Shown: piece by piece, positions 1 through 52,792 of the stretch | How the letters are laid out: each line of letters opens with the position of its first letter | How positions within the stretch are numbered: the first letter of the stretch is position 1 | Assembly (NCBI GenBank): GCA_016930415.1 | Contig: JAFGGS010000012.1 | Span: 1 to 52,792 of the forward strand | Direction: 5' to 3' | Length of the DNA: 52,792 nt | Origin: Candidatus Woesearchaeota archaeon | GTDB taxonomy: Archaea; Nanobdellota; Nanobdellia; Woesearchaeales; SM23-78 | Made by a program: the position numbers and the translations under genes | The notes under the pieces: generated by a model | What the model was told of the DNA's origin: nothing | What the model saw: only the letters and a program-made list of their open reading frames with translations | The model's database searches: none

Positions 1-252
1 ATCCAAACACGCTTTTCAAAAGTCAGTTTATACATATTAACCACCGAAGGTGGCTAATCAAACCGGAATTAAAAACGTGATAGCACACAAAGCCTTCCTG
101 ACAGAAACATATTTAAATGACTTCTTCCAGTTGTTTCTGATATTCAGAACTTTTGGCAGATTTTTTAGTTATTTTTTTGATAATTAGCATATTTTTTGTG
201 ATTTCAGACTTTTTTTCGGAAATTCAGAAAAATTAAGTGGATTCAAGGTAAA
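1..252. other. AT-rich upstream region of the AbrB/surface-protein operon
   Basis: No gene is visible. The region has a 5-bp hairpin (ccacc-gaa-ggtgg, 41-53), a TATA-like atatttaaat near 109-118 and three copies of ttcaga (143-148, 203-208, 223-228) in T-rich sequence. AbrB-type proteins often bind their own AT-rich upstream DNA, so these repeats are possible operators, but this is inference. No TATA box sits at the usual distance from the GTG start at 253. Confidence 0.35.
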
Positions 253-543
253 GTGAAGCGATACCCTAAGCTCGTGCAGTGTGACTCTAGAGGACAGATA
301 GTCATACCTAAAGAGATGAGGCAAGACTTAGGGGTTGAGGAAGGAACCGGATTCTGGATGTACTCGATAACAGACGAGGGCATACTTCTAAAGAAGGTCG
401 ACGCGCCAGAGCTCTCAAGCCACGAGAAGCTCCTAAGCGAAGTCCGTGAGAAATCCGCCAAGATTAAGGTCTCTAGGAAGAACGTCGACGAGTCCGAGAA
501 GAAGTACAAGAAGACGAAGAAGGGAAGGTTGGAACTGGTATGA
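253..543 (+). CDS. AbrB/SpoVT-type DNA-binding protein
   Basis: This 96-aa protein starts at GTG, with a weak aaggt Shine-Dalgarno at 246-250. Residues 1-48 match the swapped-hairpin AbrB fold (DSRGQIVIPKEMRQDLGVEEG, then a second strand pair). The rest is a charged helical tail rich in Lys and Glu. The fold is used by transcription regulators and antitoxins that dimerise on AT-rich operators. No toxin gene follows; the stop codon overlaps the ATG of the giant surface protein in an ATGA junction, so the two are probably translated in a coupled way. Autoregulation of the operon is the simplest role, but the sequence does not prove it. Confidence 0.85.
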   Translation: MKRYPKLVQCDSRGQIVIPKEMRQDLGVEEGTGFWMYSITDEGILLKKVDAPELSSHEKLLSEVREKSAKIKVSRKNVDESEKKYKKTKKGRLELV

Positions 544-3500
544 GCAGGCGATTCAAAGAAGGAACATGGAACGCCATGAAGGCATCGCTCGTGCTAGCCG
601 TGGCCATGATGGCAGTCCTTGTGTTCACTAATCTCGCGTTCTCGGCCGACAGCTCAACTTACGACCAAAGCATCAACCCAGGTTATCCGCTTCCGCCGGT
701 CAGCGCAGGCCAGAACGTGACCTTCACGGCTTACTGGGGCGGGGAGAACCAGTCAGTGCTCTTCTGCAACGACTCTACTTGCAGCTCTTGCTGGTATAGC
801 CGAGGTTCAAGCACTAGTGAGCTTAGCGGCTGCTGGTGCTATAGCCTGCCGATGGTGACTGCGCCTTTCAACTGCACTTACCAGACCTCAGACTCGACTC
901 CAAGGGACAATGTGTTCTACATGAGGCTCTACAACATAACCCAGAATTCATCAAGCGAGGGTTCCATCCACTCTGCAGGCACTGCTGAGAGCATATTCTA
1001 CGTCAACCACAGGCCGTATGCCCTGAACGTCTCGATAATCCCGACGCCGGCGTATAACTTCTCGAACATATCATGCAACTACACGTTCGCTGATCCTGAC
1101 AGCGACACCGAGAACCTTACAGGATCAGTATTTACCTGGTGGAGACTCAATAGCACCGGCAGCTACGAGGCGATCGCTGGCCAGACCGGGAAGAACCTCA
1201 CCGCGACGGTGTCCGGCTCTGAGATGATCAAGTGCGGAGTCAGGACCATGGACCAATACGGATTAACTGACGACATATACGTGAACTCTACGCCAGTCAA
1301 CATCACTGCTTACACCTCGACGACGCCTGTGCTTCACAACGTGACTGACGACTCTAACAGCTCTAACCCGACGATTGTCGGCTATGACGTGACTTTCACG
1401 ATCAACTGGAGCGTCGAGACCGGGCCTGTCGAAGCGAGGGCGTTCGTGTGCAATAACTCTGACATAACGGTCTCTGGCTGCGGAGTTGGCAACACGAACT
1501 ACTGCGCGTCTGCCTATGAGTCTTCCAACATAATATACTGCACTTACACTGTGCAGGACACTGACCCTGTCAACAACACCTACTTCGTGAGGCTGTGCAG
1601 CAACGCGAGCGAGTGTTCGCTCCAGGTGCTCAACGGCACTTTCGTCAGGTTCAATGACACGACCCCGCCGACCTTCAATTTGTCGTCGATAAACACGACT
1701 GGCGTCAGGCCTTACAACATGCAGTTCCTTGTCCTGGATGACTTCCAGATGAATATGTCATCCGTGATCCTGAACGTTACCTTGAACGGCACTTCCAACT
1801 CGTCGCTGTACAACTATACTGATATGACCTGCTCAGGCACCGACACCCAACGCACCTGCAACGTCTCGCTCAACTTGACCGACGGGGTCTACAACCTCAC
1901 CTTCTTCGTGAGGGACATGAACAACAATGCCAACACGACGAGAGCAGTGCTGCTCTACGACGCCACTGCAGGCTACATCTCGACGGTCTTCAACGGCTAC
2001 AACCAGACCAACCCGATAATCGCTGACGTCTCGACGACTAAGATGCTGTTCGCTAACTGGACCCCTGCTGAAGGCATGACTTCAGGAGTCGCTTATTACG
2101 AGTACGCGCTCGGCACTGCCAAGTATCCTGATGGAGGTTGGGATTCTCTCGTTACATGGACGAACGTGAGCATCAACAGGTCTGCTACAGGCAACTATTC
2201 CTTGTTGCACGGCACAGTCTATTATTTCAGCGTGCGCGCAATGTCAGGCTCTGGAGTCGCCTCGAACGTGACCTCGAGCAGCGGCATATTATATAATGAC
2301 GTGTCGGCGCCTATATGCTATGGAGGCGCGTGCATAATAGACGACGGCTATTGGGGCAGCAACAACAACACGAACTCGAAGACCGCGCTTCACTTCATAC
2401 TCAACTTCACAGAGGCAGGCTCACCCATCACCAGTTACGAGTACACCATAGGGAACACCACTTGTTTCGTGCCTGGCTATGATAGCGTGAGGACTGTGAC
2501 TGCAAGCGCTTCAAACGAGGTATACGCGACAGGGCTCACATTGCAGGACAACGTGACTTATTACGTCTGCGGAAGGGCTAAGTCCGCTAATAATAAATGG
2601 AGCGACTGGTTCAACACGACAGGCATCACGATTGATTCTATCCAGCCGGTCGGAGGTTCCATCTCATACACGCAGAACAACTTGTCGACCAACATGACGA
2701 CTGTATACTTGAGCTCTGGCTATGATACCATCAGCGGGGTTGGCAGCGTGGAGCTGCAATACGCCGAAGTCCTCTACAACCCGTCTCAGGGCTGCACTGG
2801 CTTCTCAGGCTACACTACATACAACGCGTCGCTCGTGCCGAGCGCGACCTCGCAGCTAGTCAGCCTGAGTCATGGCTACTGCTACAAGTTCCGCTATGTG
2901 GTGAGGGACTTTGCAGGGAACGCGCAGGTGTACTACTACGGCTCTGAGATCAGCTTCTACGTGGATAACACTCCGCCATTGAACTTCTCAGTCCAGATAA
3001 ACAACGGTGATTTCTACACCTACACCAGCAACCTCACCCTCAACTGGTCTCCTGCCTCTGATCCTGAGTCAGGCATCAGCTATTACTCTTACGTCGTCAA
3101 GGACGAATACGGAAACGTGGTGCGCGACTGGACCAACACGAGCCAGACCTTCATACCGCTCTCGAATCTCGCGTATTCGAACGGTACCCCGCTCGTGCAT
3201 GAGTGGAAGTATTACGCCATCGTCGTGGCTTACAACAAGCTAGGCATCCCTTTCAACTCTACGAGCAACCAGATACTCTACATAGATAACGCGCCGCCAT
3301 CCCCCGTAGTCATCCTGAGCGTCGCAGGAGACTCTAACGCCACCGACGGCTACGCTGACTACGTCAATGACGGAGTGACCAACGTGACTGTCTCAGGCGA
3401 GGACGGGATCGTCTGCGTCTATTCGCTCTACGACATAGACTATTCTGAGACTTACGGAAGCCTCTGTAATGATACTGGCGATAACGTGACTTGCTCCATA

Positions 3501-6500
3501 GCTTCTAGCGAGGGCACTAGCACTTACTACATAACCTGCAAGGACGCCGCTGGCAACGCCCAGACCGCGAGCCAGAATACCGCCGTCACTTTCTTCGCTG
3601 ACTGGAGCGGGCCCGCGATCTCGTCTGTCACTCCTGCTAACGGTGCCATAGTAACTGGTCAGATCACGATCTCAGCTTCAATAGTTGATACTGGTATCGG
3701 AGTGGTGGGTGCTGCCTGGTATAACATATCTAACCTATCCGGGTCAATTGTGAGTTCAGGAGCGCTTTCAAACACGGCAGGCAGCACTTACTCCGCCACC
3801 TGGGACAGCTCATCTTACGACCAGACGACTTACAACCTAGTCATATACGCCAATGACTCGCTAGGACTCGTGAGCAATGCCTCGTCGAACTTCACCATAA
3901 ACAGGGACCTGCCCTACTTGGAGGTCATGCACGAAGATTACTCATCCGAGCCAAACACCCAGTTCAACATATCCATAATCGCCCAGGTCTTCACTAACGT
4001 GAGCTACAACGTGACGAACTCGACCGGCGGACTAGTGGCTTCTGGAGATAATACGACCTCTCAATCAGGTAATAGGAACTATCTTTCATGGCCGGTCTTG
4101 CTCAACGTAACAAGCACTGTTGCTTGGCCTGACGGAGAGTATTACCTTGCTGTGCGCGCCGTCAACAACGCGTCTAACTCATCGACCGCCTCCTCGTCTT
4201 TCATAATAGACCGCGACGCCCCTGCATATTCAGGATTGACAAATACCTCTGCGATGACAGTTTACAACAACAACTCGCTGAACATATCCGTCAACTGGAC
4301 TGACGCTAACAACATCTCAGAGGTGAGGTTCGAGACTGACGCCCTGAACGGCAGCTTGGCCAACTACACTGCACTCGTGATTCAGGACGGCGATACCTTC
4401 TCGTTCTTCCTGGACGAGGCTTACCTGAGCAACAACGAGACTGTGCTCTGGAGGTTCTACGCAATGGACTCTGCAGGCCACTGGAACATGACTGAGCAGG
4501 ACGGCTTCACAGTGCAGAACAGGGACCCGATCATTAACTCGTCAGCTTCTCTTTCGAGGAACGCTTCGAAGAACGCCCAGTACATGATTGACCTGGATGA
4601 TGAGATATTCACTGACTACGACCTTGATAACCTGTCTTTCAACGCTAGCGGAAGCTACAACATCACGATCCTCTCGATTAACCAGGCGTCTGGTGTGATT
4701 ACCCTCAACTTCACTTACTCCTGGACCGGCGTGGAGAACATAACAGTGAACGTGACTGATCCTTTCGGAGGCTTCAACGAGACTGTTATCGAGATCAACG
4801 TGTCTAACAGTCCGCCAGTGTTCTCAGGCTCGATCCTGCCTATAAGCTGGCTTTACAACACGAACTATACCTTGTCATTGCCAACTTACTTCACGGATCC
4901 GAATGGAGACAACTTGACCTACAACTACACTGGTTCGGATAACGTGACTGCCGTAATCAATCAGACTAGCGGCAGCGCAGTCTTGGTGCCTGACTACGGC
5001 TGGACCGGACTTGGCTGGATCATCTTCAACTCGACTGACGATGAGGGCCTCAATTCTTCCTCTAACAACGTGACTCTCTACGCGTTCACGAGCATGGACA
5101 ACAGCACGGTCGTGAACTCCACTGTCAACGGAGTGTATTACTCAAACAACGAATCTAATTCGATATCAGGAATCGCTGACTCATACATATCCTCATCAAA
5201 CATATCCAATTCGATAGTGGTCAATTCCTCTGTCACTAACTGCACCATCCTGGACAGCACAGTAGAGAACGCTGTCCTCTCGGATTGCTACATCGATCCT
5301 TCCAGGATAATCAACTCGTCGCTCTACGAGGGCTCTGTCGTGGTCGATTCCAACGTGTCTGACTCGCTCTTGGTGAACGTGTCTGCGAACTATTCCTACG
5401 TCTTCAACGCGACAGTCTACGATACGGTCCTCCTGGGCGCTAACGTCACTGGCGACGTGATATACTCCGGCTTGATACTCATCTGGAACGCCAGCTATTA
5501 TAATGCTACGCTTTCAGGACCTGCTAACCTGTCAGACATCGTGAACTATCCTCCGGTCGCCGTGATACAGACTGCTGTGCTGGATTACGCTGGCTATGAC
5601 TCCACGTTCACGACCAGTTCCACTGACAGGAACATCAACTCCACCGGGGAGAGCCTGATTAACGACTCCTTGTCTTACACTTGGTTCTTCGGGGATGGGT
5701 ATTCCACGAACACGACCTCTACTTCGGCGAGCCATAACTATGCATCCGCCGGCTCTTTCACAGTCAACCTTACAGTCACTGACCGTTACGGCAGGTCTTC
5801 CAGCACGACGTACGGCGCCACTATCCAGAGCGAGTATAGCGGTGGCGGAGGAGGCGGTGGCGGCAGCTATCAGCCTGACAGCGCTGCTGATGACTCCAGG
5901 ACCACTAGCCTGGATGTCTCGACGGGTTTGGCGAGCTTCTACTTGTCAACCCTGGTCAACCTGAACAACTCTGCGAGGTTCCAGTACGGCTCCAGATATT
6001 ACACGATAACAGTCACTGGCGTCGGGCCTGACTTCGCCAGCATAAGGATAGACTCCTCTCCAGCCCAGACTTCGAGGATGATCGAGGGCGAGACTAATTA
6101 CTTTGATCTTGACGGGGATGGCTCAGAGGACATCAGTCTCTCCCTTGACGACGTGATCGCCAGCACTAAGGCTTATTTCACTCTTGGCATCTTGAAGAGC
6201 GCTCCTGAGCCTCCTCAGCAGGTGACTCCACCACCAGTTGAAGAGCCAGCATATACTCCTCCTGAGCAAGTTACTCCTCCTGTGGAGGAGAGGCCGACAA
6301 GGATTGAGCTTGAACCAGAAGAGCCTACGCAGACTTCAAGTTCCAAGTCGATCGTGCTCGCCTTGCTGGGGGTGTTGATCCTGGGATCTGTAGGAGTCTT
6401 ATACTACATGAACCGCGAGGCCTTGAGAAAGATACTCAACAAGCAGAATCCTGCGTTTGCAGGCACTGGCTTGCAGGTCTTCATGGCCGAGGATGACACG

Positions 6501-6818
6501 GACCAGTTCATAACCCAGGAGTTGTCGCTTGGCAAGACCTTCACTGACATCGCCACTTCCTTGGAGGATAATGGCTGGCCTGCGAGACAGGCTTATTCCA
6601 GGATCGCCCAGTATGTGGCTCGCGAAGGCATCAAGGAGGGCAAGAGCTTCAATATGATTTACGACGAGATGCTTGAGCACGGTTGGGATCAGGGGATCGT
6701 CACCTCGATCTTGAGCGAGTCTTTGATGTCTGACCATCCGCCGCCTTTCAAGCCTCAAGAGATTGGCAAGCAGCCTGAGATGCCTGCCAGGCTTGGGCCT
6801 GGTCTTGGGAAGCCTTGA
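540..6818 (+). CDS. giant Ig/PKD-repeat surface glycoprotein, C-terminally membrane-anchored
   Basis: The product is 2092 aa, secreted and membrane-anchored. Residues 1-36 form a signal peptide (hydrophobic KASLVLAVAMMAVLVF, cleavage near FSA-DSS); ATG at residue 13 is an alternative start. Most of the protein is Ig/fibronectin/cadherin-like repeats with DTTPP/DNTPP linkers and very many N-x-S/T sequons. Residues about 1520-1660 are short repeats (NSTV, SNIS, DSTVENAVLSDCYI) suggesting a small right-handed beta-helix. A PKD domain (TWFFGDG, then SHNYASAGSFTVNLTV) is at about 1667-1765, followed by a Gly8 linker, a Pro-rich stretch and a TM segment at about 1937-1959. The roughly 130-aa cytoplasmic tail has two copies of a helical motif (LGKTFTDIATSLEDNGW and EGKSFNMIYDEMLEHGW). 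An adhesin or S-layer-associated role is likely; the ligand is unknown. Confidence 0.85.
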   Translation: MSRRFKEGTWNAMKASLVLAVAMMAVLVFTNLAFSADSSTYDQSINPGYPLPPVSAGQNVTFTAYWGGENQSVLFCNDSTCSSCWYSRGSSTSELSGCWCYSLPMVTAPFNCTYQTSDSTPRDNVFYMRLYNITQNSSSEGSIHSAGTAESIFYVNHRPYALNVSIIPTPAYNFSNISCNYTFADPDSDTENLTGSVFTWWRLNSTGSYEAIAGQTGKNLTATVSGSEMIKCGVRTMDQYGLTDDIYVNSTPVNITAYTSTTPVLHNVTDDSNSSNPTIVGYDVTFTINWSVETGPVEARAFVCNNSDITVSGCGVGNTNYCASAYESSNIIYCTYTVQDTDPVNNTYFVRLCSNASECSLQVLNGTFVRFNDTTPPTFNLSSINTTGVRPYNMQFLVLDDFQMNMSSVILNVTLNGTSNSSLYNYTDMTCSGTDTQRTCNVSLNLTDGVYNLTFFVRDMNNNANTTRAVLLYDATAGYISTVFNGYNQTNPIIADVSTTKMLFANWTPAEGMTSGVAYYEYALGTAKYPDGGWDSLVTWTNVSINRSATGNYSLLHGTVYYFSVRAMSGSGVASNVTSSSGILYNDVSAPICYGGACIIDDGYWGSNNNTNSKTALHFILNFTEAGSPITSYEYTIGNTTCFVPGYDSVRTVTASASNEVYATGLTLQDNVTYYVCGRAKSANNKWSDWFNTTGITIDSIQPVGGSISYTQNNLSTNMTTVYLSSGYDTISGVGSVELQYAEVLYNPSQGCTGFSGYTTYNASLVPSATSQLVSLSHGYCYKFRYVVRDFAGNAQVYYYGSEISFYVDNTPPLNFSVQINNGDFYTYTSNLTLNWSPASDPESGISYYSYVVKDEYGNVVRDWTNTSQTFIPLSNLAYSNGTPLVHEWKYYAIVVAYNKLGIPFNSTSNQILYIDNAPPSPVVILSVAGDSNATDGYADYVNDGVTNVTVSGEDGIVCVYSLYDIDYSETYGSLCNDTGDNVTCSIASSEGTSTYYITCKDAAGNAQTASQNTAVTFFADWSGPAISSVTPANGAIVTGQITISASIVDTGIGVVGAAWYNISNLSGSIVSSGALSNTAGSTYSATWDSSSYDQTTYNLVIYANDSLGLVSNASSNFTINRDLPYLEVMHEDYSSEPNTQFNISIIAQVFTNVSYNVTNSTGGLVASGDNTTSQSGNRNYLSWPVLLNVTSTVAWPDGEYYLAVRAVNNASNSSTASSSFIIDRDAPAYSGLTNTSAMTVYNNNSLNISVNWTDANNISEVRFETDALNGSLANYTALVIQDGDTFSFFLDEAYLSNNETVLWRFYAMDSAGHWNMTEQDGFTVQNRDPIINSSASLSRNASKNAQYMIDLDDEIFTDYDLDNLSFNASGSYNITILSINQASGVITLNFTYSWTGVENITVNVTDPFGGFNETVIEINVSNSPPVFSGSILPISWLYNTNYTLSLPTYFTDPNGDNLTYNYTGSDNVTAVINQTSGSAVLVPDYGWTGLGWIIFNSTDDEGLNSSSNNVTLYAFTSMDNSTVVNSTVNGVYYSNNESNSISGIADSYISSSNISNSIVVNSSVTNCTILDSTVENAVLSDCYIDPSRIINSSLYEGSVVVDSNVSDSLLVNVSANYSYVFNATVYDTVLLGANVTGDVIYSGLILIWNASYYNATLSGPANLSDIVNYPPVAVIQTAVLDYAGYDSTFTTSSTDRNINSTGESLINDSLSYTWFFGDGYSTNTTSTSASHNYASAGSFTVNLTVTDRYGRSSSTTYGATIQSEYSGGGGGGGGSYQPDSAADDSRTTSLDVSTGLASFYLSTLVNLNNSARFQYGSRYYTITVTGVGPDFASIRIDSSPAQTSRMIEGETNYFDLDGDGSEDISLSLDDVIASTKAYFTLGILKSAPEPPQQVTPPPVEEPAYTPPEQVTPPVEERPTRIELEPEEPTQTSSSKSIVLALLGVLILGSVGVLYYMNREALRKILNKQNPAFAGTGLQVFMAEDDTDQFITQELSLGKTFTDIATSLEDNGWPARQAYSRIAQYVAREGIKEGKSFNMIYDEMLEHGWDQGIVTSILSESLMSDHPPPFKPQEIGKQPEMPARLGPGLGKP

Positions 6819-6837
6819 AGATGGCTTTGGCCATAAA

Positions 6838-6847
6838 CTTTTTAACC
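6838..6847 (+). promoter_or_regulatory. TATA box of trmI
   Basis: ctttttaacc is centred 28 nt before the ATG at 6871, the spacing expected of a leaderless archaeal transcript. Confidence 0.6.
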
Positions 6848-6870
6848 TATCCTTTTTTTCTTCCTTTTAC

Positions 6871-7644
6871 ATGAAGGTCTTGATCAAGAAAGAGAAGACT
6901 GTAGAGGTCGATGGCAAGAAGCGCGTCCTCTTCGGCTTTGAGAAGTACTACGTAGATCCCTCTAAGGATTTCCACACGCAGTTCGGGATGATAAGGAAGG
7001 AGGAGCTCTCTAAGAAGCCTGGCAGCACGCTCAAGATAGATTCTCACGAGTTCATCCTTTTGGACGCAGGCTTCCTTGACGATTACAAGCATTTGAGGAG
7101 GGCCGCGCAGATAATCGGCCTGAAGGACATCGGTCCAATCATCACGAATACTGGCTTGAATCGCGATTCCAAAGTGCTTGAGGCGGGTGTCGGCTCAGGC
7201 GCTCTTACCTGTTACCTCGCAGCTATCGTCAAGAAGGTCGTAAGCTTCGACGTGGACCTGCGCAGCCTTGATACTGCTAAGGAGAACGTGAAGCGCTTCG
7301 GCTACAAGAACGTCTCGATCTCCGAGGGAGATGTATACAATCCTTCGACTCTGGCCGCGACTAGGCAAAAAAGCTTTGACGTCATGGTCTTAGACGTCCC
7401 TGAGCCTTGGAAGGCTGTCGGCACTGCCAAGAAAGCGCTTAAGACAGGGGGTTTCCTTGTCGTTTACGTCCCTAACGTGTCGCAGGTCCAAGAGCTCATC
7501 AAGGGTCTTGGAGAGTCTTTCCTCGTAGAGAAGACTATAGAAGTCGTGGAGCGTGAGTGGGCTGTGGATGAGAACAGGACTCGGCCAGTCACGAAAGACC
7601 ATAGCCACACTGGGTTCTTGACGTTCGTTCGGAAGCTTTGCTGA
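6871..7644 (+). CDS. trmI: tRNA (adenine-N1)-methyltransferase TrmI
   Basis: The protein is 257 aa. It should transfer a methyl group from SAM to N1 of A57/A58 in the tRNA T-loop, as archaeal TrmI does. An N-terminal beta domain (about 1-80) precedes the Rossmann methyltransferase: motif I is VLEAGVGSGALT (102-113), the acidic ribose-binding stretch is SFDVD, and the catalytic-loop motif is LDVPEPW, matching the family D-x-P-x-PW. The frame is open from 6763, but a TATA box about 28 nt before the ATG at 6871 makes this leaderless start much more likely. The gene lies alone between the surface-protein operon and the convergent DUF1461/ABCE1 pair. Confidence 0.92.
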   Translation: MKVLIKKEKTVEVDGKKRVLFGFEKYYVDPSKDFHTQFGMIRKEELSKKPGSTLKIDSHEFILLDAGFLDDYKHLRRAAQIIGLKDIGPIITNTGLNRDSKVLEAGVGSGALTCYLAAIVKKVVSFDVDLRSLDTAKENVKRFGYKNVSISEGDVYNPSTLAATRQKSFDVMVLDVPEPWKAVGTAKKALKTGGFLVVYVPNVSQVQELIKGLGESFLVEKTIEVVEREWAVDENRTRPVTKDHSHTGFLTFVRKLC

Positions 7645-7739
7645 GTATTTTTCTATTGCTTGTTTGCATTAGCTGTTTGTCTCGTCCGGCGCCTGTTCAG
7701 GATATCCCTCGATGATGCGCAGTCTGATGCTTTTCTTTC

Positions 7740-8465
7740 TTACTTCTTCCTTGCCTTGCCTGCCCTGCTGTTCCTGCTCTTGGCAATCGCTGAGCTGCTC
7801 CCTATGAAGTAGAGTATCAGCGCCATGATTAGCGCGTGGAAACCGATCTTCATGGTGAAATCCCTGAAGAACGAGTCTGGGTACATGGTCTTTATGAGCG
7901 AGTCCACCGCGAACATGTAGTTGCCTTGCGGGAAGAAGACTTGATGGAAGCTTAGGAACATCCAGTCGAAGCCAAAGAGGCTTAGGATGAAGAGTATCGC
8001 GAGCGCGCCTGCGGTCACGTACGCTGAGAATCTGAGGGTGCCTAGCAGTTTTCTCTTGAACCCTCCCTTGACGTAGGTCCTGCGAAGGGCGATCGCCAGG
8101 ATTATTATCGCTGCAAGGATAAGCCTCTTGCCAATCATGAACAGCCTGTGTACGTCTTGCAAGTGGGATTTCTCGTCTTGTGTGAACACGCTCAGGCCTG
8201 GTATGCTGTTAATTTCACCTTTTTCACTAATTAAGTAACTAGTTAAGTAGTCTGTCGTCTTGCGTATGCCTTCGACCCCGATATTTTCATAAGCCCCGTA
8301 CTTCGAGTAGCTCTTATCGTAGAATCCATGATCGAAGAAGACTAGGAGGAAGCTCGCTGAGAAGACGAGGAAGACGATCACGATGGCCGATACTATCTTC
8401 AGGACGAAGTCTTCTGTATTCCTCTCCTCGTGGCTGTTCCCTGCGTCATCACTATCCTTATGCAT
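7740..8465 (-). CDS. DUF1461 (TIGR01906-type) integral membrane protein
   Basis: This 241-aa protein has four TM segments: about residues 22-45, 112-127, 148-165 and 206-223. Between TM1 and TM2 lies an extracytoplasmic stretch with the family hallmark F-x-x-x-E-x-x-HLxDV (VFTQDEKSHLQDVHRLF). After TM3 comes the second hallmark, FDWMFLSFHQVFF followed by MYPDSFF. The family has no established function. The start overlaps the stop of ABCE1 by 8 bp, so it is the second gene of that operon. The C-terminus is a basic tail (KSRNSRAGKARKK). Confidence 0.8.
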   Translation of the reverse strand: MHKDSDDAGNSHEERNTEDFVLKIVSAIVIVFLVFSASFLLVFFDHGFYDKSYSKYGAYENIGVEGIRKTTDYLTSYLISEKGEINSIPGLSVFTQDEKSHLQDVHRLFMIGKRLILAAIIILAIALRRTYVKGGFKRKLLGTLRFSAYVTAGALAILFILSLFGFDWMFLSFHQVFFPQGNYMFAVDSLIKTMYPDSFFRDFTMKIGFHALIMALILYFIGSSSAIAKSRNSRAGKARKK

Positions 8466-10209
8466 AGTATAGCCGTCCTTTGCTCTTCTGTTCTGTGTCG
8501 AGCTGGCTTCCTGGCTTGTTGATCCGCGGGCGTTGAGTCTCCTCGTCGCGCCTGAACGTGAGCGCGATGTTTTTCAGGAAGCTGTTCATGCCTTGTTCCA
8601 TGAAGAATGGCCCCTCGACTTTCCCGCAGACTGCTGGTTTTCCGTCGAAGACCATGAGCCTGTCTGAGATCGTGTCTATGAACAATAAGTCGTGGTCGAC
8701 TATCAGCGCGCTCCTGTGGCTTAAGGAGAGGACTTCCCTTATGATCTTGCCGAGCCGCAAGCGCTGCTCCACGTCAAGGTATGCTGATGGCTCGTCCATG
8801 AGGAATAAGTCTGCGTCCTGGCTCAAGGCCTTTGCGATCTTCACTCGCTGAAGCTCTCCGCCTGATAACTCGCTTAGCTTCTTCATGAGCAAGCCTTTTA
8901 GCTCGAGGGGTCTCATGATCTGGACCTCGTACTTCTGGATGGCCTCCTGGAGGTATGTCATGACCATGTCGTCGCTTGGATCAAGGTATTGGGGCTTGTA
9001 GCTCACCTTCAGGTCTTGGATCTCGTGGCCTTTCGTCTCGCCCTCGCCTGCCAAAGTCCTTACGAAGCTTGTTTTTCCTATCCCGTTCTCTCCTAAGACT
9101 CCGACGATGTCGTTCCTGTAGATCTTGCCGGCGCTCGCCTCGAGCTCGAACTTGCCAAGCTTCTCCTTGAAGGGCTCCCAGGTCGTGAGAGTAACGCTCT
9201 TCTTGACGTCTATCGGCGGCCTCGCTTCGAACTTGATCTCGTGGTCCCGAAACCTTACGTTCTCTTCCTTCAGGAATCCTGAGAGGTAAGTGTTTATGCC
9301 TGCCTTCCCGCTCTTAGGCTGGCTCACGACTCCATACACCCCTGGTGCTCCATACATTAAGTGGACTATGTCTGCCAGGTAGTCCAGTATTATCAGGTCG
9401 TGCTCTATCACGACCACTCCGGTGTGCTCGTCTGCGAGCGAGCGTATGAACTGGCTTATCTTTAGGCGTTGCTTGACGTCCAGGTAGCTCGTCGGCTCGT
9501 CGAAGAAGTACACGTTCGCCTTCTTCAGGACGCACGCCGCAATTGCGACCCTCTGGAGCTCTCCGCCGCTGATCTTGGATATGTCATGATCTAGTATCGG
9601 AGTGATCTCAAGAGCGGCCGCGATCTCATCAAGCTTCCCTTGCTCGTCAGCGTGATGGAGAAGGTCCTTGACGATTCCCTGGAACTGCTTCGGGATGATC
9701 TCAACCTGTTGGGGCTTGTAGCTCACCTTGACCTCTCCCTTACCCATCCTCTCGAAGAATCCTTGGGCCTCGCTTCCCTTGAAGTACTCGACTACCTCTT
9801 TTTGCTCTGCGTCCCTGCCTATCTTTCCAAGGTTCGGCTTGTGCACACCTGCAAGTATCCTTACTGCAGTGCTCTTGCCTATGCCGTTCCTGCCGATTAT
9901 CCCGACGACCTTGCCGAATATGGGCGTCGGAAGGTTGTAGAGAGCGAAGCCGTTCTCAGAATACCTGTGTATCGGCTCCTTTGTGAGCTCTTCAGGAAGG
10001 TTGATGATCGATATCGCGCCGTAAGGGCAGCGGTTGACGCAAATCCCGCAGCCGATGCACAGGTCTTCGACTATCTTGATCTTCCCATCGGTGTCTTTCA
10101 CGATGCACTCCTTCGCCGTCCTGTTCACAGGGCATAGGCGCATGCAAAGATAGTTGCCGCACTCCTTCGGGTTGCACTTCTCCTTGTCGACGACTGCTAT
10201 TCGCTTCAT
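8458..10209 (-). CDS. abce1: ABCE1/Rli1 ribosome-recycling ATPase
   Basis: This 583-aa soluble twin-ABC protein splits post-termination ribosomes in archaea and eukaryotes. The N-terminal iron-sulfur domain has eight cysteines for two [4Fe-4S] clusters (C12, C17, C22, C26 and C51, C54, C57, C61; the second set is CIGCGICVNRC). The first ABC has Walker A GRNGIGKST (106-114), signature ISGGELQRV and Walker B VYFFDEPTSYLD. The second has GENGIGKTS, LSGGELQRV and LFLMDEPSAYLD. All catalytic elements look intact and the length is normal for the family. The ATG at 10209 is about 29 nt from a TATA box (leaderless). It is divergent from polB and followed by the overlapping DUF1461 gene. Confidence 0.97.
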   Translation of the reverse strand: MKRIAVVDKEKCNPKECGNYLCMRLCPVNRTAKECIVKDTDGKIKIVEDLCIGCGICVNRCPYGAISIINLPEELTKEPIHRYSENGFALYNLPTPIFGKVVGIIGRNGIGKSTAVRILAGVHKPNLGKIGRDAEQKEVVEYFKGSEAQGFFERMGKGEVKVSYKPQQVEIIPKQFQGIVKDLLHHADEQGKLDEIAAALEITPILDHDISKISGGELQRVAIAACVLKKANVYFFDEPTSYLDVKQRLKISQFIRSLADEHTGVVVIEHDLIILDYLADIVHLMYGAPGVYGVVSQPKSGKAGINTYLSGFLKEENVRFRDHEIKFEARPPIDVKKSVTLTTWEPFKEKLGKFELEASAGKIYRNDIVGVLGENGIGKTSFVRTLAGEGETKGHEIQDLKVSYKPQYLDPSDDMVMTYLQEAIQKYEVQIMRPLELKGLLMKKLSELSGGELQRVKIAKALSQDADLFLMDEPSAYLDVEQRLRLGKIIREVLSLSHRSALIVDHDLLFIDTISDRLMVFDGKPAVCGKVEGPFFMEQGMNSFLKNIALTFRRDEETQRPRINKPGSQLDTEQKSKGRLYYA

Positions 10210-10232
10210 GGTATTTTCAGTGAAGTTTGAGG

Positions 10233-10267
10233 TTATTTAAATATTGTGTCCCATTAATTTTATAAAC
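10233..10267. promoter_or_regulatory. divergent promoters of abce1 and polB
   Basis: ttatttaaat (10233-10242, acting leftwards) is 29 nt from the abce1 ATG. ttttataaac (10258-10267, acting rightwards) is about 39 nt from the polB ATG, leaving a leader of about 12 nt. The 91-bp gap thus carries two back-to-back TATA boxes. Confidence 0.6.
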
Positions 10268-10300
10268 ACCCTGCTCCTCTATTATGCGGGGTATTGGGCA

Positions 10301-12706
10301 ATGTCAAAAGCATCATCTAAAGAAATGCCGGCTGTAGCTTCCAGGCAAGAGCCAAGAAAAGGTTTTATAGTGCACCCTACTTACAAGACTTCAGGGGGCG
10401 GGGCTTTCGTCCACTTGTACGGCCGCCTCGAGTCCGGCGAGTCCTTCCTCACGGTCTCTGAATTCAAGCCTTATTTCTTCATCAAGAAGTCTGACCTGAA
10501 GAAGGCTCTTGAGGTGCAGAGCTTTGTCCACGAGCCATCGAAGTTTAAGACCTTCTCTGAGGAGCCTGTCGTCAGGGTAATCCTTGACGTGCCGGGCCAG
10601 GTCAAGCCTCTTCGCGAGAAGCTAAGCAACAAGGGAGTGCATTGTTTCGAGGCTGACATCAGGTTCGAGTATCGGTTCATGATAGACAATTTCCTGCAGG
10701 GCTCTGTCGAGATAACAGGAGAGTCTCGCAAGGGAGACCCTAGGAAGGGCGAGTTCGTCGACCTCGTCTTCGAGGACCCGAAGCTGGCGCCTTGCGAGTA
10801 CTTCCCCATGAACCTCAAGGTGTTGTCGTTCGACATAGAGACTGACATAACCGCGAAGAGGCTCTTCTCGGTCTCTGTCATGTGCGGCGACTACAGGAAC
10901 GTGCTCATCGTGTCTGGCAAGAAGCTCAAGCACGCAGAAGAGCTGGCGTCAGAAGAGGCTCTTCTCCAGAGGTTCAAGGACCTCGTCAGGGACCTTGATC
11001 CTGACATAATAACCGGCTGGCACATGATTGACTTCGACCTGAAGATACTCGAGGCTAAGTTCAAGCAGCACAGGATCCCTTTTGTCCTAGGCAGGAGCGA
11101 GGATTCCTGCAAGGTCAGGATAATGCAGTCTTTCTTCCAGGACTCGAAAGCAGAGATCGTTGGAAGGATGGCGCTTGATGGCATCCAGATGCTCAAGAAC
11201 AACTTCATAACGCTTGACGACTACAAGCTAAACACTGCTGCAAAGCATTTCCTGGGAGAGACTAAGCTCATAGAGTCAGACGATCGTGGGGCTGAGATAG
11301 AAGAGGCTTACCGCTCAAACCAGCAGCTTTTGGTAGATTACAACCTGAAAGACAGCGAGCTGGTGCTAAGGATACTAGATAAGAGCACGGCCCTCGCGCT
11401 CTCCATACAAAGAAGCCTTCTCGCAGGCATGCCTTTAGACCGGGTGAGGGCTAGCATCGCGAGCCTGGACTCTGTCTACCTCAAGGAGCTCAAGAAGAAG
11501 GGCTACGTTGCGCCGTCAGCAGGGTTTGACGAGGGCGACGAGGAAGGGGCAGGCGGTTACGTGATGCAGAGCAAGCCTGGGATCTATGATTACATAATCG
11601 TGTGCGACTTCAAGAGCCTGTACCCTAGCATCATGAGGACTTTCAACATTGATCCATTGAATTTTGTCCCTGAAAGCGAGGCCAAGGGTAAGAAGGGGCT
11701 TGTCAAGGTGCCGAGCGGCGCGCACTTCAAGAACACCGCCGGCATAATGCCCGACATCATCGAGCGTTTGCTCGCCCAGCGTGAGAAGGCAAGAAGCGAG
11801 AAGAACGAGTACGCCAGGTTTGCGATCAAGATACTCATGAACAGCTTCTACGGAGTCCTTGCAAACCCTACTTGCAGGTTCTACTCAAGGGACATGGCCA
11901 ACGCGATAACGCTCACAGGACAACACCTGATAAAGCTTGTGGCAAGGAAGGTGGAGGAGAAGGGCCACGAGGTCATCTATGGAGACACTGACAGCATCTT
12001 CGTGAATCTTAGCTTGTCTGATTCGAGCGATGACAAGAACGTCAAGGAGGCTTTCAGCGTCGGGGAACACATAGCCAAGGATATCAACGTTTTCCTAGAG
12101 ACCCACATCAAGGAAGAGTATGATCGCAAGAACCACTTGGAGCTCGAGTTCGAGAAGGTGTACAAGCGCTTCATCATGCCTAAGGTGCGTGGGAGCGACG
12201 TGGGCAGCAAGAAGAGGTACGCAGGCCTCAAGGTCGATGAGAAAGGCAAGGAGAAGCTCGAATTCGTGGGCTTAGAGTTCGTCCGTCGCGACTGGACTGA
12301 GCTTGCCAAGAACTTCCAGAAAGAGATCCTTGACAGGATATTCCACAAGCAGGAAGTCACTGGTTACATCAAGCAAATGGTTGACGAGGTGAGGGCTGGC
12401 AAGCACGATGACTGGCTGGTGTATCGCAAGGCGCTTAGGAAAGGTGTGGATGACTACACGAAAACCACTCCGCCGCACGTCAAGGCCGCTCGCCTGCTAG
12501 GCAAGGACCTTAAGAGCACGCTGATAGAGTATTACATGACAGTCGAAGGCCCAGAGCCGGTGCAGAAGATGAAGCACAAGATCGACTACGAGCACTACAT
12601 CGACAAGCAGATGAGGCCGATAGCAGACTCGATACTAGACTTCTTCGGCACGAACTTCGACGACGTGATAAAAGGCAGCCAACAGAAGACGCTGTTCGGG
12701 TATTGA
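10301..12706 (+). CDS. polB: family B DNA polymerase (PolB) with 3'-5' exonuclease
   Basis: The 801-aa replicative-type polymerase has an uninterrupted frame and no intein. Exonuclease motifs are FDIET (D178, E180), ITGWHMIDFD and YNLKDSELVL, so proofreading should be active. Polymerase motifs are DFKSLYPSIM (from 436), KILMNSFYG (from 510) and YGDTDS (560-565, metal-binding D562 and D564), then KKRYAGL in the thumb-side region. The last residues, QKTLFGY, resemble an archaeal PIP box for the PCNA clamp. The frame is open 57 nt further upstream from a TTG, but that would start inside the abce1/polB promoter region, so the ATG at 10301 is chosen. Confidence 0.96.
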   Translation: MSKASSKEMPAVASRQEPRKGFIVHPTYKTSGGGAFVHLYGRLESGESFLTVSEFKPYFFIKKSDLKKALEVQSFVHEPSKFKTFSEEPVVRVILDVPGQVKPLREKLSNKGVHCFEADIRFEYRFMIDNFLQGSVEITGESRKGDPRKGEFVDLVFEDPKLAPCEYFPMNLKVLSFDIETDITAKRLFSVSVMCGDYRNVLIVSGKKLKHAEELASEEALLQRFKDLVRDLDPDIITGWHMIDFDLKILEAKFKQHRIPFVLGRSEDSCKVRIMQSFFQDSKAEIVGRMALDGIQMLKNNFITLDDYKLNTAAKHFLGETKLIESDDRGAEIEEAYRSNQQLLVDYNLKDSELVLRILDKSTALALSIQRSLLAGMPLDRVRASIASLDSVYLKELKKKGYVAPSAGFDEGDEEGAGGYVMQSKPGIYDYIIVCDFKSLYPSIMRTFNIDPLNFVPESEAKGKKGLVKVPSGAHFKNTAGIMPDIIERLLAQREKARSEKNEYARFAIKILMNSFYGVLANPTCRFYSRDMANAITLTGQHLIKLVARKVEEKGHEVIYGDTDSIFVNLSLSDSSDDKNVKEAFSVGEHIAKDINVFLETHIKEEYDRKNHLELEFEKVYKRFIMPKVRGSDVGSKKRYAGLKVDEKGKEKLEFVGLEFVRRDWTELAKNFQKEILDRIFHKQEVTGYIKQMVDEVRAGKHDDWLVYRKALRKGVDDYTKTTPPHVKAARLLGKDLKSTLIEYYMTVEGPEPVQKMKHKIDYEHYIDKQMRPIADSILDFFGTNFDDVIKGSQQKTLFGY

Positions 12707-12833
12707 AGATGAAGTACACAACTACTGCTCAACTACTGCTTTCATATTTTTCAAGGACAAGCTCCTCCTAGTGTTCGATTATTACGAATCCCTCGCCTAA
12801 TTTATCTATTTGTTGGTAGTAACAATAGAAATG

Positions 12834-12842
12834 CTTTTAAAT
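12834..12842 (+). promoter_or_regulatory. TATA box of the 12867 gene
   Basis: cttttaaat is about 28 nt before the ATG at 12867 and excludes the longer open frame starting at 12810. Confidence 0.55.
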
Positions 12843-12866
12843 CCCTCTATTTTGCCCACATCAAAG

Positions 12867-13691
12867 ATGTCGATTTTGACCACGACGCATTATGATCCTT
12901 TGCTGAGCCAGAAACTTGGGCTTGGCACGCGCTCTGATGACGGACCGCTCCTGAATAGTTGCTTTGGCGACTGGACTTACCGTCTAAACGAGGTCTTGGC
13001 CTCCAAGGACTATGGTCTTGACAGGAATTATAGAAAGAGCCCTGACCGCGAGATTTTTGCTGTATGCAGGAAGCACGCTGCTAAGTACGCGAATCCGAAG
13101 CCAGGGAAGGATGCTGTCTTGCTTACGCACCCATTCTACCTGTCGCTTGCTCACATGAACAGGATACACACTCCTGAAGCAGAGCGGGATCTTGACGCAT
13201 ACGAGTCTGCCTTGATGAGGCTTTTGGAGGTCAAGAGGGCCAGTGATTCCTTTGAGCTCGTGTTCCTGGAGACTGCCCATCATTATGCTGGAGCGACGAG
13301 CCTGCTCCTGGAGCAAGGGACTGTGGATGACGTCATCTTCACAAGGTGCGATTCCGGACAGCTCATGGACTCTAAGGACCTGAGGCGCTTCGAGGGCGTC
13401 AACGTCTATTTTGGAGGAGGATATAATAATCGGTGCCTTACCTCATCTCTTGACGACTTTGTGAGCGAGAACGGTATGGGTCGGTTGTGGCTGTTACGTG
13501 AGCTTCTGCTGAATTCCCCGTTGGATTGCCTTCATGAGCTTAGGCCTGGGATTGTTCATCTGAACTCAAGACGTTTTCCAAAGAATAGGATGATGGGCCT
13601 TGATGAGGCCTTGGGCGCCCTTGCATCTGGAGACTGTTTGTTGCCTGCAGGCTGTGTGAGGATCCTCTTGTCTATAAAGGGGCTTCGATAA
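12867..13691 (+). CDS. conserved-looking protein of unknown function
   Basis: I do not recognise this soluble 274-aa protein. It looks alpha/beta: strand-like stretches (AVLLTHPFYLSL, FELVFLETAHHY, VIFTRCDSG, VNVYFGGGY) alternate with amphipathic helices, as in a Rossmann-type fold. Possible functional residues are HPFY, ETAHHY and the Gly-rich FGGGYNNRC. No signal peptide or membrane segment is seen. The ATG at 12867 is leaderless behind a TATA box, so the 19 residues before it are probably not translated. The gene ends 10 bp from the convergent 90-aa gene. Confidence 0.6.
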   Translation: MSILTTTHYDPLLSQKLGLGTRSDDGPLLNSCFGDWTYRLNEVLASKDYGLDRNYRKSPDREIFAVCRKHAAKYANPKPGKDAVLLTHPFYLSLAHMNRIHTPEAERDLDAYESALMRLLEVKRASDSFELVFLETAHHYAGATSLLLEQGTVDDVIFTRCDSGQLMDSKDLRRFEGVNVYFGGGYNNRCLTSSLDDFVSENGMGRLWLLRELLLNSPLDCLHELRPGIVHLNSRRFPKNRMMGLDEALGALASGDCLLPAGCVRILLSIKGLR

Positions 13692-13700
13692 GTGGTTCGC

Positions 13701-13973
13701 CTAGCCTCTCTTGATGAATCCTGGTTCTGGTTCGATCATGATGTTGTCGCTTATCAGGCTGTCTAGCAGTCGTTCGACGTCGCTTTCGAGCATTCCTTCG
13801 CTGGTGGCTTCGAGTATGATCGCTTCTTTCTGGACTTTCTTGTTTTTTGGCGTGACTAGGCCGTTTATTATGTCTATTAGTTTTATCTTGCTGTCTGTCT
13901 CGCTTTCTTGCGCTACGCTTCGCAGCATCATGTTCTGGTTGCGCATTATCTCTTCGAAGTCAGACATGTCCAT
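13701..13973 (-). CDS. small winged-helix-like protein
   Basis: The protein is 90 aa. The first 30 residues are helical (DFEEIMRNQNMMLRSVAQ). Residues 36-90 read like a winged helix: IIN, QKEAIILEATSEGM, a recognition-type helix SDVERLLDSLISDN and a wing MIEPEPGFIKR. The ending recalls C-terminal wHTH domains of archaeal replication proteins, but the similarity is too short for a name. A 20-bp inverted repeat lies 55-74 nt upstream. DNA binding is inferred from fold impression only. Confidence 0.6.
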   Translation of the reverse strand: MDMSDFEEIMRNQNMMLRSVAQESETDSKIKLIDIINGLVTPKNKKVQKEAIILEATSEGMLESDVERLLDSLISDNIMIEPEPGFIKRG

Positions 13974-14027
13974 TTTGTTGTCGCTCTTTTTTGGGTTTTT
14001 TCAGGTAAGTATGATGTTTTCTTGTAT

Positions 14028-14047
14028 TATATATTCTGTAATATATA
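14028..14047. promoter_or_regulatory. 8-4-8 inverted repeat in an AT-rich promoter region
   Basis: tatatatt-ctgt-aatatata is a perfect palindromic arm pair upstream of the 13973 start. It could be a TATA-region operator of the small wHTH-like gene, but AT-rich DNA makes such repeats by chance fairly often. Confidence 0.35.
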
Positions 14048-14149
14048 TTTTAATGACTATTTCAAAAAATATACATTATAGTATCTTTGTATCTGCCCCT
14101 CCATACTAGGAAAGGCATTCTGGCTATAAAAAAGTTTCGCTATAGTAAC

Positions 14150-14159
14150 ATTTAAATAT
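14150..14159 (+). promoter_or_regulatory. TATA box of the 51-aa gene
   Basis: atttaaatat is about 43 nt before the TTG at 14197, leaving an untranslated leader of roughly 15 nt that contains the Shine-Dalgarno site. Confidence 0.5.
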
Positions 14160-14196
14160 AATCGGGGCAAGAACAATCCTCGGGAAGGGTGATACG

Positions 14197-14352
14197 TTGG
14201 AACAGATGCTGACGCTACAAGAGAAAAAGCACTCTAGAATCTATAATTTCATAGAATTCGACGACGCAAAAGGCGTCTACGTCCACAAGCAGCTGGAGAA
14301 CCGAAACGGCAAGATCTTCATGCGCTCTAAGGTTCGTCTTTTTGAAATCTGA
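14197..14352 (+). CDS. small uncharacterised protein (51 aa)
   Basis: A TTG-initiated frame encodes 51 aa beginning MEQMLTLQEKKHSRIYNF and ending RSKVRLFEI. It has a good Shine-Dalgarno, gaagggtgata (14184-14194), with about 7 nt between the GGG core and the TTG, and a TATA box at 14150-14159. The ATG at 14206 is a poorer alternative. The composition is mixed charged and aromatic (YNFIEFDDAKGVYVHKQ), typical of a folded beta-rich small protein. I know no family. Its 3' end overlaps the convergent 113-aa gene by 26 bp. Confidence 0.55.
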   Translation: MEQMLTLQEKKHSRIYNFIEFDDAKGVYVHKQLENRNGKIFMRSKVRLFEI

Positions 14353-14668
14353 ACTTGAAAGGCAAGGCTATCTTGAATTTCTTCTCTCGCTGGGAGACCT
14401 TGGTCATTTGCTGGGTCGTAACTTCTTCTTGGCTGCTGCTCTCGATCGCTGACCCAGGCGCCTCGACCTTGGAAGCGGTCTCCAATGAGAGCTGCTCCTC
14501 GTCCTCCTCAGTCGTGTACTTCATCATCCTGAGGATGTAGTCTATCTCCTTTATCGCCCCGTAGATCTGGTGCTGCTTCTCGATGTTCAGATGGTTCTTC
14601 TTGTTCTTAAGAAGGAATATGAGGTTCTCCTGCCTGGTCTCCAGGCTCTTCTTCAGTTCAGTGTTCAT
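14327..14668 (-). CDS. uncharacterised helical protein
   Basis: The protein is 113 aa from the ATG at 14668. A strong Shine-Dalgarno (aaggagg, 14676-14682, spacing 7) selects this ATG over the in-frame one at 14686. Residues 1-55 form a probable coiled coil (NTELKKSLETRQENLIFLL, then KQHQIYGAIKEIDYILRMM). The rest is a Ser/Glu-rich disordered linker and a basic, aromatic C-terminus (FKIALPFKFRF). It overlaps the zinc-ribbon gene upstream by 11 bp and is third in the operon starting at 15701. No family recognised. Confidence 0.65.
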   Translation of the reverse strand: MNTELKKSLETRQENLIFLLKNKKNHLNIEKQHQIYGAIKEIDYILRMMKYTTEEDEEQLSLETASKVEAPGSAIESSSQEEVTTQQMTKVSQREKKFKIALPFKFRFQKDEP

Positions 14669-14978
14669 CTTCCGGCCTCCTTGCATAGCTCTCCTGCTTT
14701 TGCTTCTTGAGATTGCTAATGAAATACTCCAAGCAGTCTGTTGCGCAGAAACTCGCCCTCTTCTTCAGGCCTGCTGGCCCGAATATGAGCGTCAGGCTGT
14801 CCTCTGTCGTCTCACCATGGCAAACAGGGCATACCTTATTAATGTTTCTCTCCTGCTGACTGCGAAGCCTCTCCTCGATCATCCTCGCAAGGTCTCCTGT
14901 CTCCAGATCCTTCTTCATGACTGTCAGGTCGGCCTCGCCTAGACTGTTTAGGAGTCTTTTTAGCTTTTCCAATTCCAT
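14658..14978 (-). CDS. zinc-ribbon-like small protein
   Basis: The protein is 106 aa. An N-terminal helical region (EKLKRLLNSLGEADLTVM, then ARMIEERLRSQQER) leads to a probable zinc site of CPVCHG and, about 25 residues later, CATDC, followed by the helix LEYFISNLKKQ. The CxxC...CxxxC spacing suits a treble-clef or zinc-ribbon fold. It lies 15 bp after the wHTH regulator and overlaps the next gene, so the three form one operon. Function is unknown; nucleic-acid or protein binding is plausible. Confidence 0.65.
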   Translation of the reverse strand: MELEKLKRLLNSLGEADLTVMKKDLETGDLARMIEERLRSQQERNINKVCPVCHGETTEDSLTLIFGPAGLKKRASFCATDCLEYFISNLKKQKQESYARRPEDEH

Positions 14979-14993
14979 CTGCTCCTCTGATCG

Positions 14994-15701
14994 TTAATCT
15001 GTTCTTCTCTTGAGTTCTGAGAGGAAGCCGTTCTGGTCAATTAGTCCTTGGCTGTTCTTCACCAGGTTGATGAAGTACTCCTCCCCCCTTTCCAGTCCTT
15101 CTTCGACTTCTTTCCTATTATGGCTCCAGCTTATAATCTTTTTGGTTTTCCCCTCCTCATCCTCTAACGCGTGGTGGCTGTGGTGTGCGCGTACCTCTTG
15201 GAGGTGGTCGGTTATTATGAACAGTTCAATCTCGTTTCCCTCACTCCTGAGGTGGGCTATGGTCTCTGCCTTCTTCAGCATGCCTGTCCTGCAGCAGAAC
15301 CACATCACGCTATAAGTGTCCTCTTCGCATACCACTAATGTGTTGAACAGGAGGTTCTGGAACGTGTCTGCGCCTTTAAGCCTGATGGTCTTTCGCTCTG
15401 CTAGGCCTGGCCTGATCACTGCTATGGTGGCCAGTTCCTGGATCAGCTCGTAGGGGGTCTTTGGCTTTCCAGGCCGCCCCTTGGCTGATTTTGCGCGGCC
15501 AGCCTCTTGGCTGCCTGCCGCGGTCTTGTCTTGCTTTGTTTTTTTCACGTAGCCTTGGGCTTCCAGTATCTTGAGTTTGATGCTTGCGTTTGCCGTGGTC
15601 TGGCCTGTCTTCTTTGCTAGTTCGCTGGCTGAGGCTGGCTTCTTTGCCAATTCCTTTATGATGCTCCAATTGTTTTTTGCGTAAATATCTTCTATGTCCA
15701 T
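14994..15701 (-). CDS. ArsR/MarR-like winged-helix regulator
   Basis: The protein is 235 aa. Residues 1-58 are a clear wHTH (NWSIIKELAKKPASASELAKK, recognition helix QTTANASIKLKILEAQGYV, wing KTKQDK). A basic, disordered linker (about 60-82) separates it from a C-terminal domain with alternating strands and helices (TFQNLLFNTLVVCEEDTYSVMW) and two Cys (WFCCRTG). That part resembles a ligand-sensing or TrmB-like effector domain, but I cannot name it. It is first in the operon with the zinc-ribbon and coiled-coil proteins and may regulate it. Confidence 0.7.
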   Translation of the reverse strand: MDIEDIYAKNNWSIIKELAKKPASASELAKKTGQTTANASIKLKILEAQGYVKKTKQDKTAAGSQEAGRAKSAKGRPGKPKTPYELIQELATIAVIRPGLAERKTIRLKGADTFQNLLFNTLVVCEEDTYSVMWFCCRTGMLKKAETIAHLRSEGNEIELFIITDHLQEVRAHHSHHALEDEEGKTKKIISWSHNRKEVEEGLERGEEYFINLVKNSQGLIDQNGFLSELKRRTD

Positions 15702-16284
15702 CTTGGCTTTCGACTCTTTTTTGGTCGTCTTGTTTTAGTGGGTTTTTCCCGCACAAGGGTCTTTTTTGTTTTTATCTCTTGTTCAGATATTTAGCATTAT
15801 TATGATATTAATTTATTTAAAAACTTTTTGATTAATTCAGTCTCCTTGGCGAACCCCTCAATTTCAGGAAAATTTATAAATCCAGTACTCCAGTTAAAAC
15901 TGCAGTAGGAAATGTTAAAAGGGATTTTCCTATTAAAAAATAAAATATTTCCAGCAGGTGAGTCAAACGGAAAAAGACAGCAAAGAGATAACATATCTAG
16001 ATATAGTTACGCAATCTTTAAGTTGAAAACATGCGCGAACTAGATTCCAGGCCGTCTCCAGCTTCCGTTCACGACGAATAACCTGCAAGAACAACAAGGA
16101 TTTTTTTCAAAAATCTTTCCGAAGGTGCTCACCTGCACCAAATTTTTTAGAAAAACCTAAGTGGAAAAAGAGAAAGAGAAACGCTTGGAATGACTGGCAA
16201 GGAACAGACAGGACACGCAAGAATCGCAAGAAACGATCCTGCTGATTTTTGATCAAAAAGTTTTCCAGGGAAAAAGAGGCGAGA
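15702..16284. other. 583-bp AT-rich intergenic region without a convincing gene
   Basis: This divergent spacer separates the wHTH operon from the glycosyltransferase gene. The only open frame (15800-15994, minus) has no start signals and an unlikely composition. Visible structure: a 12-bp palindrome atatctagatat (15993-16004), a gattttt-ttc-aaaaatc hairpin near 16110, a ggtgc-tcacct-gcacc hairpin near 16125, and the palindrome at 16246-16259. A small RNA cannot be excluded. Confidence 0.5.
16246..16259. promoter_or_regulatory. perfect 14-bp palindrome upstream of the glycosyltransferase
   Basis: TTTTTGATCAAAAA is a perfect dyad ending 25 nt before the ATG at 16285, close to the expected transcription start. 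It could be an operator for a dimeric regulator of the polyglucan genes. Confidence 0.4.
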
Positions 16285-17526
16285 ATGAAAGTATTGATGT
16301 TGGGCTGGGAGTTCCCGCCCTTCTTCGCAGGAGGGGTAGGGGTGGTATGCTATCACCTTACACGGGCGCTCTGCCAGCAAGGAGTGGACGTCACTTATGT
16401 AATGCCCTTCGGGCCAAGCATGCTCCGAAGCGACTACATGAGGATCCTGATAGCCGACAACTTGTTCCCCAGGTTGAGGCTACAGATTAAGACAGTAGGC
16501 TCCCTCCTAGGCGCCTACGCGACTCCAGGGAGCTACGATGCAGACTACCAGAAGTACCTTGCATCCCTCCCTTCAGACAAGCGCGCAAAGGCGCTCTACG
16601 GCCCAAACATATTCGAGGAAGCAAGGATGTTTGCAGCAAAGGTTCGCCTGATAGCGCAGTTCGAGCAGTTTGACGTGATACACGCCCATGACCACTGGAC
16701 CTTCCCAGCAGCCATAGCTGCAAAGGAAGCCACAGCCAAGCCCATGGTCGTCCACGTTCACATAACAGAGTTCGACAAGTCAGGCGGCATGAGCGTTGAC
16801 CAAAGGGTTTATGACATGGAACGGGAAGGCATGCAAAGGGCTGACCTCGTTATCGCGATCAGCAACAGGATAAAGGATCAGCTCATGGTACACTATGGCG
16901 TGCCTGACTGGAAGATCAGGGTAATCCATAACGCTGCAGAACCTGCCTTGAACGTGTCTCATGACGCTGGAAAGATCAAGGAGACTGATAAGATCGTCCT
17001 CTTCGTCGGAAGGGTCACTCTCCAGAAAGGCCCTGATTATTATGTCGAGGCTGCAAAGAAGGTCCTTGAATATGATCCTAATGTGAAATTCATCTTGGCC
17101 GGGACTGGTGACATGCTTCCAAGGATGATCGAGCGCGTGGCTCAGCTTGGCATGACTGACAAGTTCATATTCCCAGGGTTTGCGAACAGGGAAGAGGTTG
17201 CAAAGCTCGGCAAGATCGCTGACGTGTTCGTAATGCCCTCAGTGTCTGAGCCTTTTGGCCTGGTTCCCCTTGAAGCAATGGCTCAGGATACTCCTGCGAT
17301 AATATCAAAGCAGTCAGGTGTCTCAGAGGTGCTCCACCACGTCCTGAAGGTGGATTTTTGGGATGTCAATGACCTGGCGAACAAGATAATCGCTGTCCTT
17401 CATTACCAGACGCTCAACAACCAGCTCAAGCAGCACGGCGCATTCGAGGTCCGCAACCTGACCTGGGATGTTCCTGCGTCAAAGTGTGTGAGCGTCTACA
17501 ACGAGCTTATGAATATGAAGAAGTAA
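16285..17526 (+). CDS. GT4/GT5-type glycosyltransferase, probable glycogen/polyglucan synthase
   Basis: This 413-aa cytosolic GT-B enzyme should transfer glucose from a nucleotide sugar to a growing glucan. The N-terminal domain starts MLGWEFPPFFAGGVGVV, the acceptor/donor loop seen in GT5 starch synthases and related GT4 enzymes, then IHAHDHW and VHVHITEFDKSG. The C-terminal domain has LFVGRVTLQKGPDY and the E-x7-E donor site EPFGLVPLE (E322, E330). The ATG follows an agagg Shine-Dalgarno (16275-16279); the frame extends to a TTG at 16249, less likely because it lies inside the palindrome. It is followed 51 bp later by a GH57 gene, a pairing typical of glycogen loci. Exact acceptor unproven. 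Confidence 0.85.
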   Translation: MKVLMLGWEFPPFFAGGVGVVCYHLTRALCQQGVDVTYVMPFGPSMLRSDYMRILIADNLFPRLRLQIKTVGSLLGAYATPGSYDADYQKYLASLPSDKRAKALYGPNIFEEARMFAAKVRLIAQFEQFDVIHAHDHWTFPAAIAAKEATAKPMVVHVHITEFDKSGGMSVDQRVYDMEREGMQRADLVIAISNRIKDQLMVHYGVPDWKIRVIHNAAEPALNVSHDAGKIKETDKIVLFVGRVTLQKGPDYYVEAAKKVLEYDPNVKFILAGTGDMLPRMIERVAQLGMTDKFIFPGFANREEVAKLGKIADVFVMPSVSEPFGLVPLEAMAQDTPAIISKQSGVSEVLHHVLKVDFWDVNDLANKIIAVLHYQTLNNQLKQHGAFEVRNLTWDVPASKCVSVYNELMNMKK

Positions 17527-17577
17527 GGATTAAGAGGATATGAAGATGCTAGATGAAGAGTGTGTGAGGGGAAGATA

Positions 17578-18930
17578 ATGGTTTCAGTCTGTTTTTATTT
17601 CCAGGTGCACCAGCCTTACAGGCTTAGGAAGTACAGCGTGTTCGACATAGGCCACGACTCGCATTACTTCGATGATGTCAAGAACTCAGAAGTGATGAGA
17701 AAAGTCGCCAACAAGTGTTATATCCCGACTAACAAGGTGCTCTTGGAGCTCATCAGGAGGCATAAGGGCAAGTTCAAGGTGTCTTTCAGCATAAGCGGAG
17801 TCGCCCTTGAGCAGTTCGAGAGATACGCACCTGACGTGCTTGAGAGCTTCAAGGAACTGGCAAGGACTGGCTGCGTGGAGTTCCTAGACGAGACTTACTA
17901 CCACTCGCTATCATACCTTTATGACAAGGAGGAGTTCAAGGCCCAGGTCGAGCTTCACAGGGCGAAGATCAAGGAGCTCTTCGGCCAGGAGCCGAGGGTC
18001 TTCAGGAACACGGAGCTTGTCTACAACAACGAGCTGGCGAGCTTCGTCCAGGAGATGGGCCACTACGACGCCATCGTGGCTGAGGGCGCGGATCACATCC
18101 TCGGCTGGAGGAGCCCTAACTTCTTATACACTCCGAAAACTGCTGAGAACATGAAGCTCTTGCTCAAGAACTACAAGCTGAGCGACGACATCGCCTTCAG
18201 GTTCAGCAACAAGGGCTGGAAGGAGCACCCGCTCGATGCGGGCAAGTACAGCAACTGGGTGTCTGCCGTCAATGGCAACGGCAACGTGATAAATCTCTTC
18301 ATGGACTACGAGACCTTCGGAGAGCACCAATGGGAGGATACTGGCATATTCGAGTTCCTAAGGCATCTTCCTGAACAGATATTCAACCATCCTGACAATG
18401 ACTTCGTGACCGTGAGCGAGGCTGCTAAGCTCTACCCTGCAGTGGCTGAGATGGATATCCACAACTTTATCAGCTGGGCTGATATCGAGCGTGACCTGAG
18501 CGCGTGGCTTGGCAATCCCATGCAGAACAGTGCTGCTTACGAGCTCTACCAGATGGGCAGGCGCGTGAAAGAGGCAGGGGATGCGAAGCTTCTCGAAGAC
18601 TGGAGGAAGCTCACGACCAGCGATCACCTGTACTACATGTGCACCAAGTGGTTCAGCGACGGAGACGTCCACAAGTACTTCAACCCTTACGACACCCCTT
18701 ACGAGGGCTTCATCGCGTTCATGAACTCTCTCAATGATATCGCGATCCGGTTGAGGGATGCGAAGAAGGAGAAGGCGAGGCTGGAGCAGGAGGCCAAGGC
18801 TTCATTGGAGCTGCAGTCCGCAGTCCAGCCTGCGATCGTCGCAGAGCCCGTCCTGGAGGCTCCAGCAGTGGTGTCCTTGCCGGCGCGTCATTTCATATCA
18901 GAGAGTCCGAGCAGCCTATTGTTCGATTGA
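17578..18930 (+). CDS. GH57 glycoside hydrolase/transferase (alpha-amylase-like)
   Basis: This 450-aa retaining enzyme acts on alpha-glucans. GH57 motifs are present in order: VHQPYRL near the N-terminus, EFLDETYYHS, FRNTELVYNN with E146 as likely nucleophile, FMDYETFGEHQ with D243 as likely acid/base, and SWADIERDLSAW. The lack of a signal peptide puts it in the cytosol, suggesting amylase, 4-alpha-glucanotransferase or branching activity on stored glucan; motifs alone do not decide. The last 55 residues are a charged helix and a Pro/Ala tail outside the catalytic domain. ATG 17578 follows gaggggaag (17566-17574); the upstream GTG at 17560 is less likely. Probably one operon with the preceding glycosyltransferase. 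Confidence 0.88.
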   Translation: MVSVCFYFQVHQPYRLRKYSVFDIGHDSHYFDDVKNSEVMRKVANKCYIPTNKVLLELIRRHKGKFKVSFSISGVALEQFERYAPDVLESFKELARTGCVEFLDETYYHSLSYLYDKEEFKAQVELHRAKIKELFGQEPRVFRNTELVYNNELASFVQEMGHYDAIVAEGADHILGWRSPNFLYTPKTAENMKLLLKNYKLSDDIAFRFSNKGWKEHPLDAGKYSNWVSAVNGNGNVINLFMDYETFGEHQWEDTGIFEFLRHLPEQIFNHPDNDFVTVSEAAKLYPAVAEMDIHNFISWADIERDLSAWLGNPMQNSAAYELYQMGRRVKEAGDAKLLEDWRKLTTSDHLYYMCTKWFSDGDVHKYFNPYDTPYEGFIAFMNSLNDIAIRLRDAKKEKARLEQEAKASLELQSAVQPAIVAEPVLEAPAVVSLPARHFISESPSSLLFD

Positions 18931-19018
18931 TAATGCATCGTCATATTTTTTGTTTTTGCAGCGATTTGCGTCAAGGTTTTTGATGACAAGAGAAAAATAG
19001 TTAGAGGTGAGAATCAGG

Positions 19019-19366
19019 TTGAAAAAAGAGGCGAACGCCGATCAGAAGGTGAAGCGGGCGAGGGGAAGGCCAAGGAAGCATCCTCTCCCTAAGGATCATC
19101 CTTTGAGGAAGGATGCTCCTCAGGAGAACTTCTTCGTGCTCTGCAACGGCAAACCAGTCAGGAACGTGAAGGAGCTCGCGGACATTATGGATGGGATTGA
19201 GGACCACGTCTTCAGCCACCACGTGAGGCCCGAGCACAATGACTTCGCCGTCTGGGTGAAGGACATCTTCAAGGATGTCGAGCTGGCTGAGAAGCTTTCA
19301 GAGACTAAGGATAAGAAGCACTTCCAGCTGGTGATATACAAGCACATAGCGCACAAGCTCTGGTGA
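19019..19366 (+). CDS. DUF5752-like protein with N-terminal AT-hook
   Basis: The protein is about 115 aa. Residues 9-22 are basic with an AT-hook core (ARGRPRKHP), a minor-groove DNA-binding motif. The rest is a compact helical domain: FFVLCNGKPVRNVKELAD, then HVRPEHNDFAVWVKDIF, ELAEKL and a final helix. The same domain starts the next gene (NDFANWVEGVF, LADELR). I read it as DUF5752, which has no known function and occurs near glycosyltransferases. A GAGGTGA Shine-Dalgarno (19004-19010) points to TTG 19019 as start; the GTG at 19007 lies inside it. The position between GH57 and GT3 glycogen synthase suggests a role in polyglucan metabolism. Confidence 0.7.
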   Translation: MKKEANADQKVKRARGRPRKHPLPKDHPLRKDAPQENFFVLCNGKPVRNVKELADIMDGIEDHVFSHHVRPEHNDFAVWVKDIFKDVELAEKLSETKDKKHFQLVIYKHIAHKLW

Positions 19367-19419
19367 GCCCCTGTACTTTTGCTGCTTGTTATCTTTTTTG
19401 AGAGGAAGAGGTGAAGTCG

Positions 19420-20334
19420 TTGATCGAGCCAGATAAATGGTTCTACTTTGCGGGTGGAAGGAATGCGAAGAGCTTACGCGAGCTAGTCGAAGCCTTAAGC
19501 GCGATCTCTGACGAGGAGTTCGTCTTCCACGTGAACAGTGCAAAGAACGACTTCGCTAACTGGGTAGAGGGAGTGTTCTCGCAAAAAGGCCTGGCAGACG
19601 AGCTCCGCCACGTCATGGAGCGTAAGGATACCGTCGCGATCATAGAGAGATTCATAAGTAACCAAGCACAAGGGCAGACTCCTCATCTTCAGGAGCTGGG
19701 CAAAGCTCATGGCTCGCCTGCTGTTTCGCCTGTTGCTGGCGAGGAGCCTAAGCTTGGCGCGCCTGGCGCTGCTAGCGCAGTGAAGAGCGTCGTGAAGGAC
19801 GAGCCGAAGGAGACTGTGAAGGAGGCTGTGAAGGAGATCGCTGCTCCTCCGGTGGAGAAAGAGATCCCTGCGCAGTCTAAGGAAGCCTTGATTCCTCCTC
19901 CAAAGGAGGAGATGAGGATTGCAGCGCCTAGACCCGAGCAGCTTCTTGCGCCTCCGCCGCCTCATGCTAGTCCGTCTGCAAAGGAGCCTGTTAGGCAGCG
20001 GCCTGATGCTGCAGAGCCTGTTGCGTCTGTTGCGCCTGCCGCGCAAAAGCCAGTCGTGAAGCCTGCGCCTGTCAAGAAACAAGCTCCTGACCAGGTCGAT
20101 ACTGAACGCGAGCACGAACTCGATGACAATGAACTCGAGGCTTTGGCTGAGGACATGCGCTTCGAGATGAAACTCGAGGGCCGCCAGATCGAGGAACGCA
20201 GGAAGATCGAGGCAAGGTACGAGCCCCACCACACGAAATTCCTGATAAAAGAATTCATCTATGGTTTCATCCTAGGGTTGATCTTCGGCCTGATCATGCT
20301 GGGCTCGCTTATGAACGTGAACATATGCTATTAG
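19420..20334 (+). CDS. membrane-anchored DUF5752-like protein
   Basis: The protein is about 304 aa. Residues 1-80 are a DUF5752-like domain (WFYFAGGRNAKSLRELVEAL, NDFANWVEGVFSQKGLADEL). Residues about 80-230 are a Pro/Ala/Glu/Lys-rich linker. Next comes a charged helix (DDNELEALAEDMRFEMKLEG) and a C-terminal TM segment (FIYGFILGLIFGLIMLGSLM). With no signal peptide it should be tail-anchored with the domain in the cytoplasm. TTG 19420 is favoured because the GTG at 19411 lies inside the gaggtgaag Shine-Dalgarno. Neighbours on both sides are glucan enzymes, so a tether for glycogen machinery is conceivable. Confidence 0.7.
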   Translation: MIEPDKWFYFAGGRNAKSLRELVEALSAISDEEFVFHVNSAKNDFANWVEGVFSQKGLADELRHVMERKDTVAIIERFISNQAQGQTPHLQELGKAHGSPAVSPVAGEEPKLGAPGAASAVKSVVKDEPKETVKEAVKEIAAPPVEKEIPAQSKEALIPPPKEEMRIAAPRPEQLLAPPPPHASPSAKEPVRQRPDAAEPVASVAPAAQKPVVKPAPVKKQAPDQVDTEREHELDDNELEALAEDMRFEMKLEGRQIEERRKIEARYEPHHTKFLIKEFIYGFILGLIFGLIMLGSLMNVNICY

Positions 20335-20385
20335 TTTTTTAGTTTTTTTTTTTATTTGTCATTTGTTTTTTTTGGGTTTTCAAGA
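20332..20385 (+). terminator. poly-T terminator after the DUF5752-like genes
   Basis: Repeated T runs (tttttt, t13, tttttttt) start at the stop codon and have no strong hairpin, as in archaeal intrinsic terminators. They separate this transcript from the GT3 gene. Confidence 0.6.
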
Positions 20386-20439
20386 TTTTTTTGGGGATCA
20401 CGAAGATATTGTTAATGTCATTATGGAGATGATCGATTC

Positions 20440-22236
20440 ATGATAAAGGCGAATGCTGACTGTCTTTTCGAGGCTTCCTGGGAGGTCTGCAACAAGTGCG
20501 GAGGCATAAACACAGTCATTAAGACCAAGGCTCCTCACGTCAAGAATTACTACAAGGACTACTTCCTCATAGGCCCTTATTTTGAGAAGAACGCAGAGGT
20601 AGAGCTCCAGCAGGTAGAGCCGCCGGATTTTCTTAAAGGAATATTCCATGAGATGCAGTCTTTTGGAGTCACCTGCTACTTCGGCAACTGGCTAATCAGG
20701 GGCGAGCCCTTCACGATACTCCTGGATTTCCAGGGCTTCTTCTCCAAGAAAGACGAGGTAAGGACTATTCTCTGGGAGAAGTTTGGCGTCGACTCCTTGT
20801 TAGCCAGGTTTGACTTTGACGAGCCAGTGCTATGGTCTTGGGCTTCAGGCATGCTTCTTGAGAAGATCGCATCCGCTCTTCCAGACAAGAGGATAGTCGC
20901 CCAGTTCCACGAGTGGCTCTCAGGAGCGGGTCTCCTCTACTTGAAGGCGAACAACGTCAAGATAGGCACTGTCTTCACGACTCATGCCACCATGCTGGGG
21001 AGGACCCTTGCAAGCGTCGACTTCGACCTCTACGGCGAGCTAGGCAAGTTCGACCCCTTAGAGAAGGCGAAGCAGCACGGCATGGCTGAGAAGCATACCA
21101 TGGAAGTCGCGTCTGCGAGGAACGCCGACATATTCACGACCGTGAGCGAGATAACAGGCCTCGAGGCAGAGAAGGTCCTGGGCCGAAAGCCAGACGTCCT
21201 CCTGCTGAACGGCATAGACCTTGACAAGTTCCCAACGATAGAGGAGACCTCGATAAAGCATGTGACCTTCAGGGGTGTCCTGCGCGAGTTCCTGACATAC
21301 CACTTCTTTCCATATTACACCTTTGACCTCTCGCACAACCTCATGTTCTTCTGCGCCAGCAGGTACGAGTTCCACAACAAAGGGATTGACATCCTGATAA
21401 AAGCCTTGGGCCTGCTCAACGAGCAGCTGAAGCGGGAGAACAGCGACCGCACCGTCACGATGTTCTTCTGGATTCCGATGGGTACGCGCGGAGTGAAGGT
21501 CGAGCTTCTTGAGAACAAGAACTACTACAAGCACATAACGAGCCTCGTCAACATGAAGTCTGAGGAGATCCTCCAGCAGATAGTGACTGACTTCATCTCG
21601 CAGAAAGCCGATCTTCACGGCAACTTTTTTGACAAGGACTTCATGAAGGAGCTGAAAAGGAACATACTCACGTTCCATCGCGTAGGCAACCCGTCGATAC
21701 TCACCCATAACATAGACAATGAGGGGAACGACGCCATCGTCCAGAGCCTGCTCGCAGAAGGCCTTGACAACAAGGAAGATGACAAGGTAAAAGTGATAGT
21801 ATACCCTGTCTACCTGTCAGGCAACGACGGCCTCCTCAACCTCTCATACTACGATGCCATGGCAGGATGCCACCTAGGCATATTCCCATCATACTACGAG
21901 CCCTGGGGCTACACTCCCCTGGAAGCAGCAGCCATGGGCTTGTCATCGATAACAAGCGACCTCTCAGGCTTCGGCATGTACATGAAGAACCGCGTCCTCA
22001 AGGAGAACACGGGGATATACATCCTGAGTCTCCTAGGAAGGACGAGGGATCAGCAAGTCAAGGACTTAGCGGCCAAGATGTACACCTTCGCCATGTTCGA
22101 CCACGCGGAGAGGGTGCAGAACAAGATCAACGCGAAGTACTTGTCGAACCTCGCAGACTGGAAGCACTTCGTCAAGTTCTACATAACAGCGCACAACAAG
22201 GCGATAGAGAAGCGTCAGAGCCTTGATGCTTCCTGA
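20440..22236 (+). CDS. GT3 (eukaryote-type) glycogen synthase
   Basis: This 598-aa cytosolic enzyme should elongate alpha-1,4-glucan from a nucleotide glucose. Family 3 features: LFEASWEVCNKCGGINTV at the N-terminus, FHEWLSGAGLLYLK, TTHATMLGRTLA, the N-D-FT-VSEITGLEAEKVLGRKPD segment, CASRYEFHNKGIDILIKAL and the donor motif YYEPWGYTPLEAAAMG with E487 and E495 in E-x7-E spacing. It lacks the C-terminal phosphorylation tail of animal enzymes. The start follows ggagatgatc (20425-20434), one mismatch from the anti-Shine-Dalgarno complement. GT3 is the fungal/animal type; together with the GT4/GT5-type enzyme the locus has two glucan synthases. Confidence 0.93.
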   Translation: MIKANADCLFEASWEVCNKCGGINTVIKTKAPHVKNYYKDYFLIGPYFEKNAEVELQQVEPPDFLKGIFHEMQSFGVTCYFGNWLIRGEPFTILLDFQGFFSKKDEVRTILWEKFGVDSLLARFDFDEPVLWSWASGMLLEKIASALPDKRIVAQFHEWLSGAGLLYLKANNVKIGTVFTTHATMLGRTLASVDFDLYGELGKFDPLEKAKQHGMAEKHTMEVASARNADIFTTVSEITGLEAEKVLGRKPDVLLLNGIDLDKFPTIEETSIKHVTFRGVLREFLTYHFFPYYTFDLSHNLMFFCASRYEFHNKGIDILIKALGLLNEQLKRENSDRTVTMFFWIPMGTRGVKVELLENKNYYKHITSLVNMKSEEILQQIVTDFISQKADLHGNFFDKDFMKELKRNILTFHRVGNPSILTHNIDNEGNDAIVQSLLAEGLDNKEDDKVKVIVYPVYLSGNDGLLNLSYYDAMAGCHLGIFPSYYEPWGYTPLEAAAMGLSSITSDLSGFGMYMKNRVLKENTGIYILSLLGRTRDQQVKDLAAKMYTFAMFDHAERVQNKINAKYLSNLADWKHFVKFYITAHNKAIEKRQSLDAS

Positions 22237-22275
22237 TACGTCTTGATGCCTGATTTGACGAGAATAGGGCAAAGG

Positions 22276-22285
22276 CATATAAACC
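22276..22285 (+). promoter_or_regulatory. TATA box of the 22306 gene
   Basis: catataaacc is centred about 26 nt before ATG 22306, so the gene is read as leaderless and the longer frame from 22243 is rejected. Confidence 0.6.
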
Positions 22286-22305
22286 TTCTTCTTTTCCCGC
22301 ATTCC

Positions 22306-22731
22306 ATGATTGTTGTTCCAGACCGGGAGTTCATGGAGAGGATGTTCAAGGCATTCAAACAGTATCAGTATACATCCATGCCCACAAAGAATATCGCTCC
22401 TTTAGTAGAAGAGCTGTTTGCAGACAGGGAAAGCGATGACGTGGTGGCTGCGGGCATGAATGTCTGGTTCCGTTCGAAAAGGGAGCCTACTGGCGACTTT
22501 GTCAGCTATGATGGGTTCAATCTCTGCGCGTCTGTAGAGGGTCATCCTGATCCGACTGGAAAGTACATAACGCCGGACACCCTGCGCCGGCATCTCAGAG
22601 AGATTGTATTCGCGGGCTATGACGTGAATGCGTTACGTGTTCTTAGATGTCCCCAGGAGACTGGGCCGAAGCATCTGAGAAACAGCATATACACTATCTT
22701 CACGTTGCACGCTCATGAGAATCAGCGATGA
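22306..22731 (+). CDS. uncharacterised 141-aa protein
   Basis: I do not recognise this soluble alpha/beta protein. It begins MIVVPDREFMERMFKAFKQY. Distinct pieces are a central strand pair (DFVSYDGFNLCASVEGHPDP), the segment GKYITPDTLRRHLREIVFAG and a C-terminal strand (NSIYTIFTLHAH). There is no signal peptide or TM segment. The leaderless start is set by the TATA box at 22276-22285. It lies between the GT3 synthase and the convergent GalT-like gene but has its own promoter, so a link to glycogen is only positional. Confidence 0.6.
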   Translation: MIVVPDREFMERMFKAFKQYQYTSMPTKNIAPLVEELFADRESDDVVAAGMNVWFRSKREPTGDFVSYDGFNLCASVEGHPDPTGKYITPDTLRRHLREIVFAGYDVNALRVLRCPQETGPKHLRNSIYTIFTLHAHENQR

Positions 22732-22758
22732 GCATCAGAAACAGGGTTTATCATGGTT

Positions 22759-23904
22759 TCAGTCTTTTTTCGCGCTCTTCTTTGAGTCCTTCTTAGGATT
22801 CCTCTTGAACAATCTCTTGATCGGGTTCTCGAACTTCTCCTTTAGCTTCTCTATTATCTGGTATGTGTTCGTCGTGGTTATGAGGTAGCTTCTCGCATAT
22901 ACCTCCATGCCTCCGAAGTCAGTCGTCTTGTTCCTCAAGTCTCCGCGATCCAGTATGCGGGCGTAGATAGGGAACCCTTCCCACCCCTCCACTTTCTCGA
23001 GTGGCGGCAGGATTATTCCCACGTTGAAGGTCTGCACCCCGAAGTCGTCCATCAGGCACCTTACGCACTTGTAGAGCACGTCCTCGAACTCAGGAGTGAA
23101 CTTATCTGCGAATATGGTTATCTCCTTCTCCTTCCTCGGGACTATGTTCGTGAATATCCGCACGTCTCCTTTCCTTATCCCCAGCCCAATGCTCTCGTGC
23201 ACTTGGTAGATGTCTTTGAAGAATTCTGCGTTGTACTTCTCTGCGTATTCTAGCTTCAGGTGTTTGAGCAGCTCTGGCTCTCCATAGTGCACTTCCTCAC
23301 CCAGGATCATCTGCATGTGGCCGTGTATCATGCTTCCGCCGCTCCTCCAGAGGCAGTTCCACATTATGAAGGGAAAAATAGCTTTAGGGTTGTACTCGTG
23401 GGCCTTGGCAAACCATTTCCTTATGACCTCCAAGTAATCTTTCACGTCTTTCCTGTCGACTTCCAGGGGATTGTGCTTCTTGAAGATGACCATTCCGCTC
23501 AGCGAGTCGTACTTCGCCACGTTGGCCGCAGTCACGCAGTGCTTGCCCCGGACCCTTCCGAATCTGTTCTCCGGCGATCCTGTCAGCGGGTGGCAGAAGT
23601 TGTCTCCCTCAGCCTCTTTTATGTCTTTCAACAGGTTCTCGTTATTGTCAACCACCATCGGTCGCCTGGACCGCACGTCGTTGTAGAGCCCGTCCTCGAA
23701 CGTCTGCTTGTTGAAGATCTTCACGATCTTCTGCTCTTCCAGGTACTTGTGGTCTCCGAACGTCTTGTCAGCCCATGGCTTCATCTCTTCCGGCAGCGTG
23801 AGGTGTCCTATGCTCTCATGCACTGAGAAGAACCTGTCGAACAGCTCCTTGTCCTCTTTTTTCAGGCCCGCCACGATCCCTGGCAGGTCTTGTATTGTAG
23901 TCAT
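22759..23904 (-). CDS. GalT-like (HIT superfamily) sugar-phosphate nucleotidylyltransferase
   Basis: The protein is 381 aa. The HIT-type active site IHGHMQMIL (H194, H196, Q198) resembles the H-x-H-x-Q of galactose-1-phosphate uridylyltransferase, whose first-shell His is uridylylated. Upstream lie NFCHPLTGSPENRFGRVRG, HCVTAANVAKYD and VIFKKHNPLEV, as in GalT/ADP-glucose-phosphorylase relatives. The end is a basic tail (RLFKRNPKKDSKKSAKKD). Neighbouring glucan and nucleotidyltransferase genes suggest nucleotide-sugar/hexose-1-phosphate exchange; the exact sugar is unknown. It is transcribed against its neighbours behind gatataaaaa at 23934-23943. Confidence 0.75.
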   Translation of the reverse strand: MTTIQDLPGIVAGLKKEDKELFDRFFSVHESIGHLTLPEEMKPWADKTFGDHKYLEEQKIVKIFNKQTFEDGLYNDVRSRRPMVVDNNENLLKDIKEAEGDNFCHPLTGSPENRFGRVRGKHCVTAANVAKYDSLSGMVIFKKHNPLEVDRKDVKDYLEVIRKWFAKAHEYNPKAIFPFIMWNCLWRSGGSMIHGHMQMILGEEVHYGEPELLKHLKLEYAEKYNAEFFKDIYQVHESIGLGIRKGDVRIFTNIVPRKEKEITIFADKFTPEFEDVLYKCVRCLMDDFGVQTFNVGIILPPLEKVEGWEGFPIYARILDRGDLRNKTTDFGGMEVYARSYLITTTNTYQIIEKLKEKFENPIKRLFKRNPKKDSKKSAKKD

Positions 23905-23951
23905 GTGTCCCTGTCTCCTCCTTTTCCTTGCAGGATATAAAAATGTTTTGC

Positions 23952-24094
23952 AAAGCCTGAGAGCGCGTTGAAAATTTCGCCACAGCCTACAGCACGAGCT
24001 TTACCAAAAAGGCAAGCTCGTCGGCTGTAAAGGCAGGGGTTGCCCCCTACGGGGTGCCGAAGGCGACATTTTCAACAGAGCCGTAAAGCCTGAG
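23952..24094. repeat. 110-bp cruciform element with terminal inverted repeats and 10-bp flanking direct repeats
   Basis: The 15-bp ends gttgaaaatttcgcc (23967-23981) and ggcgacattttcaac (24062-24076) are inverted with one mismatch. Inside are a two-part stem (acagcc/ggctgt enclosing cgagctt/aagctcg) and a second hairpin (ggca...tgcc with a gggg/cccc core at 24032-24058), so the strand folds as a three-way junction. The direct repeat aaagcctgag flanks it at 23952-23961 and 24085-24094. There is no coding sequence. It looks like a MITE-like mobile element or a structured RNA gene. Confidence 0.55.
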
Positions 24095-24136
24095 CGAAAA
24101 ACCACTTCTCGTTTTTCAAGACTCTTGTTCCATAAC

Positions 24137-24146
24137 CTTTATAAAA
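24137..24146 (+). promoter_or_regulatory. TATA box of the nucleotidyltransferase gene
   Basis: ctttataaaa is centred 29 nt before the ATG at 24171, indicating a leaderless transcript. Confidence 0.6.
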
Positions 24147-24170
24147 TGCCGTTCCCTCTTTCAGGCCACT

Positions 24171-25175
24171 ATGAAAGTCATTATCCCGGTCGCTGGCATG
24201 GGCACTCGCATGAGGCCTCACACGCACAGCAATCCTAAGCCTTTGATGATCGTGGCTGGGAAGCCTGCCATAAACCATATACTTGACTCGCTTGAGGGGC
24301 TTGACATCTCTGAGGTGATAATAATCGCCGGAGGGGTCATCGTAGGAAGGCAGCTTGACACGCTTAAGAAGTACATTGAAGGCGCTTACAAGTACAAGTT
24401 CACTTTCCTTGAACAGGACGAGCTCAAAGGGCCTGCTCATGCCCTGGCCGTTGCTGAGAAACGCATTGACGAGCCTGTCCTGATAGACTTCTGCGACACC
24501 TTGTTCGAGACTGACATGAGTGTAGTCAAGAAGCTCAAGGATGAGGCTGGCATAATCTGGACCAAGGAGGTCGAGGATTACAAGCGCTTTGGTATCTGCG
24601 TGCTTGACAAGAAGGGTTTCCTCAAGGAGATGGTGGAGAAGCCAGAGCAGCCGGTCGGCAAGCTCGCCACGATCGGCCTGTATTTCATCAAGGATTACAA
24701 GCTCTTCTTTGAGGCTATAAACTACATCTTCAAGAACAACCTGACTGTCAAGGGTGAGTATTACCTGCCGGACGCGTTCATGTACATGATTAACAAGGGT
24801 GCTAAGATCATCTGTCCTGAAGTGGATTCCTGGTATGACACCGGCAAGCCAGAGACCCTCCTAGAGTCTAACAAGGCGCTTCTCAAGAAAAACCACAAGG
24901 CGATAAAAGCTGAGAACTCGACGATAATCCCGCCTGTCCACATCGCTGATGACGTGGTGATAAAGGATAGCGTGATCGGACCGTTCGTGAGCATCGCCAA
25001 GGGCTCGAAGATCACGAGCTGCATAATAAAGGACAGCCTGATAGGCGAGGATAGCGAGCTCTCGAACCTCGTGCTTGAGCGCTCGATCATAGGCCGGGAG
25101 GCCACTGTCGAGGCTGAGAGCAGCAAACTCAACATAGGCGACAACAGCGTAATCAGCCTAAAAAGGAAATATTAA
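24171..25175 (+). CDS. sugar-1-phosphate nucleotidyltransferase with left-handed beta-helix
   Basis: The 334-aa enzyme should make an NDP-sugar (probably NDP-glucose) from sugar-1-phosphate and NTP. The N-terminal Rossmann-like domain has VAGMGTRMRPHT (7-18) and NPKPLMIVAGKP, followed by a metal-site region IDFCDTLFETD and the sugar-binding MVEKPEQPVG. The C-terminal part (about 245-334) has hexapeptide turns (IADDVVIKDSVIGPFVSI, then IIKDSLIGEDSELSNLVLE) forming a left-handed beta-helix, as in GlmU/RmlA-long/GlgC types. It is leaderless. The position just before the debranching enzyme makes provision of activated glucose for the glycogen synthases likely, although UDP/ADP/TDP preference cannot be read from sequence. 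Confidence 0.88.
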   Translation: MKVIIPVAGMGTRMRPHTHSNPKPLMIVAGKPAINHILDSLEGLDISEVIIIAGGVIVGRQLDTLKKYIEGAYKYKFTFLEQDELKGPAHALAVAEKRIDEPVLIDFCDTLFETDMSVVKKLKDEAGIIWTKEVEDYKRFGICVLDKKGFLKEMVEKPEQPVGKLATIGLYFIKDYKLFFEAINYIFKNNLTVKGEYYLPDAFMYMINKGAKIICPEVDSWYDTGKPETLLESNKALLKKNHKAIKAENSTIIPPVHIADDVVIKDSVIGPFVSIAKGSKITSCIIKDSLIGEDSELSNLVLERSIIGREATVEAESSKLNIGDNSVISLKRKY

Positions 25176-25259
25176 AAAGCAACCTCAGCTCTTCTTGTAT
25201 CATAAAGCTTATCAGGAGCTGCTTTTCAGCTCTGAAGAAAAAAGGGGTGTTTAGGGGGA

Positions 25260-27122
25260 GTGCACGTAGTCCACAGCCATTACAATAAGCACGTAGACGA
25301 GCATACTGACCGGCCTGTCTCTTTCTGTATCTCCAACAAGAAAGGAGGCTACCTCGCCCTAGGGGATGAGCACTTCACGCAGATGCAGGGCTTGTTCTTC
25401 TTTGACACTGACGCGTGGAGCCCTTACAAGTGCGTCGAGAACCTGCGGCTGGATTCCGGAGTGAAGATGCTTGGCATAAGGAATCATTTCCACTCTGTCG
25501 AGCGCTTCTACGTGGGAGGCGCTGAGGAGGAGTTCACGCTCTTCAATAACTCTATGATCTATAGTCTTCATCGCTATCAGGGAGAGGTCTCCCTTGAGCT
25601 GGACTTCCGCCACTTGTTCGATTTTGACGAGCGCGGCAGGATATACTCTGTTGAGAAGGCACGGGGTGACTTGATAGTGATCCGCTACGACAAATACTCT
25701 GACGACTCGCGCCAGCATCTTGACAGGACCAGGTTCCTGGTGATCAAGGGCGCTAGCGGATTCTCTCCAGTCGGGTCCTGGGAGCATAAGCGTTACGAAT
25801 ACGACGCTAAGAGGGGGTCTAAGTCGGAGTTCTACACCTACACTGCGCTCAAGCTTCATTCTGATGGAGAGCTTCACCTAGCGTTCACCTTTGGGACTGA
25901 CAAGGATGCTTGCATGGCTGAGGCAGGTCACTCCTTCGAGAACAGGAAGAGCTACTTGCACGCCATGAAGAAGTACATGGATCACTCTTTGCAGTCAGGC
26001 GACTTGGCTTTCGACGCCGCGATGAAGGCTCTCGATGACTTGCTGGTCACGGTCGATCCTGGAAAGGAGGCTGAGGGTCAGGGAAAGAAGGCTCGCACAG
26101 GTGTCTTTGCCGGTCTTCCTTGGTTCTACCAGTTCTGGAGCCGCGACGAGCTTATCAGCCTGCGGGCTTTGATGATCGATAAGAAGTACAAGCGTGTCAA
26201 GGACATCCTCTTCTCTTACCTGGACGCGATAGGCGACGACGGGCTTCTTCCAAACAGGTTGCCTTCAAGCGAGGTCAAGAGCGTGGATGCTACTGGCTGG
26301 CTCTTCATAAGGATCCATGACCTCCTGGCAGACCTCGCCAGGGACCGCTTGGTGGAGGAGTACTTGAACGTGCAGGATCTCATAAGGATAAGACAAGGCT
26401 TGGAGAAGGCTCTTCGGGGCATGACCCATCACAAGTCAAGAGATGGTTTCATCGTGGGTAACCTACAGGAGAGCTGGATGGATACCAAGGAGGCCAGGAG
26501 AAGCGGGGCTTTCATCGAGTCGCAGGCTTTCCTTCTCGCGATGATGAGGCTTCACAACGAGCTCTCCAGGACTAGCGGCTCAAGGCAGCTTTTCAGCTCT
26601 ATGGAGGATGACTTTGCTATGCGGGTGAAGGAGTCCTTCTTCAAGGACGGCCGGCTCATGGATTCCCTTGGCGGAGAACTCCCTGAGGAGACTGTGAGGC
26701 CTAACATATTCTTGGCTTACTACGCTTATCCGAACCTGTTGTCGCTTGAAGAGTGGAAGAGCGTGTTTGACAAGGTCCTGGATGAGACGTGGCTTGACTG
26801 GGGAGCCCTTGCCTCTATCTCTCACAAGTCGCCTTATTTCAGGCAGGAATACACTGGTCAGGACGACCAGAGCTATCACAACGGAGACTCCTGGTATTTT
26901 GTCAATAACATCGCCGCCATAGCCATGCACAGGCTGGATAAGTACCGCTACGCGAAGTATATCAACAGGATTCTGCACGCTTCAAGAGAAGAGCTCTTGT
27001 TCTCAGGCTTCGTGGGCTGTAGCTCTGAGATCAGCAGCGCCAAGGCGATGAGGAGCGAAGGCTGCCTGAGCCAGGCGTGGTCTGCCGCGACTCTCGTCGA
27101 GTTATTGCACGAGCTTAGATGA
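25260..27122 (+). CDS. glycogen debranching enzyme (amylo-alpha-1,6-glucosidase type)
   Basis: The protein is 620 aa and cytosolic. An N-terminal beta-sandwich (about 1-250; CISNKKGGYLALGDEHFTQM) precedes an (alpha/alpha)6 catalytic domain. Family motifs are GLPWFYQFWSRDE (285-297) for substrate and acid residues, DGLLPNRLPS, VDATGWLF, YHNGDSWYFVNN and the terminal GCLSQAWSAATLVELL. It should cleave alpha-1,6 branch points of glycogen and lacks the extra glucanotransferase domain of eukaryotic debranching enzymes. GTG 25260 is the only usable start and abuts an aggggga Shine-Dalgarno-like run. It follows the nucleotidyltransferase by 84 bp. Confidence 0.9.
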   Translation: MHVVHSHYNKHVDEHTDRPVSFCISNKKGGYLALGDEHFTQMQGLFFFDTDAWSPYKCVENLRLDSGVKMLGIRNHFHSVERFYVGGAEEEFTLFNNSMIYSLHRYQGEVSLELDFRHLFDFDERGRIYSVEKARGDLIVIRYDKYSDDSRQHLDRTRFLVIKGASGFSPVGSWEHKRYEYDAKRGSKSEFYTYTALKLHSDGELHLAFTFGTDKDACMAEAGHSFENRKSYLHAMKKYMDHSLQSGDLAFDAAMKALDDLLVTVDPGKEAEGQGKKARTGVFAGLPWFYQFWSRDELISLRALMIDKKYKRVKDILFSYLDAIGDDGLLPNRLPSSEVKSVDATGWLFIRIHDLLADLARDRLVEEYLNVQDLIRIRQGLEKALRGMTHHKSRDGFIVGNLQESWMDTKEARRSGAFIESQAFLLAMMRLHNELSRTSGSRQLFSSMEDDFAMRVKESFFKDGRLMDSLGGELPEETVRPNIFLAYYAYPNLLSLEEWKSVFDKVLDETWLDWGALASISHKSPYFRQEYTGQDDQSYHNGDSWYFVNNIAAIAMHRLDKYRYAKYINRILHASREELLFSGFVGCSSEISSAKAMRSEGCLSQAWSAATLVELLHELR

Positions 27123-27218
27123 CTTGTCACTGCACTTGATGCACGCGCTGCAGGCCCTGGTTCATCGAAAACATTTAAAAAAGGATGAATCAAGCTGGCT
27201 TTAGGAGAGGTGTTTTTT

Positions 27219-28376
27219 TTGGGTGAGAACGTCGATGGCTCTAAGATTGACTACAGGAAGTATGGTTTCATAGCAGTATTCCTGATACTGACGTATCTTT
27301 GCTATCTCCTCCTCAAGCCTTTCGTGACCTATGCGATAATAGGCTTGGCGCTCATCATAGCTGCGTATCCGGTATATGAGTTCTTCCTTGCGAGGACTAG
27401 GAGCGCGAAGCTTAGCAGCGTACTTTGCATCTTGCTCATCCTCTTGATAATATTCATCCCTTTGTTCTTCGCTGTGAGCGCGTTGATCAAGGAGACCGTC
27501 GGGTTCTTCTCCAACAAGTCCTTCTCAGACGTGGAGGCCGTGGCTAGCGTGGTCTCTGACTGGATCGGGAGGGATGTTGATCTCGCCAGCGCCGCGACCA
27601 AGGTGGTGACTGGAGTCGGTGAGTTCGCGATGGGCGCCACGGTCAACATCCTTGACTCAGTGACGAACCTTGTGATCGGCATACTCATAATGCTCACCAT
27701 AATGTATTACGGTTTTGTAGAGGGAAGCGCGTGGTTGCTTCGGGTGCGTACGTTCATGCCCTTCAAAGAGCAGCAGAAGAACGACTTGTTCGCCAAGATA
27801 AAGGATGTCATAGTGGTCGTCCTCTACGGCGACGTCTTGATTGCGATAATCCAGGGCGCGCTTGGCGGAACATTGTTCTTCTTCATGGGCATCCCTAATC
27901 CTGTCTTTTGGGGATTCATAATGGCAGTACTTGCTTTCCTGCCGTTTGTAGGCACTGGCTTTGTGTGGGTCCCTGCAGCGCTGATAATGTTCTCAAAAGG
28001 CGATATGATATCAGGGATAATCATCCTGACAGTCGGCCTTGTCGTGATCGGGGGAGTGGATTACTTGGTAAGGCCTAAGATTATCGCTGGCGGAAGCAGG
28101 ATACATCCTTTAAGCGCGCTCATAGGAGCCTTTGGAGGCTTGAAGCTCTTTGGCTTCTCAGGCCTGGTACTGGGGCCCTTGATAGCGTCGATATTCGAGG
28201 CTTTGGTCCAATTCTATTATGAGGAGAAGAATTCATCATCACGGCTGGCTGTTGATGGAGGCATGGTTAATGATGCCGGTTCTGATGGCTTTGACGGGAT
28301 GGTCTCGATGCCTCCGCAAAGCGTTGGCTCCAGAAGAAAAAAGCGAGTTCAGAGAAAGAAGAAGAGAATGGGTTGA
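27219..28376 (+). CDS. AI-2E/PerM-family permease
   Basis: This 385-aa membrane protein has about eight TM segments. After two N-terminal TM pairs there is an amphipathic region (NKSFSDVEAVASVVSDWIG), then the family core LYGDVLIAIIQGALGGTLFF, MGIPNPVFWGFIMAVLAFLPFVGTG and GGVDYLVRPKIIAGGSRIHP, followed by LSALIGAFGGLKLFG. The C-terminus is a cytosolic, basic tail (RRKKRVQRKKKRMG). Family members export small molecules or ions; no substrate can be assigned. TTG 27219 follows aggagaggtg (27203-27212); the GTG at 27210 lies within that site. A TATA-like aacatttaaa is near 27170. Confidence 0.85.
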   Translation: MGENVDGSKIDYRKYGFIAVFLILTYLCYLLLKPFVTYAIIGLALIIAAYPVYEFFLARTRSAKLSSVLCILLILLIIFIPLFFAVSALIKETVGFFSNKSFSDVEAVASVVSDWIGRDVDLASAATKVVTGVGEFAMGATVNILDSVTNLVIGILIMLTIMYYGFVEGSAWLLRVRTFMPFKEQQKNDLFAKIKDVIVVVLYGDVLIAIIQGALGGTLFFFMGIPNPVFWGFIMAVLAFLPFVGTGFVWVPAALIMFSKGDMISGIIILTVGLVVIGGVDYLVRPKIIAGGSRIHPLSALIGAFGGLKLFGFSGLVLGPLIASIFEALVQFYYEEKNSSSRLAVDGGMVNDAGSDGFDGMVSMPPQSVGSRRKKRVQRKKKRMG

Positions 28377-28391
28377 TCTGATCCTGCGTTT

Positions 28392-29345
28392 TTAGCGCAT
28401 CCTCTCAATATATATCTCGAGCTTCTTCTTTATGTTGTCTTTCAGGCCCTTTTCAAAGCTTAGCTTCTCGATCTCTGAGTCCCAGTCGATCCTTGGAAGC
28501 TTGGTGAGCGTCCCCCGGAACTTCCTTCCGGCAATCCTTGCCTGGCGTTCAATCTCCTTGGCCTCTTTTTTCCCAAAAGCCTTCAGCGCAGGGAACTTGC
28601 TGATCGAGTCTGCGCCTGCTTCCAGCAGCTTTGAGACGTAACAAGCCCTGCCCAGCCATATCCCTGCCTGGATGTCGATTCTTGGGAATGCATCCCTCGT
28701 CCTCTTTATCCATTCTGCCTGGTATTCGACTGCAGGGGGCTCTGCGTGCTCGAACGCAGTCCCCTTCTGAGGGTTGAGGCCGTAGAGGTGTATCTTCGAG
28801 ACTCCATGCTTTTTGATGAACTCGACGAGGAGTTTGTGGTCATCCAAGGTCTCTCCGAGGCCGACTATTAAGGTCATGCCTCGCGCCACTCCGAGCTCCT
28901 TCGCGTATTCGAACATCCTCCCGACAGGCTCAAGGGGCTTTGAAGGGCATATCTTCCGGTGTAGTATAGGGTCTAGGACCTCGACAGTCCCGACGACTCC
29001 TTTGATGTAAGGCTTGAAGGTTTCAAGCTGCTCTTTTGAGAGCACGCCGAAGTTTATCCACACCCTCTCACCCATGATCTCGTTAGTTTTCTTGAGCAGG
29101 TCTGCTAGTTTCTCGTCGCTGAAGACCCCTACTCCGCCTGAGAGGAAGCCGTAGTCCCACCCGCAATGCTTTGTTATGATAGTCTCTGCGAGGATTGACG
29201 CGAATGAGCGGACCTTCTCATCAGTCCTCTTCTCTCTTGGAAGCGTTGACATGTAGCAGTACTTGCAGCACTCGTCAAGTCTGCAGCTCCAAGAATAGAA
29301 GACTGCGCGCTCGAAAGCGGTCTCTCCAGTCCTGTCATGTGCCAT
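28392..29345 (-). CDS. radical SAM protein, biotin-synthase-related, with atypical CX5CX2C motif
   Basis: The protein is 317 aa. The cluster-binding region SCRLDECCKYCYM has Cys at 21, 26, 27 and 30, readable as CX5CX2C rather than the usual CX3CX2C; this variant is known in HmdB-type enzymes. Downstream are the SAM-binding FLSGGVGVF, VEVLDPILHRKICPSKPL, TLIVGLGETLDDH and HLYGLNPQKGTAFEH, the pattern of archaeal biotin-synthase-related proteins (COG2516-like). No biotin or HcgA-G genes are nearby. TATA-like attttaaagt (minus strand, 29367-29376) is about 27 nt before ATG 29345. The reaction is unknown. Confidence 0.8.
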   Translation of the reverse strand: MAHDRTGETAFERAVFYSWSCRLDECCKYCYMSTLPREKRTDEKVRSFASILAETIITKHCGWDYGFLSGGVGVFSDEKLADLLKKTNEIMGERVWINFGVLSKEQLETFKPYIKGVVGTVEVLDPILHRKICPSKPLEPVGRMFEYAKELGVARGMTLIVGLGETLDDHKLLVEFIKKHGVSKIHLYGLNPQKGTAFEHAEPPAVEYQAEWIKRTRDAFPRIDIQAGIWLGRACYVSKLLEAGADSISKFPALKAFGKKEAKEIERQARIAGRKFRGTLTKLPRIDWDSEIEKLSFEKGLKDNIKKKLEIYIERMR

Positions 29346-29366
29346 TCTGTTTAAGAAGGGATAAAT

Positions 29367-29376
29367 ACTTTAAAAT
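29367..29376 (-). promoter_or_regulatory. TATA box of the radical SAM gene
   Basis: On the minus strand attttaaagt is centred about 27 nt before the ATG at 29345, consistent with a leaderless gene. Confidence 0.5.
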
Positions 29377-29411
29377 CTTTTGGATGCAGCGCTGTTAGTT
29401 CTCCTGGCTGT

Positions 29412-29975
29412 TCATCCGCCTTCGAAGAACCAGTCTTCCTGATCCTGAATAAACGTTTCGGGGTTCTTCAGGTAGTTTGCCGTGTTCGTGATCAAATGGT
29501 AGTGCGCATTCTCTTCCTTTGTGAGGAATGTGAACAGGTGCTTTATGTTCTCGTGCGTCGCTTCGCTTGCACTCTTCTCATAGAACTTGTAGCCTTTGAG
29601 CTCTATCTCCGCCGCCATCTCGTAGGCGTCAAGCTCTTCCTGGCTCGCGACGACCTTATCAGACGCTTTGCCCACGCTCATCCCGAAGAATTCCTTGTTC
29701 TTATCGACTGATGAGTTCGCAGGCCCAGGGTCAAGGTCCGGATTCGCTCCGTTCTTCAGGTTCTTGACGAACTCCCTTATGGTCTCCTCGTGCTTGAGCT
29801 CCTCGTCTGCCAGGAAGATGAATGTCTTCTTAGCCAGATCTCCTTTCATCTTCTCTGCGTGGTCAAGGTAGAACTTCCTCACTTTTATCTCGTTCTGGAG
29901 CGCCAGCTTTATCGCTTCCTCCTTGTTGTGGAGGTATGCGTTATCATGACCGTCCTTGTCTTTTGGATCATCCAT
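29412..29975 (-). CDS. rubrerythrin/ferritin-like di-iron protein
   Basis: The 187-aa four-helix-bundle protein has paired carboxylate motifs: LALQNEIKVRKFYLDHAEKM and FLADEELKHEETIREF in the first half, MAAEIELKGYKFYEKSA and FLTKEENAHYHLI in the second. These ExxxxxxY/F and ExxH pairs can hold a di-iron centre. It lacks the rubredoxin domain of classical rubrerythrin. Likely roles are peroxide reduction or oxygen defence. A GAGGTGA Shine-Dalgarno precedes ATG 29975 by about 6 nt, and a TATA-like element lies near 30020. It is transcribed before the radical SAM gene but is separated by that gene's own promoter. Confidence 0.85.
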   Translation of the reverse strand: MDDPKDKDGHDNAYLHNKEEAIKLALQNEIKVRKFYLDHAEKMKGDLAKKTFIFLADEELKHEETIREFVKNLKNGANPDLDPGPANSSVDKNKEFFGMSVGKASDKVVASQEELDAYEMAAEIELKGYKFYEKSASEATHENIKHLFTFLTKEENAHYHLITNTANYLKNPETFIQDQEDWFFEGG

Positions 29976-30076
29976 TAGTATTCACCTCACATATTATTTT
30001 CAGTCAAGAGATTATTATTAATAAAAGTTTAGTTTTTCCTTAAAGAAAGGTTTTAACCGCGTAAAGTCTGCGCGTC

Positions 30077-31288
30077 TTATTCGTATCTTAGGGAATCCAC
30101 CGGCCTTAGCTTTGCAGCTCTCCACGCAGGCATAATGCCTGCTCCTGCCCCTACGCAGAATGCGAAGAGTATGCATCCGATTATGAGCGCTGGAGGGAAT
30201 ACTGGTTGGAGGGATGAGAACCCTGCGTTTGCTGCAGCTACTCCTCCCATGGTGGCTGCGAACCACCCGAGAATCACACCTATCACTCCTCCCATCATCC
30301 CCAGAAGCCCTGCTTCGAAGATGAATATGAACATTATGTCATTGTTCCTCGCCCCTACGGATTTCATTATCCCTATCTCCTTTGTCCTCTCAAGGACTGC
30401 GGTGTACATGGAGTTCATTATGTTCACCGCCGCCACGACCACTGAGATGAGCGCTATGAGCACAAGGACCCCGTTTATGACTGCGATGACTGTGTTGAAG
30501 GTGGCGAGCGCGTCCTCGAATGTCTGGGCGTAGAAGTCTTCTTTGCCTTCCTCCTGGCCTTTGTGCTTTCGGAGCTTCTCTTCTATCTTGTCGGCAAGCT
30601 CTTTTGCGGGGATGTCTGGCTGCGCCCTTATCATGATGAACCCGTATTTTCCGCTCCAGTCGGGAAAGAGCTTCTCGAAGCCTTCCTTGGTCAAGTAGAT
30701 GTTTCCGTCGTCGCTTGGGTTTCCCACCTCTTCATAGAACCCTACTACCCTGAAGAGCTCCCCATTGACGTACACGTTGTCTCCGGTGCTTATCGGCCTG
30801 TCGAATATCTTTTTAGGTATCTGGTAGTTGTATCCGAGCGCGACCTTGTCGACTTCCCCTCCCTTTAGAGGCCTGCCGACCTCAGTGGTCACGGTCATCG
30901 CCTCTTCTACGAACGGCAAGTGGTCGATGTTTATTCCTGAGATGAAGTAGTACCTCTTCTGGTCCTTGAACTCTATCTCTGCGGTCTTCATGTAGAGCCC
31001 GGTCGCTTCCGCGACTCCGTTTATCTTGTTTATGAAGTCGACATCGTCTTCGCTCAGGTAGAAGTTGGGGTCTGAGCCTGGCGCCCCTATGCCCTTGGCT
31101 TGTATGAATATCTTGTCTATGCCTGCTTCTGCAGCCACTTGGTCTACGTACGCTTGTATTCCTAGGCCGAAGCTGAGGAGCGCGAATATGGCTGCCACTC
31201 CTATGAGTATCGAGAGGACTGAGAGGAAGCTTCTGAGCCTCCTGTGTATCAGGTTCTGGAAAACGTAGTTGATCTCGTCGATGTTCAT
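30077..31288 (-). CDS. MacB/FtsX-type ABC transporter permease
   Basis: This 403-aa permease has one N-terminal TM (RSFLSVLSILIGVAAIFALLS), a large extracytoplasmic MacB-PCD domain (about 45-270) and three C-terminal TM segments in an FtsX domain (NGVLVLIALISVVVAAVNIM, EAGLLGMMGGVIGVILGW, LIIGCILFAFCVGAGAGIM). The coupling motif ERTKEIGIMKSVGARNNDI contacts the ATPase. It is last in the five-gene operon and starts 11 bp after the paralogous permease. A homo- or heterodimer with that permease probably works with the LolD-like ATPase as a mechanotransmission-type transporter. Substrate unknown. Confidence 0.9.
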   Translation of the reverse strand: MNIDEINYVFQNLIHRRLRSFLSVLSILIGVAAIFALLSFGLGIQAYVDQVAAEAGIDKIFIQAKGIGAPGSDPNFYLSEDDVDFINKINGVAEATGLYMKTAEIEFKDQKRYYFISGINIDHLPFVEEAMTVTTEVGRPLKGGEVDKVALGYNYQIPKKIFDRPISTGDNVYVNGELFRVVGFYEEVGNPSDDGNIYLTKEGFEKLFPDWSGKYGFIMIRAQPDIPAKELADKIEEKLRKHKGQEEGKEDFYAQTFEDALATFNTVIAVINGVLVLIALISVVVAAVNIMNSMYTAVLERTKEIGIMKSVGARNNDIMFIFIFEAGLLGMMGGVIGVILGWFAATMGGVAAANAGFSSLQPVFPPALIIGCILFAFCVGAGAGIMPAWRAAKLRPVDSLRYE

Positions 31289-31299
31289 TTATATGTTCC

Positions 31300-32538
31300 T
31301 CATTTCACTTTCCTCAGCGAGTCTACTGGGTTTAGCCTGGATGCCTGGTATGCCGGCAGGACTCCGAATGCAGTGCCGAGTATGAATGAGAACGCTAGCG
31401 AGCCGAATATGAGGCTCCAGCTCACGCTCGCCTGTATAAGGTCTGAGCCTAGCAGTGTTTTTCCGGCCGCGGCGGCGCCGTATGCGAACGAGAGGCCGAG
31501 TATCACCCCTATTATCCCTCCGATCATTCCTAGCAGGCCTGATTCTATGAAGAAGAGGGTGAATATCGTCGAGTTCCTGGCGCCCAGGGACTTCATTATC
31601 CCTATCTCCTTTGTCCTCTCAAGGACTGCGGTGTACATGGTGTTCATTATGCCTATGCCGCCCACTAATAGGGATATGACTGCGATGATTGTCACGAATA
31701 GCTGGACTGCATAAAGGGTTGAGTTTAGTGATTCAAGCGCGCTTTGGGGCGTCTCGACGCTGAAATCCTCTTCTCCCTCTTCCACTCCCCTCTCTTTCCT
31801 GAGGAATTTCTCTATCGCTAGCTGGACCTTGCCTATCTCGTTCACGTCGCTCACCTTGACGGCTATCGTGCTCACGCGCTCCTCGTCTGATATGCCGTAC
31901 TCTATCATTTCGTCCTCATCCATCCACACTGCGTCGTCGAAGATGAAACTTCCTTTCTTCTCTATTATCCCGACGACTTCAAAGTCTACCCCGTTCAGGA
32001 TTATCCTGTCGCCTGCCTTAAGCGGTCTTCCGAATGTGGTTCCGAAGGACGAGTCCTGTGCGTAGTTGTCGCCGACCAGGACCTTCTTGCGGTCTGCGTC
32101 CGTAAGGAGCCTTCCCTGGGACGTCTTCAGGTTCACCATCTTCTCAAGAGTTTTCCTGTTGGTTCCGCTTGGGATGGAGATTGCGAATTCTATCTTTTGC
32201 TTGTCGTTGAATTCAAGCGTTACTGCGCTCAGATACCTGTTGAAAGCCGCCTCTACCCCGCTTATCTTCTCGATCTTCTCTGCGAGGTCGCTGGTCAAGG
32301 GGTTGATGGCTCCGCTGCCTGGAGGGCCTGCCGCGGCCACTCCTGCGGCTTGCACTCCCAGCACATCAGTGCCTAAGAATCCGAATTGGCTCGTGATTGC
32401 GACCCTTAAGCCCTCTCCCAGGCCTATGAGCGCGATCACCGCGGCGATCCCTATGAAGATGCCTATCATCGTGAGGTAAGTCCTTGTCTTCCTCTTGGTC
32501 AGGCTCTTTACTGCTATCAAAAAATAGTCTTTTATCAT
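31300..32538 (-). CDS. MacB/FtsX-type ABC transporter permease (second copy)
   Basis: The 412-aa protein has the same architecture as its downstream paralogue: TM1 (TYLTMIGIFIGIAAVIALIGL), an extracytoplasmic MacB-PCD domain, and an FtsX core with the coupling motif ERTKEIGIMKSLGARNSTI and three TM segments. The extracytoplasmic domain differs clearly, which favours a heterodimer. The ATG at 32538 is preferred to a TTG at 32574, whose extra residues (KRGRGRKGDAR) are unlike the family N-terminus. It lies between the secreted CARDB-like protein and the other permease. Confidence 0.9.
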   Translation of the reverse strand: MIKDYFLIAVKSLTKRKTRTYLTMIGIFIGIAAVIALIGLGEGLRVAITSQFGFLGTDVLGVQAAGVAAAGPPGSGAINPLTSDLAEKIEKISGVEAAFNRYLSAVTLEFNDKQKIEFAISIPSGTNRKTLEKMVNLKTSQGRLLTDADRKKVLVGDNYAQDSSFGTTFGRPLKAGDRIILNGVDFEVVGIIEKKGSFIFDDAVWMDEDEMIEYGISDEERVSTIAVKVSDVNEIGKVQLAIEKFLRKERGVEEGEEDFSVETPQSALESLNSTLYAVQLFVTIIAVISLLVGGIGIMNTMYTAVLERTKEIGIMKSLGARNSTIFTLFFIESGLLGMIGGIIGVILGLSFAYGAAAAGKTLLGSDLIQASVSWSLIFGSLAFSFILGTAFGVLPAYQASRLNPVDSLRKVK

Positions 32539-32649
32539 TCTCGCGTCGCCTTTTCTCCCTCGTCCCCTTTTCAAGGCTGAAAATTAAAAAGTAATATCAT
32601 GGAAAAGATGAAAAAATAGTTTTGTCTGTCCGTGGCTTCCTCTCGGGGC

Positions 32650-33918
32650 TTATCTCTTCTTGCCTTTCTTCCATCTCCTGTAGATGAAGAAAGCCGCTAC
32701 GCACACGATCAATACTATTATCGCGATAGTCCATCCGCTTCCACTATTCTCGTTCTGCTTGAGCTCCTCTGCAGAGTATAGCTTTAGGGGGAGTTGCAGT
32801 TCGCTCGTGTAGAGCTCTCCGTTCGCGTTCCTGTAGTCGATGTGGATCGGGAGCATGATCTGCTCTTTTGCCTCGGATGCTATCCTGATGGTGTAATCTG
32901 CTGTCTCGTAGTCGTCGCTGTCGAGCTTCCCTATGTATACTTGAGGGGTCGAGAGCAGCTTGAAGTCGCTTGTTTCCTTGAGCTCTACGTCCAGGAACTT
33001 CATGTCGCTGAATCCCTTGTTCACGAACTTGATCGTGACGTCTCCCTTGCTGCCTGCGCTTTGGGCTTCGCTCGCGTCGACGTACACTGTTAGCTCAGGG
33101 GTTGAGTCCACCAGTAACCCTATGATTCCCGTCCTAGTGTATTCGTTTCCTGCTGAGTCTGAGTATTCTAGGGTGAATGGCACCTTGTAGAGCTTGCTGT
33201 CTGCGTCTGCGTCTGTGAACAGGTCGAATGTTATCGCGTTTGACTTGCCCTTGGCTATCCTGCTCAGGCTCTTCTCGTTTCCAGACCTGATTGCTGTGAA
33301 CGGAAGCTCTTGCACTGTCACTCCTGCCGCGGTTGTGATCTCTGAGTATGTCGTCAGCGTCAGTGTGATGTCTTTCAGGTCGTCTCCTGCCCTGTTCTCA
33401 AGGAAGAACGAGACCTTGGTCGTGGTTCCTGGGACGATCCTCTCAGGGTCTGATTCTATCTTGTTTATCGCGAGGAATGGGTTTGAGCTCCTTATGTTCA
33501 CGTCGTATGATCCTGCCTTTATCCATCCTTGATTGTTTATCTGGAACCAGACGTCGACTGATTCGGTTCCTGTCATGGCATCAGGGTCCACCAGCAGCTT
33601 CCAGCTCTTGACCACGCTCGCGTCTCCCCCGTCAGTGTATGGGAGCTCTCCTAGCTCTTTCTCAAGCACGGTGTCTGCGTAGATCGTGAACGGGTAGCCT
33701 ATCCCGAGCCTGACTTTCGCGTTGTTTGCAGTGTTTGATCCGTTGTTTTCGATCCTGAACTTGACCTCCACAACGTCGCCTGGGTTTACAGGGTCTGGGC
33801 TTTGCTGTATCATCGTGACCTGTACGTCAGCGAATTTCGTCATTGCGGTCGCCTGCATCGCCCCTAACAGTATCATTGCCACTAGTGCCAGTATCATTGT
33901 CTTGTTCATGGTTTTCAT
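32650..33918 (-). CDS. secreted CARDB/S-layer-like protein (COG1361 type), C-terminally anchored
   Basis: The protein is 422 aa. A signal peptide (TMILALVAMILLGAMQATA) is followed by three or four beta-sandwich repeats of CARDB/NEW3 type (VNPGDVVEVKFRIENNGSNT, VPGTTTKVSFFLENRAGDDL, AQSAGSKGDVTIKFVNKGFS), a TM helix (GWTIAIIVLIVCVAAFFIY) and a basic stop-transfer tail. The start is ATG 33918, with aaaggtgagg as Shine-Dalgarno; the ATG at 33936 sits upstream of that site. In the operon it occupies the place an adaptor such as MacA has in bacteria, so it may be the extracytoplasmic partner of the ABC permeases. Confidence 0.85.
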   Translation of the reverse strand: MKTMNKTMILALVAMILLGAMQATAMTKFADVQVTMIQQSPDPVNPGDVVEVKFRIENNGSNTANNAKVRLGIGYPFTIYADTVLEKELGELPYTDGGDASVVKSWKLLVDPDAMTGTESVDVWFQINNQGWIKAGSYDVNIRSSNPFLAINKIESDPERIVPGTTTKVSFFLENRAGDDLKDITLTLTTYSEITTAAGVTVQELPFTAIRSGNEKSLSRIAKGKSNAITFDLFTDADADSKLYKVPFTLEYSDSAGNEYTRTGIIGLLVDSTPELTVYVDASEAQSAGSKGDVTIKFVNKGFSDMKFLDVELKETSDFKLLSTPQVYIGKLDSDDYETADYTIRIASEAKEQIMLPIHIDYRNANGELYTSELQLPLKLYSAEELKQNENSGSGWTIAIIVLIVCVAAFFIYRRWKKGKKR

Positions 33919-33963
33919 GTTCTCCTCACCTTTCATGTTCGTATTGGTTTTTCTTCTTTTATC

Positions 33964-34683
33964 TCACTTTTTGATCGTCTTGATTATCTTGCCGTCTCTT
34001 AGGAATTCTATCCTGTCTGCGTTCTTCGCGACGTGCTCGTCGTGCGTGACCATTATTATGGTCTTTCCTTCCTTCTCATGAAGCTTCCTTAGGAAGTCCA
34101 TGACTGTCCCTCCTGTCTTAGAGTCCAGGTTCCCTGTGGGCTCGTCTGCGAGTATGACTTCCGGGTCGTTGCATAGCGCCCTTGCGATCGCCACCCTTTG
34201 CTGCTGTCCTCCTGATAGCTCAGTGGGCTTGTGGTGCATCCTGTCTCCCAAGTCTACGAGTTCTAGCAGCTTCTTCGCTTTCGTGATCCTCTCTTGCCTT
34301 GGCATGTTCTGGAATATCATCGGCAGGGTCACGTTCTCAAGCGCGGTGAGCGTGTTTATCAGGTTGAACTGCTGGAAGATGAATCCTATCTTCCTGCCTC
34401 TTATCTGGGCGAGGTCTGACTCGCTCATGCTTGATATGTCATGCCCTTCAAGGTAGATCTTTCCTCTTGTCGGAACGTCGAGGCATCCTATCATGTTCAT
34501 GGCAGTGCTCTTTCCGCTCCCTGACGGCCCCATGATCGAGAGGAATTCGCCTCTCTTGACTACGAGGTCGAGTCCGCTTAACGCAGGCACTTCCACATCT
34601 CCCATGGTGTATATCTTCCATACGCCTTTCAAGTCGAGCACCGCGTCGCTTTTCTTCTCTGTCTTGGTTGTTGCTCTTGCCAT
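33964..34683 (-). CDS. LolD/MacB-type ABC transporter ATPase
   Basis: The 239-aa cytosolic ATPase has Walker A MGPSGSGKST, Q-loop FQQFNLI, signature LSGGQQQRVAIARAL, Walker B VILADEPTGNLD and H-loop MVTHDEH. The NLDSKTG stretch and VPALSGLDL opening are typical of the o228/MacB export subfamily. It begins 56 bp after the regulator, with a ggtgagtgata Shine-Dalgarno, and ends 45 bp before the secreted partner gene. It should power the two FtsX-type permeases. Confidence 0.94.
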   Translation of the reverse strand: MARATTKTEKKSDAVLDLKGVWKIYTMGDVEVPALSGLDLVVKRGEFLSIMGPSGSGKSTAMNMIGCLDVPTRGKIYLEGHDISSMSESDLAQIRGRKIGFIFQQFNLINTLTALENVTLPMIFQNMPRQERITKAKKLLELVDLGDRMHHKPTELSGGQQQRVAIARALCNDPEVILADEPTGNLDSKTGGTVMDFLRKLHEKEGKTIIMVTHDEHVAKNADRIEFLRDGKIIKTIKK

Positions 34684-34738
34684 GTCTTATCACTCACCAC
34701 TAGATGTTTTTGTTGTTCTTGCAGTTGCCTTTTGGCCT

Positions 34739-35218
34739 TTATGCGTTGTTGAAGAGGTCTATGATCTTCGGCAGCAGTTTCTCTGCTTTCTTGACCTGTT
34801 CGTAGTATTCCTGGAGCGATCTTATCCTTTGCTTGTCGGCCTCGTTTCTGGCTTTTGCTTCATGCCTTTTTATTATTTCCGGAATCCTTTGCTTGGCTAC
34901 TGTTATTATGAATTCCTGTTTGAGTATGACTTGCTTCTTCAGGATCGCGAGGAAGTCTTTTTCCATCGAGACGTATATCCTCTTGCTTCCTGGTTTGGTG
35001 GTCTTCTTGATTATGCCTGCTGGCTCGAGTTGTTTCATCTTGTTGCTTATGGATGCAGGGCTGTATTCTGTCTTCTCTGCCAGTTCTTCCATGGTTATAG
35101 GCTCTGGTTCCAGGTATAGGATCGCGAATATCTTCAGGAAACTCTCATCCATGCCTTGTATCCTGCCTACTTCCTGGAAGTAGCTTACCACATCTCGTTC
35201 TAGTTCGTCGAGCGCCAT
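34739..35218 (-). CDS. GbsR/MarR-type winged-helix regulator of the ABC operon
   Basis: The protein is 159 aa. The wHTH (about 22-80) has ILYLEPEPITMEELAEKTEY, the recognition helix SPASISNKMKQLEPAGII and the wing KKTTKPGSKRIYVSM. The C-terminal half is a long helical dimerisation region (RHEAKARNEADKQRIRSL). This matches GbsR-like MarR relatives. It is first in the operon, and a perfect 10-8-10 inverted repeat overlaps the predicted transcription start, so it probably represses its own operon and responds to a signal related to the exported substrate. Confidence 0.85.
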   Translation of the reverse strand: MALDELERDVVSYFQEVGRIQGMDESFLKIFAILYLEPEPITMEELAEKTEYSPASISNKMKQLEPAGIIKKTTKPGSKRIYVSMEKDFLAILKKQVILKQEFIITVAKQRIPEIIKRHEAKARNEADKQRIRSLQEYYEQVKKAEKLLPKIIDLFNNA

Positions 35219-35232
35219 GTTATTGTTTTTTT

Positions 35233-35291
35233 ATTATTTTCAGCATTTATTGAAAATAATGTTTTTTGTACATCTGTCTGTATTTATAAAT
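35233..35291 (-). promoter_or_regulatory. promoter and operator of the ABC export operon
   Basis: The palindromic TATA atttataaat (35282-35291) predicts transcription start near 35259 for the minus-strand operon. A perfect inverted repeat attattttca-N8-tgaaaataat (35233-35260) covers that start point, a classic position for a repressor. The palindromic TATA could also fire rightwards, 27 nt before an ATG at 35313. Confidence 0.65.
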
Positions 35292-35312
35292 ATTATGCTA
35301 TCATGGGAATCA

Positions 35313-35513
35313 ATGATTGAGATTGCGAGAAAAAGCTTGAATAAAGACCCTAATCCAAGAAGAAAGAAGACAAGCGCTTCAGAGATAATCTTGGTAACGC
35401 TCCTTGCCCAAACCTCCCTCCTCGAGATGAAGCTCATTAACCCGAGGATCAATCACCCCCTCATGCTCCCTGTGCCTGCCAGGAGAGATGTGGCTATGCT
35501 CCTCATGCTGTAA
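35313..35513 (+). CDS. possible small protein (66 aa), uncertain
   Basis: A 66-aa frame begins MIEIARKSLNKDPNPRRKKT, is basic at first, then moderately hydrophobic (IILVTLLAQTSLLEMKL). Its ATG is exactly at leaderless distance from the palindromic TATA at 35282-35291. The last 135 nt are antisense to the 3' end of the K+-channel gene, whose tail there is low-complexity, so either frame could be the constrained one. I recognise no family. Without expression or conservation it is only a candidate. Confidence 0.3.
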   Translation: MIEIARKSLNKDPNPRRKKTSASEIILVTLLAQTSLLEMKLINPRINHPLMLPVPARRDVAMLLML

Positions 35514-36662
35514 GCGATGCCTACGGTCATCCTCCTCAGACCGGACTATATGATATGCTGGTCGCCGCTGCTGCTTAGAAGGCTCTTTTTGCGCATCCGC
35601 AGCAAGCTGCTCTGCATCCTCTTTCTCATCCTCTTTTGCTTCCTCTAAGGGCTTCTTTTTCGGAGGTGGAGGAATTACATGGGACTGCTCTTCTGAAGAA
35701 GCAGAGTCAGGCTTCGGAGGCAGCGGCTGGTCCTGCGAAGAAACCAGCTTCTGAGACTCTGGCCCTGCGCCTCCCCCGCCCTGCTGGGGAACGGGTTGGT
35801 CCTTAGATGCCTTGAGCTCATTATCAAGATCATCAAGGATCTGGCGAAGAGCATTAAGCTTGTCAATCACCTTTCGGTCCATGCTCTTCTTGAAAGCGAA
35901 GTCGACGATCTCCCTGCAAGTCTGGATGTCATAATATAGGCTGGTAAGCAGCAGCTCGTCGCGCCAGTCAAGGTTGTTGCTCTTGAGCATCTTGACCATC
36001 TCAGTCACCTTGTTCATGGTGAGCTTCAGACTGTTCAGGATGAGCTCAAGCTTCGACATCTCAAGCTTCTTGTTATAGAACGCATGATCCTTCTGCGGGA
36101 TTATGAGATTCTTGATGTTAGTCAAGGTCTGGTCGAGACCCGAGAATATGATCCACAAGTCCTTCAGCTCCCTGGTCTTGAGACTGTTGCTCTCCATCTT
36201 CTCCATGATCATCAATACGTCAGTCCTAACAAGGGAGAGCCTCCTCCTGAAGTTCGTGAACGCCTCCTCGTAATTGATGCTGTAGATCTCCTCCAGAATG
36301 GTCTCCTGCTTGAAGCTGACGAGCTTGGACACGACCAATCCTTGGATGAGCACTCCGAAGATGACCTCGCATATCGCGAGGAACTTGCTGATCCCATTAG
36401 GTGAGATGTCTCCGTAGCCCGTAGTGGTCACTGTGATGAAGGAATAATAGATGCTGTTGAAAAACCCGCTAAAGCCAGAACCTATCTCGTTGCCTCGGTA
36501 TAAGAGCGCGTGGTTCGGGCTTAGCGAGAACAGGAAATATAATATCCCAAAAGAGATCGTGATTATTATCCACGATCCGAATATCCTGGTGAAGCTTAGC
36601 TTGTCGATTAGATCAAGAAAAGCATATTTACTAGTGGCACCTCTTTTTTTCCAAACACCCAT
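35379..36662 (-). CDS. two-TM potassium channel with long cytoplasmic tail
   Basis: The protein is 427 aa. TM1 (WIIITISFGILYFLFSLS) is followed by the pore helix and selectivity filter TTTGYGD (79-85), then TM2 (FLAICEVIFGVLIQGLVVSKL). The cytoplasmic part (about 115-280) is helical with no RCK/TrkA-N nucleotide motif. After about 280 the chain is disordered (QGGGGAG, PPPPKKKP, acidic repeats, a final His/Arg-rich stretch). This is unlike MthK-type channels. Leaderless: TATA 36686-36695 lies 28 nt before the ATG. A Na+/H+ antiporter gene lies just upstream. Confidence 0.88.
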   Translation of the reverse strand: MGVWKKRGATSKYAFLDLIDKLSFTRIFGSWIIITISFGILYFLFSLSPNHALLYRGNEIGSGFSGFFNSIYYSFITVTTTGYGDISPNGISKFLAICEVIFGVLIQGLVVSKLVSFKQETILEEIYSINYEEAFTNFRRRLSLVRTDVLMIMEKMESNSLKTRELKDLWIIFSGLDQTLTNIKNLIIPQKDHAFYNKKLEMSKLELILNSLKLTMNKVTEMVKMLKSNNLDWRDELLLTSLYYDIQTCREIVDFAFKKSMDRKVIDKLNALRQILDDLDNELKASKDQPVPQQGGGGAGPESQKLVSSQDQPLPPKPDSASSEEQSHVIPPPPKKKPLEEAKEDEKEDAEQLAADAQKEPSKQQRRPAYHIVRSEEDDRRHRLQHEEHSHISPGRHREHEGVIDPRVNELHLEEGGLGKERYQDYL

Positions 36663-36685
36663 TCCCTTATAAAAGAACTAAGGAT

Positions 36686-36695
36686 GTTTATATAG
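36686..36695 (-). promoter_or_regulatory. TATA box of the K+ channel gene
   Basis: ctatataaac on the minus strand is centred 28 nt before ATG 36662, between the antiporter stop and the channel start. Confidence 0.6.
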
Positions 36696-36715
36696 TTTTT
36701 CTTTAAAAGAAAACC

Positions 36716-37966
36716 TTACTCTGCGGCCGCTGCAGGAGCCTTGAACTTGATCTTATGCCACAAGATGCTGCCCGAGCTTAGGATTATGGTGGCGACTATG
36801 GTGATGTAAGTGATGTCCAGGATTATGACCTCCTGGATTATCTCGCTTTGGATGATTATCTGGACGACAGCAGCCGCGGCCAGCCCCCTCGCAAAAATGG
36901 AGTTGATCATGCTCTGCTCATCCTTGTTGAGCTTCCTGGTCATGAGGATGCTGGCTTTCCTTACGAACATGATGACCACAGCAAGCACGACCCCGATGAG
37001 GACTGCCTGAAGATCAGCAAGGTTCAGCAGGAAGCCGATGTAGACGAAGAAGAAAGTCTTTAGGAAGAACGAGATTTGGCCGAAGAACATCTCCTCGTTC
37101 TCAGTGATGACATTGACACCGAGCCTCCCTTGGATTGCGAGCTCCTTCTCCTTCTCGTCATCAGACTTGATCCAACTGATAATGGAAGTCAGCTGCTTTG
37201 AGTTCTTGAGGAATATGCCAAAGAACATGGCCGCGATCGCGCCGTTGCCTTTCAAGTACTCGGTCAGCAAGTAGACCAGTATTAAGAATGCCACTGTGCT
37301 CATGTAACCCTTGCTGCCCTTGAAGATCTTCATGTCCAGGAATATCCAGATTATCGCGGCTGCGAACCCGATTAGGCAGGCAATCGCGAAGAGAGACGCT
37401 ATCTGGTTCATGACTGCCTGGAAGCTCACCTCGTTGATCTTGATGATCTGGAGGACTGTGAGCGCGAATACGATGGTGTAGACGTCAGTCAAGGCAGATT
37501 CCAAGGTAAGCATGGTGTAGATCTCTCCTCTCGGCTTGAGCTGCTTGAGGATGGGAATCACGAACGCAGACGAGACGCCGCTAAGGACGAATCCTAAGAG
37601 CAAGGCCACCATGAAGTCGAACGCGAAGATCAGCGAGAGGACTGCAGTAAGGGCTGCAGAGGATATTATGAAGTTGTAAAGCGAGATAGAAGAGCCTGAG
37701 AAGAGGCCCCTGGCAAACGAGCCCAGATTAATGTTCATGCTGCCCTCGAACATCAGGAACATCAAGGCAAAAGTCGTGAACAAAGGCGCCACCTCAGTGA
37801 ACTTTGCAGGGTCGATCACGCTCCACACGTTAGGGCCGAGCACGAAGCCAAGGATGACTAGGAGCAAGACGTCAGGCACGCCAACCTTCTTAAAGATGAA
37901 CTCAGCAAGGAAGCCGAAGAATATGATGAACGCGACACCAAACAAGACTAAGCTAACATCCGCCAT
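36716..37966 (-). CDS. CPA-family Na+/H+ antiporter
   Basis: The protein is 416 aa with about 12 TM segments and no C-terminal RCK domain. Family features are the N-terminal FGFLAEFIFKKVGVPDVLLLVILGFVLGP, LMFEGSMNINL, the transport-site segment TLESALTDVYTIV and, later, FARGLAAAAVVQ. At the site where CPA1 enzymes have ND and CPA2 have DD this protein has TD, which may affect stoichiometry. The start has a ggtgaga Shine-Dalgarno, with a TATA-like ttttaaaa near 38015. It should extrude Na+ or K+ in exchange for H+. Confidence 0.88.
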   Translation of the reverse strand: MADVSLVLFGVAFIIFFGFLAEFIFKKVGVPDVLLLVILGFVLGPNVWSVIDPAKFTEVAPLFTTFALMFLMFEGSMNINLGSFARGLFSGSSISLYNFIISSAALTAVLSLIFAFDFMVALLLGFVLSGVSSAFVIPILKQLKPRGEIYTMLTLESALTDVYTIVFALTVLQIIKINEVSFQAVMNQIASLFAIACLIGFAAAIIWIFLDMKIFKGSKGYMSTVAFLILVYLLTEYLKGNGAIAAMFFGIFLKNSKQLTSIISWIKSDDEKEKELAIQGRLGVNVITENEEMFFGQISFFLKTFFFVYIGFLLNLADLQAVLIGVVLAVVIMFVRKASILMTRKLNKDEQSMINSIFARGLAAAAVVQIIIQSEIIQEVIILDITYITIVATIILSSGSILWHKIKFKAPAAAAE

Positions 37967-38120
37967 CTAAAATCTCACCATCACTACAAAGCCAGACAAT
38001 CACAACCAGGTTTTAAAAAGCTTGTGATTTAAGGAATAAGGAAGAAAAAAGTCCCTGGTCAGAGATAGTAGGAACTCGCGTTTCTTGGCCCGCCCAGCCA
38101 GGCTTTACGCTTCGCTTAAA

Positions 38121-38207
38121 AGCCCCTGGCCGGATTTGAACCGGCGACCTGCTGATTGCTTGAAATGGTTTACAAGTCAGCTGCACTAGCCACTATGCTA
38201 CAGGGGC
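38121..38207 (-). tRNA. tRNA-Thr(UGU) with a 14-nt intron
   Basis: The acceptor stem GCCCCTG/CAGGGGC, D-arm GCAT-AGTGGCTA-GTGC, anticodon stem GCTGA/TCAGC and T-arm GCCGG-TTCAAAT-CCGGC all pair, with U73 encoded at 38121. The anticodon loop is CTTGTA plus A (anticodon UGU) and is interrupted after position 37 by AACCATTTCAAGCA. CTTG pairs with CAAG, with a 3-nt CAA bulge next to the anticodon stem; cutting after the second nucleotide on both sides gives the normal 7-nt loop. This is a relaxed bulge-helix-loop substrate for the splicing endonuclease. G1-C72, C2-G71 and U73 fit archaeal Thr identity. No CCA is encoded. Confidence 0.93.
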
Positions 38208-38254
38208 GCTTCGCGCCCTGAGCAGTCCAAACAAGTTTGGTCCACTACAGGGGC
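38198..38254. repeat. duplicated tRNA 5' end with hairpins in the tRNA-Thr leader
   Basis: ctacaggggc, the first ten tRNA bases in reverse complement, occurs at 38198-38207 and again at 38245-38254, both followed by (a)gcttcg. Between them are hairpins gggcgc-ttc-gcgccc (38204-38218) and ccaaac-aa-gtttgg (38227-38240). A TATA-like element (38281-38290) is at a usual distance from the distal copy, not from the tRNA, so the segment looks inserted or tandemly duplicated between promoter and tRNA. Confidence 0.5.
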
Positions 38255-38298
38255 AGCTTCGTCTCTTTGGACCAGAATTTCTTTTAAAAAGCTTTCTC

Positions 38299-38712
38299 TT
38301 AGAACAGCAAAAATATCAGCCATGGCACCATGATGCCGGTCGCTGCCCCGCCCAGGACTTCGACGAAGGTGTGACCCACCCTCTCCTGGAGCGGTTTGTA
38401 GCCTTTCTTCGCCTTGTTCATCTCGTTCAATAGCTTGCTCTGCTCGCCTGTGATCCAGCGCACGTTGAAGGCGTCGTACCCGACGATTATCGCCATTACC
38501 AGGCTAATGTAGAACCAGTACGTCGGCCCTGTCTCGAACCAGAAGAACCCGACCAGGCCGAAGACGAACGCCGCGTGCGATGAGGGGAAGCCGCCGTCGT
38601 AGAAGAGCATGCTCCACTTGAAGCTCTTCGCTTTCCACACGTCGTGCACGAGCTTGATCAGCCTCGTGAGCAGCCAGGGCGCGAGCACGCACGCGACTAG
38701 TTTTAAGGTCAT
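38299..38712 (-). CDS. divergent PAP2/DUF212 membrane protein
   Basis: The protein is 137 aa with about four TM segments. Hallmarks of the divergent PAP2 (DUF212) family are DGGFPSSHAAFVFGL, GYDAFNVRW and RVGHTFVEVLGGAATGI; the SSH and GH residues correspond to the acid phosphatase active site. It may be a lipid-phosphate phosphatase, though activity in DUF212 is not established. A TATA box at 38735-38744 is 28 nt from ATG 38712, so this leaderless start is preferred over the ATG at 38721. The promoter overlaps the stop of the upstream methyltransferase. Confidence 0.82.
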   Translation of the reverse strand: MTLKLVACVLAPWLLTRLIKLVHDVWKAKSFKWSMLFYDGGFPSSHAAFVFGLVGFFWFETGPTYWFYISLVMAIIVGYDAFNVRWITGEQSKLLNEMNKAKKGYKPLQERVGHTFVEVLGGAATGIMVPWLIFLLF

Positions 38713-38734
38713 GGGAATCATAAGAGAGAACTGT

Positions 38735-38744
38735 GTTTAAAAAC
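38735..38744 (-). promoter_or_regulatory. TATA box of the DUF212 gene
   Basis: gtttttaaac on the minus strand is 28 nt from ATG 38712 but only 19 nt from ATG 38721, which decides the start. It contains part of the upstream gene's last codons. Confidence 0.5.
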
Positions 38745-39687
38745 TTTTCTTCAGGTAATGGAACGGAACTGCGAGGTTCACGATCTTGCTTCCTGAGACC
38801 TTGCAGGATTGTCTTGCCATGATGCAGGACTTGTCTTTCAGGACCGTGAAGAGGATTGCGTTGTATCGCTTGCCTTGCTGGCTCTCTTTCTCGTCCTTGC
38901 TGACCATATGGGACATAATAATCTTACCTGCCAGATTCCCTAAGGCTACGAGCGCTAGGCTGCGGATGCGAGCATGGATGTTCTGATGCTCTTTTGTCTC
39001 GCAAGCCTCTCTCAACGTCAGCTCTAAGGAGTTGACGCGGTCATTTAGCGATGAATCTACTATTCTCTTGGCCGTGACTTGAAGACCTTGTGATTCCAGG
39101 AAGCCAAGACTGTCCTGGTCAAAGCGATGGATGTGGCCGTGGGGTGTCTTCTCCTTAAAGTTCTGGTCTATGATCTCCTGGGATTCGCAAGGGACAGTTA
39201 TGACGACGGCCTTTCGGGCAACCCTTAGCAGTTCATCAACCGCTTTATGCCAGTCAGTCACGTGCTCCAGGGTTTCACTGCAGAGGACGACGTCGAACTT
39301 GTCATTCTTGAAAGGCAGGCTGTGGATGTCTGCAGGGGTGGATCTGATGCTGAATACCTCTTCAGCTCTCTTGCAGGCTTCTTCGGAGAGATCGCTATTC
39401 TCCGCCTGCACACCTATCAATCTTTTTGCCATAAATGCTTTGTATCCCTCGGCTCCGCCAACATCGAGCAGAGAGCTGAACTCTATCTGTGAAAGCGTTT
39501 TCATTATCTGATACGTCCGGACGTATCTCTCGAAAAGATACGGTTCGCTATGTCCTAGCAGAAGGCCGTATATCGGCTGGTGCGCGTAGTATACCCCTTC
39601 CTCAGTAGTTCTCCTGAACCTCTCATCCAGCCACTCCTTGGTCTGCCTAGTGTACTCATCCATTCCTTCGGTTTCCTGGTCTTGCAT
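38737..39687 (-). CDS. class I SAM-dependent methyltransferase
   Basis: The protein is 316 aa. The Rossmann methyltransferase (about 65-190) has motif I LLDVGGAEGYKA, acidic strand AENSDLS, motif II region PADIHSLPFKNDKFDVVLCS and ETLEHVTDWHKAVDELLRV, as in Methyltransf_11. A 60-residue N-terminal helical part and a 120-residue C-terminal part with several Cys (KDKSCIMARQSCKVSG) are unassigned. Substrate unknown; lipid, glycan or small-molecule methylation are all possible. Leaderless, with a TATA box at 39711-39720. Confidence 0.8.
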   Translation of the reverse strand: MQDQETEGMDEYTRQTKEWLDERFRRTTEEGVYYAHQPIYGLLLGHSEPYLFERYVRTYQIMKTLSQIEFSSLLDVGGAEGYKAFMAKRLIGVQAENSDLSEEACKRAEEVFSIRSTPADIHSLPFKNDKFDVVLCSETLEHVTDWHKAVDELLRVARKAVVITVPCESQEIIDQNFKEKTPHGHIHRFDQDSLGFLESQGLQVTAKRIVDSSLNDRVNSLELTLREACETKEHQNIHARIRSLALVALGNLAGKIIMSHMVSKDEKESQQGKRYNAILFTVLKDKSCIMARQSCKVSGSKIVNLAVPFHYLKKSF

Positions 39688-39710
39688 GGCTATTGATGAT
39701 GTTGGTCCCG

Positions 39711-39720
39711 AGTTAAATAT
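39711..39720 (-). promoter_or_regulatory. TATA box of the methyltransferase gene
   Basis: atatttaact on the minus strand is centred about 29 nt before ATG 39687. Confidence 0.55.
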
Positions 39721-39747
39721 CTTTTGCAGAAAAAAGGTGATTGCAGC

Positions 39748-40707
39748 CTAAGGTATCCTGCGATACCTCGTACTGATCAATCCCCATTCCAGGAACAGGG
39801 CTAGTAGCGCTATCAGCATGAGCCCGTAGTTGAGGTGGATCGGTATCATCGCTTTGCTCGCGTCTTTCTCTATCTCTATCTTCGCCCGATCAAGGTCTTC
39901 GTTGGTGAATGCGTGGATGTATTTGCCGTTGGTCTCGTTCGCGAGCTTGAGGAGTGTGTTCTCGTTGAAGACTGCTGAGATGTTGTAGTATTCTGGCAGG
40001 TATCCTATTGGCCCTGTCTCGCTGCCTATGCCTATCGAGTGGATGACTACGTGGTTCTTCTTCGCGTAGTCGAGGGCGTTCTGGAGGCTTTCTGCCAGGA
40101 AGGCGGAGACTGTGTTGCTGCCGTCTGTTATTATGACTATCGTCTTGCCTTTTGGCGATGCGAGGAGCATGTTGGTGCCTGTTATGAGCGCGCCTGGGAT
40201 GTCTGTTCCTCCTGTCTGGGATGGCTCGAGCGTCTCGATGGTCTTGACTATGGTGTCCTTGTTGTCTATCAGGTTGGTCTCTATGAAGGTCGTGCCTGCG
40301 AAGCTTAGGAGCGCGAAGTTGGACTTGGTCTTGAGGCTCTTCACCATGTCTGCAGAGTACGCCTTTGCGGCTTCGAGCCTCGTCGGGTTGATGTCCTGGG
40401 CGGTCATGCTCGCACTAGTGTCTATGGCTATCACGAAGTCGTTCTGGCTCACTTCCCCATCGTACCAGACCGTCGTGCCCGCGACTGCCAGTATGATGCA
40501 GCTTATTATGCTGAGCCTGATTATCAATACAATCCAGTTCTTGGTTATCAGCTTCTCGCCAGTCACTCTTTTTATCGCGTCGAAGTTCGCGAATTTCATG
40601 GCTTTCTGGCGCGTGTGCTTGAGCAGGTAGAAGTGCGTGTATACGAGGAGCGGTATGCTTAATAAGTACCAAAGGTACATTGGGTTGTCGAATGTTATAT
40701 CGATCAT
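39748..40707 (-). CDS. membrane VWA-domain protein (BatA-like)
   Basis: The protein is 319 aa. Two N-terminal TM segments (YLWYLLSIPLLVYTHFYLL and VLIIRLSIISCIILAVAG) precede a von Willebrand A domain with an intact MIDAS: DTSAS (96-100), a Thr in QTGGTDI and an Asp in IITDGSN. A C-terminal TM (YGLMLIALLALFLEWGLI) closes it. This is the BatA/aerotolerance architecture. It starts 4 bp after the DUF58 gene and ends the MoxR-DUF58-VWA operon. MoxR/VWA pairs act as metal-dependent chaperones or activators of a partner; here the partner is unidentified. Confidence 0.88.
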   Translation of the reverse strand: MIDITFDNPMYLWYLLSIPLLVYTHFYLLKHTRQKAMKFANFDAIKRVTGEKLITKNWIVLIIRLSIISCIILAVAGTTVWYDGEVSQNDFVIAIDTSASMTAQDINPTRLEAAKAYSADMVKSLKTKSNFALLSFAGTTFIETNLIDNKDTIVKTIETLEPSQTGGTDIPGALITGTNMLLASPKGKTIVIITDGSNTVSAFLAESLQNALDYAKKNHVVIHSIGIGSETGPIGYLPEYYNISAVFNENTLLKLANETNGKYIHAFTNEDLDRAKIEIEKDASKAMIPIHLNYGLMLIALLALFLEWGLISTRYRRIP

Positions 40708-40711
40708 CTTC

Positions 40712-41608
40712 TCATCTCACCAGGGCCAGGCGCTTCTTGAAATACTTCATCAACGGCTCGTGGTATTCCTCGTCCGTCCTTAGGGATACGAATCCGAGCT
40801 TTGAGCGCTCAAAGGTTTTCCTTATGAGGTCTTCCTCTTTCTTGACGTAGCTCTCGTAGAGCTTCCTGTATTCGTTGCTGTCCATGTAGATCTTGCTGTT
40901 CGTGTAGGGGTCTTCGATGAGGAACTGTCCTTCCGCGTCCTTCACGCTCGCGTCCCTCGGGTCTCGCACCATTATACCTATCACGTCATATTTCCCTGAG
41001 AGGATGTTCAGGTACCTGTACCATCCTTCCTTCAGGCCTATGAAGTCTGACACGATTATGACGACGCTGCGGTCCTGCAGGAAGGTGGATATGTACTGGA
41101 GGACCTTGCCCAGGTTGTATCCTCCGCCGTAGTTGTCAGGGTCCTGCAGCTCCCTAGTCATCTTGTAATAGACTCCTTTTCCCAGGGTCGGTATTATCTG
41201 CGTGACCAGCTTCTCGTTGAACATGCCAAGGCCGATCGCGTCGCCGTTGTTGAGCATGGCGTAGCTTAGGCTGTGGACCATCTCTGCCGCGTACTCTGCC
41301 TTGAGCTTATTGTTTGACGAGAAGAGCATGCTGTTGCTCACATCGAGCAGGAAGAACACGTTGAAGTTGTGGTACTCCTCAAGCTCCCGGACGAGGATCT
41401 CGTGCGCCCGGAGCGAGGCGCTCCAGTCTATCTTGCTTGCGTCGTCCCCGTAAGTGTATTGCCTGTAGCCTGCGAATTCCATGCCCTGACCCTTGAAGAG
41501 GGTGTTCCAGTTTCCCTCTAACACCTTGTTGAGCACGTCTATCCTGGCCTTGAGCTTCACTTTCTTGAGTGTCGGGGTCAGGTCAAGTCTTAGTTCTTTT
41601 ATCGGCAA
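40712..41608 (-). CDS. DUF58 protein
   Basis: The 298-aa protein shows the DUF58 core GMEFAGYRQYTYGDDASKID, then WSASLRAHEILVRELEEYHN and a VWA-like strand with FFLLDVSNSMLF, whose DxSxS could bind a metal. There is no TM segment. DUF58 proteins accompany MoxR ATPases and VWA proteins in bacteria and archaea. The start is TTG 41608 behind gtggtgagcgata. Spacing to moxR is 65 bp and to the VWA gene 4 bp. Confidence 0.88.
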   Translation of the reverse strand: MPIKELRLDLTPTLKKVKLKARIDVLNKVLEGNWNTLFKGQGMEFAGYRQYTYGDDASKIDWSASLRAHEILVRELEEYHNFNVFFLLDVSNSMLFSSNNKLKAEYAAEMVHSLSYAMLNNGDAIGLGMFNEKLVTQIIPTLGKGVYYKMTRELQDPDNYGGGYNLGKVLQYISTFLQDRSVVIIVSDFIGLKEGWYRYLNILSGKYDVIGIMVRDPRDASVKDAEGQFLIEDPYTNSKIYMDSNEYRKLYESYVKKEEDLIRKTFERSKLGFVSLRTDEEYHEPLMKYFKKRLALVR

Positions 41609-41673
41609 TATCGCTCACCACGTCTTAAATCTGATATATGCTCATGTTCTTATTAGTGTACCAATCCTGGACT

Positions 41674-42684
41674 TTAGAGGATCGGGACTTTCTCAAGGAT
41701 CTCCTTGATGATGTCGTCTGTCTTGACGCTCTCAGCCTCTCCCTCGAAGTTCAGCAGAATTCTATGCCTTAAGCAATTATAAGCGACTTCCTTGACGTCG
41801 TTCGCAATGACGTACCCTCTGCCTTTCAGGAGGGCGTGGGCTTTCGAAGCTATGTATAATGCTATGCTGGCCCTTGGGCTTCCGCCGTTGTCGATGTATT
41901 TCCCGGACTTCACGTCGTACTTGGCGGGCTTCCTCGTGGCCTCGACTATCTGGATTATGTAGTTCTCTATCTTCTTGTCAGTGTATATCTTCTTGACGAA
42001 GTCCTGGGCCCGCACTATCTCGTCAGGCGTGAGCACCCTCTGGAGGTCGTAGTTCTCGAAGTTGAAGATCGTCATGTTGGTCCGAAGCACCTGCACCTCG
42101 TCCTCTGGCTCGGGGTAGGTCATGACCAGCTTGTAGAGGAACCTGTCGACTTGGGCTTCTGGAAGCTTGTAGGTTCCCAGGTTCTCGATCGGGTTCTGGG
42201 TCGCCATGACGAAGAACGGGTTTGGCAGTCGGAAAGTCTCCTTTCCGATGGTCGCTTGCTTCTCCTGCATGCTCTCCAGCAGGGCTGATTGTACTTTAGG
42301 AGGAGACCTGTTGATCTCGTCTGCGAGGACGAAGTTGGCGAAGATCGGTCCTTTCACTGTGAAGAATCCTCTTCCTTCCTCGTACGTCGTCACTCCTACG
42401 ATGTCTGTCGGCAGCAGGTCTGGCGTGAACTGTATCCTTGAGAATGCGCATCCGGTGATCTTGGCCATGGTCTTGACCAGGAGCGTCTTCCCTATCCCAG
42501 GAATTCCTTCCACCAGCGTGTGGCCATTGGCGATGAGCGCCTCGATCAGGCCGTTTATCACGTCGTGCTGGCCTATGACTGTCTTGCCTATCTCCCGCCT
42601 TATCTCGTCGAACTTTCCCTGGTAGAAATTTATCTTAGCTTCAAAAGCAGGGTCTCTGACCGCGTTGTAATTATCAATATCCAT
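41674..42684 (-). CDS. moxR: MoxR-type AAA+ ATPase
   Basis: The 336-aa ATPase has Walker A GIPGIGKT (60-67), pore-region FTPDLLPTDIVG, Walker B FVLADEINRSPPK, sensor 1 ATQNPIE, arginine-finger region PEAQVDRFLYKL and a C-terminal lid with GGSPRASIALYIASKA. MoxR ATPases form hexamers that remodel client proteins with VWA partners. It leads the operon with DUF58 and VWA genes. A TATA-like ttttatatga (42725-42734) and aaggggt Shine-Dalgarno lie upstream; the next gene to the right is divergent. Confidence 0.94.
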   Translation of the reverse strand: MDIDNYNAVRDPAFEAKINFYQGKFDEIRREIGKTVIGQHDVINGLIEALIANGHTLVEGIPGIGKTLLVKTMAKITGCAFSRIQFTPDLLPTDIVGVTTYEEGRGFFTVKGPIFANFVLADEINRSPPKVQSALLESMQEKQATIGKETFRLPNPFFVMATQNPIENLGTYKLPEAQVDRFLYKLVMTYPEPEDEVQVLRTNMTIFNFENYDLQRVLTPDEIVRAQDFVKKIYTDKKIENYIIQIVEATRKPAKYDVKSGKYIDNGGSPRASIALYIASKAHALLKGRGYVIANDVKEVAYNCLRHRILLNFEGEAESVKTDDIIKEILEKVPIL

Positions 42685-42792
42685 TAACTACCCCTTTTTC
42701 TTTGTTTCCTTCCCCGTATTACTCATATAAAAATCTTTCTTATTATCTTCGGATTTCTTGCTGTGTTTCGTGCTTCAGTCCATGGACATAAG

Positions 42793-42802
42793 ATTTATAT
42801 AT
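42793..42802 (+). promoter_or_regulatory. TATA box of the 42829 gene
   Basis: atttatatat is about 31 nt before ATG 42829 and 25 nt before GTG 42823; both starts are possible and differ by two codons. Confidence 0.5.
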
Positions 42803-42828
42803 GAAATGAGCCAGAATAAGCTGTGATC

Positions 42829-43488
42829 ATGGTTGAAAAAAGAGGTGACCTTGAGTCTAAGGTAGTCAATAAGCTTGTCCTGAAGAAGGCTGTGGAGCAT
42901 AGGATACGCCAGATGTCAGAGAAGGCTTTCATCAGCGAGCGCGAAGTCTACGACCTCATCAGGGGGTTCTTCAAGAAGTTCATAGGCATTGACTATGAGT
43001 TCACCGCTGACGAGCTGGCAAGCGAGCTTAAGAAGGTCTACATGCCTGAGGAGATGCATGAGCGCATCCGCTCCCTTCTTGACAGGATATCTGAGATGGA
43101 GCACCTAAGCCGGGCTTTCTCGAAAGACGAGCTGGTGATGATCCTTCGTGACTTCAAGAAGCTGACTGACGACATGGTCGTAGTCCATTATGAGAAGAAG
43201 TCATTCTTCAAGAGGCTTGCCGACATGTTCCACGGCTCCGTCGCCCAGGAGCACAAGAAGGTATTGGAGGCTGACACCTCTCTTGGAGAGGAGGAGCGGA
43301 CTATCGTCAAGATGAACATCCTCCTAGACAACAGCAGGCGTTGGAGCGGCAAGGACATCGAGGCTTCCAAGAAGGCTTACCAGGACTTGCTGGTGCTCTA
43401 CGACGCGCTTGACGAGGAGCGCAAGAAGGCTTACTACGCGCCTGTGAACGAGCTCTACAACATGCTCAAGAACAAGGGCCTGCAGTGA
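42829..43488 (+). CDS. helical protein sharing a C-terminal module with the TSP1-type membrane protein
   Basis: This 219-aa, soluble, almost wholly helical protein has no recognised family. N-terminal helices (VVNKLVLKKAVEHRIRQMSE, EREVYDLIRGFFKKFIG) lead to a membrane-proximal-like segment KKSFFKRLADMF. The C-terminus, SKKAYQDLLVLYDALDEERK then YAPVNELYNMLKNKG, matches the end of the 49251-51266 product (AKKKYLEIIEEYDKLSVAEE, IQRLYNNV) in spacing and key Tyr/Leu/Asn. It is divergent from moxR. Confidence 0.65.
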   Translation: MVEKRGDLESKVVNKLVLKKAVEHRIRQMSEKAFISEREVYDLIRGFFKKFIGIDYEFTADELASELKKVYMPEEMHERIRSLLDRISEMEHLSRAFSKDELVMILRDFKKLTDDMVVVHYEKKSFFKRLADMFHGSVAQEHKKVLEADTSLGEEERTIVKMNILLDNSRRWSGKDIEASKKAYQDLLVLYDALDEERKKAYYAPVNELYNMLKNKGLQ

Positions 43489-43490
43489 CG

Positions 43491-44444
43491 TCACCTCGCT
43501 AGCTCCAGGAACTCTTCAAGCCTGAACGCTTTTATCTTCTCATATATCTTCAGCTTCTTCTTGAGCATCCGCTCAAGGCTTCTCTTCATGTCAGGGTGGG
43601 CCTTCATCTGTCTTTGCAGCCAATAAATCGTCGTGATCACCCTTTTCCTGATGAAGTAGTACGTTGCCTTCTTCTCCTCATGGTTGAGCTTGACGTGCTT
43701 CTGATATTCCCTTAGCATGAGCTTGAGCCTGTCTTTTCTCACTCCTGCCCTCCTGACGCATGGGTCGAGCAGTATCACTGCGAGTTCCTGAGCCAAGTAG
43801 TCCTCGTGGCAATCATCCCAGTCTATTATCGCGAGCAGCTTGTCATCCTTGACCAGAAGGTTTACCCCGTGCAGGTCTCCGTGGATTACGCTTCGCCTGA
43901 GCTTCCCGCGGTCTATGGCCTTCAGCTCTTTCAGGAGCTCTTGCTCTTCTTTCAAGATATTGATTCCTTCAACGATACTTCTCCTGGGGCCCTTGGGCTT
44001 GAACTGGTGGTCCTTGATCCAGATGTACCTTCTGTTGAGCTTTAGGCGCATGAGTGCCTTGCTCAGCCTTCCTGACTTGGTGGCTATGTCCGCGATGAGG
44101 GCAGGAGTGTATTTCCTGGGCTCTGTCCCGTCTATGAACTTCTGCAGGCACATTCTCTTTCCTTCATGGATTATCAGCTCCTTCCCATCCAAGGACTTGA
44201 TCATCCTAGCCACCGGAAGCTTCTTCCTGCTCGCGTAATCAATGATCCTCAGCTGGTACTTGAAGAAGTCGACGTCTGATTCCTCCAATATCTTCAGGAC
44301 GTACCTGCCCCTGGTCGTCTTCAACAAGTAGACTGTGTTCTGGAGCGCCCATGGGATGTGCTTATGGGACCTGTAGCTGCCTGCATCGTATCCTGAAAGA
44401 ATGTCCCTGAAATCCTTCGCGCCCAGCAGGGTTATTATGGTCAT
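43491..44444 (-). CDS. APH/homoserine-kinase-II-like phosphotransferase
   Basis: The 317-aa kinase has an N-lobe with NTVYLLKTTRGRYVLKIL (ATP lysine), the catalytic loop VIHGDLHGVNLLV and the metal motif AIIDWDDC. It belongs to the aminoglycoside phosphotransferase/choline kinase/ThrB2 superfamily, which phosphorylates hydroxyls of small molecules; the substrate is undetermined. The frame extends to a TTG at 44483, but a TATA box at 44467-44476 lies within that extension, exactly 28 nt before ATG 44444, so the shorter leaderless product is chosen. It converges with the 42829 gene. Confidence 0.8.
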   Translation of the reverse strand: MTIITLLGAKDFRDILSGYDAGSYRSHKHIPWALQNTVYLLKTTRGRYVLKILEESDVDFFKYQLRIIDYASRKKLPVARMIKSLDGKELIIHEGKRMCLQKFIDGTEPRKYTPALIADIATKSGRLSKALMRLKLNRRYIWIKDHQFKPKGPRRSIVEGINILKEEQELLKELKAIDRGKLRRSVIHGDLHGVNLLVKDDKLLAIIDWDDCHEDYLAQELAVILLDPCVRRAGVRKDRLKLMLREYQKHVKLNHEEKKATYYFIRKRVITTIYWLQRQMKAHPDMKRSLERMLKKKLKIYEKIKAFRLEEFLELAR

Positions 44445-44466
44445 GGGAGGGATTGCGTCAATGCAT

Positions 44467-44476
44467 GTTATAAATT
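44467..44476 (-). promoter_or_regulatory. TATA box of the kinase gene
   Basis: aatttataac on the minus strand is 28 nt from ATG 44444, just beyond the stop of the 1249-aa surface protein. Confidence 0.6.
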
Positions 44477-44489
44477 TTTTCAAACGCCT

Positions 44490-47400
44490 TCAGCTGCCTG
44501 GCCAGTATGGTTTTATCCAGTCTTCATCTTCAGCCTTTGCTTTCTTCGCGTTTTCCTCTTCCTGCTTCTTGCGGGCCGCCTTCCTTCGCTTCCCTGTGAG
44601 GAGGATTATCGTCCCTATGGCTGCCGCTCCCAGGAATGCAAAGAGGTATCTTTGGTTCTCCTTCCTTATCACCTTGCTGACGATTGTCTCTGGCTTCTGG
44701 ACTGTCCTCTTGGACACGCTCACGAGGTACTTGCACCCTTCGATGACTCCGTCGACGATGTTTATGGCTTCCTCGTTGGACCCTCCGTTCGCAAGCTCTT
44801 CCTTTGCCTTGGTGAGCAGCTCGTTTAGCTCCAGGCACTCAGGGTTCTCGTTGAGGAGGTCCTGGGCGAATGTGACTTTCGTCTGTATGTCCTTGCCTGT
44901 CTGCGACTGCTCGATGGTGTTCAGGAAGACGTACGCAGAGTCCCCTGTCTCCGGCTCAGTCACGTTCGCCATGATCTGGATCTTGTAGTCATCTCCCAGC
45001 CTGTAATTAGTGACTGAGAGCGTGACGTTCCTCACTTCTCCCCTCTTTATCTCGTCAAAATAGTCTTCTGAGAACTGGAAGTCTATCTCAGGGGGCAGCG
45101 CGCTCACGTTCAGCCTTACGCCTGTCAGCGTGGAGTTCCAGGTGTTCTGGATGCCTATAGGGATGACTACTGTCTTGTTCTCGTACACAGTGACTATCTC
45201 AGGCACGACTATCTCTATGGCTTGCGGTTTTATGTCCTCCTTTGTTATGGGGATCGGGATCGGGCTGTTCCTCGAGCTCCCTCCTCCGCCGCTCTGCGGC
45301 TGGGGGGTCTCGACGACCGTGGTCTCGTTGCTTATCTGGAGCGCTTCTATGAATACTGCATTGCTCTCAAGAGTCAGGCTTTCAGGATCGGTTGCCGTGA
45401 ACGTGACTGTGCAGTTGCCGATGGATGTCGGCCTCACCCTGAGCGTGTGCGATTCTATTGTGAGCGTGGCTACGTTGCAGCTCGTGACGGTGTATGTCAA
45501 CAGGCTCGTCTCTCCCTCGTCGAATACGTTGTTGCTGTTGTTGTCGTCGTCAGGGTCGATATAGTGCGTCCCGAGGTAGGATCTCATGAGGTACTCGTTG
45601 TATACTGTCGTCCCATTGGCTGATATGTTCCTCAGGGCGTTTATCAGCGCCGGCGCCCGATTGACGTCGGTGGTCGTCCCGCTCCACGTGAACGATGCGT
45701 TCTCGAAGTAGTCGTCCTCGACGCGTACGCTCACAGTCTCGCTCCCTTCCGAGAAGAAGCCGTAGCTCCTAGTGTAGTTCGTCTGGTTAGTCGTGTTCAG
45801 GGCCAGCGTCCCGTCCACGTACCATAAGAATGTCAGGTTGGTGACTGGCGTCTCGTCAGTCAAGTTGAGCGTGAAGTTTATCGTCGTGTTCTCTGGGAAA
45901 GTTATCCCTGTGCTGTTGTTCGGGAAGAGGCTCCTGTTGGCGAAGGCGAACACGATGATGCTGTTCAGCGGCGTGCCGTAAGGATACACTTGCGTGATGT
46001 TCGGAGCGTTGCTCTTGGCTATCACTGTGAAGTTCTTGTTGATCGTGTGGGTCGCCCCGTAATAGTCCGTGGCTGTGATGTTGATGCTGTAATTTCCCGC
46101 AGTCCCTAACTCCGGAACGAATAGCACCTGGCCGTGGCTCTTGTTGGTTGCGGAGTTCCAGGCAGTCGTGATGTTGAAGAGCAGGGACCCTGAGATGTTT
46201 ATCACGCTGAAGTTCACGTACTCATAGCTTGGAATTAAGAGGTAGTCGTCGTCATTCGCGTCGATGCTGAATGACACTGTGTGGGTCTCCACTATCTTCG
46301 GGAACGTGAAGTCCACGACGCTTGGTGCGTCGTTCGTATTGTTTATGATGACTGTTATGGTCTCGTTGTCTATCGCGCCTTTCGTGTCAGTCACGGTCAC
46401 GAGCAAGGAGTAGTTGCCTACGAGGCTCTGATCCGGCGTGTAGTTGGCGTAGGCGCTGGCGACCGGCGTCTGGGTGGAGTTATCCGTGAGGTCGAAGACT
46501 GCCGTGTTGTTGCTGCTGAAGGTCAGGTCCTCGTTGTCAGCATCAGACGCGCTCACCCATTCTGTGCAGAGCACGTCCTCGAAGCAGGTGATTGTTCCGA
46601 TAGGGTTCAGGATCGGGGCTGAGTTGTTGATGACCGTCAGGTTCATCATCTCAGTGTCGAATAGTCCTCCGTCGTCAGTCACGGTGATGTTTATCGTGTG
46701 GTTCCCGACGTCTGATGCGGATGGCGTGAACTGTACTAGCCCTGTGATTGAGTTCGTGACGAATAGGCCGCTGTCGTCTGAGAAGCTCAGCACCTCTCCT
46801 TCGTATGTCAGCTCGTCAGGGTCTGTGGCGTTCACAAGGTATGTGAACTCTGCGCTCACGTAAGCGGTCAGGTTGCTGATGTTCTGCTGGCCTGCCGTGT
46901 TATTATAATAGGAGCTGAGGACGTGTACGATTGGGGGATCGTTTGTGTTAGAAATGTTCAAGAACACGTCTTGAGAGTCCTCAGCTCCTTTGTCGTCGAC
47001 GACTATGAATCTCACTGTCCTGCACACTACGTGCTCGTTCGTGAGGGTTGTGATGTTGACGAGTCCAGTCGCGTTCTGCGAGTTGTTCGTCGTGGTGATG
47101 TTCCAGATGCCTGAGTACTGGCATCCTATTATTATCGTGCTGAAGTTCAGGGTCGCGTTTGCGTCTGAGTCGTTAGCGGTCACGTTGAAGACCAGTGAGC
47201 TGCCTTGCGTGGCGTTGTACATCGGGATGAATTGGAGCGTCGGAGCCATGTTCACGGGCAGTATCTCCAGGATGAAGGTCCTGCTTCGCGTGGCGTTCAG
47301 AGTGTCTGAAACGTTCACGGTCACGGTGTAGTTACCTGCATCGAAGAAGCTTGCAGTGCTGTTGCCTGCGAACATCATGGTGGCTGACGTGTTGCTGGTC

Positions 47401-48239
47401 TGGTTTATGATCAGGTTCAGGGTCGGATCTATGCTTATGCTGAAGTTGAAGGGCTGGTTGTCCTCCTCGTCAGTCGCTGTTATAGGGTAGTTGAATATCT
47501 CTCCTTCATTCATGGTCTGGTTTGCTAATGTGAAGTCTGGCGCGTCGTTCATGTAGGTCACGTTGAACTGCACCTTCTTGGTGGATACCCCTGGACTTCC
47601 GCCGTAGTTGTCTGTGGCGTAGAGCGTGATGTTCTGGGTCGTGCTAGTGTATGTGGGGGTCCACGTGAAGACGCCAGTCCCTGAATCTAATGATGAGCCT
47701 GAAGGCAGGGATCCGAAGTATCCGTATATCACTGAGTCAGAGTCAGGGTCTGTAGATGAGAGCGTGAAGTTGTTAGCTATGTCCTCGTACACCTGCGTGA
47801 TGTTGGTCACGCTGCTGCCGGTATCATTGGTCATTGTGGGGGTCGTCGGCGGCGCGTTTTTTATAGTGACATTAGACGAGAGGTTGATGGTCTCTGTGCC
47901 GTTGCCCAGGAACACCTGGCAGGTCCAGACCTCTCCCCTTGCAGTGCTGCTCGAGCCCAGCAAAGATGACAGCCCGCTTATGCCTGTGTCGTTCAGGTAT
48001 TGCACGCTTCCGTTGTACCAGGTCACGTTCTGGGACGTCGTGCCAGTGGACGCGTTCCAGGAGCACGTGAGGTCGTCTGTCGTGTCAGGCCTCTCAGTGC
48101 TGTTGGGGCTTACGTAGGGGTTTGTCGTGAACGAGACTGGGGTTGCAACGTACGCCAATGCCAGCAGCAAGGCTAGCGCTAGGGCTGGCATGATCGTCCT
48201 CTTCCAAATACTTGCTTTCGCCTCAGCGCCTCTTCTCAT
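44490..48239 (-). CDS. giant cadherin/Ig-repeat surface glycoprotein, C-terminally anchored
   Basis: The protein is 1249 aa. A signal peptide or anchor (TIMPALALALLLALAYVATP) leads to about nine cadherin/He_PIG-like repeats with the recurrent NDAPxF...ATDxEDNxP...TVNVSDT pattern and very many N-x-S/T sequons. After a Gly-rich linker (SGGGGSSRN, about 1015) comes an NPCBM/CARDB-like sandwich (VVIPIGIQNTWNSTLTG), a helical stalk with two Cys, a TM (YLFAFLGAAAIGTIILLT) and a basic tail. The ATG at 48239 has a gaggag Shine-Dalgarno and overlaps the last RHH gene by 17 bp. An adhesion or cell-wall role is likely. Confidence 0.85.
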   Translation of the reverse strand: MRRGAEAKASIWKRTIMPALALALLLALAYVATPVSFTTNPYVSPNSTERPDTTDDLTCSWNASTGTTSQNVTWYNGSVQYLNDTGISGLSSLLGSSSTARGEVWTCQVFLGNGTETINLSSNVTIKNAPPTTPTMTNDTGSSVTNITQVYEDIANNFTLSSTDPDSDSVIYGYFGSLPSGSSLDSGTGVFTWTPTYTSTTQNITLYATDNYGGSPGVSTKKVQFNVTYMNDAPDFTLANQTMNEGEIFNYPITATDEEDNQPFNFSISIDPTLNLIINQTSNTSATMMFAGNSTASFFDAGNYTVTVNVSDTLNATRSRTFILEILPVNMAPTLQFIPMYNATQGSSLVFNVTANDSDANATLNFSTIIIGCQYSGIWNITTTNNSQNATGLVNITTLTNEHVVCRTVRFIVVDDKGAEDSQDVFLNISNTNDPPIVHVLSSYYNNTAGQQNISNLTAYVSAEFTYLVNATDPDELTYEGEVLSFSDDSGLFVTNSITGLVQFTPSASDVGNHTINITVTDDGGLFDTEMMNLTVINNSAPILNPIGTITCFEDVLCTEWVSASDADNEDLTFSSNNTAVFDLTDNSTQTPVASAYANYTPDQSLVGNYSLLVTVTDTKGAIDNETITVIINNTNDAPSVVDFTFPKIVETHTVSFSIDANDDDYLLIPSYEYVNFSVINISGSLLFNITTAWNSATNKSHGQVLFVPELGTAGNYSINITATDYYGATHTINKNFTVIAKSNAPNITQVYPYGTPLNSIIVFAFANRSLFPNNSTGITFPENTTINFTLNLTDETPVTNLTFLWYVDGTLALNTTNQTNYTRSYGFFSEGSETVSVRVEDDYFENASFTWSGTTTDVNRAPALINALRNISANGTTVYNEYLMRSYLGTHYIDPDDDNNSNNVFDEGETSLLTYTVTSCNVATLTIESHTLRVRPTSIGNCTVTFTATDPESLTLESNAVFIEALQISNETTVVETPQPQSGGGGSSRNSPIPIPITKEDIKPQAIEIVVPEIVTVYENKTVVIPIGIQNTWNSTLTGVRLNVSALPPEIDFQFSEDYFDEIKRGEVRNVTLSVTNYRLGDDYKIQIMANVTEPETGDSAYVFLNTIEQSQTGKDIQTKVTFAQDLLNENPECLELNELLTKAKEELANGGSNEEAINIVDGVIEGCKYLVSVSKRTVQKPETIVSKVIRKENQRYLFAFLGAAAIGTIILLTGKRRKAARKKQEEENAKKAKAEDEDWIKPYWPGS

Positions 48240-48357
48240 CCAAGTTCTCCTCGAGCGTCTTGATTATAATGTCCTTGAGCGATATCCCCTTTGACGCGGA
48301 CAATATCTTGATCTTCTTGTGCACTTCTTCCGGGACCTCTATGTTTATATTCGGCAT
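48223..48357 (-). CDS. ribbon-helix-helix protein 4 of a tandem array
   Basis: The 44-aa protein MPNINIEVPEEVHKKIKIL... is a minimal RHH/CopG-like fold: a beta strand for the DNA groove (NINIEV) and two helices (EEVHKKIKILSASKG, SLKDIIIKTLEENL). Its coding DNA is nearly identical to copy 3 over 77 bp (48272-48348 versus 48424-48500, two mismatches), a recent duplication. Its C-terminus differs (LDEKRR) because the frame runs into the overlapping start of the 1249-aa surface-protein gene. Confidence 0.8.
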   Translation of the reverse strand: MPNINIEVPEEVHKKIKILSASKGISLKDIIIKTLEENLDEKRR

Positions 48358-48368
48358 CTTTATGTTCC

Positions 48369-48509
48369 TCAGACCTTCATCTTGAGCTCTTTCGACTTCT
48401 CCTCGAGAGCCTTGACGATGAGATCCTTGAGCGATATCCCCTCTGACGCGGACAATATCTTGATCTTCTTGTGCACTTCTTCCGGGACTTCTATGTTTAT
48501 GTTAGGCAC
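48369..48509 (-). CDS. ribbon-helix-helix protein 3 of a tandem array
   Basis: This 46-aa GTG-initiated RHH protein has the strand PNINIEV, helix 1 EEVHKKIKILSAS and helix 2 LKDLIVKALEEKSKEL, ending KMKV. The Shine-Dalgarno is taggag, 9 nt before the start. It follows copy 2 by 16 bp. RHH dimers insert the two-strand ribbon in the DNA major groove; with four paralogues, heterodimers are possible. Confidence 0.8.
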   Translation of the reverse strand: MPNINIEVPEEVHKKIKILSASEGISLKDLIVKALEEKSKELKMKV

Positions 48510-48525
48510 GTTTTTCTTCTCCTAG

Positions 48526-48666
48526 CTAAACCTTCATCTTGAGTTCTTTCGACTTCTCCTCGAGTGCTTTCACGATCAGCTCCTTGAGCGGTATCCCTTC
48601 TGAAGCCGCGATTATCTTGATCTTCTTGTGGATCTCCTCTGGTATCTCGATGTTTATGTTGGGCAT
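48526..48666 (-). CDS. ribbon-helix-helix protein 2 of a tandem array
   Basis: The 46-aa protein reads MPNINIEIPEEIHKKIKII, then AASEGIPLKELIVKALEEKS and a KELKMKV end. It starts at ATG with gagg 5 nt upstream, 8 bp after copy 1. It is intermediate in sequence between copy 1 and copies 3/4, as in an array grown by successive duplication. Confidence 0.8.
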   Translation of the reverse strand: MPNINIEIPEEIHKKIKIIAASEGIPLKELIVKALEEKSKELKMKV

Positions 48667-48674
48667 CTTGTCCT

Positions 48675-48815
48675 CTATAGCTTCGCCTTGAGCTCCTTTG
48701 ACTTCTTCTCAAGAACCTTGACGATGTAATCCTTCAAAGTGGTGTCCTCCATGATGGAGGCCAGTTTCACCTTCTTGTGAAGCTCTTCAGATATCTCGAT
48801 GTTAATGTTTACCAC
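48675..48815 (-). CDS. ribbon-helix-helix protein 1 of a tandem array
   Basis: The 46-aa protein starts at GTG: MVNINIEISEELHKKVKLA, then SIMEDTTLKDYIVKVLEKKS and KELKAKL. It is the most divergent of the four and lies nearest the promoter/operator. The RHH family provides antitoxins and small repressors. No toxin gene (MazF, RelE, ParE type) is present among these genes, so regulation of the array and the surface protein is more likely than toxin neutralisation. Confidence 0.8.
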   Translation of the reverse strand: MVNINIEISEELHKKVKLASIMEDTTLKDYIVKVLEKKSKELKAKL

Positions 48816-48825
48816 AATCAACCAC

Positions 48826-48886
48826 TAACTTAGCTAACTTAGTTTAGTTACTTAACTTGGTTAACTAAACTAACTTATTTATAAGC
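48826..48886 (-). promoter_or_regulatory. promoter with operator repeats for the RHH array and surface protein
   Basis: A palindromic TATA cttatttataag (48875-48886) predicts transcription start near 48853. A perfect 12-bp inverted repeat, ttagtttagtta (48839-48850) and taactaaactaa (48862-48873), brackets this point, and a direct repeat taacttag (two copies, from about 48827) lies beside it. Short repeated half-sites like these suit cooperative RHH binding and autoregulation. Confidence 0.65.
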
Positions 48887-48948
48887 TTTTTGGAAAGAAG
48901 GCTTTGGCTATAAACCCGGAAACTGGCTATGAAGTCGGATCTTACAAT

Positions 48949-48958
48949 AGTTATAAAG
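48949..48958 (+). promoter_or_regulatory. TATA box of the 62-aa membrane protein
   Basis: agttataaag is centred 26 nt before ATG 48980, making this the likely leaderless start rather than ATG 48929. Confidence 0.5.
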
Positions 48959-48979
48959 GTGGCTTGCTTATTGGATTGG

Positions 48980-49168
48980 ATGCAAAACAAGATTATTCAG
49001 ATTGCAGTTGGGGAAGTGGTTACGGCGATTCTGGCGGTCATGGCGCTCATAGTGGTATCTGTGCTCCCGGATGGTTCTGTGAGGGCAAATATCGTACGGA
49101 CCATAGGAATTCTCTGGCTTGCTGGCGGAATAGGGGCTCCGCTTCTCATCTTGAAGCTCATCAAGTGA
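48980..49168 (+). CDS. small two-TM membrane protein
   Basis: The protein has 62 residues and two TM helices (IIQIAVGEVVTAILAVMALI and TIGILWLAGGIGAPLLILKL), separated by a short polar turn with Asp and Arg (LPDGSVRANIV). No family is recognised. An in-frame ATG at 48929 would add 17 residues, but the TATA spacing favours 48980. It is divergent from the RHH array and convergent with the TSP1-type gene. Confidence 0.55.
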   Translation: MQNKIIQIAVGEVVTAILAVMALIVVSVLPDGSVRANIVRTIGILWLAGGIGAPLLILKLIK

Positions 49169-49250
49169 GTATTTTTCTTAGAATTAGGTAGATTATAAAA
49201 AAAAGAAGGGCTGATAATGGGGTTCGCTACTACTAGTCCTCTTCACGGGT

Positions 49251-51266
49251 CTAGCTCTTCTTCTCTCTCCACGCCCAGCCGTTGACGTAGGTCACGTTGT
49301 TGTAGAGTCTTTGGATGTCGCTGAACACCGCTTCTTCCTCGGCTACGCTTAGCTTGTCGTATTCTTCTATTATCTCGAGGTATTTCTTCTTGGCGGCTTC
49401 TGCCTCTATGAATTCCAGGGCGATGTAAGCGTTTATCATCATGGTCGTCATTTTCTCTTTCTGGCTCCCGCTTTCCTTTATCTTGAGCTCTTGGACTTCC
49501 CGCGGATACTCTCCTGGCGTGTATTCTGATGTCTGGAGCACTATGTTCCTGAGCTCTTCTAGGAGCAGCATCGTCTTGGTCTTTGTTATGAGGCTCTCAT
49601 CCTTCGATACCTTGTCGTACTCATCATTCATTGACGCGAATACCTTCCTGAGCAAAGGTATTATCTTCGCCTTCCCTTTCACGAGGCTATTATCGAAATC
49701 CTCTCGTTCATAGTCCTGCTTCAGCTTGAGCACCTTGGAGAAGTAATATCTCAAGAGGTCGCTGTACTTGGTGAGCCTCTCGAAGAGCTGCTCTCTTGAC
49801 TCTGTCTTCTCAAGCTTGGCCTGAAGCGGTATTATCTCAGCTAGGAGTTTCTTCTGGTCCTCCTTTGAGAGCAGGTATTGCTTCCTCTTGTTCCTGCTTA
49901 TGAACCATCCGAACTTGGCGAGGGCCTGGTTTATCTCCTTCTTGAAGTAATGATACAGCAATATCGCTGCTAAGAGCAGCATGAGACTGCCTGTGACCAG
50001 GTACATTCCTATCCCTCTCTCTTCCTGGAAGGGATACGGGACCTGGACGCTCTTGCAGACTGGGCAAGGCCCGCCGCAGTCGATCCCTTCCTCGCACGAG
50101 CCGTCGTGACAGTTCATTATCTCGTCATCACAGGTTCCAAGGTACTCGCACTCCTGTACTTCCAGGGGTTGGGTCCTGTTGGTGCCGCAGTTGTTCAAGT
50201 CCTTGCATACCCTCTTCTGCTGGCCTTCAGGCGTGCACACATCCCATTCAGAGCAGATCCAGTTCTCCTCGCACTCGGTTATCTCCTCGTACTTGCAGGG
50301 GAGTGTTATGAATTTCTCAAGCGAGCATCCCTTCGTGTCGACGCACCTCATGAGCTTCTGGTTCGTGACGTTGCACCTGTGATACTCGAAACACTCGTAT
50401 TCCGGATCAGGGCATATCACTGACGAGCCTCCTCCTCCTCCGCCGCTTCCAGTGGTGCTAGGCCCTTCAGTGCTAGGCGTGGTAGTCCTGCGCACGCAGG
50501 TGATGGAGACTAGGTTGCTATACGCGGTCTCGTTGTCAGGATCCATTGCTGTGAAGATGACTTGTTCTGTCAGGCCGCAGGCGGTTGCGCTTATCGCTAC
50601 CTCGCTGGTCCCGTATATCGTGACTGTGATATTGCTGTTCCCGCTCACGACGTAGGTCAAGGGGTCCAAGTCAGGGTCGCCGAAGTATTCGTTCAGGTAG
50701 AATACGTGGATGGTCTCTCCCTCGTAGAAGGTCTGGTCTGATATGTTCTTTATGAGGTATGGCGGGTCGTTGGTGTTGTTGATCGTGAGGTAGAACTGCT
50801 TGGTGCCTATCCTGTTGTCGCATCCTGTCTCGTCATCAGCAGCTAGCTGCAGCAGGTACACCCCCACGTTCCCGTTGCTCGTGTTGAAAGTGGTGAAGCC
50901 GGTAGGATGAACGTCTATGGGGGACTCGTTCGAGGTGAAGAAGCTCCTGTTCGCAGAGATCAATGTTGATGAGAAGCTGACGTTGTTCCCGTCAGCGTCT
51001 GTCGCGTTTATTGTGCAGTTGTAGTCGTCGTCCTGGTTTATGGTGAAGAAGAAGCCTGTCGAGTTTGACAGGTACAGGCAGGTACCATTGTAGATTACTG
51101 GCGGCGTGTTGATGCAGAAATCCACCTGGCCGTAGGCCTTGCCGGTCACGCTCCTGGCCTCTTCGGCTAGGCCTGCCTTGTTCAGGCTCCAGATGGTGAG
51201 GGTGGCGGAGTATATCATGATTAGGACTAGAACTACTACTAGGATGTTTCTTCCAAATTCCCTCAT
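49251..51266 (-). CDS. TSP1/cadherin-like membrane glycoprotein with cytoplasmic helical domain
   Basis: The protein is 671 aa from ATG 51266. An N-terminal TM (NILVVVLVLIMIYSATLTIW) is followed by two Ig/cadherin-like domains, a Gly6 linker, a Cys-rich region with a thrombospondin type 1-like repeat (CEENWICSEWDVC, RVCKDLNNCG) and the motif GIDCGGPCPVC, then a second TM (MYLVTGSLMLLLAAILLYHYF). The last 230 residues are cytoplasmic helices ending in the same Tyr-rich module as the 42829 product. The frame extends to 51353, but the TATA at 51292-51301 fits ATG 51266. Probably an adhesive or envelope-linking protein. Confidence 0.82.
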   Translation of the reverse strand: MREFGRNILVVVLVLIMIYSATLTIWSLNKAGLAEEARSVTGKAYGQVDFCINTPPVIYNGTCLYLSNSTGFFFTINQDDDYNCTINATDADGNNVSFSSTLISANRSFFTSNESPIDVHPTGFTTFNTSNGNVGVYLLQLAADDETGCDNRIGTKQFYLTINNTNDPPYLIKNISDQTFYEGETIHVFYLNEYFGDPDLDPLTYVVSGNSNITVTIYGTSEVAISATACGLTEQVIFTAMDPDNETAYSNLVSITCVRRTTTPSTEGPSTTGSGGGGGGSSVICPDPEYECFEYHRCNVTNQKLMRCVDTKGCSLEKFITLPCKYEEITECEENWICSEWDVCTPEGQQKRVCKDLNNCGTNRTQPLEVQECEYLGTCDDEIMNCHDGSCEEGIDCGGPCPVCKSVQVPYPFQEERGIGMYLVTGSLMLLLAAILLYHYFKKEINQALAKFGWFISRNKRKQYLLSKEDQKKLLAEIIPLQAKLEKTESREQLFERLTKYSDLLRYYFSKVLKLKQDYEREDFDNSLVKGKAKIIPLLRKVFASMNDEYDKVSKDESLITKTKTMLLLEELRNIVLQTSEYTPGEYPREVQELKIKESGSQKEKMTTMMINAYIALEFIEAEAAKKKYLEIIEEYDKLSVAEEEAVFSDIQRLYNNVTYVNGWAWREKKS

Positions 51267-51291
51267 TATAGAGTGCTTCCTGGTCATCTCT

Positions 51292-51301
51292 TTATTTAAA
51301 A
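51292..51301 (-). promoter_or_regulatory. TATA box of the TSP1-type gene
   Basis: ttttaaataa on the minus strand is centred about 30 nt before ATG 51266 and sits within the longer open frame, arguing against the ATGs at 51314 and 51287. Confidence 0.5.
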
Positions 51302-51349
51302 CTTTCTCAAGCATGGGGCTCCTGTTCAAGAAGTCAGAGATTATTATTG

Positions 51350-51475
51350 GCAAGCGAAGCTTGCGACGGGGTTTAATATAGGGAAATGCCTTTGCATTTC
51401 TCGTACCAGCAACTTTGTTGCAGGATACCCCGAACTTTAGTGCGAGCTTGCTACAGCAAAACCTTCTGGTTTTGC
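51350..51475. other. cluster of five hairpins, possible structured RNA or repeat element
   Basis: Perfect stems are gcaagc-gaa-gcttgc (51350-51364), gaaatgc-cttt-gcatttc (51383-51400), gcaac-ttt-gttgc (51409-51421) and gcaaaacc-ttct-ggttttgc (51456-51475). The pair cggggt/accccg (51367-51372, 51427-51432) encloses the middle two as a branched fold. The 126-nt cluster lies between two minus-strand genes, upstream of the TATA box of the TSP1-type gene. No coding sequence. Confidence 0.5.
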
Positions 51476-51510
51476 GCGCAGAAAAAAAATCTTTCCTTGT
51501 CCTTTTCTTC

Positions 51511-52698
51511 TTATCTCTTCTTCTCCTTGCGAAGCAGGCTGATGGCGAGCACGACCATTACTATGATAAGGATCGCGATCATCAGTATGAGGAGGTTTCG
51601 CATGGTCAAGAAGTCTAAGAGGCTCTTCCCGGGCTTCTCCGCGGTTGGAGGAGGAATTATCCTTATAGTCCTCTCGTATTCCTTTGTCTGGTTCTCGAAG
51701 CGAACTGTTATGAGGCAGTCGTGCTCTCCGAGCCCTGCTTTTTCAGTATCTATGTAGCCCTCGAAGAGCTGGGTCGCCCAAGGTTCGACGGCCCTGGTAA
51801 GGGTCTCGAAGGTGACTAGCTTCTTAGACTGGTTGCCCAGGACTGCGACTTGCGCCCTCACGCTCGGGATCGTCTCGCTCCACATGCTCTCAAGCAGGAC
51901 TTGGAACGGCTGGATGCCGCCGATAGTCACGTTCTGAGTGTAGCCTACCAGGTTGACATCTATCGCTCCCAGCTTGAAGTCGCCTGTTAGATTGTCTTCC
52001 AGCTCGTCGTAGATAAGTCTTGCCTTGGCGTGATAATATCCTTTATGATAGCCTTCAGAGTCCCACTTGGCCCGTAGGTCCCTACGATCATCTGTCTTGA
52101 TATCATGCTCTGTCTGGGTCTTGACAAACCCTATCTGGTTGTCTTCGTCATCGTATATCATGATCTCTGCCCAGGCGCTCTTCACTGTGTCGTTTCCTCT
52201 GCTAAGCACGCCCACTGTCATGTCGACTGGTAGGCCTGCTTCTGCGTTCTTGAGAGTGAACCACGCCTCAAGGTACTTGCCTGGATAAGGTACGAATACG
52301 TCTATCTTGTGCTCCAGATGCACTGCAACTCCAATGGTGCCTAAAGATCCTTCAGGCACGATTTCAGTGACTCCTATGACTGTCCTGTGGAGGCCCGGCC
52401 TCTCTATGTAGTCAGGCGTCGTGAACCTGTACTTGATGCACTCATCATCTGGAGTGACTATCTTCCTGCCATTCTCGTCTACGCCGGAGAGTATCTTCAC
52501 GTTCTTCGGGAAGTCCCCTGCAGGGCTTATCTGGAGGTACGCGTTGTTCTGTATCCTGAAGCACAAGTCCTGTTCAAACGTGAATCCTGGCGAGAATGTG
52601 TAGCTGACCTTTCCAGGAGTGATTCCGAGGCCAGCTGCTGCCGGAATCATTATGAAGGAGAATAGGCAAAAGAACGAAAATAGCTTTAGGAACCTCAT
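51511..52698 (-). CDS. secreted membrane-anchored beta-sandwich protein
   Basis: The protein is 395 aa. A signal peptide (FLKLFSFFCLFSFIMIPAAA, cleaved near AGLG) leads to a conserved-looking start, LGITPGKVSYTFSPG, then three beta-sandwich domains (LEAWFTLKNAEAGLPVDMTV, FQVLLESMWSETIPSVRAQV), a Pro-rich stretch, a TM (LLILMIAILIIVMVVLAISLL) and the basic end RKEKKR. It resembles archaeal COG1361-type envelope proteins without a precise family. It starts 5 bp after the stop of the upstream partial gene, so they are co-transcribed. Confidence 0.78.
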   Translation of the reverse strand: MRFLKLFSFFCLFSFIMIPAAAGLGITPGKVSYTFSPGFTFEQDLCFRIQNNAYLQISPAGDFPKNVKILSGVDENGRKIVTPDDECIKYRFTTPDYIERPGLHRTVIGVTEIVPEGSLGTIGVAVHLEHKIDVFVPYPGKYLEAWFTLKNAEAGLPVDMTVGVLSRGNDTVKSAWAEIMIYDDEDNQIGFVKTQTEHDIKTDDRRDLRAKWDSEGYHKGYYHAKARLIYDELEDNLTGDFKLGAIDVNLVGYTQNVTIGGIQPFQVLLESMWSETIPSVRAQVAVLGNQSKKLVTFETLTRAVEPWATQLFEGYIDTEKAGLGEHDCLITVRFENQTKEYERTIRIIPPPTAEKPGKSLLDFLTMRNLLILMIAILIIVMVVLAISLLRKEKKR

Positions 52699-52703
52699 TT
52701 TAG

Positions 52704-52792
52704 CTAGTATCCTAGGCAGTTGACCGTGATGGTCGTTCCTTTTGATGTTGCTGTCGTGTCTGGTCTGATTGTTACGTTGAATTCCAGTGTTA
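52704..52792 (-). CDS. 3' end of a further surface-type protein (partial)
   Basis: Only the last 28 codons lie in the window. The frame reads TLEFNVTIRPDTTATSKGTT then ITVNCLGY and a TAG stop. The Thr-rich beta-strand composition with an N-V-T sequon and a terminal Cys resembles an archaeal envelope or pilin-like protein. The other two frames lack this character. It sits 5 bp before the 395-aa secreted-protein gene, implying an operon that continues beyond the window edge. Confidence 0.6.
   Translation of the reverse strand, partial: TLEFNVTIRPDTTATSKGTTITVNCLGY

What the first reader, a model, noticed from the sequence alone, without database searches (positions are those of the whole stretch)
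253..6818. AbrB-fold protein translationally coupled to a 2092-aa surface protein
An AbrB/SpoVT-type gene overlaps the giant surface gene by ATGA and has no toxin partner. The second giant gene in the window is arranged the same way behind RHH genes. This suggests an 'antitoxin-fold regulator plus giant adhesin' module, possibly a phase- or feedback-controlled surface switch.
Basis: partly seen in the sequence, partly recalled or inferred. Interest (0 to 1): 0.72.

Follow-up and report, generated by a model that had tools for sequence, protein, structure and literature searches.

The report
Antitoxin-fold autoregulator fronting giant surface genes
In a group of tiny, probably symbiotic archaea, a small DNA-binding protein of the kind that normally guards a toxin is instead the first gene of an operon for a huge cell-surface protein, and a conserved repeated DNA site at that one promoter suggests it controls only its own operon.

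Summary
In detail: a 96-aa AbrB/SpoVT-fold gene (253-543) overlaps a 2092-aa surface gene (540-6818) by ATGA, with no toxin beside it. It is not a one-off. I collected 41 members of this AbrB subfamily, all from one order of Woesearchaeota-like DPANN archaea, essentially one per genome. The next gene overlaps by exactly 4 bp in 26, encodes a secreted or membrane protein within 40 bp in 30, and is at least 690 aa (up to 4565) in 24. Among 22 ordinary AbrB genes of the same order, none precedes a gene that long; most precede a PIN- or RelE-type toxin. New here: an unbiased search found the palindrome TCTGA-N3-TCAGA upstream in 40 of 41 (33 exact). It usually occurs twice, spaced in ~20-bp steps, the outer copy just below a TATA-like box. 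In this genome the exact site occurs once, at 136-148. The best reading is a dedicated autorepressor setting the dose of one giant surface protein. The window's second giant gene sits behind four tandem ribbon-helix-helix genes with their own promoter repeat array, also conserved. 'Regulator plus giant surface protein' is supported; feedback is inferred; phase switching is not supported.

The parts
112..119 (+). TATA-like box of the operon promoter (inferred)
   Evidence: 24 bp upstream of operator 1; most relatives have a TATA-like box 15-18 or 22-27 bp above the outer operator
136..148 (.). operator 1, TCTGATATTCAGA
   Evidence: only exact TCTGANNNTCAGA in the 1.3-Mb genome; motif found without bias in 25 of 33 upstream regions, at most 5 in shuffles
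204..208 (.). solo half-site TCAGA in the 20-bp register
   Evidence: 58 of 77 solo half-sites lie in register
216..228 (.). operator 2, TCGGAAATTCAGA (1 mismatch), 80 bp from operator 1
253..543 (+). AbrB/SpoVT-fold regulator, 96 aa
   Evidence: PF04014 30.1 bits; AF2 model matches AbrB, SpoVT, Sso7c4; one-order subfamily
540..543 (+). ATGA stop-start overlap (translational coupling)
   Evidence: same 4-bp overlap in 26 of 41 members; GGAGG-type ribosome site inside the AbrB 3' end in about half of them, weak in the window
540..6818 (+). giant surface protein, 2092 aa, Ig/PKD type, TM-anchored
6351..6411 (+). C-terminal transmembrane segment (approximate)
   Evidence: sequence shows directly
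6588..6722 (+). RecX-like three-helix unit in the cytoplasmic tail
   Evidence: tail HMM hit at residues 2017-2061; RecX_HTH1 match of the same kind of tail in relatives
6763..7644 (+). TrmI/GCD14 tRNA methyltransferase, conserved downstream neighbour (true start probably near 6850)
   Evidence: same-strand TrmI after the surface gene in many relatives
48822..48884 (-). promoter and TAAGTTA/TAACTTA-type repeat array of the second module
   Evidence: TAACTTA/TAAGTTA 31 copies in 12 of 13 loci, 2.1 expected
48223..48821 (-). four tandem ribbon-helix-helix genes
44490..48239 (-). second giant surface protein, 1249 aa, start overlaps last RHH gene by 17 bp

Best explanation
The AbrB protein is a dedicated transcriptional autoregulator, most likely a repressor, of a single operon whose product is a giant membrane-anchored surface protein. 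The regulator is the first gene and the giant gene follows with an overlapping stop and start, so translation of one message yields both. The regulator binds TCTGA-N3-TCAGA sites arrayed at a 20-bp pitch from the transcription start into the leader, so its level reports how much operon message has been translated and shuts the promoter. This caps the dose of a very costly surface protein. It looks like toxin-antitoxin architecture with the toxin replaced by a surface protein. Shown by sequence: the pairing, the overlap, the operator array, its phasing and its near-uniqueness to this promoter. Inferred: that AbrB binds the array, that binding represses, and that the purpose is dosage control.
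For: Coupling conserved in 41 loci spanning many families of one order. Contrast with 22 ordinary AbrB genes, 11 of them with the same 4-bp overlap but mostly onto PIN-type toxins. Operator exact in 33 of 41 and within 1 mismatch in 40 of 41; exact in 0 of 281 other upstream regions and 0 of 22 ordinary AbrB upstream regions. One exact site in this genome; in seven relatives every AbrB gene has one or two exact sites beside a few scattered ones, and in the uncoupled clade the A/T-spacer sites lie at AbrB. Spacings of 40, 60, 80, 100, 120 and 141 bp, R=0.88 at 20.25 bp against a random maximum of 0.55. Solo half-sites 58 of 77 in register. Outer site 15-27 bp below a TATA-like box in most loci. 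RHH modules repeat the design with another fold.
Against: No binding or expression data. A clade of five members keeps the AbrB gene and its operator (exact or with 1 mismatch) but has no coupled surface gene, so the regulator is not strictly tied to one. In L035 and L038 a Schlafen/AlbA_2 gene is the next gene. Six other species of the same genus lack the AbrB gene. An activator would leave much the same footprint.
Confidence: 0.78

Rival explanations
1. Orphan antitoxin relic: a VapB-like antitoxin lost its toxin, still represses its own promoter, and the surface gene is carried along by position without being meaningfully controlled.
For: Same fold and same 4-bp overlap as VapB-VapC-like pairs in these genomes; the uncoupled clade keeps AbrB and operator without a coupled surface gene.
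Against: Coupling is kept while the surface gene changes family and ranges from 255 to 4565 aa; the surface proteins turn over but AbrB stays 42-65% identical to the window's.
Confidence: 0.1
2. AbrB is an activator or a local chromatin-like organiser of the promoter rather than a repressor; the 20-bp array nucleates a filament or loop that exposes or shuts the promoter according to a signal.
For: Phased array with up to six or seven half-sites in some loci; archaeal Sso7c4 of the same superfamily is a DNA-bending chromosomal protein (PMC5222340 abstract; structural match).
Against: The outer site overlaps the expected transcription start in most loci, the usual place for a repressor in archaea (general knowledge).
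Confidence: 0.1
3. Phase-variable or bistable surface switch.
For: Autoregulation with cooperative sites could in principle give bistability.
Against: No invertible element, slipped-strand tract or recombinase was noticed at the locus (not systematically tested); essentially one copy per genome.
Confidence: 0.02

Closest known systems
VapBC / MazEF type II toxin-antitoxin operons with AbrB-fold antitoxins
   Same: AbrB-fold first gene, ATGA overlap, palindromic operator at its own promoter; MazE6 uses an 18-bp operator (PMC9477884 abstract)
   Different: No toxin; the second gene is a secreted or TM-anchored protein of up to 4565 aa; two or more operators at a 20-bp pitch; essentially a single copy per genome
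Sulfolobus acidocaldarius VapB14 (PMC10127717)
   Same: Archaeal VapB antitoxin with an effect on surface structures and biofilm
   Different: VapB14 has a cognate VapC14 toxin and also acts beyond its own promoter; here no toxin and only the own operon
Bacillus subtilis AbrB / SpoVT
   Same: Same DNA-binding fold
   Different: Those regulate many genes (general knowledge); here one promoter per genome
Giant Ig-domain surface proteins of Nanohaloarchaeota (PMC10266531)
   Same: Very large TM-anchored Ig-type surface proteins in DPANN archaea with cytoplasmic parts, proposed to bind hosts
   Different: Their cytoplasmic parts carry a VirB4/TraG-like ATPase domain; no regulator pairing in the passages read

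Membership tests
Type II toxin-antitoxin (VapBC/MazEF-like) | AbrB-fold antitoxin as first gene | tested here: met
   PF04014 30.1 bits, structure match
Type II toxin-antitoxin (VapBC/MazEF-like) | adjacent small toxin gene (PIN, MazF, RelE and the like) | tested here: not met
   next gene is a secreted or membrane protein in 30 of 41 members; no toxin next to the window gene
Type II toxin-antitoxin (VapBC/MazEF-like) | autoregulatory palindromic operator in own promoter | tested here: met
   TCTGA-N3-TCAGA in 40 of 41 by sequence; binding itself not testable here
Type II toxin-antitoxin (VapBC/MazEF-like) | partner protein is toxic and is neutralised by the antitoxin | not testable with these tools
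   needs experiment
SpoVT/AbrB superfamily | AbrB-type swapped-hairpin DNA-binding domain | tested here: met
   (fold match modest: model pLDDT 74, best Foldseek E 2e-3)
Global AbrB-type regulator | many targets across the genome | tested here: not met
   one exact operator in 1.3 Mb; 1-mismatch sites 57 against 47 for the reversed control

The most novel reading that the evidence does not exclude
The giant protein's cytoplasmic tail of RecX-like three-helix repeats takes the place of the toxin: it binds the AbrB regulator and changes its hold on the operator array, so the cell senses the amount or state of the surface protein and adjusts its own synthesis, a toxin-less toxin-antitoxin circuit reading the cell surface.
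Probability: 0.13. Interest if true: 0.88.

Novelty: new variant of a known kind. Interest (0 to 1): 0.72.

Why it matters
DPANN archaea are thought to depend on surface contact with hosts, yet I found nothing in the literature searched on how they control their enormous surface proteins. This gives a defined regulator, a defined operator and one target per genome, so the question becomes directly testable in vitro. It also suggests an evolutionary route in which toxin-antitoxin operon design is reused, with two unrelated folds (AbrB and RHH), as a dosage controller for surface structures.

Tried and rejected
Viral origin: no relative in viral contigs. Regulon: no excess of 1-mismatch sites genome-wide and no A/T-spacer site in trans in the uncoupled clade. 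RecX-like tail as a signature specific to AbrB coupling: within the fetched loci it looked specific, but a wider search found it in 48 of 58 genomes, so it is a lineage-wide domain, and most other tail-bearing giants have no small DNA-binding gene in front. Two small ORFs in front of other giants (G018, G039) that looked AbrB-like by eye had no profile support. The tail HMM was partly contaminated by one TrmI row, so its TrmI hits are ignored. Foldseek with the tail model gave nothing significant. Exact palindromes at the RHH promoters were hardly above shuffles; only the repeated heptamer was. Literature searches found no description of this pairing; most subscription papers and all preprints are not held.

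Full report
Check of the observation. The window is contig C19 of a 1.30-Mb assembly and starts at the contig end. ORF 253-543 encodes 96 aa with a PF04014 (MazE/AbrB) match at 30.1 bits, cut-off 24.7. ORF 540-6818 encodes 2092 aa with PKD, Big_7 and Big_13 matches, an N-terminal hydrophobic segment, a C-terminal TM segment and a cytoplasmic tail. The two overlap by ATGA. The large protein carries 118 N-x-S/T sequons where composition predicts 42, as expected of a glycosylated surface protein.

Is it conserved? Searching with the protein and then with an alignment gave 32 relatives in GTDB species contigs at 42-65% identity, all archaeal MAGs labelled Woesearchaeota, Nanoarchaeota or unnamed, followed by a gap down to ordinary AbrB proteins. 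In the order, 45 of 352 genomes have a match at E<=1e-12 and about 38 a strong one, essentially always one copy; six other species of the same genus lack it. In a phylum-wide draw the strong matches are all in this order. There is none in viral contigs. The subfamily is one side of a well-supported branch against ordinary VapB-like proteins (support 100/99).

What follows it? Over 41 members the next gene overlaps by exactly 4 bp in 26, is a gene with a hydrophobic N-terminus within 40 bp in 30, and is at least 690 aa in 24; complete examples include 4565, 3771, 3746, 3635, 3582 and 3368 aa. Of 22 ordinary AbrB genes in the same order, 11 also overlap by 4 bp, but mostly with PIN/VapC-like genes of about 133 aa; none precedes a gene of 690 aa or more. 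Fisher p is 1e-6 for size and 1e-7 for secretion. The surface proteins fall into several families that do not align with each other at the threshold used. The TrmI/GCD14 methyltransferase follows the surface gene on the same strand in many loci, as in the window. Exceptions: one clade (G363, L050, L056, L057, L065) where no surface gene is coupled, and L035 and L038, where a Schlafen/AlbA_2 gene comes first.

The operator. Enumerating every exact inverted repeat with 4- to 6-base arms in 250 bp upstream of 33 members put TCTGA-N3-TCAGA first among 5-base arms, in 25 loci, where shuffles never exceeded 5 for any palindrome. With 420 bp and 41 members it is exact in 33 and within 1 mismatch in 40. 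It is exact in 0 of 281 upstream regions of other genes from the same contigs and in 0 of 22 ordinary AbrB upstream regions. In the window's genome the exact site occurs once, at 136-148, 117 bp before the AbrB start; sites with one mismatch are barely more common than a reversed control (57 against 47), so there is no visible regulon. Most loci carry two copies. The 34 distances between neighbours are 40, 57, 60-61, 79-80, 96, 100-102, 120-122, 141 and 171 bp, with R=0.88 at a 20.25-bp period against a maximum of 0.55 in 2000 random sets. Solo half-sites keep the same register, 58 of 77. The loci are related, so these counts are not fully independent, but the spacing itself varies between them in 20-bp steps. 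The outer site lies about 15-18 or 22-27 bp below a TATA-like box in most loci, where archaeal transcription starts (general knowledge). I infer autorepression from this.

Coupling. A GGAGG-like ribosome site lies inside the last AbrB codons, 10-12 nt before the giant start, in about half of the 4-bp overlaps; it is weak in the window. No separate promoter for the giant gene was searched for; the overlap leaves room for one only inside the AbrB gene.

The tail. Many coupled surface proteins end in one to six cytoplasmic repeats of about 45 aa with a conserved GW, some of which match the RecX three-helix domain (PF21982, 2.4e-8) and are predicted all-helical. The domain is not special to this module: 48 of 58 relatives carry it somewhere. 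Whether the tail talks to AbrB is open; it is my novel case.

The second module. RHH genes in front of a giant of about 1250 aa recur in other species of the genus and in several other families. In G010 the partner is a different protein of over 1716 aa, and in G048 and G050 what reads as an archaeal pilus-type ATPase operon. Their promoters carry TAACTTA/TAAGTTA 31 times in 12 of 13 loci where 2.1 are expected. Two unrelated DNA-binding folds thus occupy the same position.

Comparison. It works like a type II toxin-antitoxin operon with an AbrB antitoxin, but fails the defining test of a toxin partner, so I do not file it as one. The nearest published case is Sulfolobus VapB14, an antitoxin that influences surface structures but keeps its toxin and also acts elsewhere (PMC10127717). 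Giant Ig-type surface proteins in nanohaloarchaea are known and thought to bind hosts (PMC10266531). I found no report of the pairing.

Noticed in passing
L215:10112-12525 (-), L217:515-5366: A single RHH gene abuts what reads as an archaeal pilus/Tad-type ATPase and TadC-like operon, with the same kind of repeat at its promoter; suggests RHH autoregulators also front secretion operons.
   Followed up: partly
L061, L046, L055, L040 (C-terminal tails): Cytoplasmic tails of up to six tandem RecX-like three-helix repeats on surface proteins; the repeat is found in 48 of 58 genomes of the order, function unknown.
   Followed up: partly
L060:2832-3271 and upstream of L058, L062: Two AbrB genes in tandem in front of the surface gene.
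   Followed up: no
L035:3237-4628, L038:10428-11819: A Schlafen/AlbA_2 plus RecG-C-like protein of 463 aa is the next gene after AbrB; in L035 a surface gene follows it.
   Followed up: no
window 7740-10209 (-): A Lit-like lipoprotein transacylase homologue (PF07314) next to ABCE1/RLI, conserved near TrmI in relatives.
   Followed up: no
window 38121-38207 (-): ARAGORN reports a tRNA with an odd four-base anticodon call (tgta); may contain an intron or be a false call.
   Followed up: no
L056:695-1042: A Fic/Doc-like ORF (HVFEEGNKRTA motif by eye) lies about 240 bp after the uncoupled AbrB gene.
   Followed up: no
window 49251-51353 (-): A third large surface-type gene (700 aa, weak Ig-like match) beside the RHH module; its C-terminal region seems to have homologues just upstream of the RHH genes in other species of the genus (by eye).
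   Followed up: no

Follow-up and report, generated by a model that had tools for sequence, protein, structure and literature searches.

Why should four genes for minimal ribbon-helix-helix (RHH) proteins stand in tandem directly ahead of the gene for a giant surface protein, and what might they do there? The array belongs to a Woesearchaeota-type (DPANN) MAG with a small genome (1.3 Mb), and lies in the 52,792-nucleotide stretch of DNA analysed here, which we call the window. Most DPANN archaea have never been cultured, few regulators have been recognised in them, and their contact with hosts is thought to rely on surface proteins. On the minus strand, from 48815 to 48223, four RHH ORFs occupy 593 bp in total ahead of the 1249-aa surface gene, as a preliminary description of the sequence had proposed. 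A repeat search of the window recovers the array as a single four-copy direct repeat with a unit of about 150 bp. The genes of the locus are as follows.

41674-42684, minus strand: MoxR AAA ATPase gene, a conserved synteny marker
42823-43488, plus strand: convergent gene downstream of the surface gene, 221 aa, conserved and used as a synteny marker
44490-48239, minus strand: surface protein gene, 1249 aa, with an N-terminal signal/TM segment and Ig/cadherin-like repeats (Big_9, He_PIG)
48223-48239, minus strand: 17-bp overlap of RHH copy 4 and the surface gene
48223-48357, minus strand: RHH copy 4, 44 aa, positional orthologue of the genus RHH-B, overlapping the start of the surface gene
48369-48509, minus strand: RHH copy 3, 46 aa, GTG start, a mosaic whose 5' part resembles copy 4 and whose 3' part resembles copy 2
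48526-48666, minus strand: RHH copy 2, 46 aa, with an RHH-B body and an RHH-A-like C-terminal tail
48675-48815, minus strand: RHH copy 1, 46 aa from a GTG codon (48 aa if the TTG at 48821 is the start), orthologue of RHH-A in the genus comparison
49251-51353, minus strand: gene for a second, upstream surface protein, 700 aa ('up700')

The overlap, which had been described correctly, probably reflects translational coupling of copy 4 and the surface gene. The C-terminal part of the surface protein consists of a conserved beta-sandwich plus helices, followed by a TM segment and a basic tail; a fold search with this C-terminal domain returned generic Ig-like sandwiches and nothing more specific.

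The four small proteins were compared with curated families and solved structures. Pfam yields weak matches to the RHH clan (HicB, ParD, Omega_Repress and CopG_antitoxin), none of them strong to any one curated family, and no match of an RHH copy exceeds the curated cut-offs except for a marginal HicB domain hit. The Omega repressor family PF07764 scores 20.3-20.8 bits, below its gathering cut-off of 33.3, and NCBIfam provides no informative name for either the RHH or the surface proteins. Among solved proteins, omega repressors come closest in sequence (E 0.026). An AlphaFold model of copy 2 (pLDDT 87) has an extended N-terminus and helices at residues 10-23 and 27-45, and a Foldseek search with this model finds Arc, CopG, AmrZ and Sulfolobus ORF56 (prob 0.85-0.99, E about 0.1-0.4). 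The predicted structure, a beta-alpha-alpha unit some 45 aa long whose strand residues alternate, is that of the RHH (MetJ/Arc/CopG) superfamily. The four copies do not differ in their predicted recognition strand, N-I-N-I-E, whose residues N3 and N5 are conserved in 63/72 and 65/72 homologues, respectively. All four copies should consequently read the same DNA, and differing DNA specificities among them are unlikely.

Upstream of copy 1, the following elements were identified.

48876-48891, minus strand: archaeal BRE/TATA promoter element, AAAAAGC-TTATAAATA, assigned from the sequence and the genus alignment
48824-48877, minus strand: putative operator of six contiguous 9-bp half-sites with consensus TAAGTTA(G/A)(T/C), one of them inverted
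48835-48877, unstranded: inverted repeat inside the operator, with 16-nt arms at 48835-48850 and 48862-48877 that are 94% complementary

Read on the minus strand from 48877 to 48824, the six 9-mers are TAAGTTAGT TTAGTTAAC CAAGTTAAG TAACTAAAC TAAGTTAGC TAAGTTAGT. The 12-bp perfect inverted repeat reported previously is real; it forms part of these longer arms, and the element as a whole is better described as the run of contiguous 9-mers. Because the BRE/TATA element directly adjoins this run, the putative operator would span the expected transcription start, about 25 nt past the TATA box. The exact operator pair AAGTTANNNAAGTTA occurs once in the 1.3-Mb genome, at the array promoter, which argues against a chance origin. 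A regulon was also sought in this genome: apart from the unique pair, the remaining one-mismatch matches occur at control level.

It was found that the half-site motif extends well beyond the window. Upstream of the first RHH gene, AAGTTA/TAACTT occurs 100 times in 6671 bp as compared with 17 (maximum 25) in dinucleotide shuffles, for half-sites that had been defined on these same loci; flanking DNA contains 0.07 per 150 bp. Spacings between half-sites of the same orientation are multiples of 9 bp in 33/52 cases (nominal p 3e-19, a value that is too optimistic since the loci are related). A further 20 loci, which include some close relatives as well as several loci from beyond the order, contain 41 sites where 2.1 are expected from background, and 10 of their 16 spacings are multiples of 9 (p 1e-6). 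At most loci, the half-sites follow the TATA box and cover the expected start, with a median of 14 nt from the end of the TATA box to the first site. The motif is missing from a few RHH loci (G010, G058, G059, G218 and G359). Across 27 genomes, exact operator pairs lie directly before RHH genes in 8 of 23 cases; nine of the other exact-pair loci were inspected, and an RHH gene was nearby in none. Taken as a candidate operator, the AAGTTA/TAACTT motif with its 9-bp period is conserved throughout the order and also outside it.

To place the array in its genus, we compared seven genomes, that of the window included. Six of these encode the surface orthologue (48-54% identity for the relatives, among them Woesearchaeota Zod_Metabat.825 and SM23-78), and in all six RHH genes lie immediately upstream of it; the seventh genome (G003) has neither a surface orthologue nor an RHH gene at the thresholds used. 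An alignment of the six promoters reveals that the TATA box is kept and that AAGTTA/TAACTT-type sites after it align in every one. The copy number does differ: each of the five relatives has an RHH pair, A and B, and only the window genome has four genes. Judged from this comparison, four copies are a lineage-specific expansion of an ancestral pair and not the defining feature of the module.

The copies themselves suggest how the expansion came about. Copies 2-4 have the RHH-B body in common, but the C-terminal tail of copies 2 and 3 resembles that of RHH-A (KSKELKMKV, as against KSKELKAKL in copy 1), whereas copy 4 has its own tail, the part that overlaps the surface gene. The near-identity of copies 3 and 4 over 77 bp, pointed out earlier, amounts to 75/77 positions between gene nt 10 and 86. 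Identity of copy 3 with copy 4 is 94% for nt 1-84 but drops to 48% in the last part, where copy 3 is 88% identical to copy 2. Copy 3 is therefore a mosaic of copies 4 and 2, pointing to array growth by intragenic unequal recombination; such a mosaic would be left by unequal crossing-over inside the genes or, alternatively, by gene conversion. Short-read misassembly is an unlikely source of three different mosaic copies. Near-identical RHH pairs are found elsewhere (98% over 108 nt in G253; 94% in G328), where they have arisen independently of the window genome, so that, on sequence identity, duplication or conversion recurs. The possibility that A and B form separate orthologous lineages throughout the order is not supported: the likeness of A to B within a genome (0.53) is on average above that of A to A between genomes (0.48), again suggesting recurrent duplication or gene conversion.

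Across the order, RHH matches at E 1e-8 are present in 66/353 genomes from 41 genera, many as adjacent pairs, although members of family f22 have a single RHH gene. One or two RHH genes stand ahead of surface orthologues in roughly 40 genomes of the order. In 32 of 40 order loci, the downstream gene is the surface orthologue by BLAST, and the commonest gene order is up700, RHH, surface gene, convergent gene, MoxR. At 27/38 loci the last RHH gene runs past the downstream start, by 4 bp at 18 of them. Exceptions have the RHH gene before a T2SSE ATPase gene (G215, with a similar neighbour in G196), a giant subtilase protein (G052), a glycine-rich/Big protein (G058) or an Fn3 protein (G218). With a wider profile, RHH matches were obtained in 59/371 genomes of the phylum; at 18 of 20 further loci, a protein with a hydrophobic N-terminus is encoded directly downstream or one gene on. 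At loci outside the order, single RHH genes stand ahead of genes for secreted or pilin-like proteins, the overlap being 4 bp in most cases and the operator mostly the same; G195 has three tandem RHH genes ahead of a 592-aa secreted protein.

Not every relative with the surface gene has the cassette. A profile of the surface C-terminal domain matches in 107/353 order genomes, and we picked 20 surface-gene loci that gave no RHH match at 1e-8 (one of them, G261, cut by a contig end). Neither a credible RHH gene nor an AAGTTA-type operator was found at these 20 loci. Instead, in 14 of the 20 a gene of the up700 family stops anywhere from 17 bp inside the surface gene to 55 bp ahead of its start, placing the surface gene in the operon of the upstream gene. 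The RHH cassette with its promoter thus separates genes that are otherwise one operon, and it appears to give the surface gene an autoregulated promoter of its own. In a tree of 58 surface proteins, RHH presence needs 8 changes as compared with 17 when labels are shuffled; at least 5 of the 8 fall on well-supported branches, and the tree is compatible with either gain or loss. One genus is mixed: the cassette is present in G328 and absent from G329 and G330. The preliminary description had named, as evidence against itself, relatives that keep the surface gene and have no array; there are none within the genus, but more distant relatives are of this kind. With many members of the order keeping the surface gene without RHH, RHH control would seem dispensable. 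The proposal that the surface gene has an RHH regulator of its own, with an operator at the promoter, nevertheless gains from the linkage in six of six genus members and the co-occurrence of RHH gene and operator throughout the order.

We consider it likely that the RHH array heads a surface-protein operon and autoregulates it, its dimers acting on the 9-bp half-sites to repress the RHH genes and the surface gene. We infer that the genes are cotranscribed and that RHH dimers, homo- or heterodimers with the same strand, would line up along the half-sites between the TATA box and the first start codon, where they would occlude the start site and so repress all of these genes together. The last RHH gene, overlapping the surface start codon, would couple translation of the surface gene to that of the array. 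From an ancestral unit of two RHH genes, unequal recombination would have led to the four present here, raising repressor dose or feedback with operator specificity unchanged. The earlier suggestion that array growth could tune dimer combinations or dose is plausible as regards dose; growth itself is evident from the two copies in relatives and the independent duplicates. Copy number could tune dose, dimer stability or noise.

Activation is the main rival to repression. CdrS, a 55-aa archaeal RHH protein cotranscribed with its target, has been described as an activator of ftsZ2 (PMC7439475), and the RHH proteins here might similarly activate the surface operon, or switch with a ligand or partner protein. 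The location of the sites downstream of the TATA box, normally a position that blocks initiation, makes this unlikely. Copies 2 and 3 may be neutral products of recombination, with one pair being what matters, a reading that is compatible with an autorepressive module. All five genus relatives manage with two RHH genes and near-identical duplicates recur, yet dN/dS among copies 2-4 is 0.07-0.33 (rough estimates, with dS high and saturated for some pairs), indicating purifying selection, and frames and spacing are intact. Neutrality of the extra copies is possible, if somewhat doubtful.

We regard as very improbable that the genes are solitary or orphaned antitoxins (ParD/VapB/HicB-like) parked beside a surface gene. 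The weak Pfam matches to ParD, HicB and CopG_antitoxin would fit, but fall short of curated cut-offs other than for the marginal HicB hit; a toxin gene was recognised neither beside the array nor in the related loci examined, about 45 aa leaves no room for a toxin-binding extension, and the position before surface genes is conserved. No more credible is a centromere-like partition or nucleoid-organising site (ParB/omega/ParG-like) in place of a promoter operator. The tandem sites are omega-like, the nearest PDB sequence is omega, and an RHH gene follows a ParA/MinD-type gene in G058 and G059; the array, however, has no adjacent ParA gene, its single genomic operator is located at a TATA box, and its conserved downstream partner is a surface protein.

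The module looks like a widespread way of controlling the archaeal cell surface. A regulator-operator-surface unit conserved across an order offers a first testable handle on surface control in DPANN, predicts from sequence alone which surface genes are regulated, and supplies a natural series of 0, 1, 2 and 4 copies in which the effect of repressor copy number could be studied. More tentatively, and somewhat short of an even chance in our judgement, the scheme may hold phylum-wide in Nanoarchaeota-type DPANN, with miniature RHH autoregulators heading surface- or secreted-protein operons, all reading one AAGTTA operator of 9-bp period, and copy number (1, 2, 3 or 4) serving as a fast-evolving dial set by intragenic recombination.

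How does this compare with known systems? CopG/Arc-type proteins autorepress from an operator near their own promoter. The array proteins resemble them in their fold match and in being RHH proteins of about 45 aa that consist of the DNA-binding fold alone, but CopG/Arc-type repressors belong to phage or plasmid contexts, occur in single copy and use other operators. SSV1 F55 and other archaeal viral RHH factors (PMC4158269, PMC5569661) are likewise small, CopG-like and act on promoters; they belong to viruses and not to surface operons. CdrS of haloarchaea is a minimal RHH protein encoded directly upstream of its main target, ftsZ2, with conserved synteny (PMC7439475, PMC8406309); the two are cotranscribed, and CdrS is a reported activator in Halobacterium (PMC7439475). 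CdrS is, however, single, concerned with cell division genes and reported absent from DPANN (PMC7439475, PMC8406309), whereas the present system has tandem copies, a surface-protein partner and a dedicated putative operator; ftsZ2 is not among the neighbours of the array, which are surface proteins and the MoxR cluster.

The closest parallel is omega/RHH-ParB of pSM19035, a small RHH protein that binds tandem 7-bp repeats over its promoters, its own included, the repeats being consecutive, short, non-palindromic and of mixed orientation (PMC9499535). By this analogy, the regulator is probably a cooperative repressor working like omega, although the array is not a member of that family: the omega repeats are 7-bp WATCACW, unlike the 9-bp AAGTTA type here, and omega also partitions plasmids with ParA, whereas this array is without ParA and targets a surface-protein operon. 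A minimal RHH pair or array overlapping a giant surface gene and combined with an operator of 9-bp period was not found described in the literature searched (which excluded most subscription papers), in agreement with the initial impression of novelty. RHH autoregulators are of an already known kind; copy numbers from 0 to 4 before a surface gene across a DPANN order appear to be new.

In the genome that contains the window, the sole other clear RHH gene of the array's family was found at G000:C7:94323-94442 (1501-1620 of locus L009), where it is preceded by ACTTA-rich DNA and directly followed by a signal-bearing surface-type ORF, within which the contig ends. Upstream of the RHH genes of relatives G001 and G004, units of ~55 nt (TTGGTAAATAACAAAAACACAGTTTTTGAG...GAGGTGAAAATTTGGTAAAC) are repeated, at about 900-1360 of the L012 reverse complement and at 1180-1340 of L014. 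Each unit contains a Shine-Dalgarno-like sequence and a start codon, and the repeats look like duplicated leader/start regions. The G001 surface orthologue (L012, G001:C40) has one in-frame internal TAG.

Three further features were identified in the window:

48929-49168, (+) strand, 79-aa ORF with two hydrophobic stretches, its start divergent from and ~50 bp from the RHH promoter
43491-44483, (-) strand, APH-type phosphotransferase gene (PF01636), flanked by the surface gene on one side and the convergent 221-aa gene on the other
38121-38207, (-) strand, ARAGORN tRNA call whose anticodon, tgta, oddly has four bases

If the 79-aa ORF is a genuine gene, it could also be open to influence from the operator; the gaps between the upstream 700-aa surface protein gene and the RHH genes in relatives are 89-238 bp, leaving little or no space for it. 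No APH-type gene was seen between the surface gene and the 221-aa gene in the relatives read. The tRNA is perhaps intron-bearing or misread.

RHH genes are also arrayed elsewhere. A tandem RHH pair lies upstream of a protein gene in L096 (G215:C71) and L097 (G196:C121); in G215 the encoded protein carries a type II/IV secretion ATPase domain, the G196 protein is similar to it, and the AAGTTA operator is present at the G215 pair. In L175 (G195:C16), three diverged RHH genes, overlapping by 4 bp, stand in tandem ahead of a 592-aa secreted protein and make up an independent triple array.
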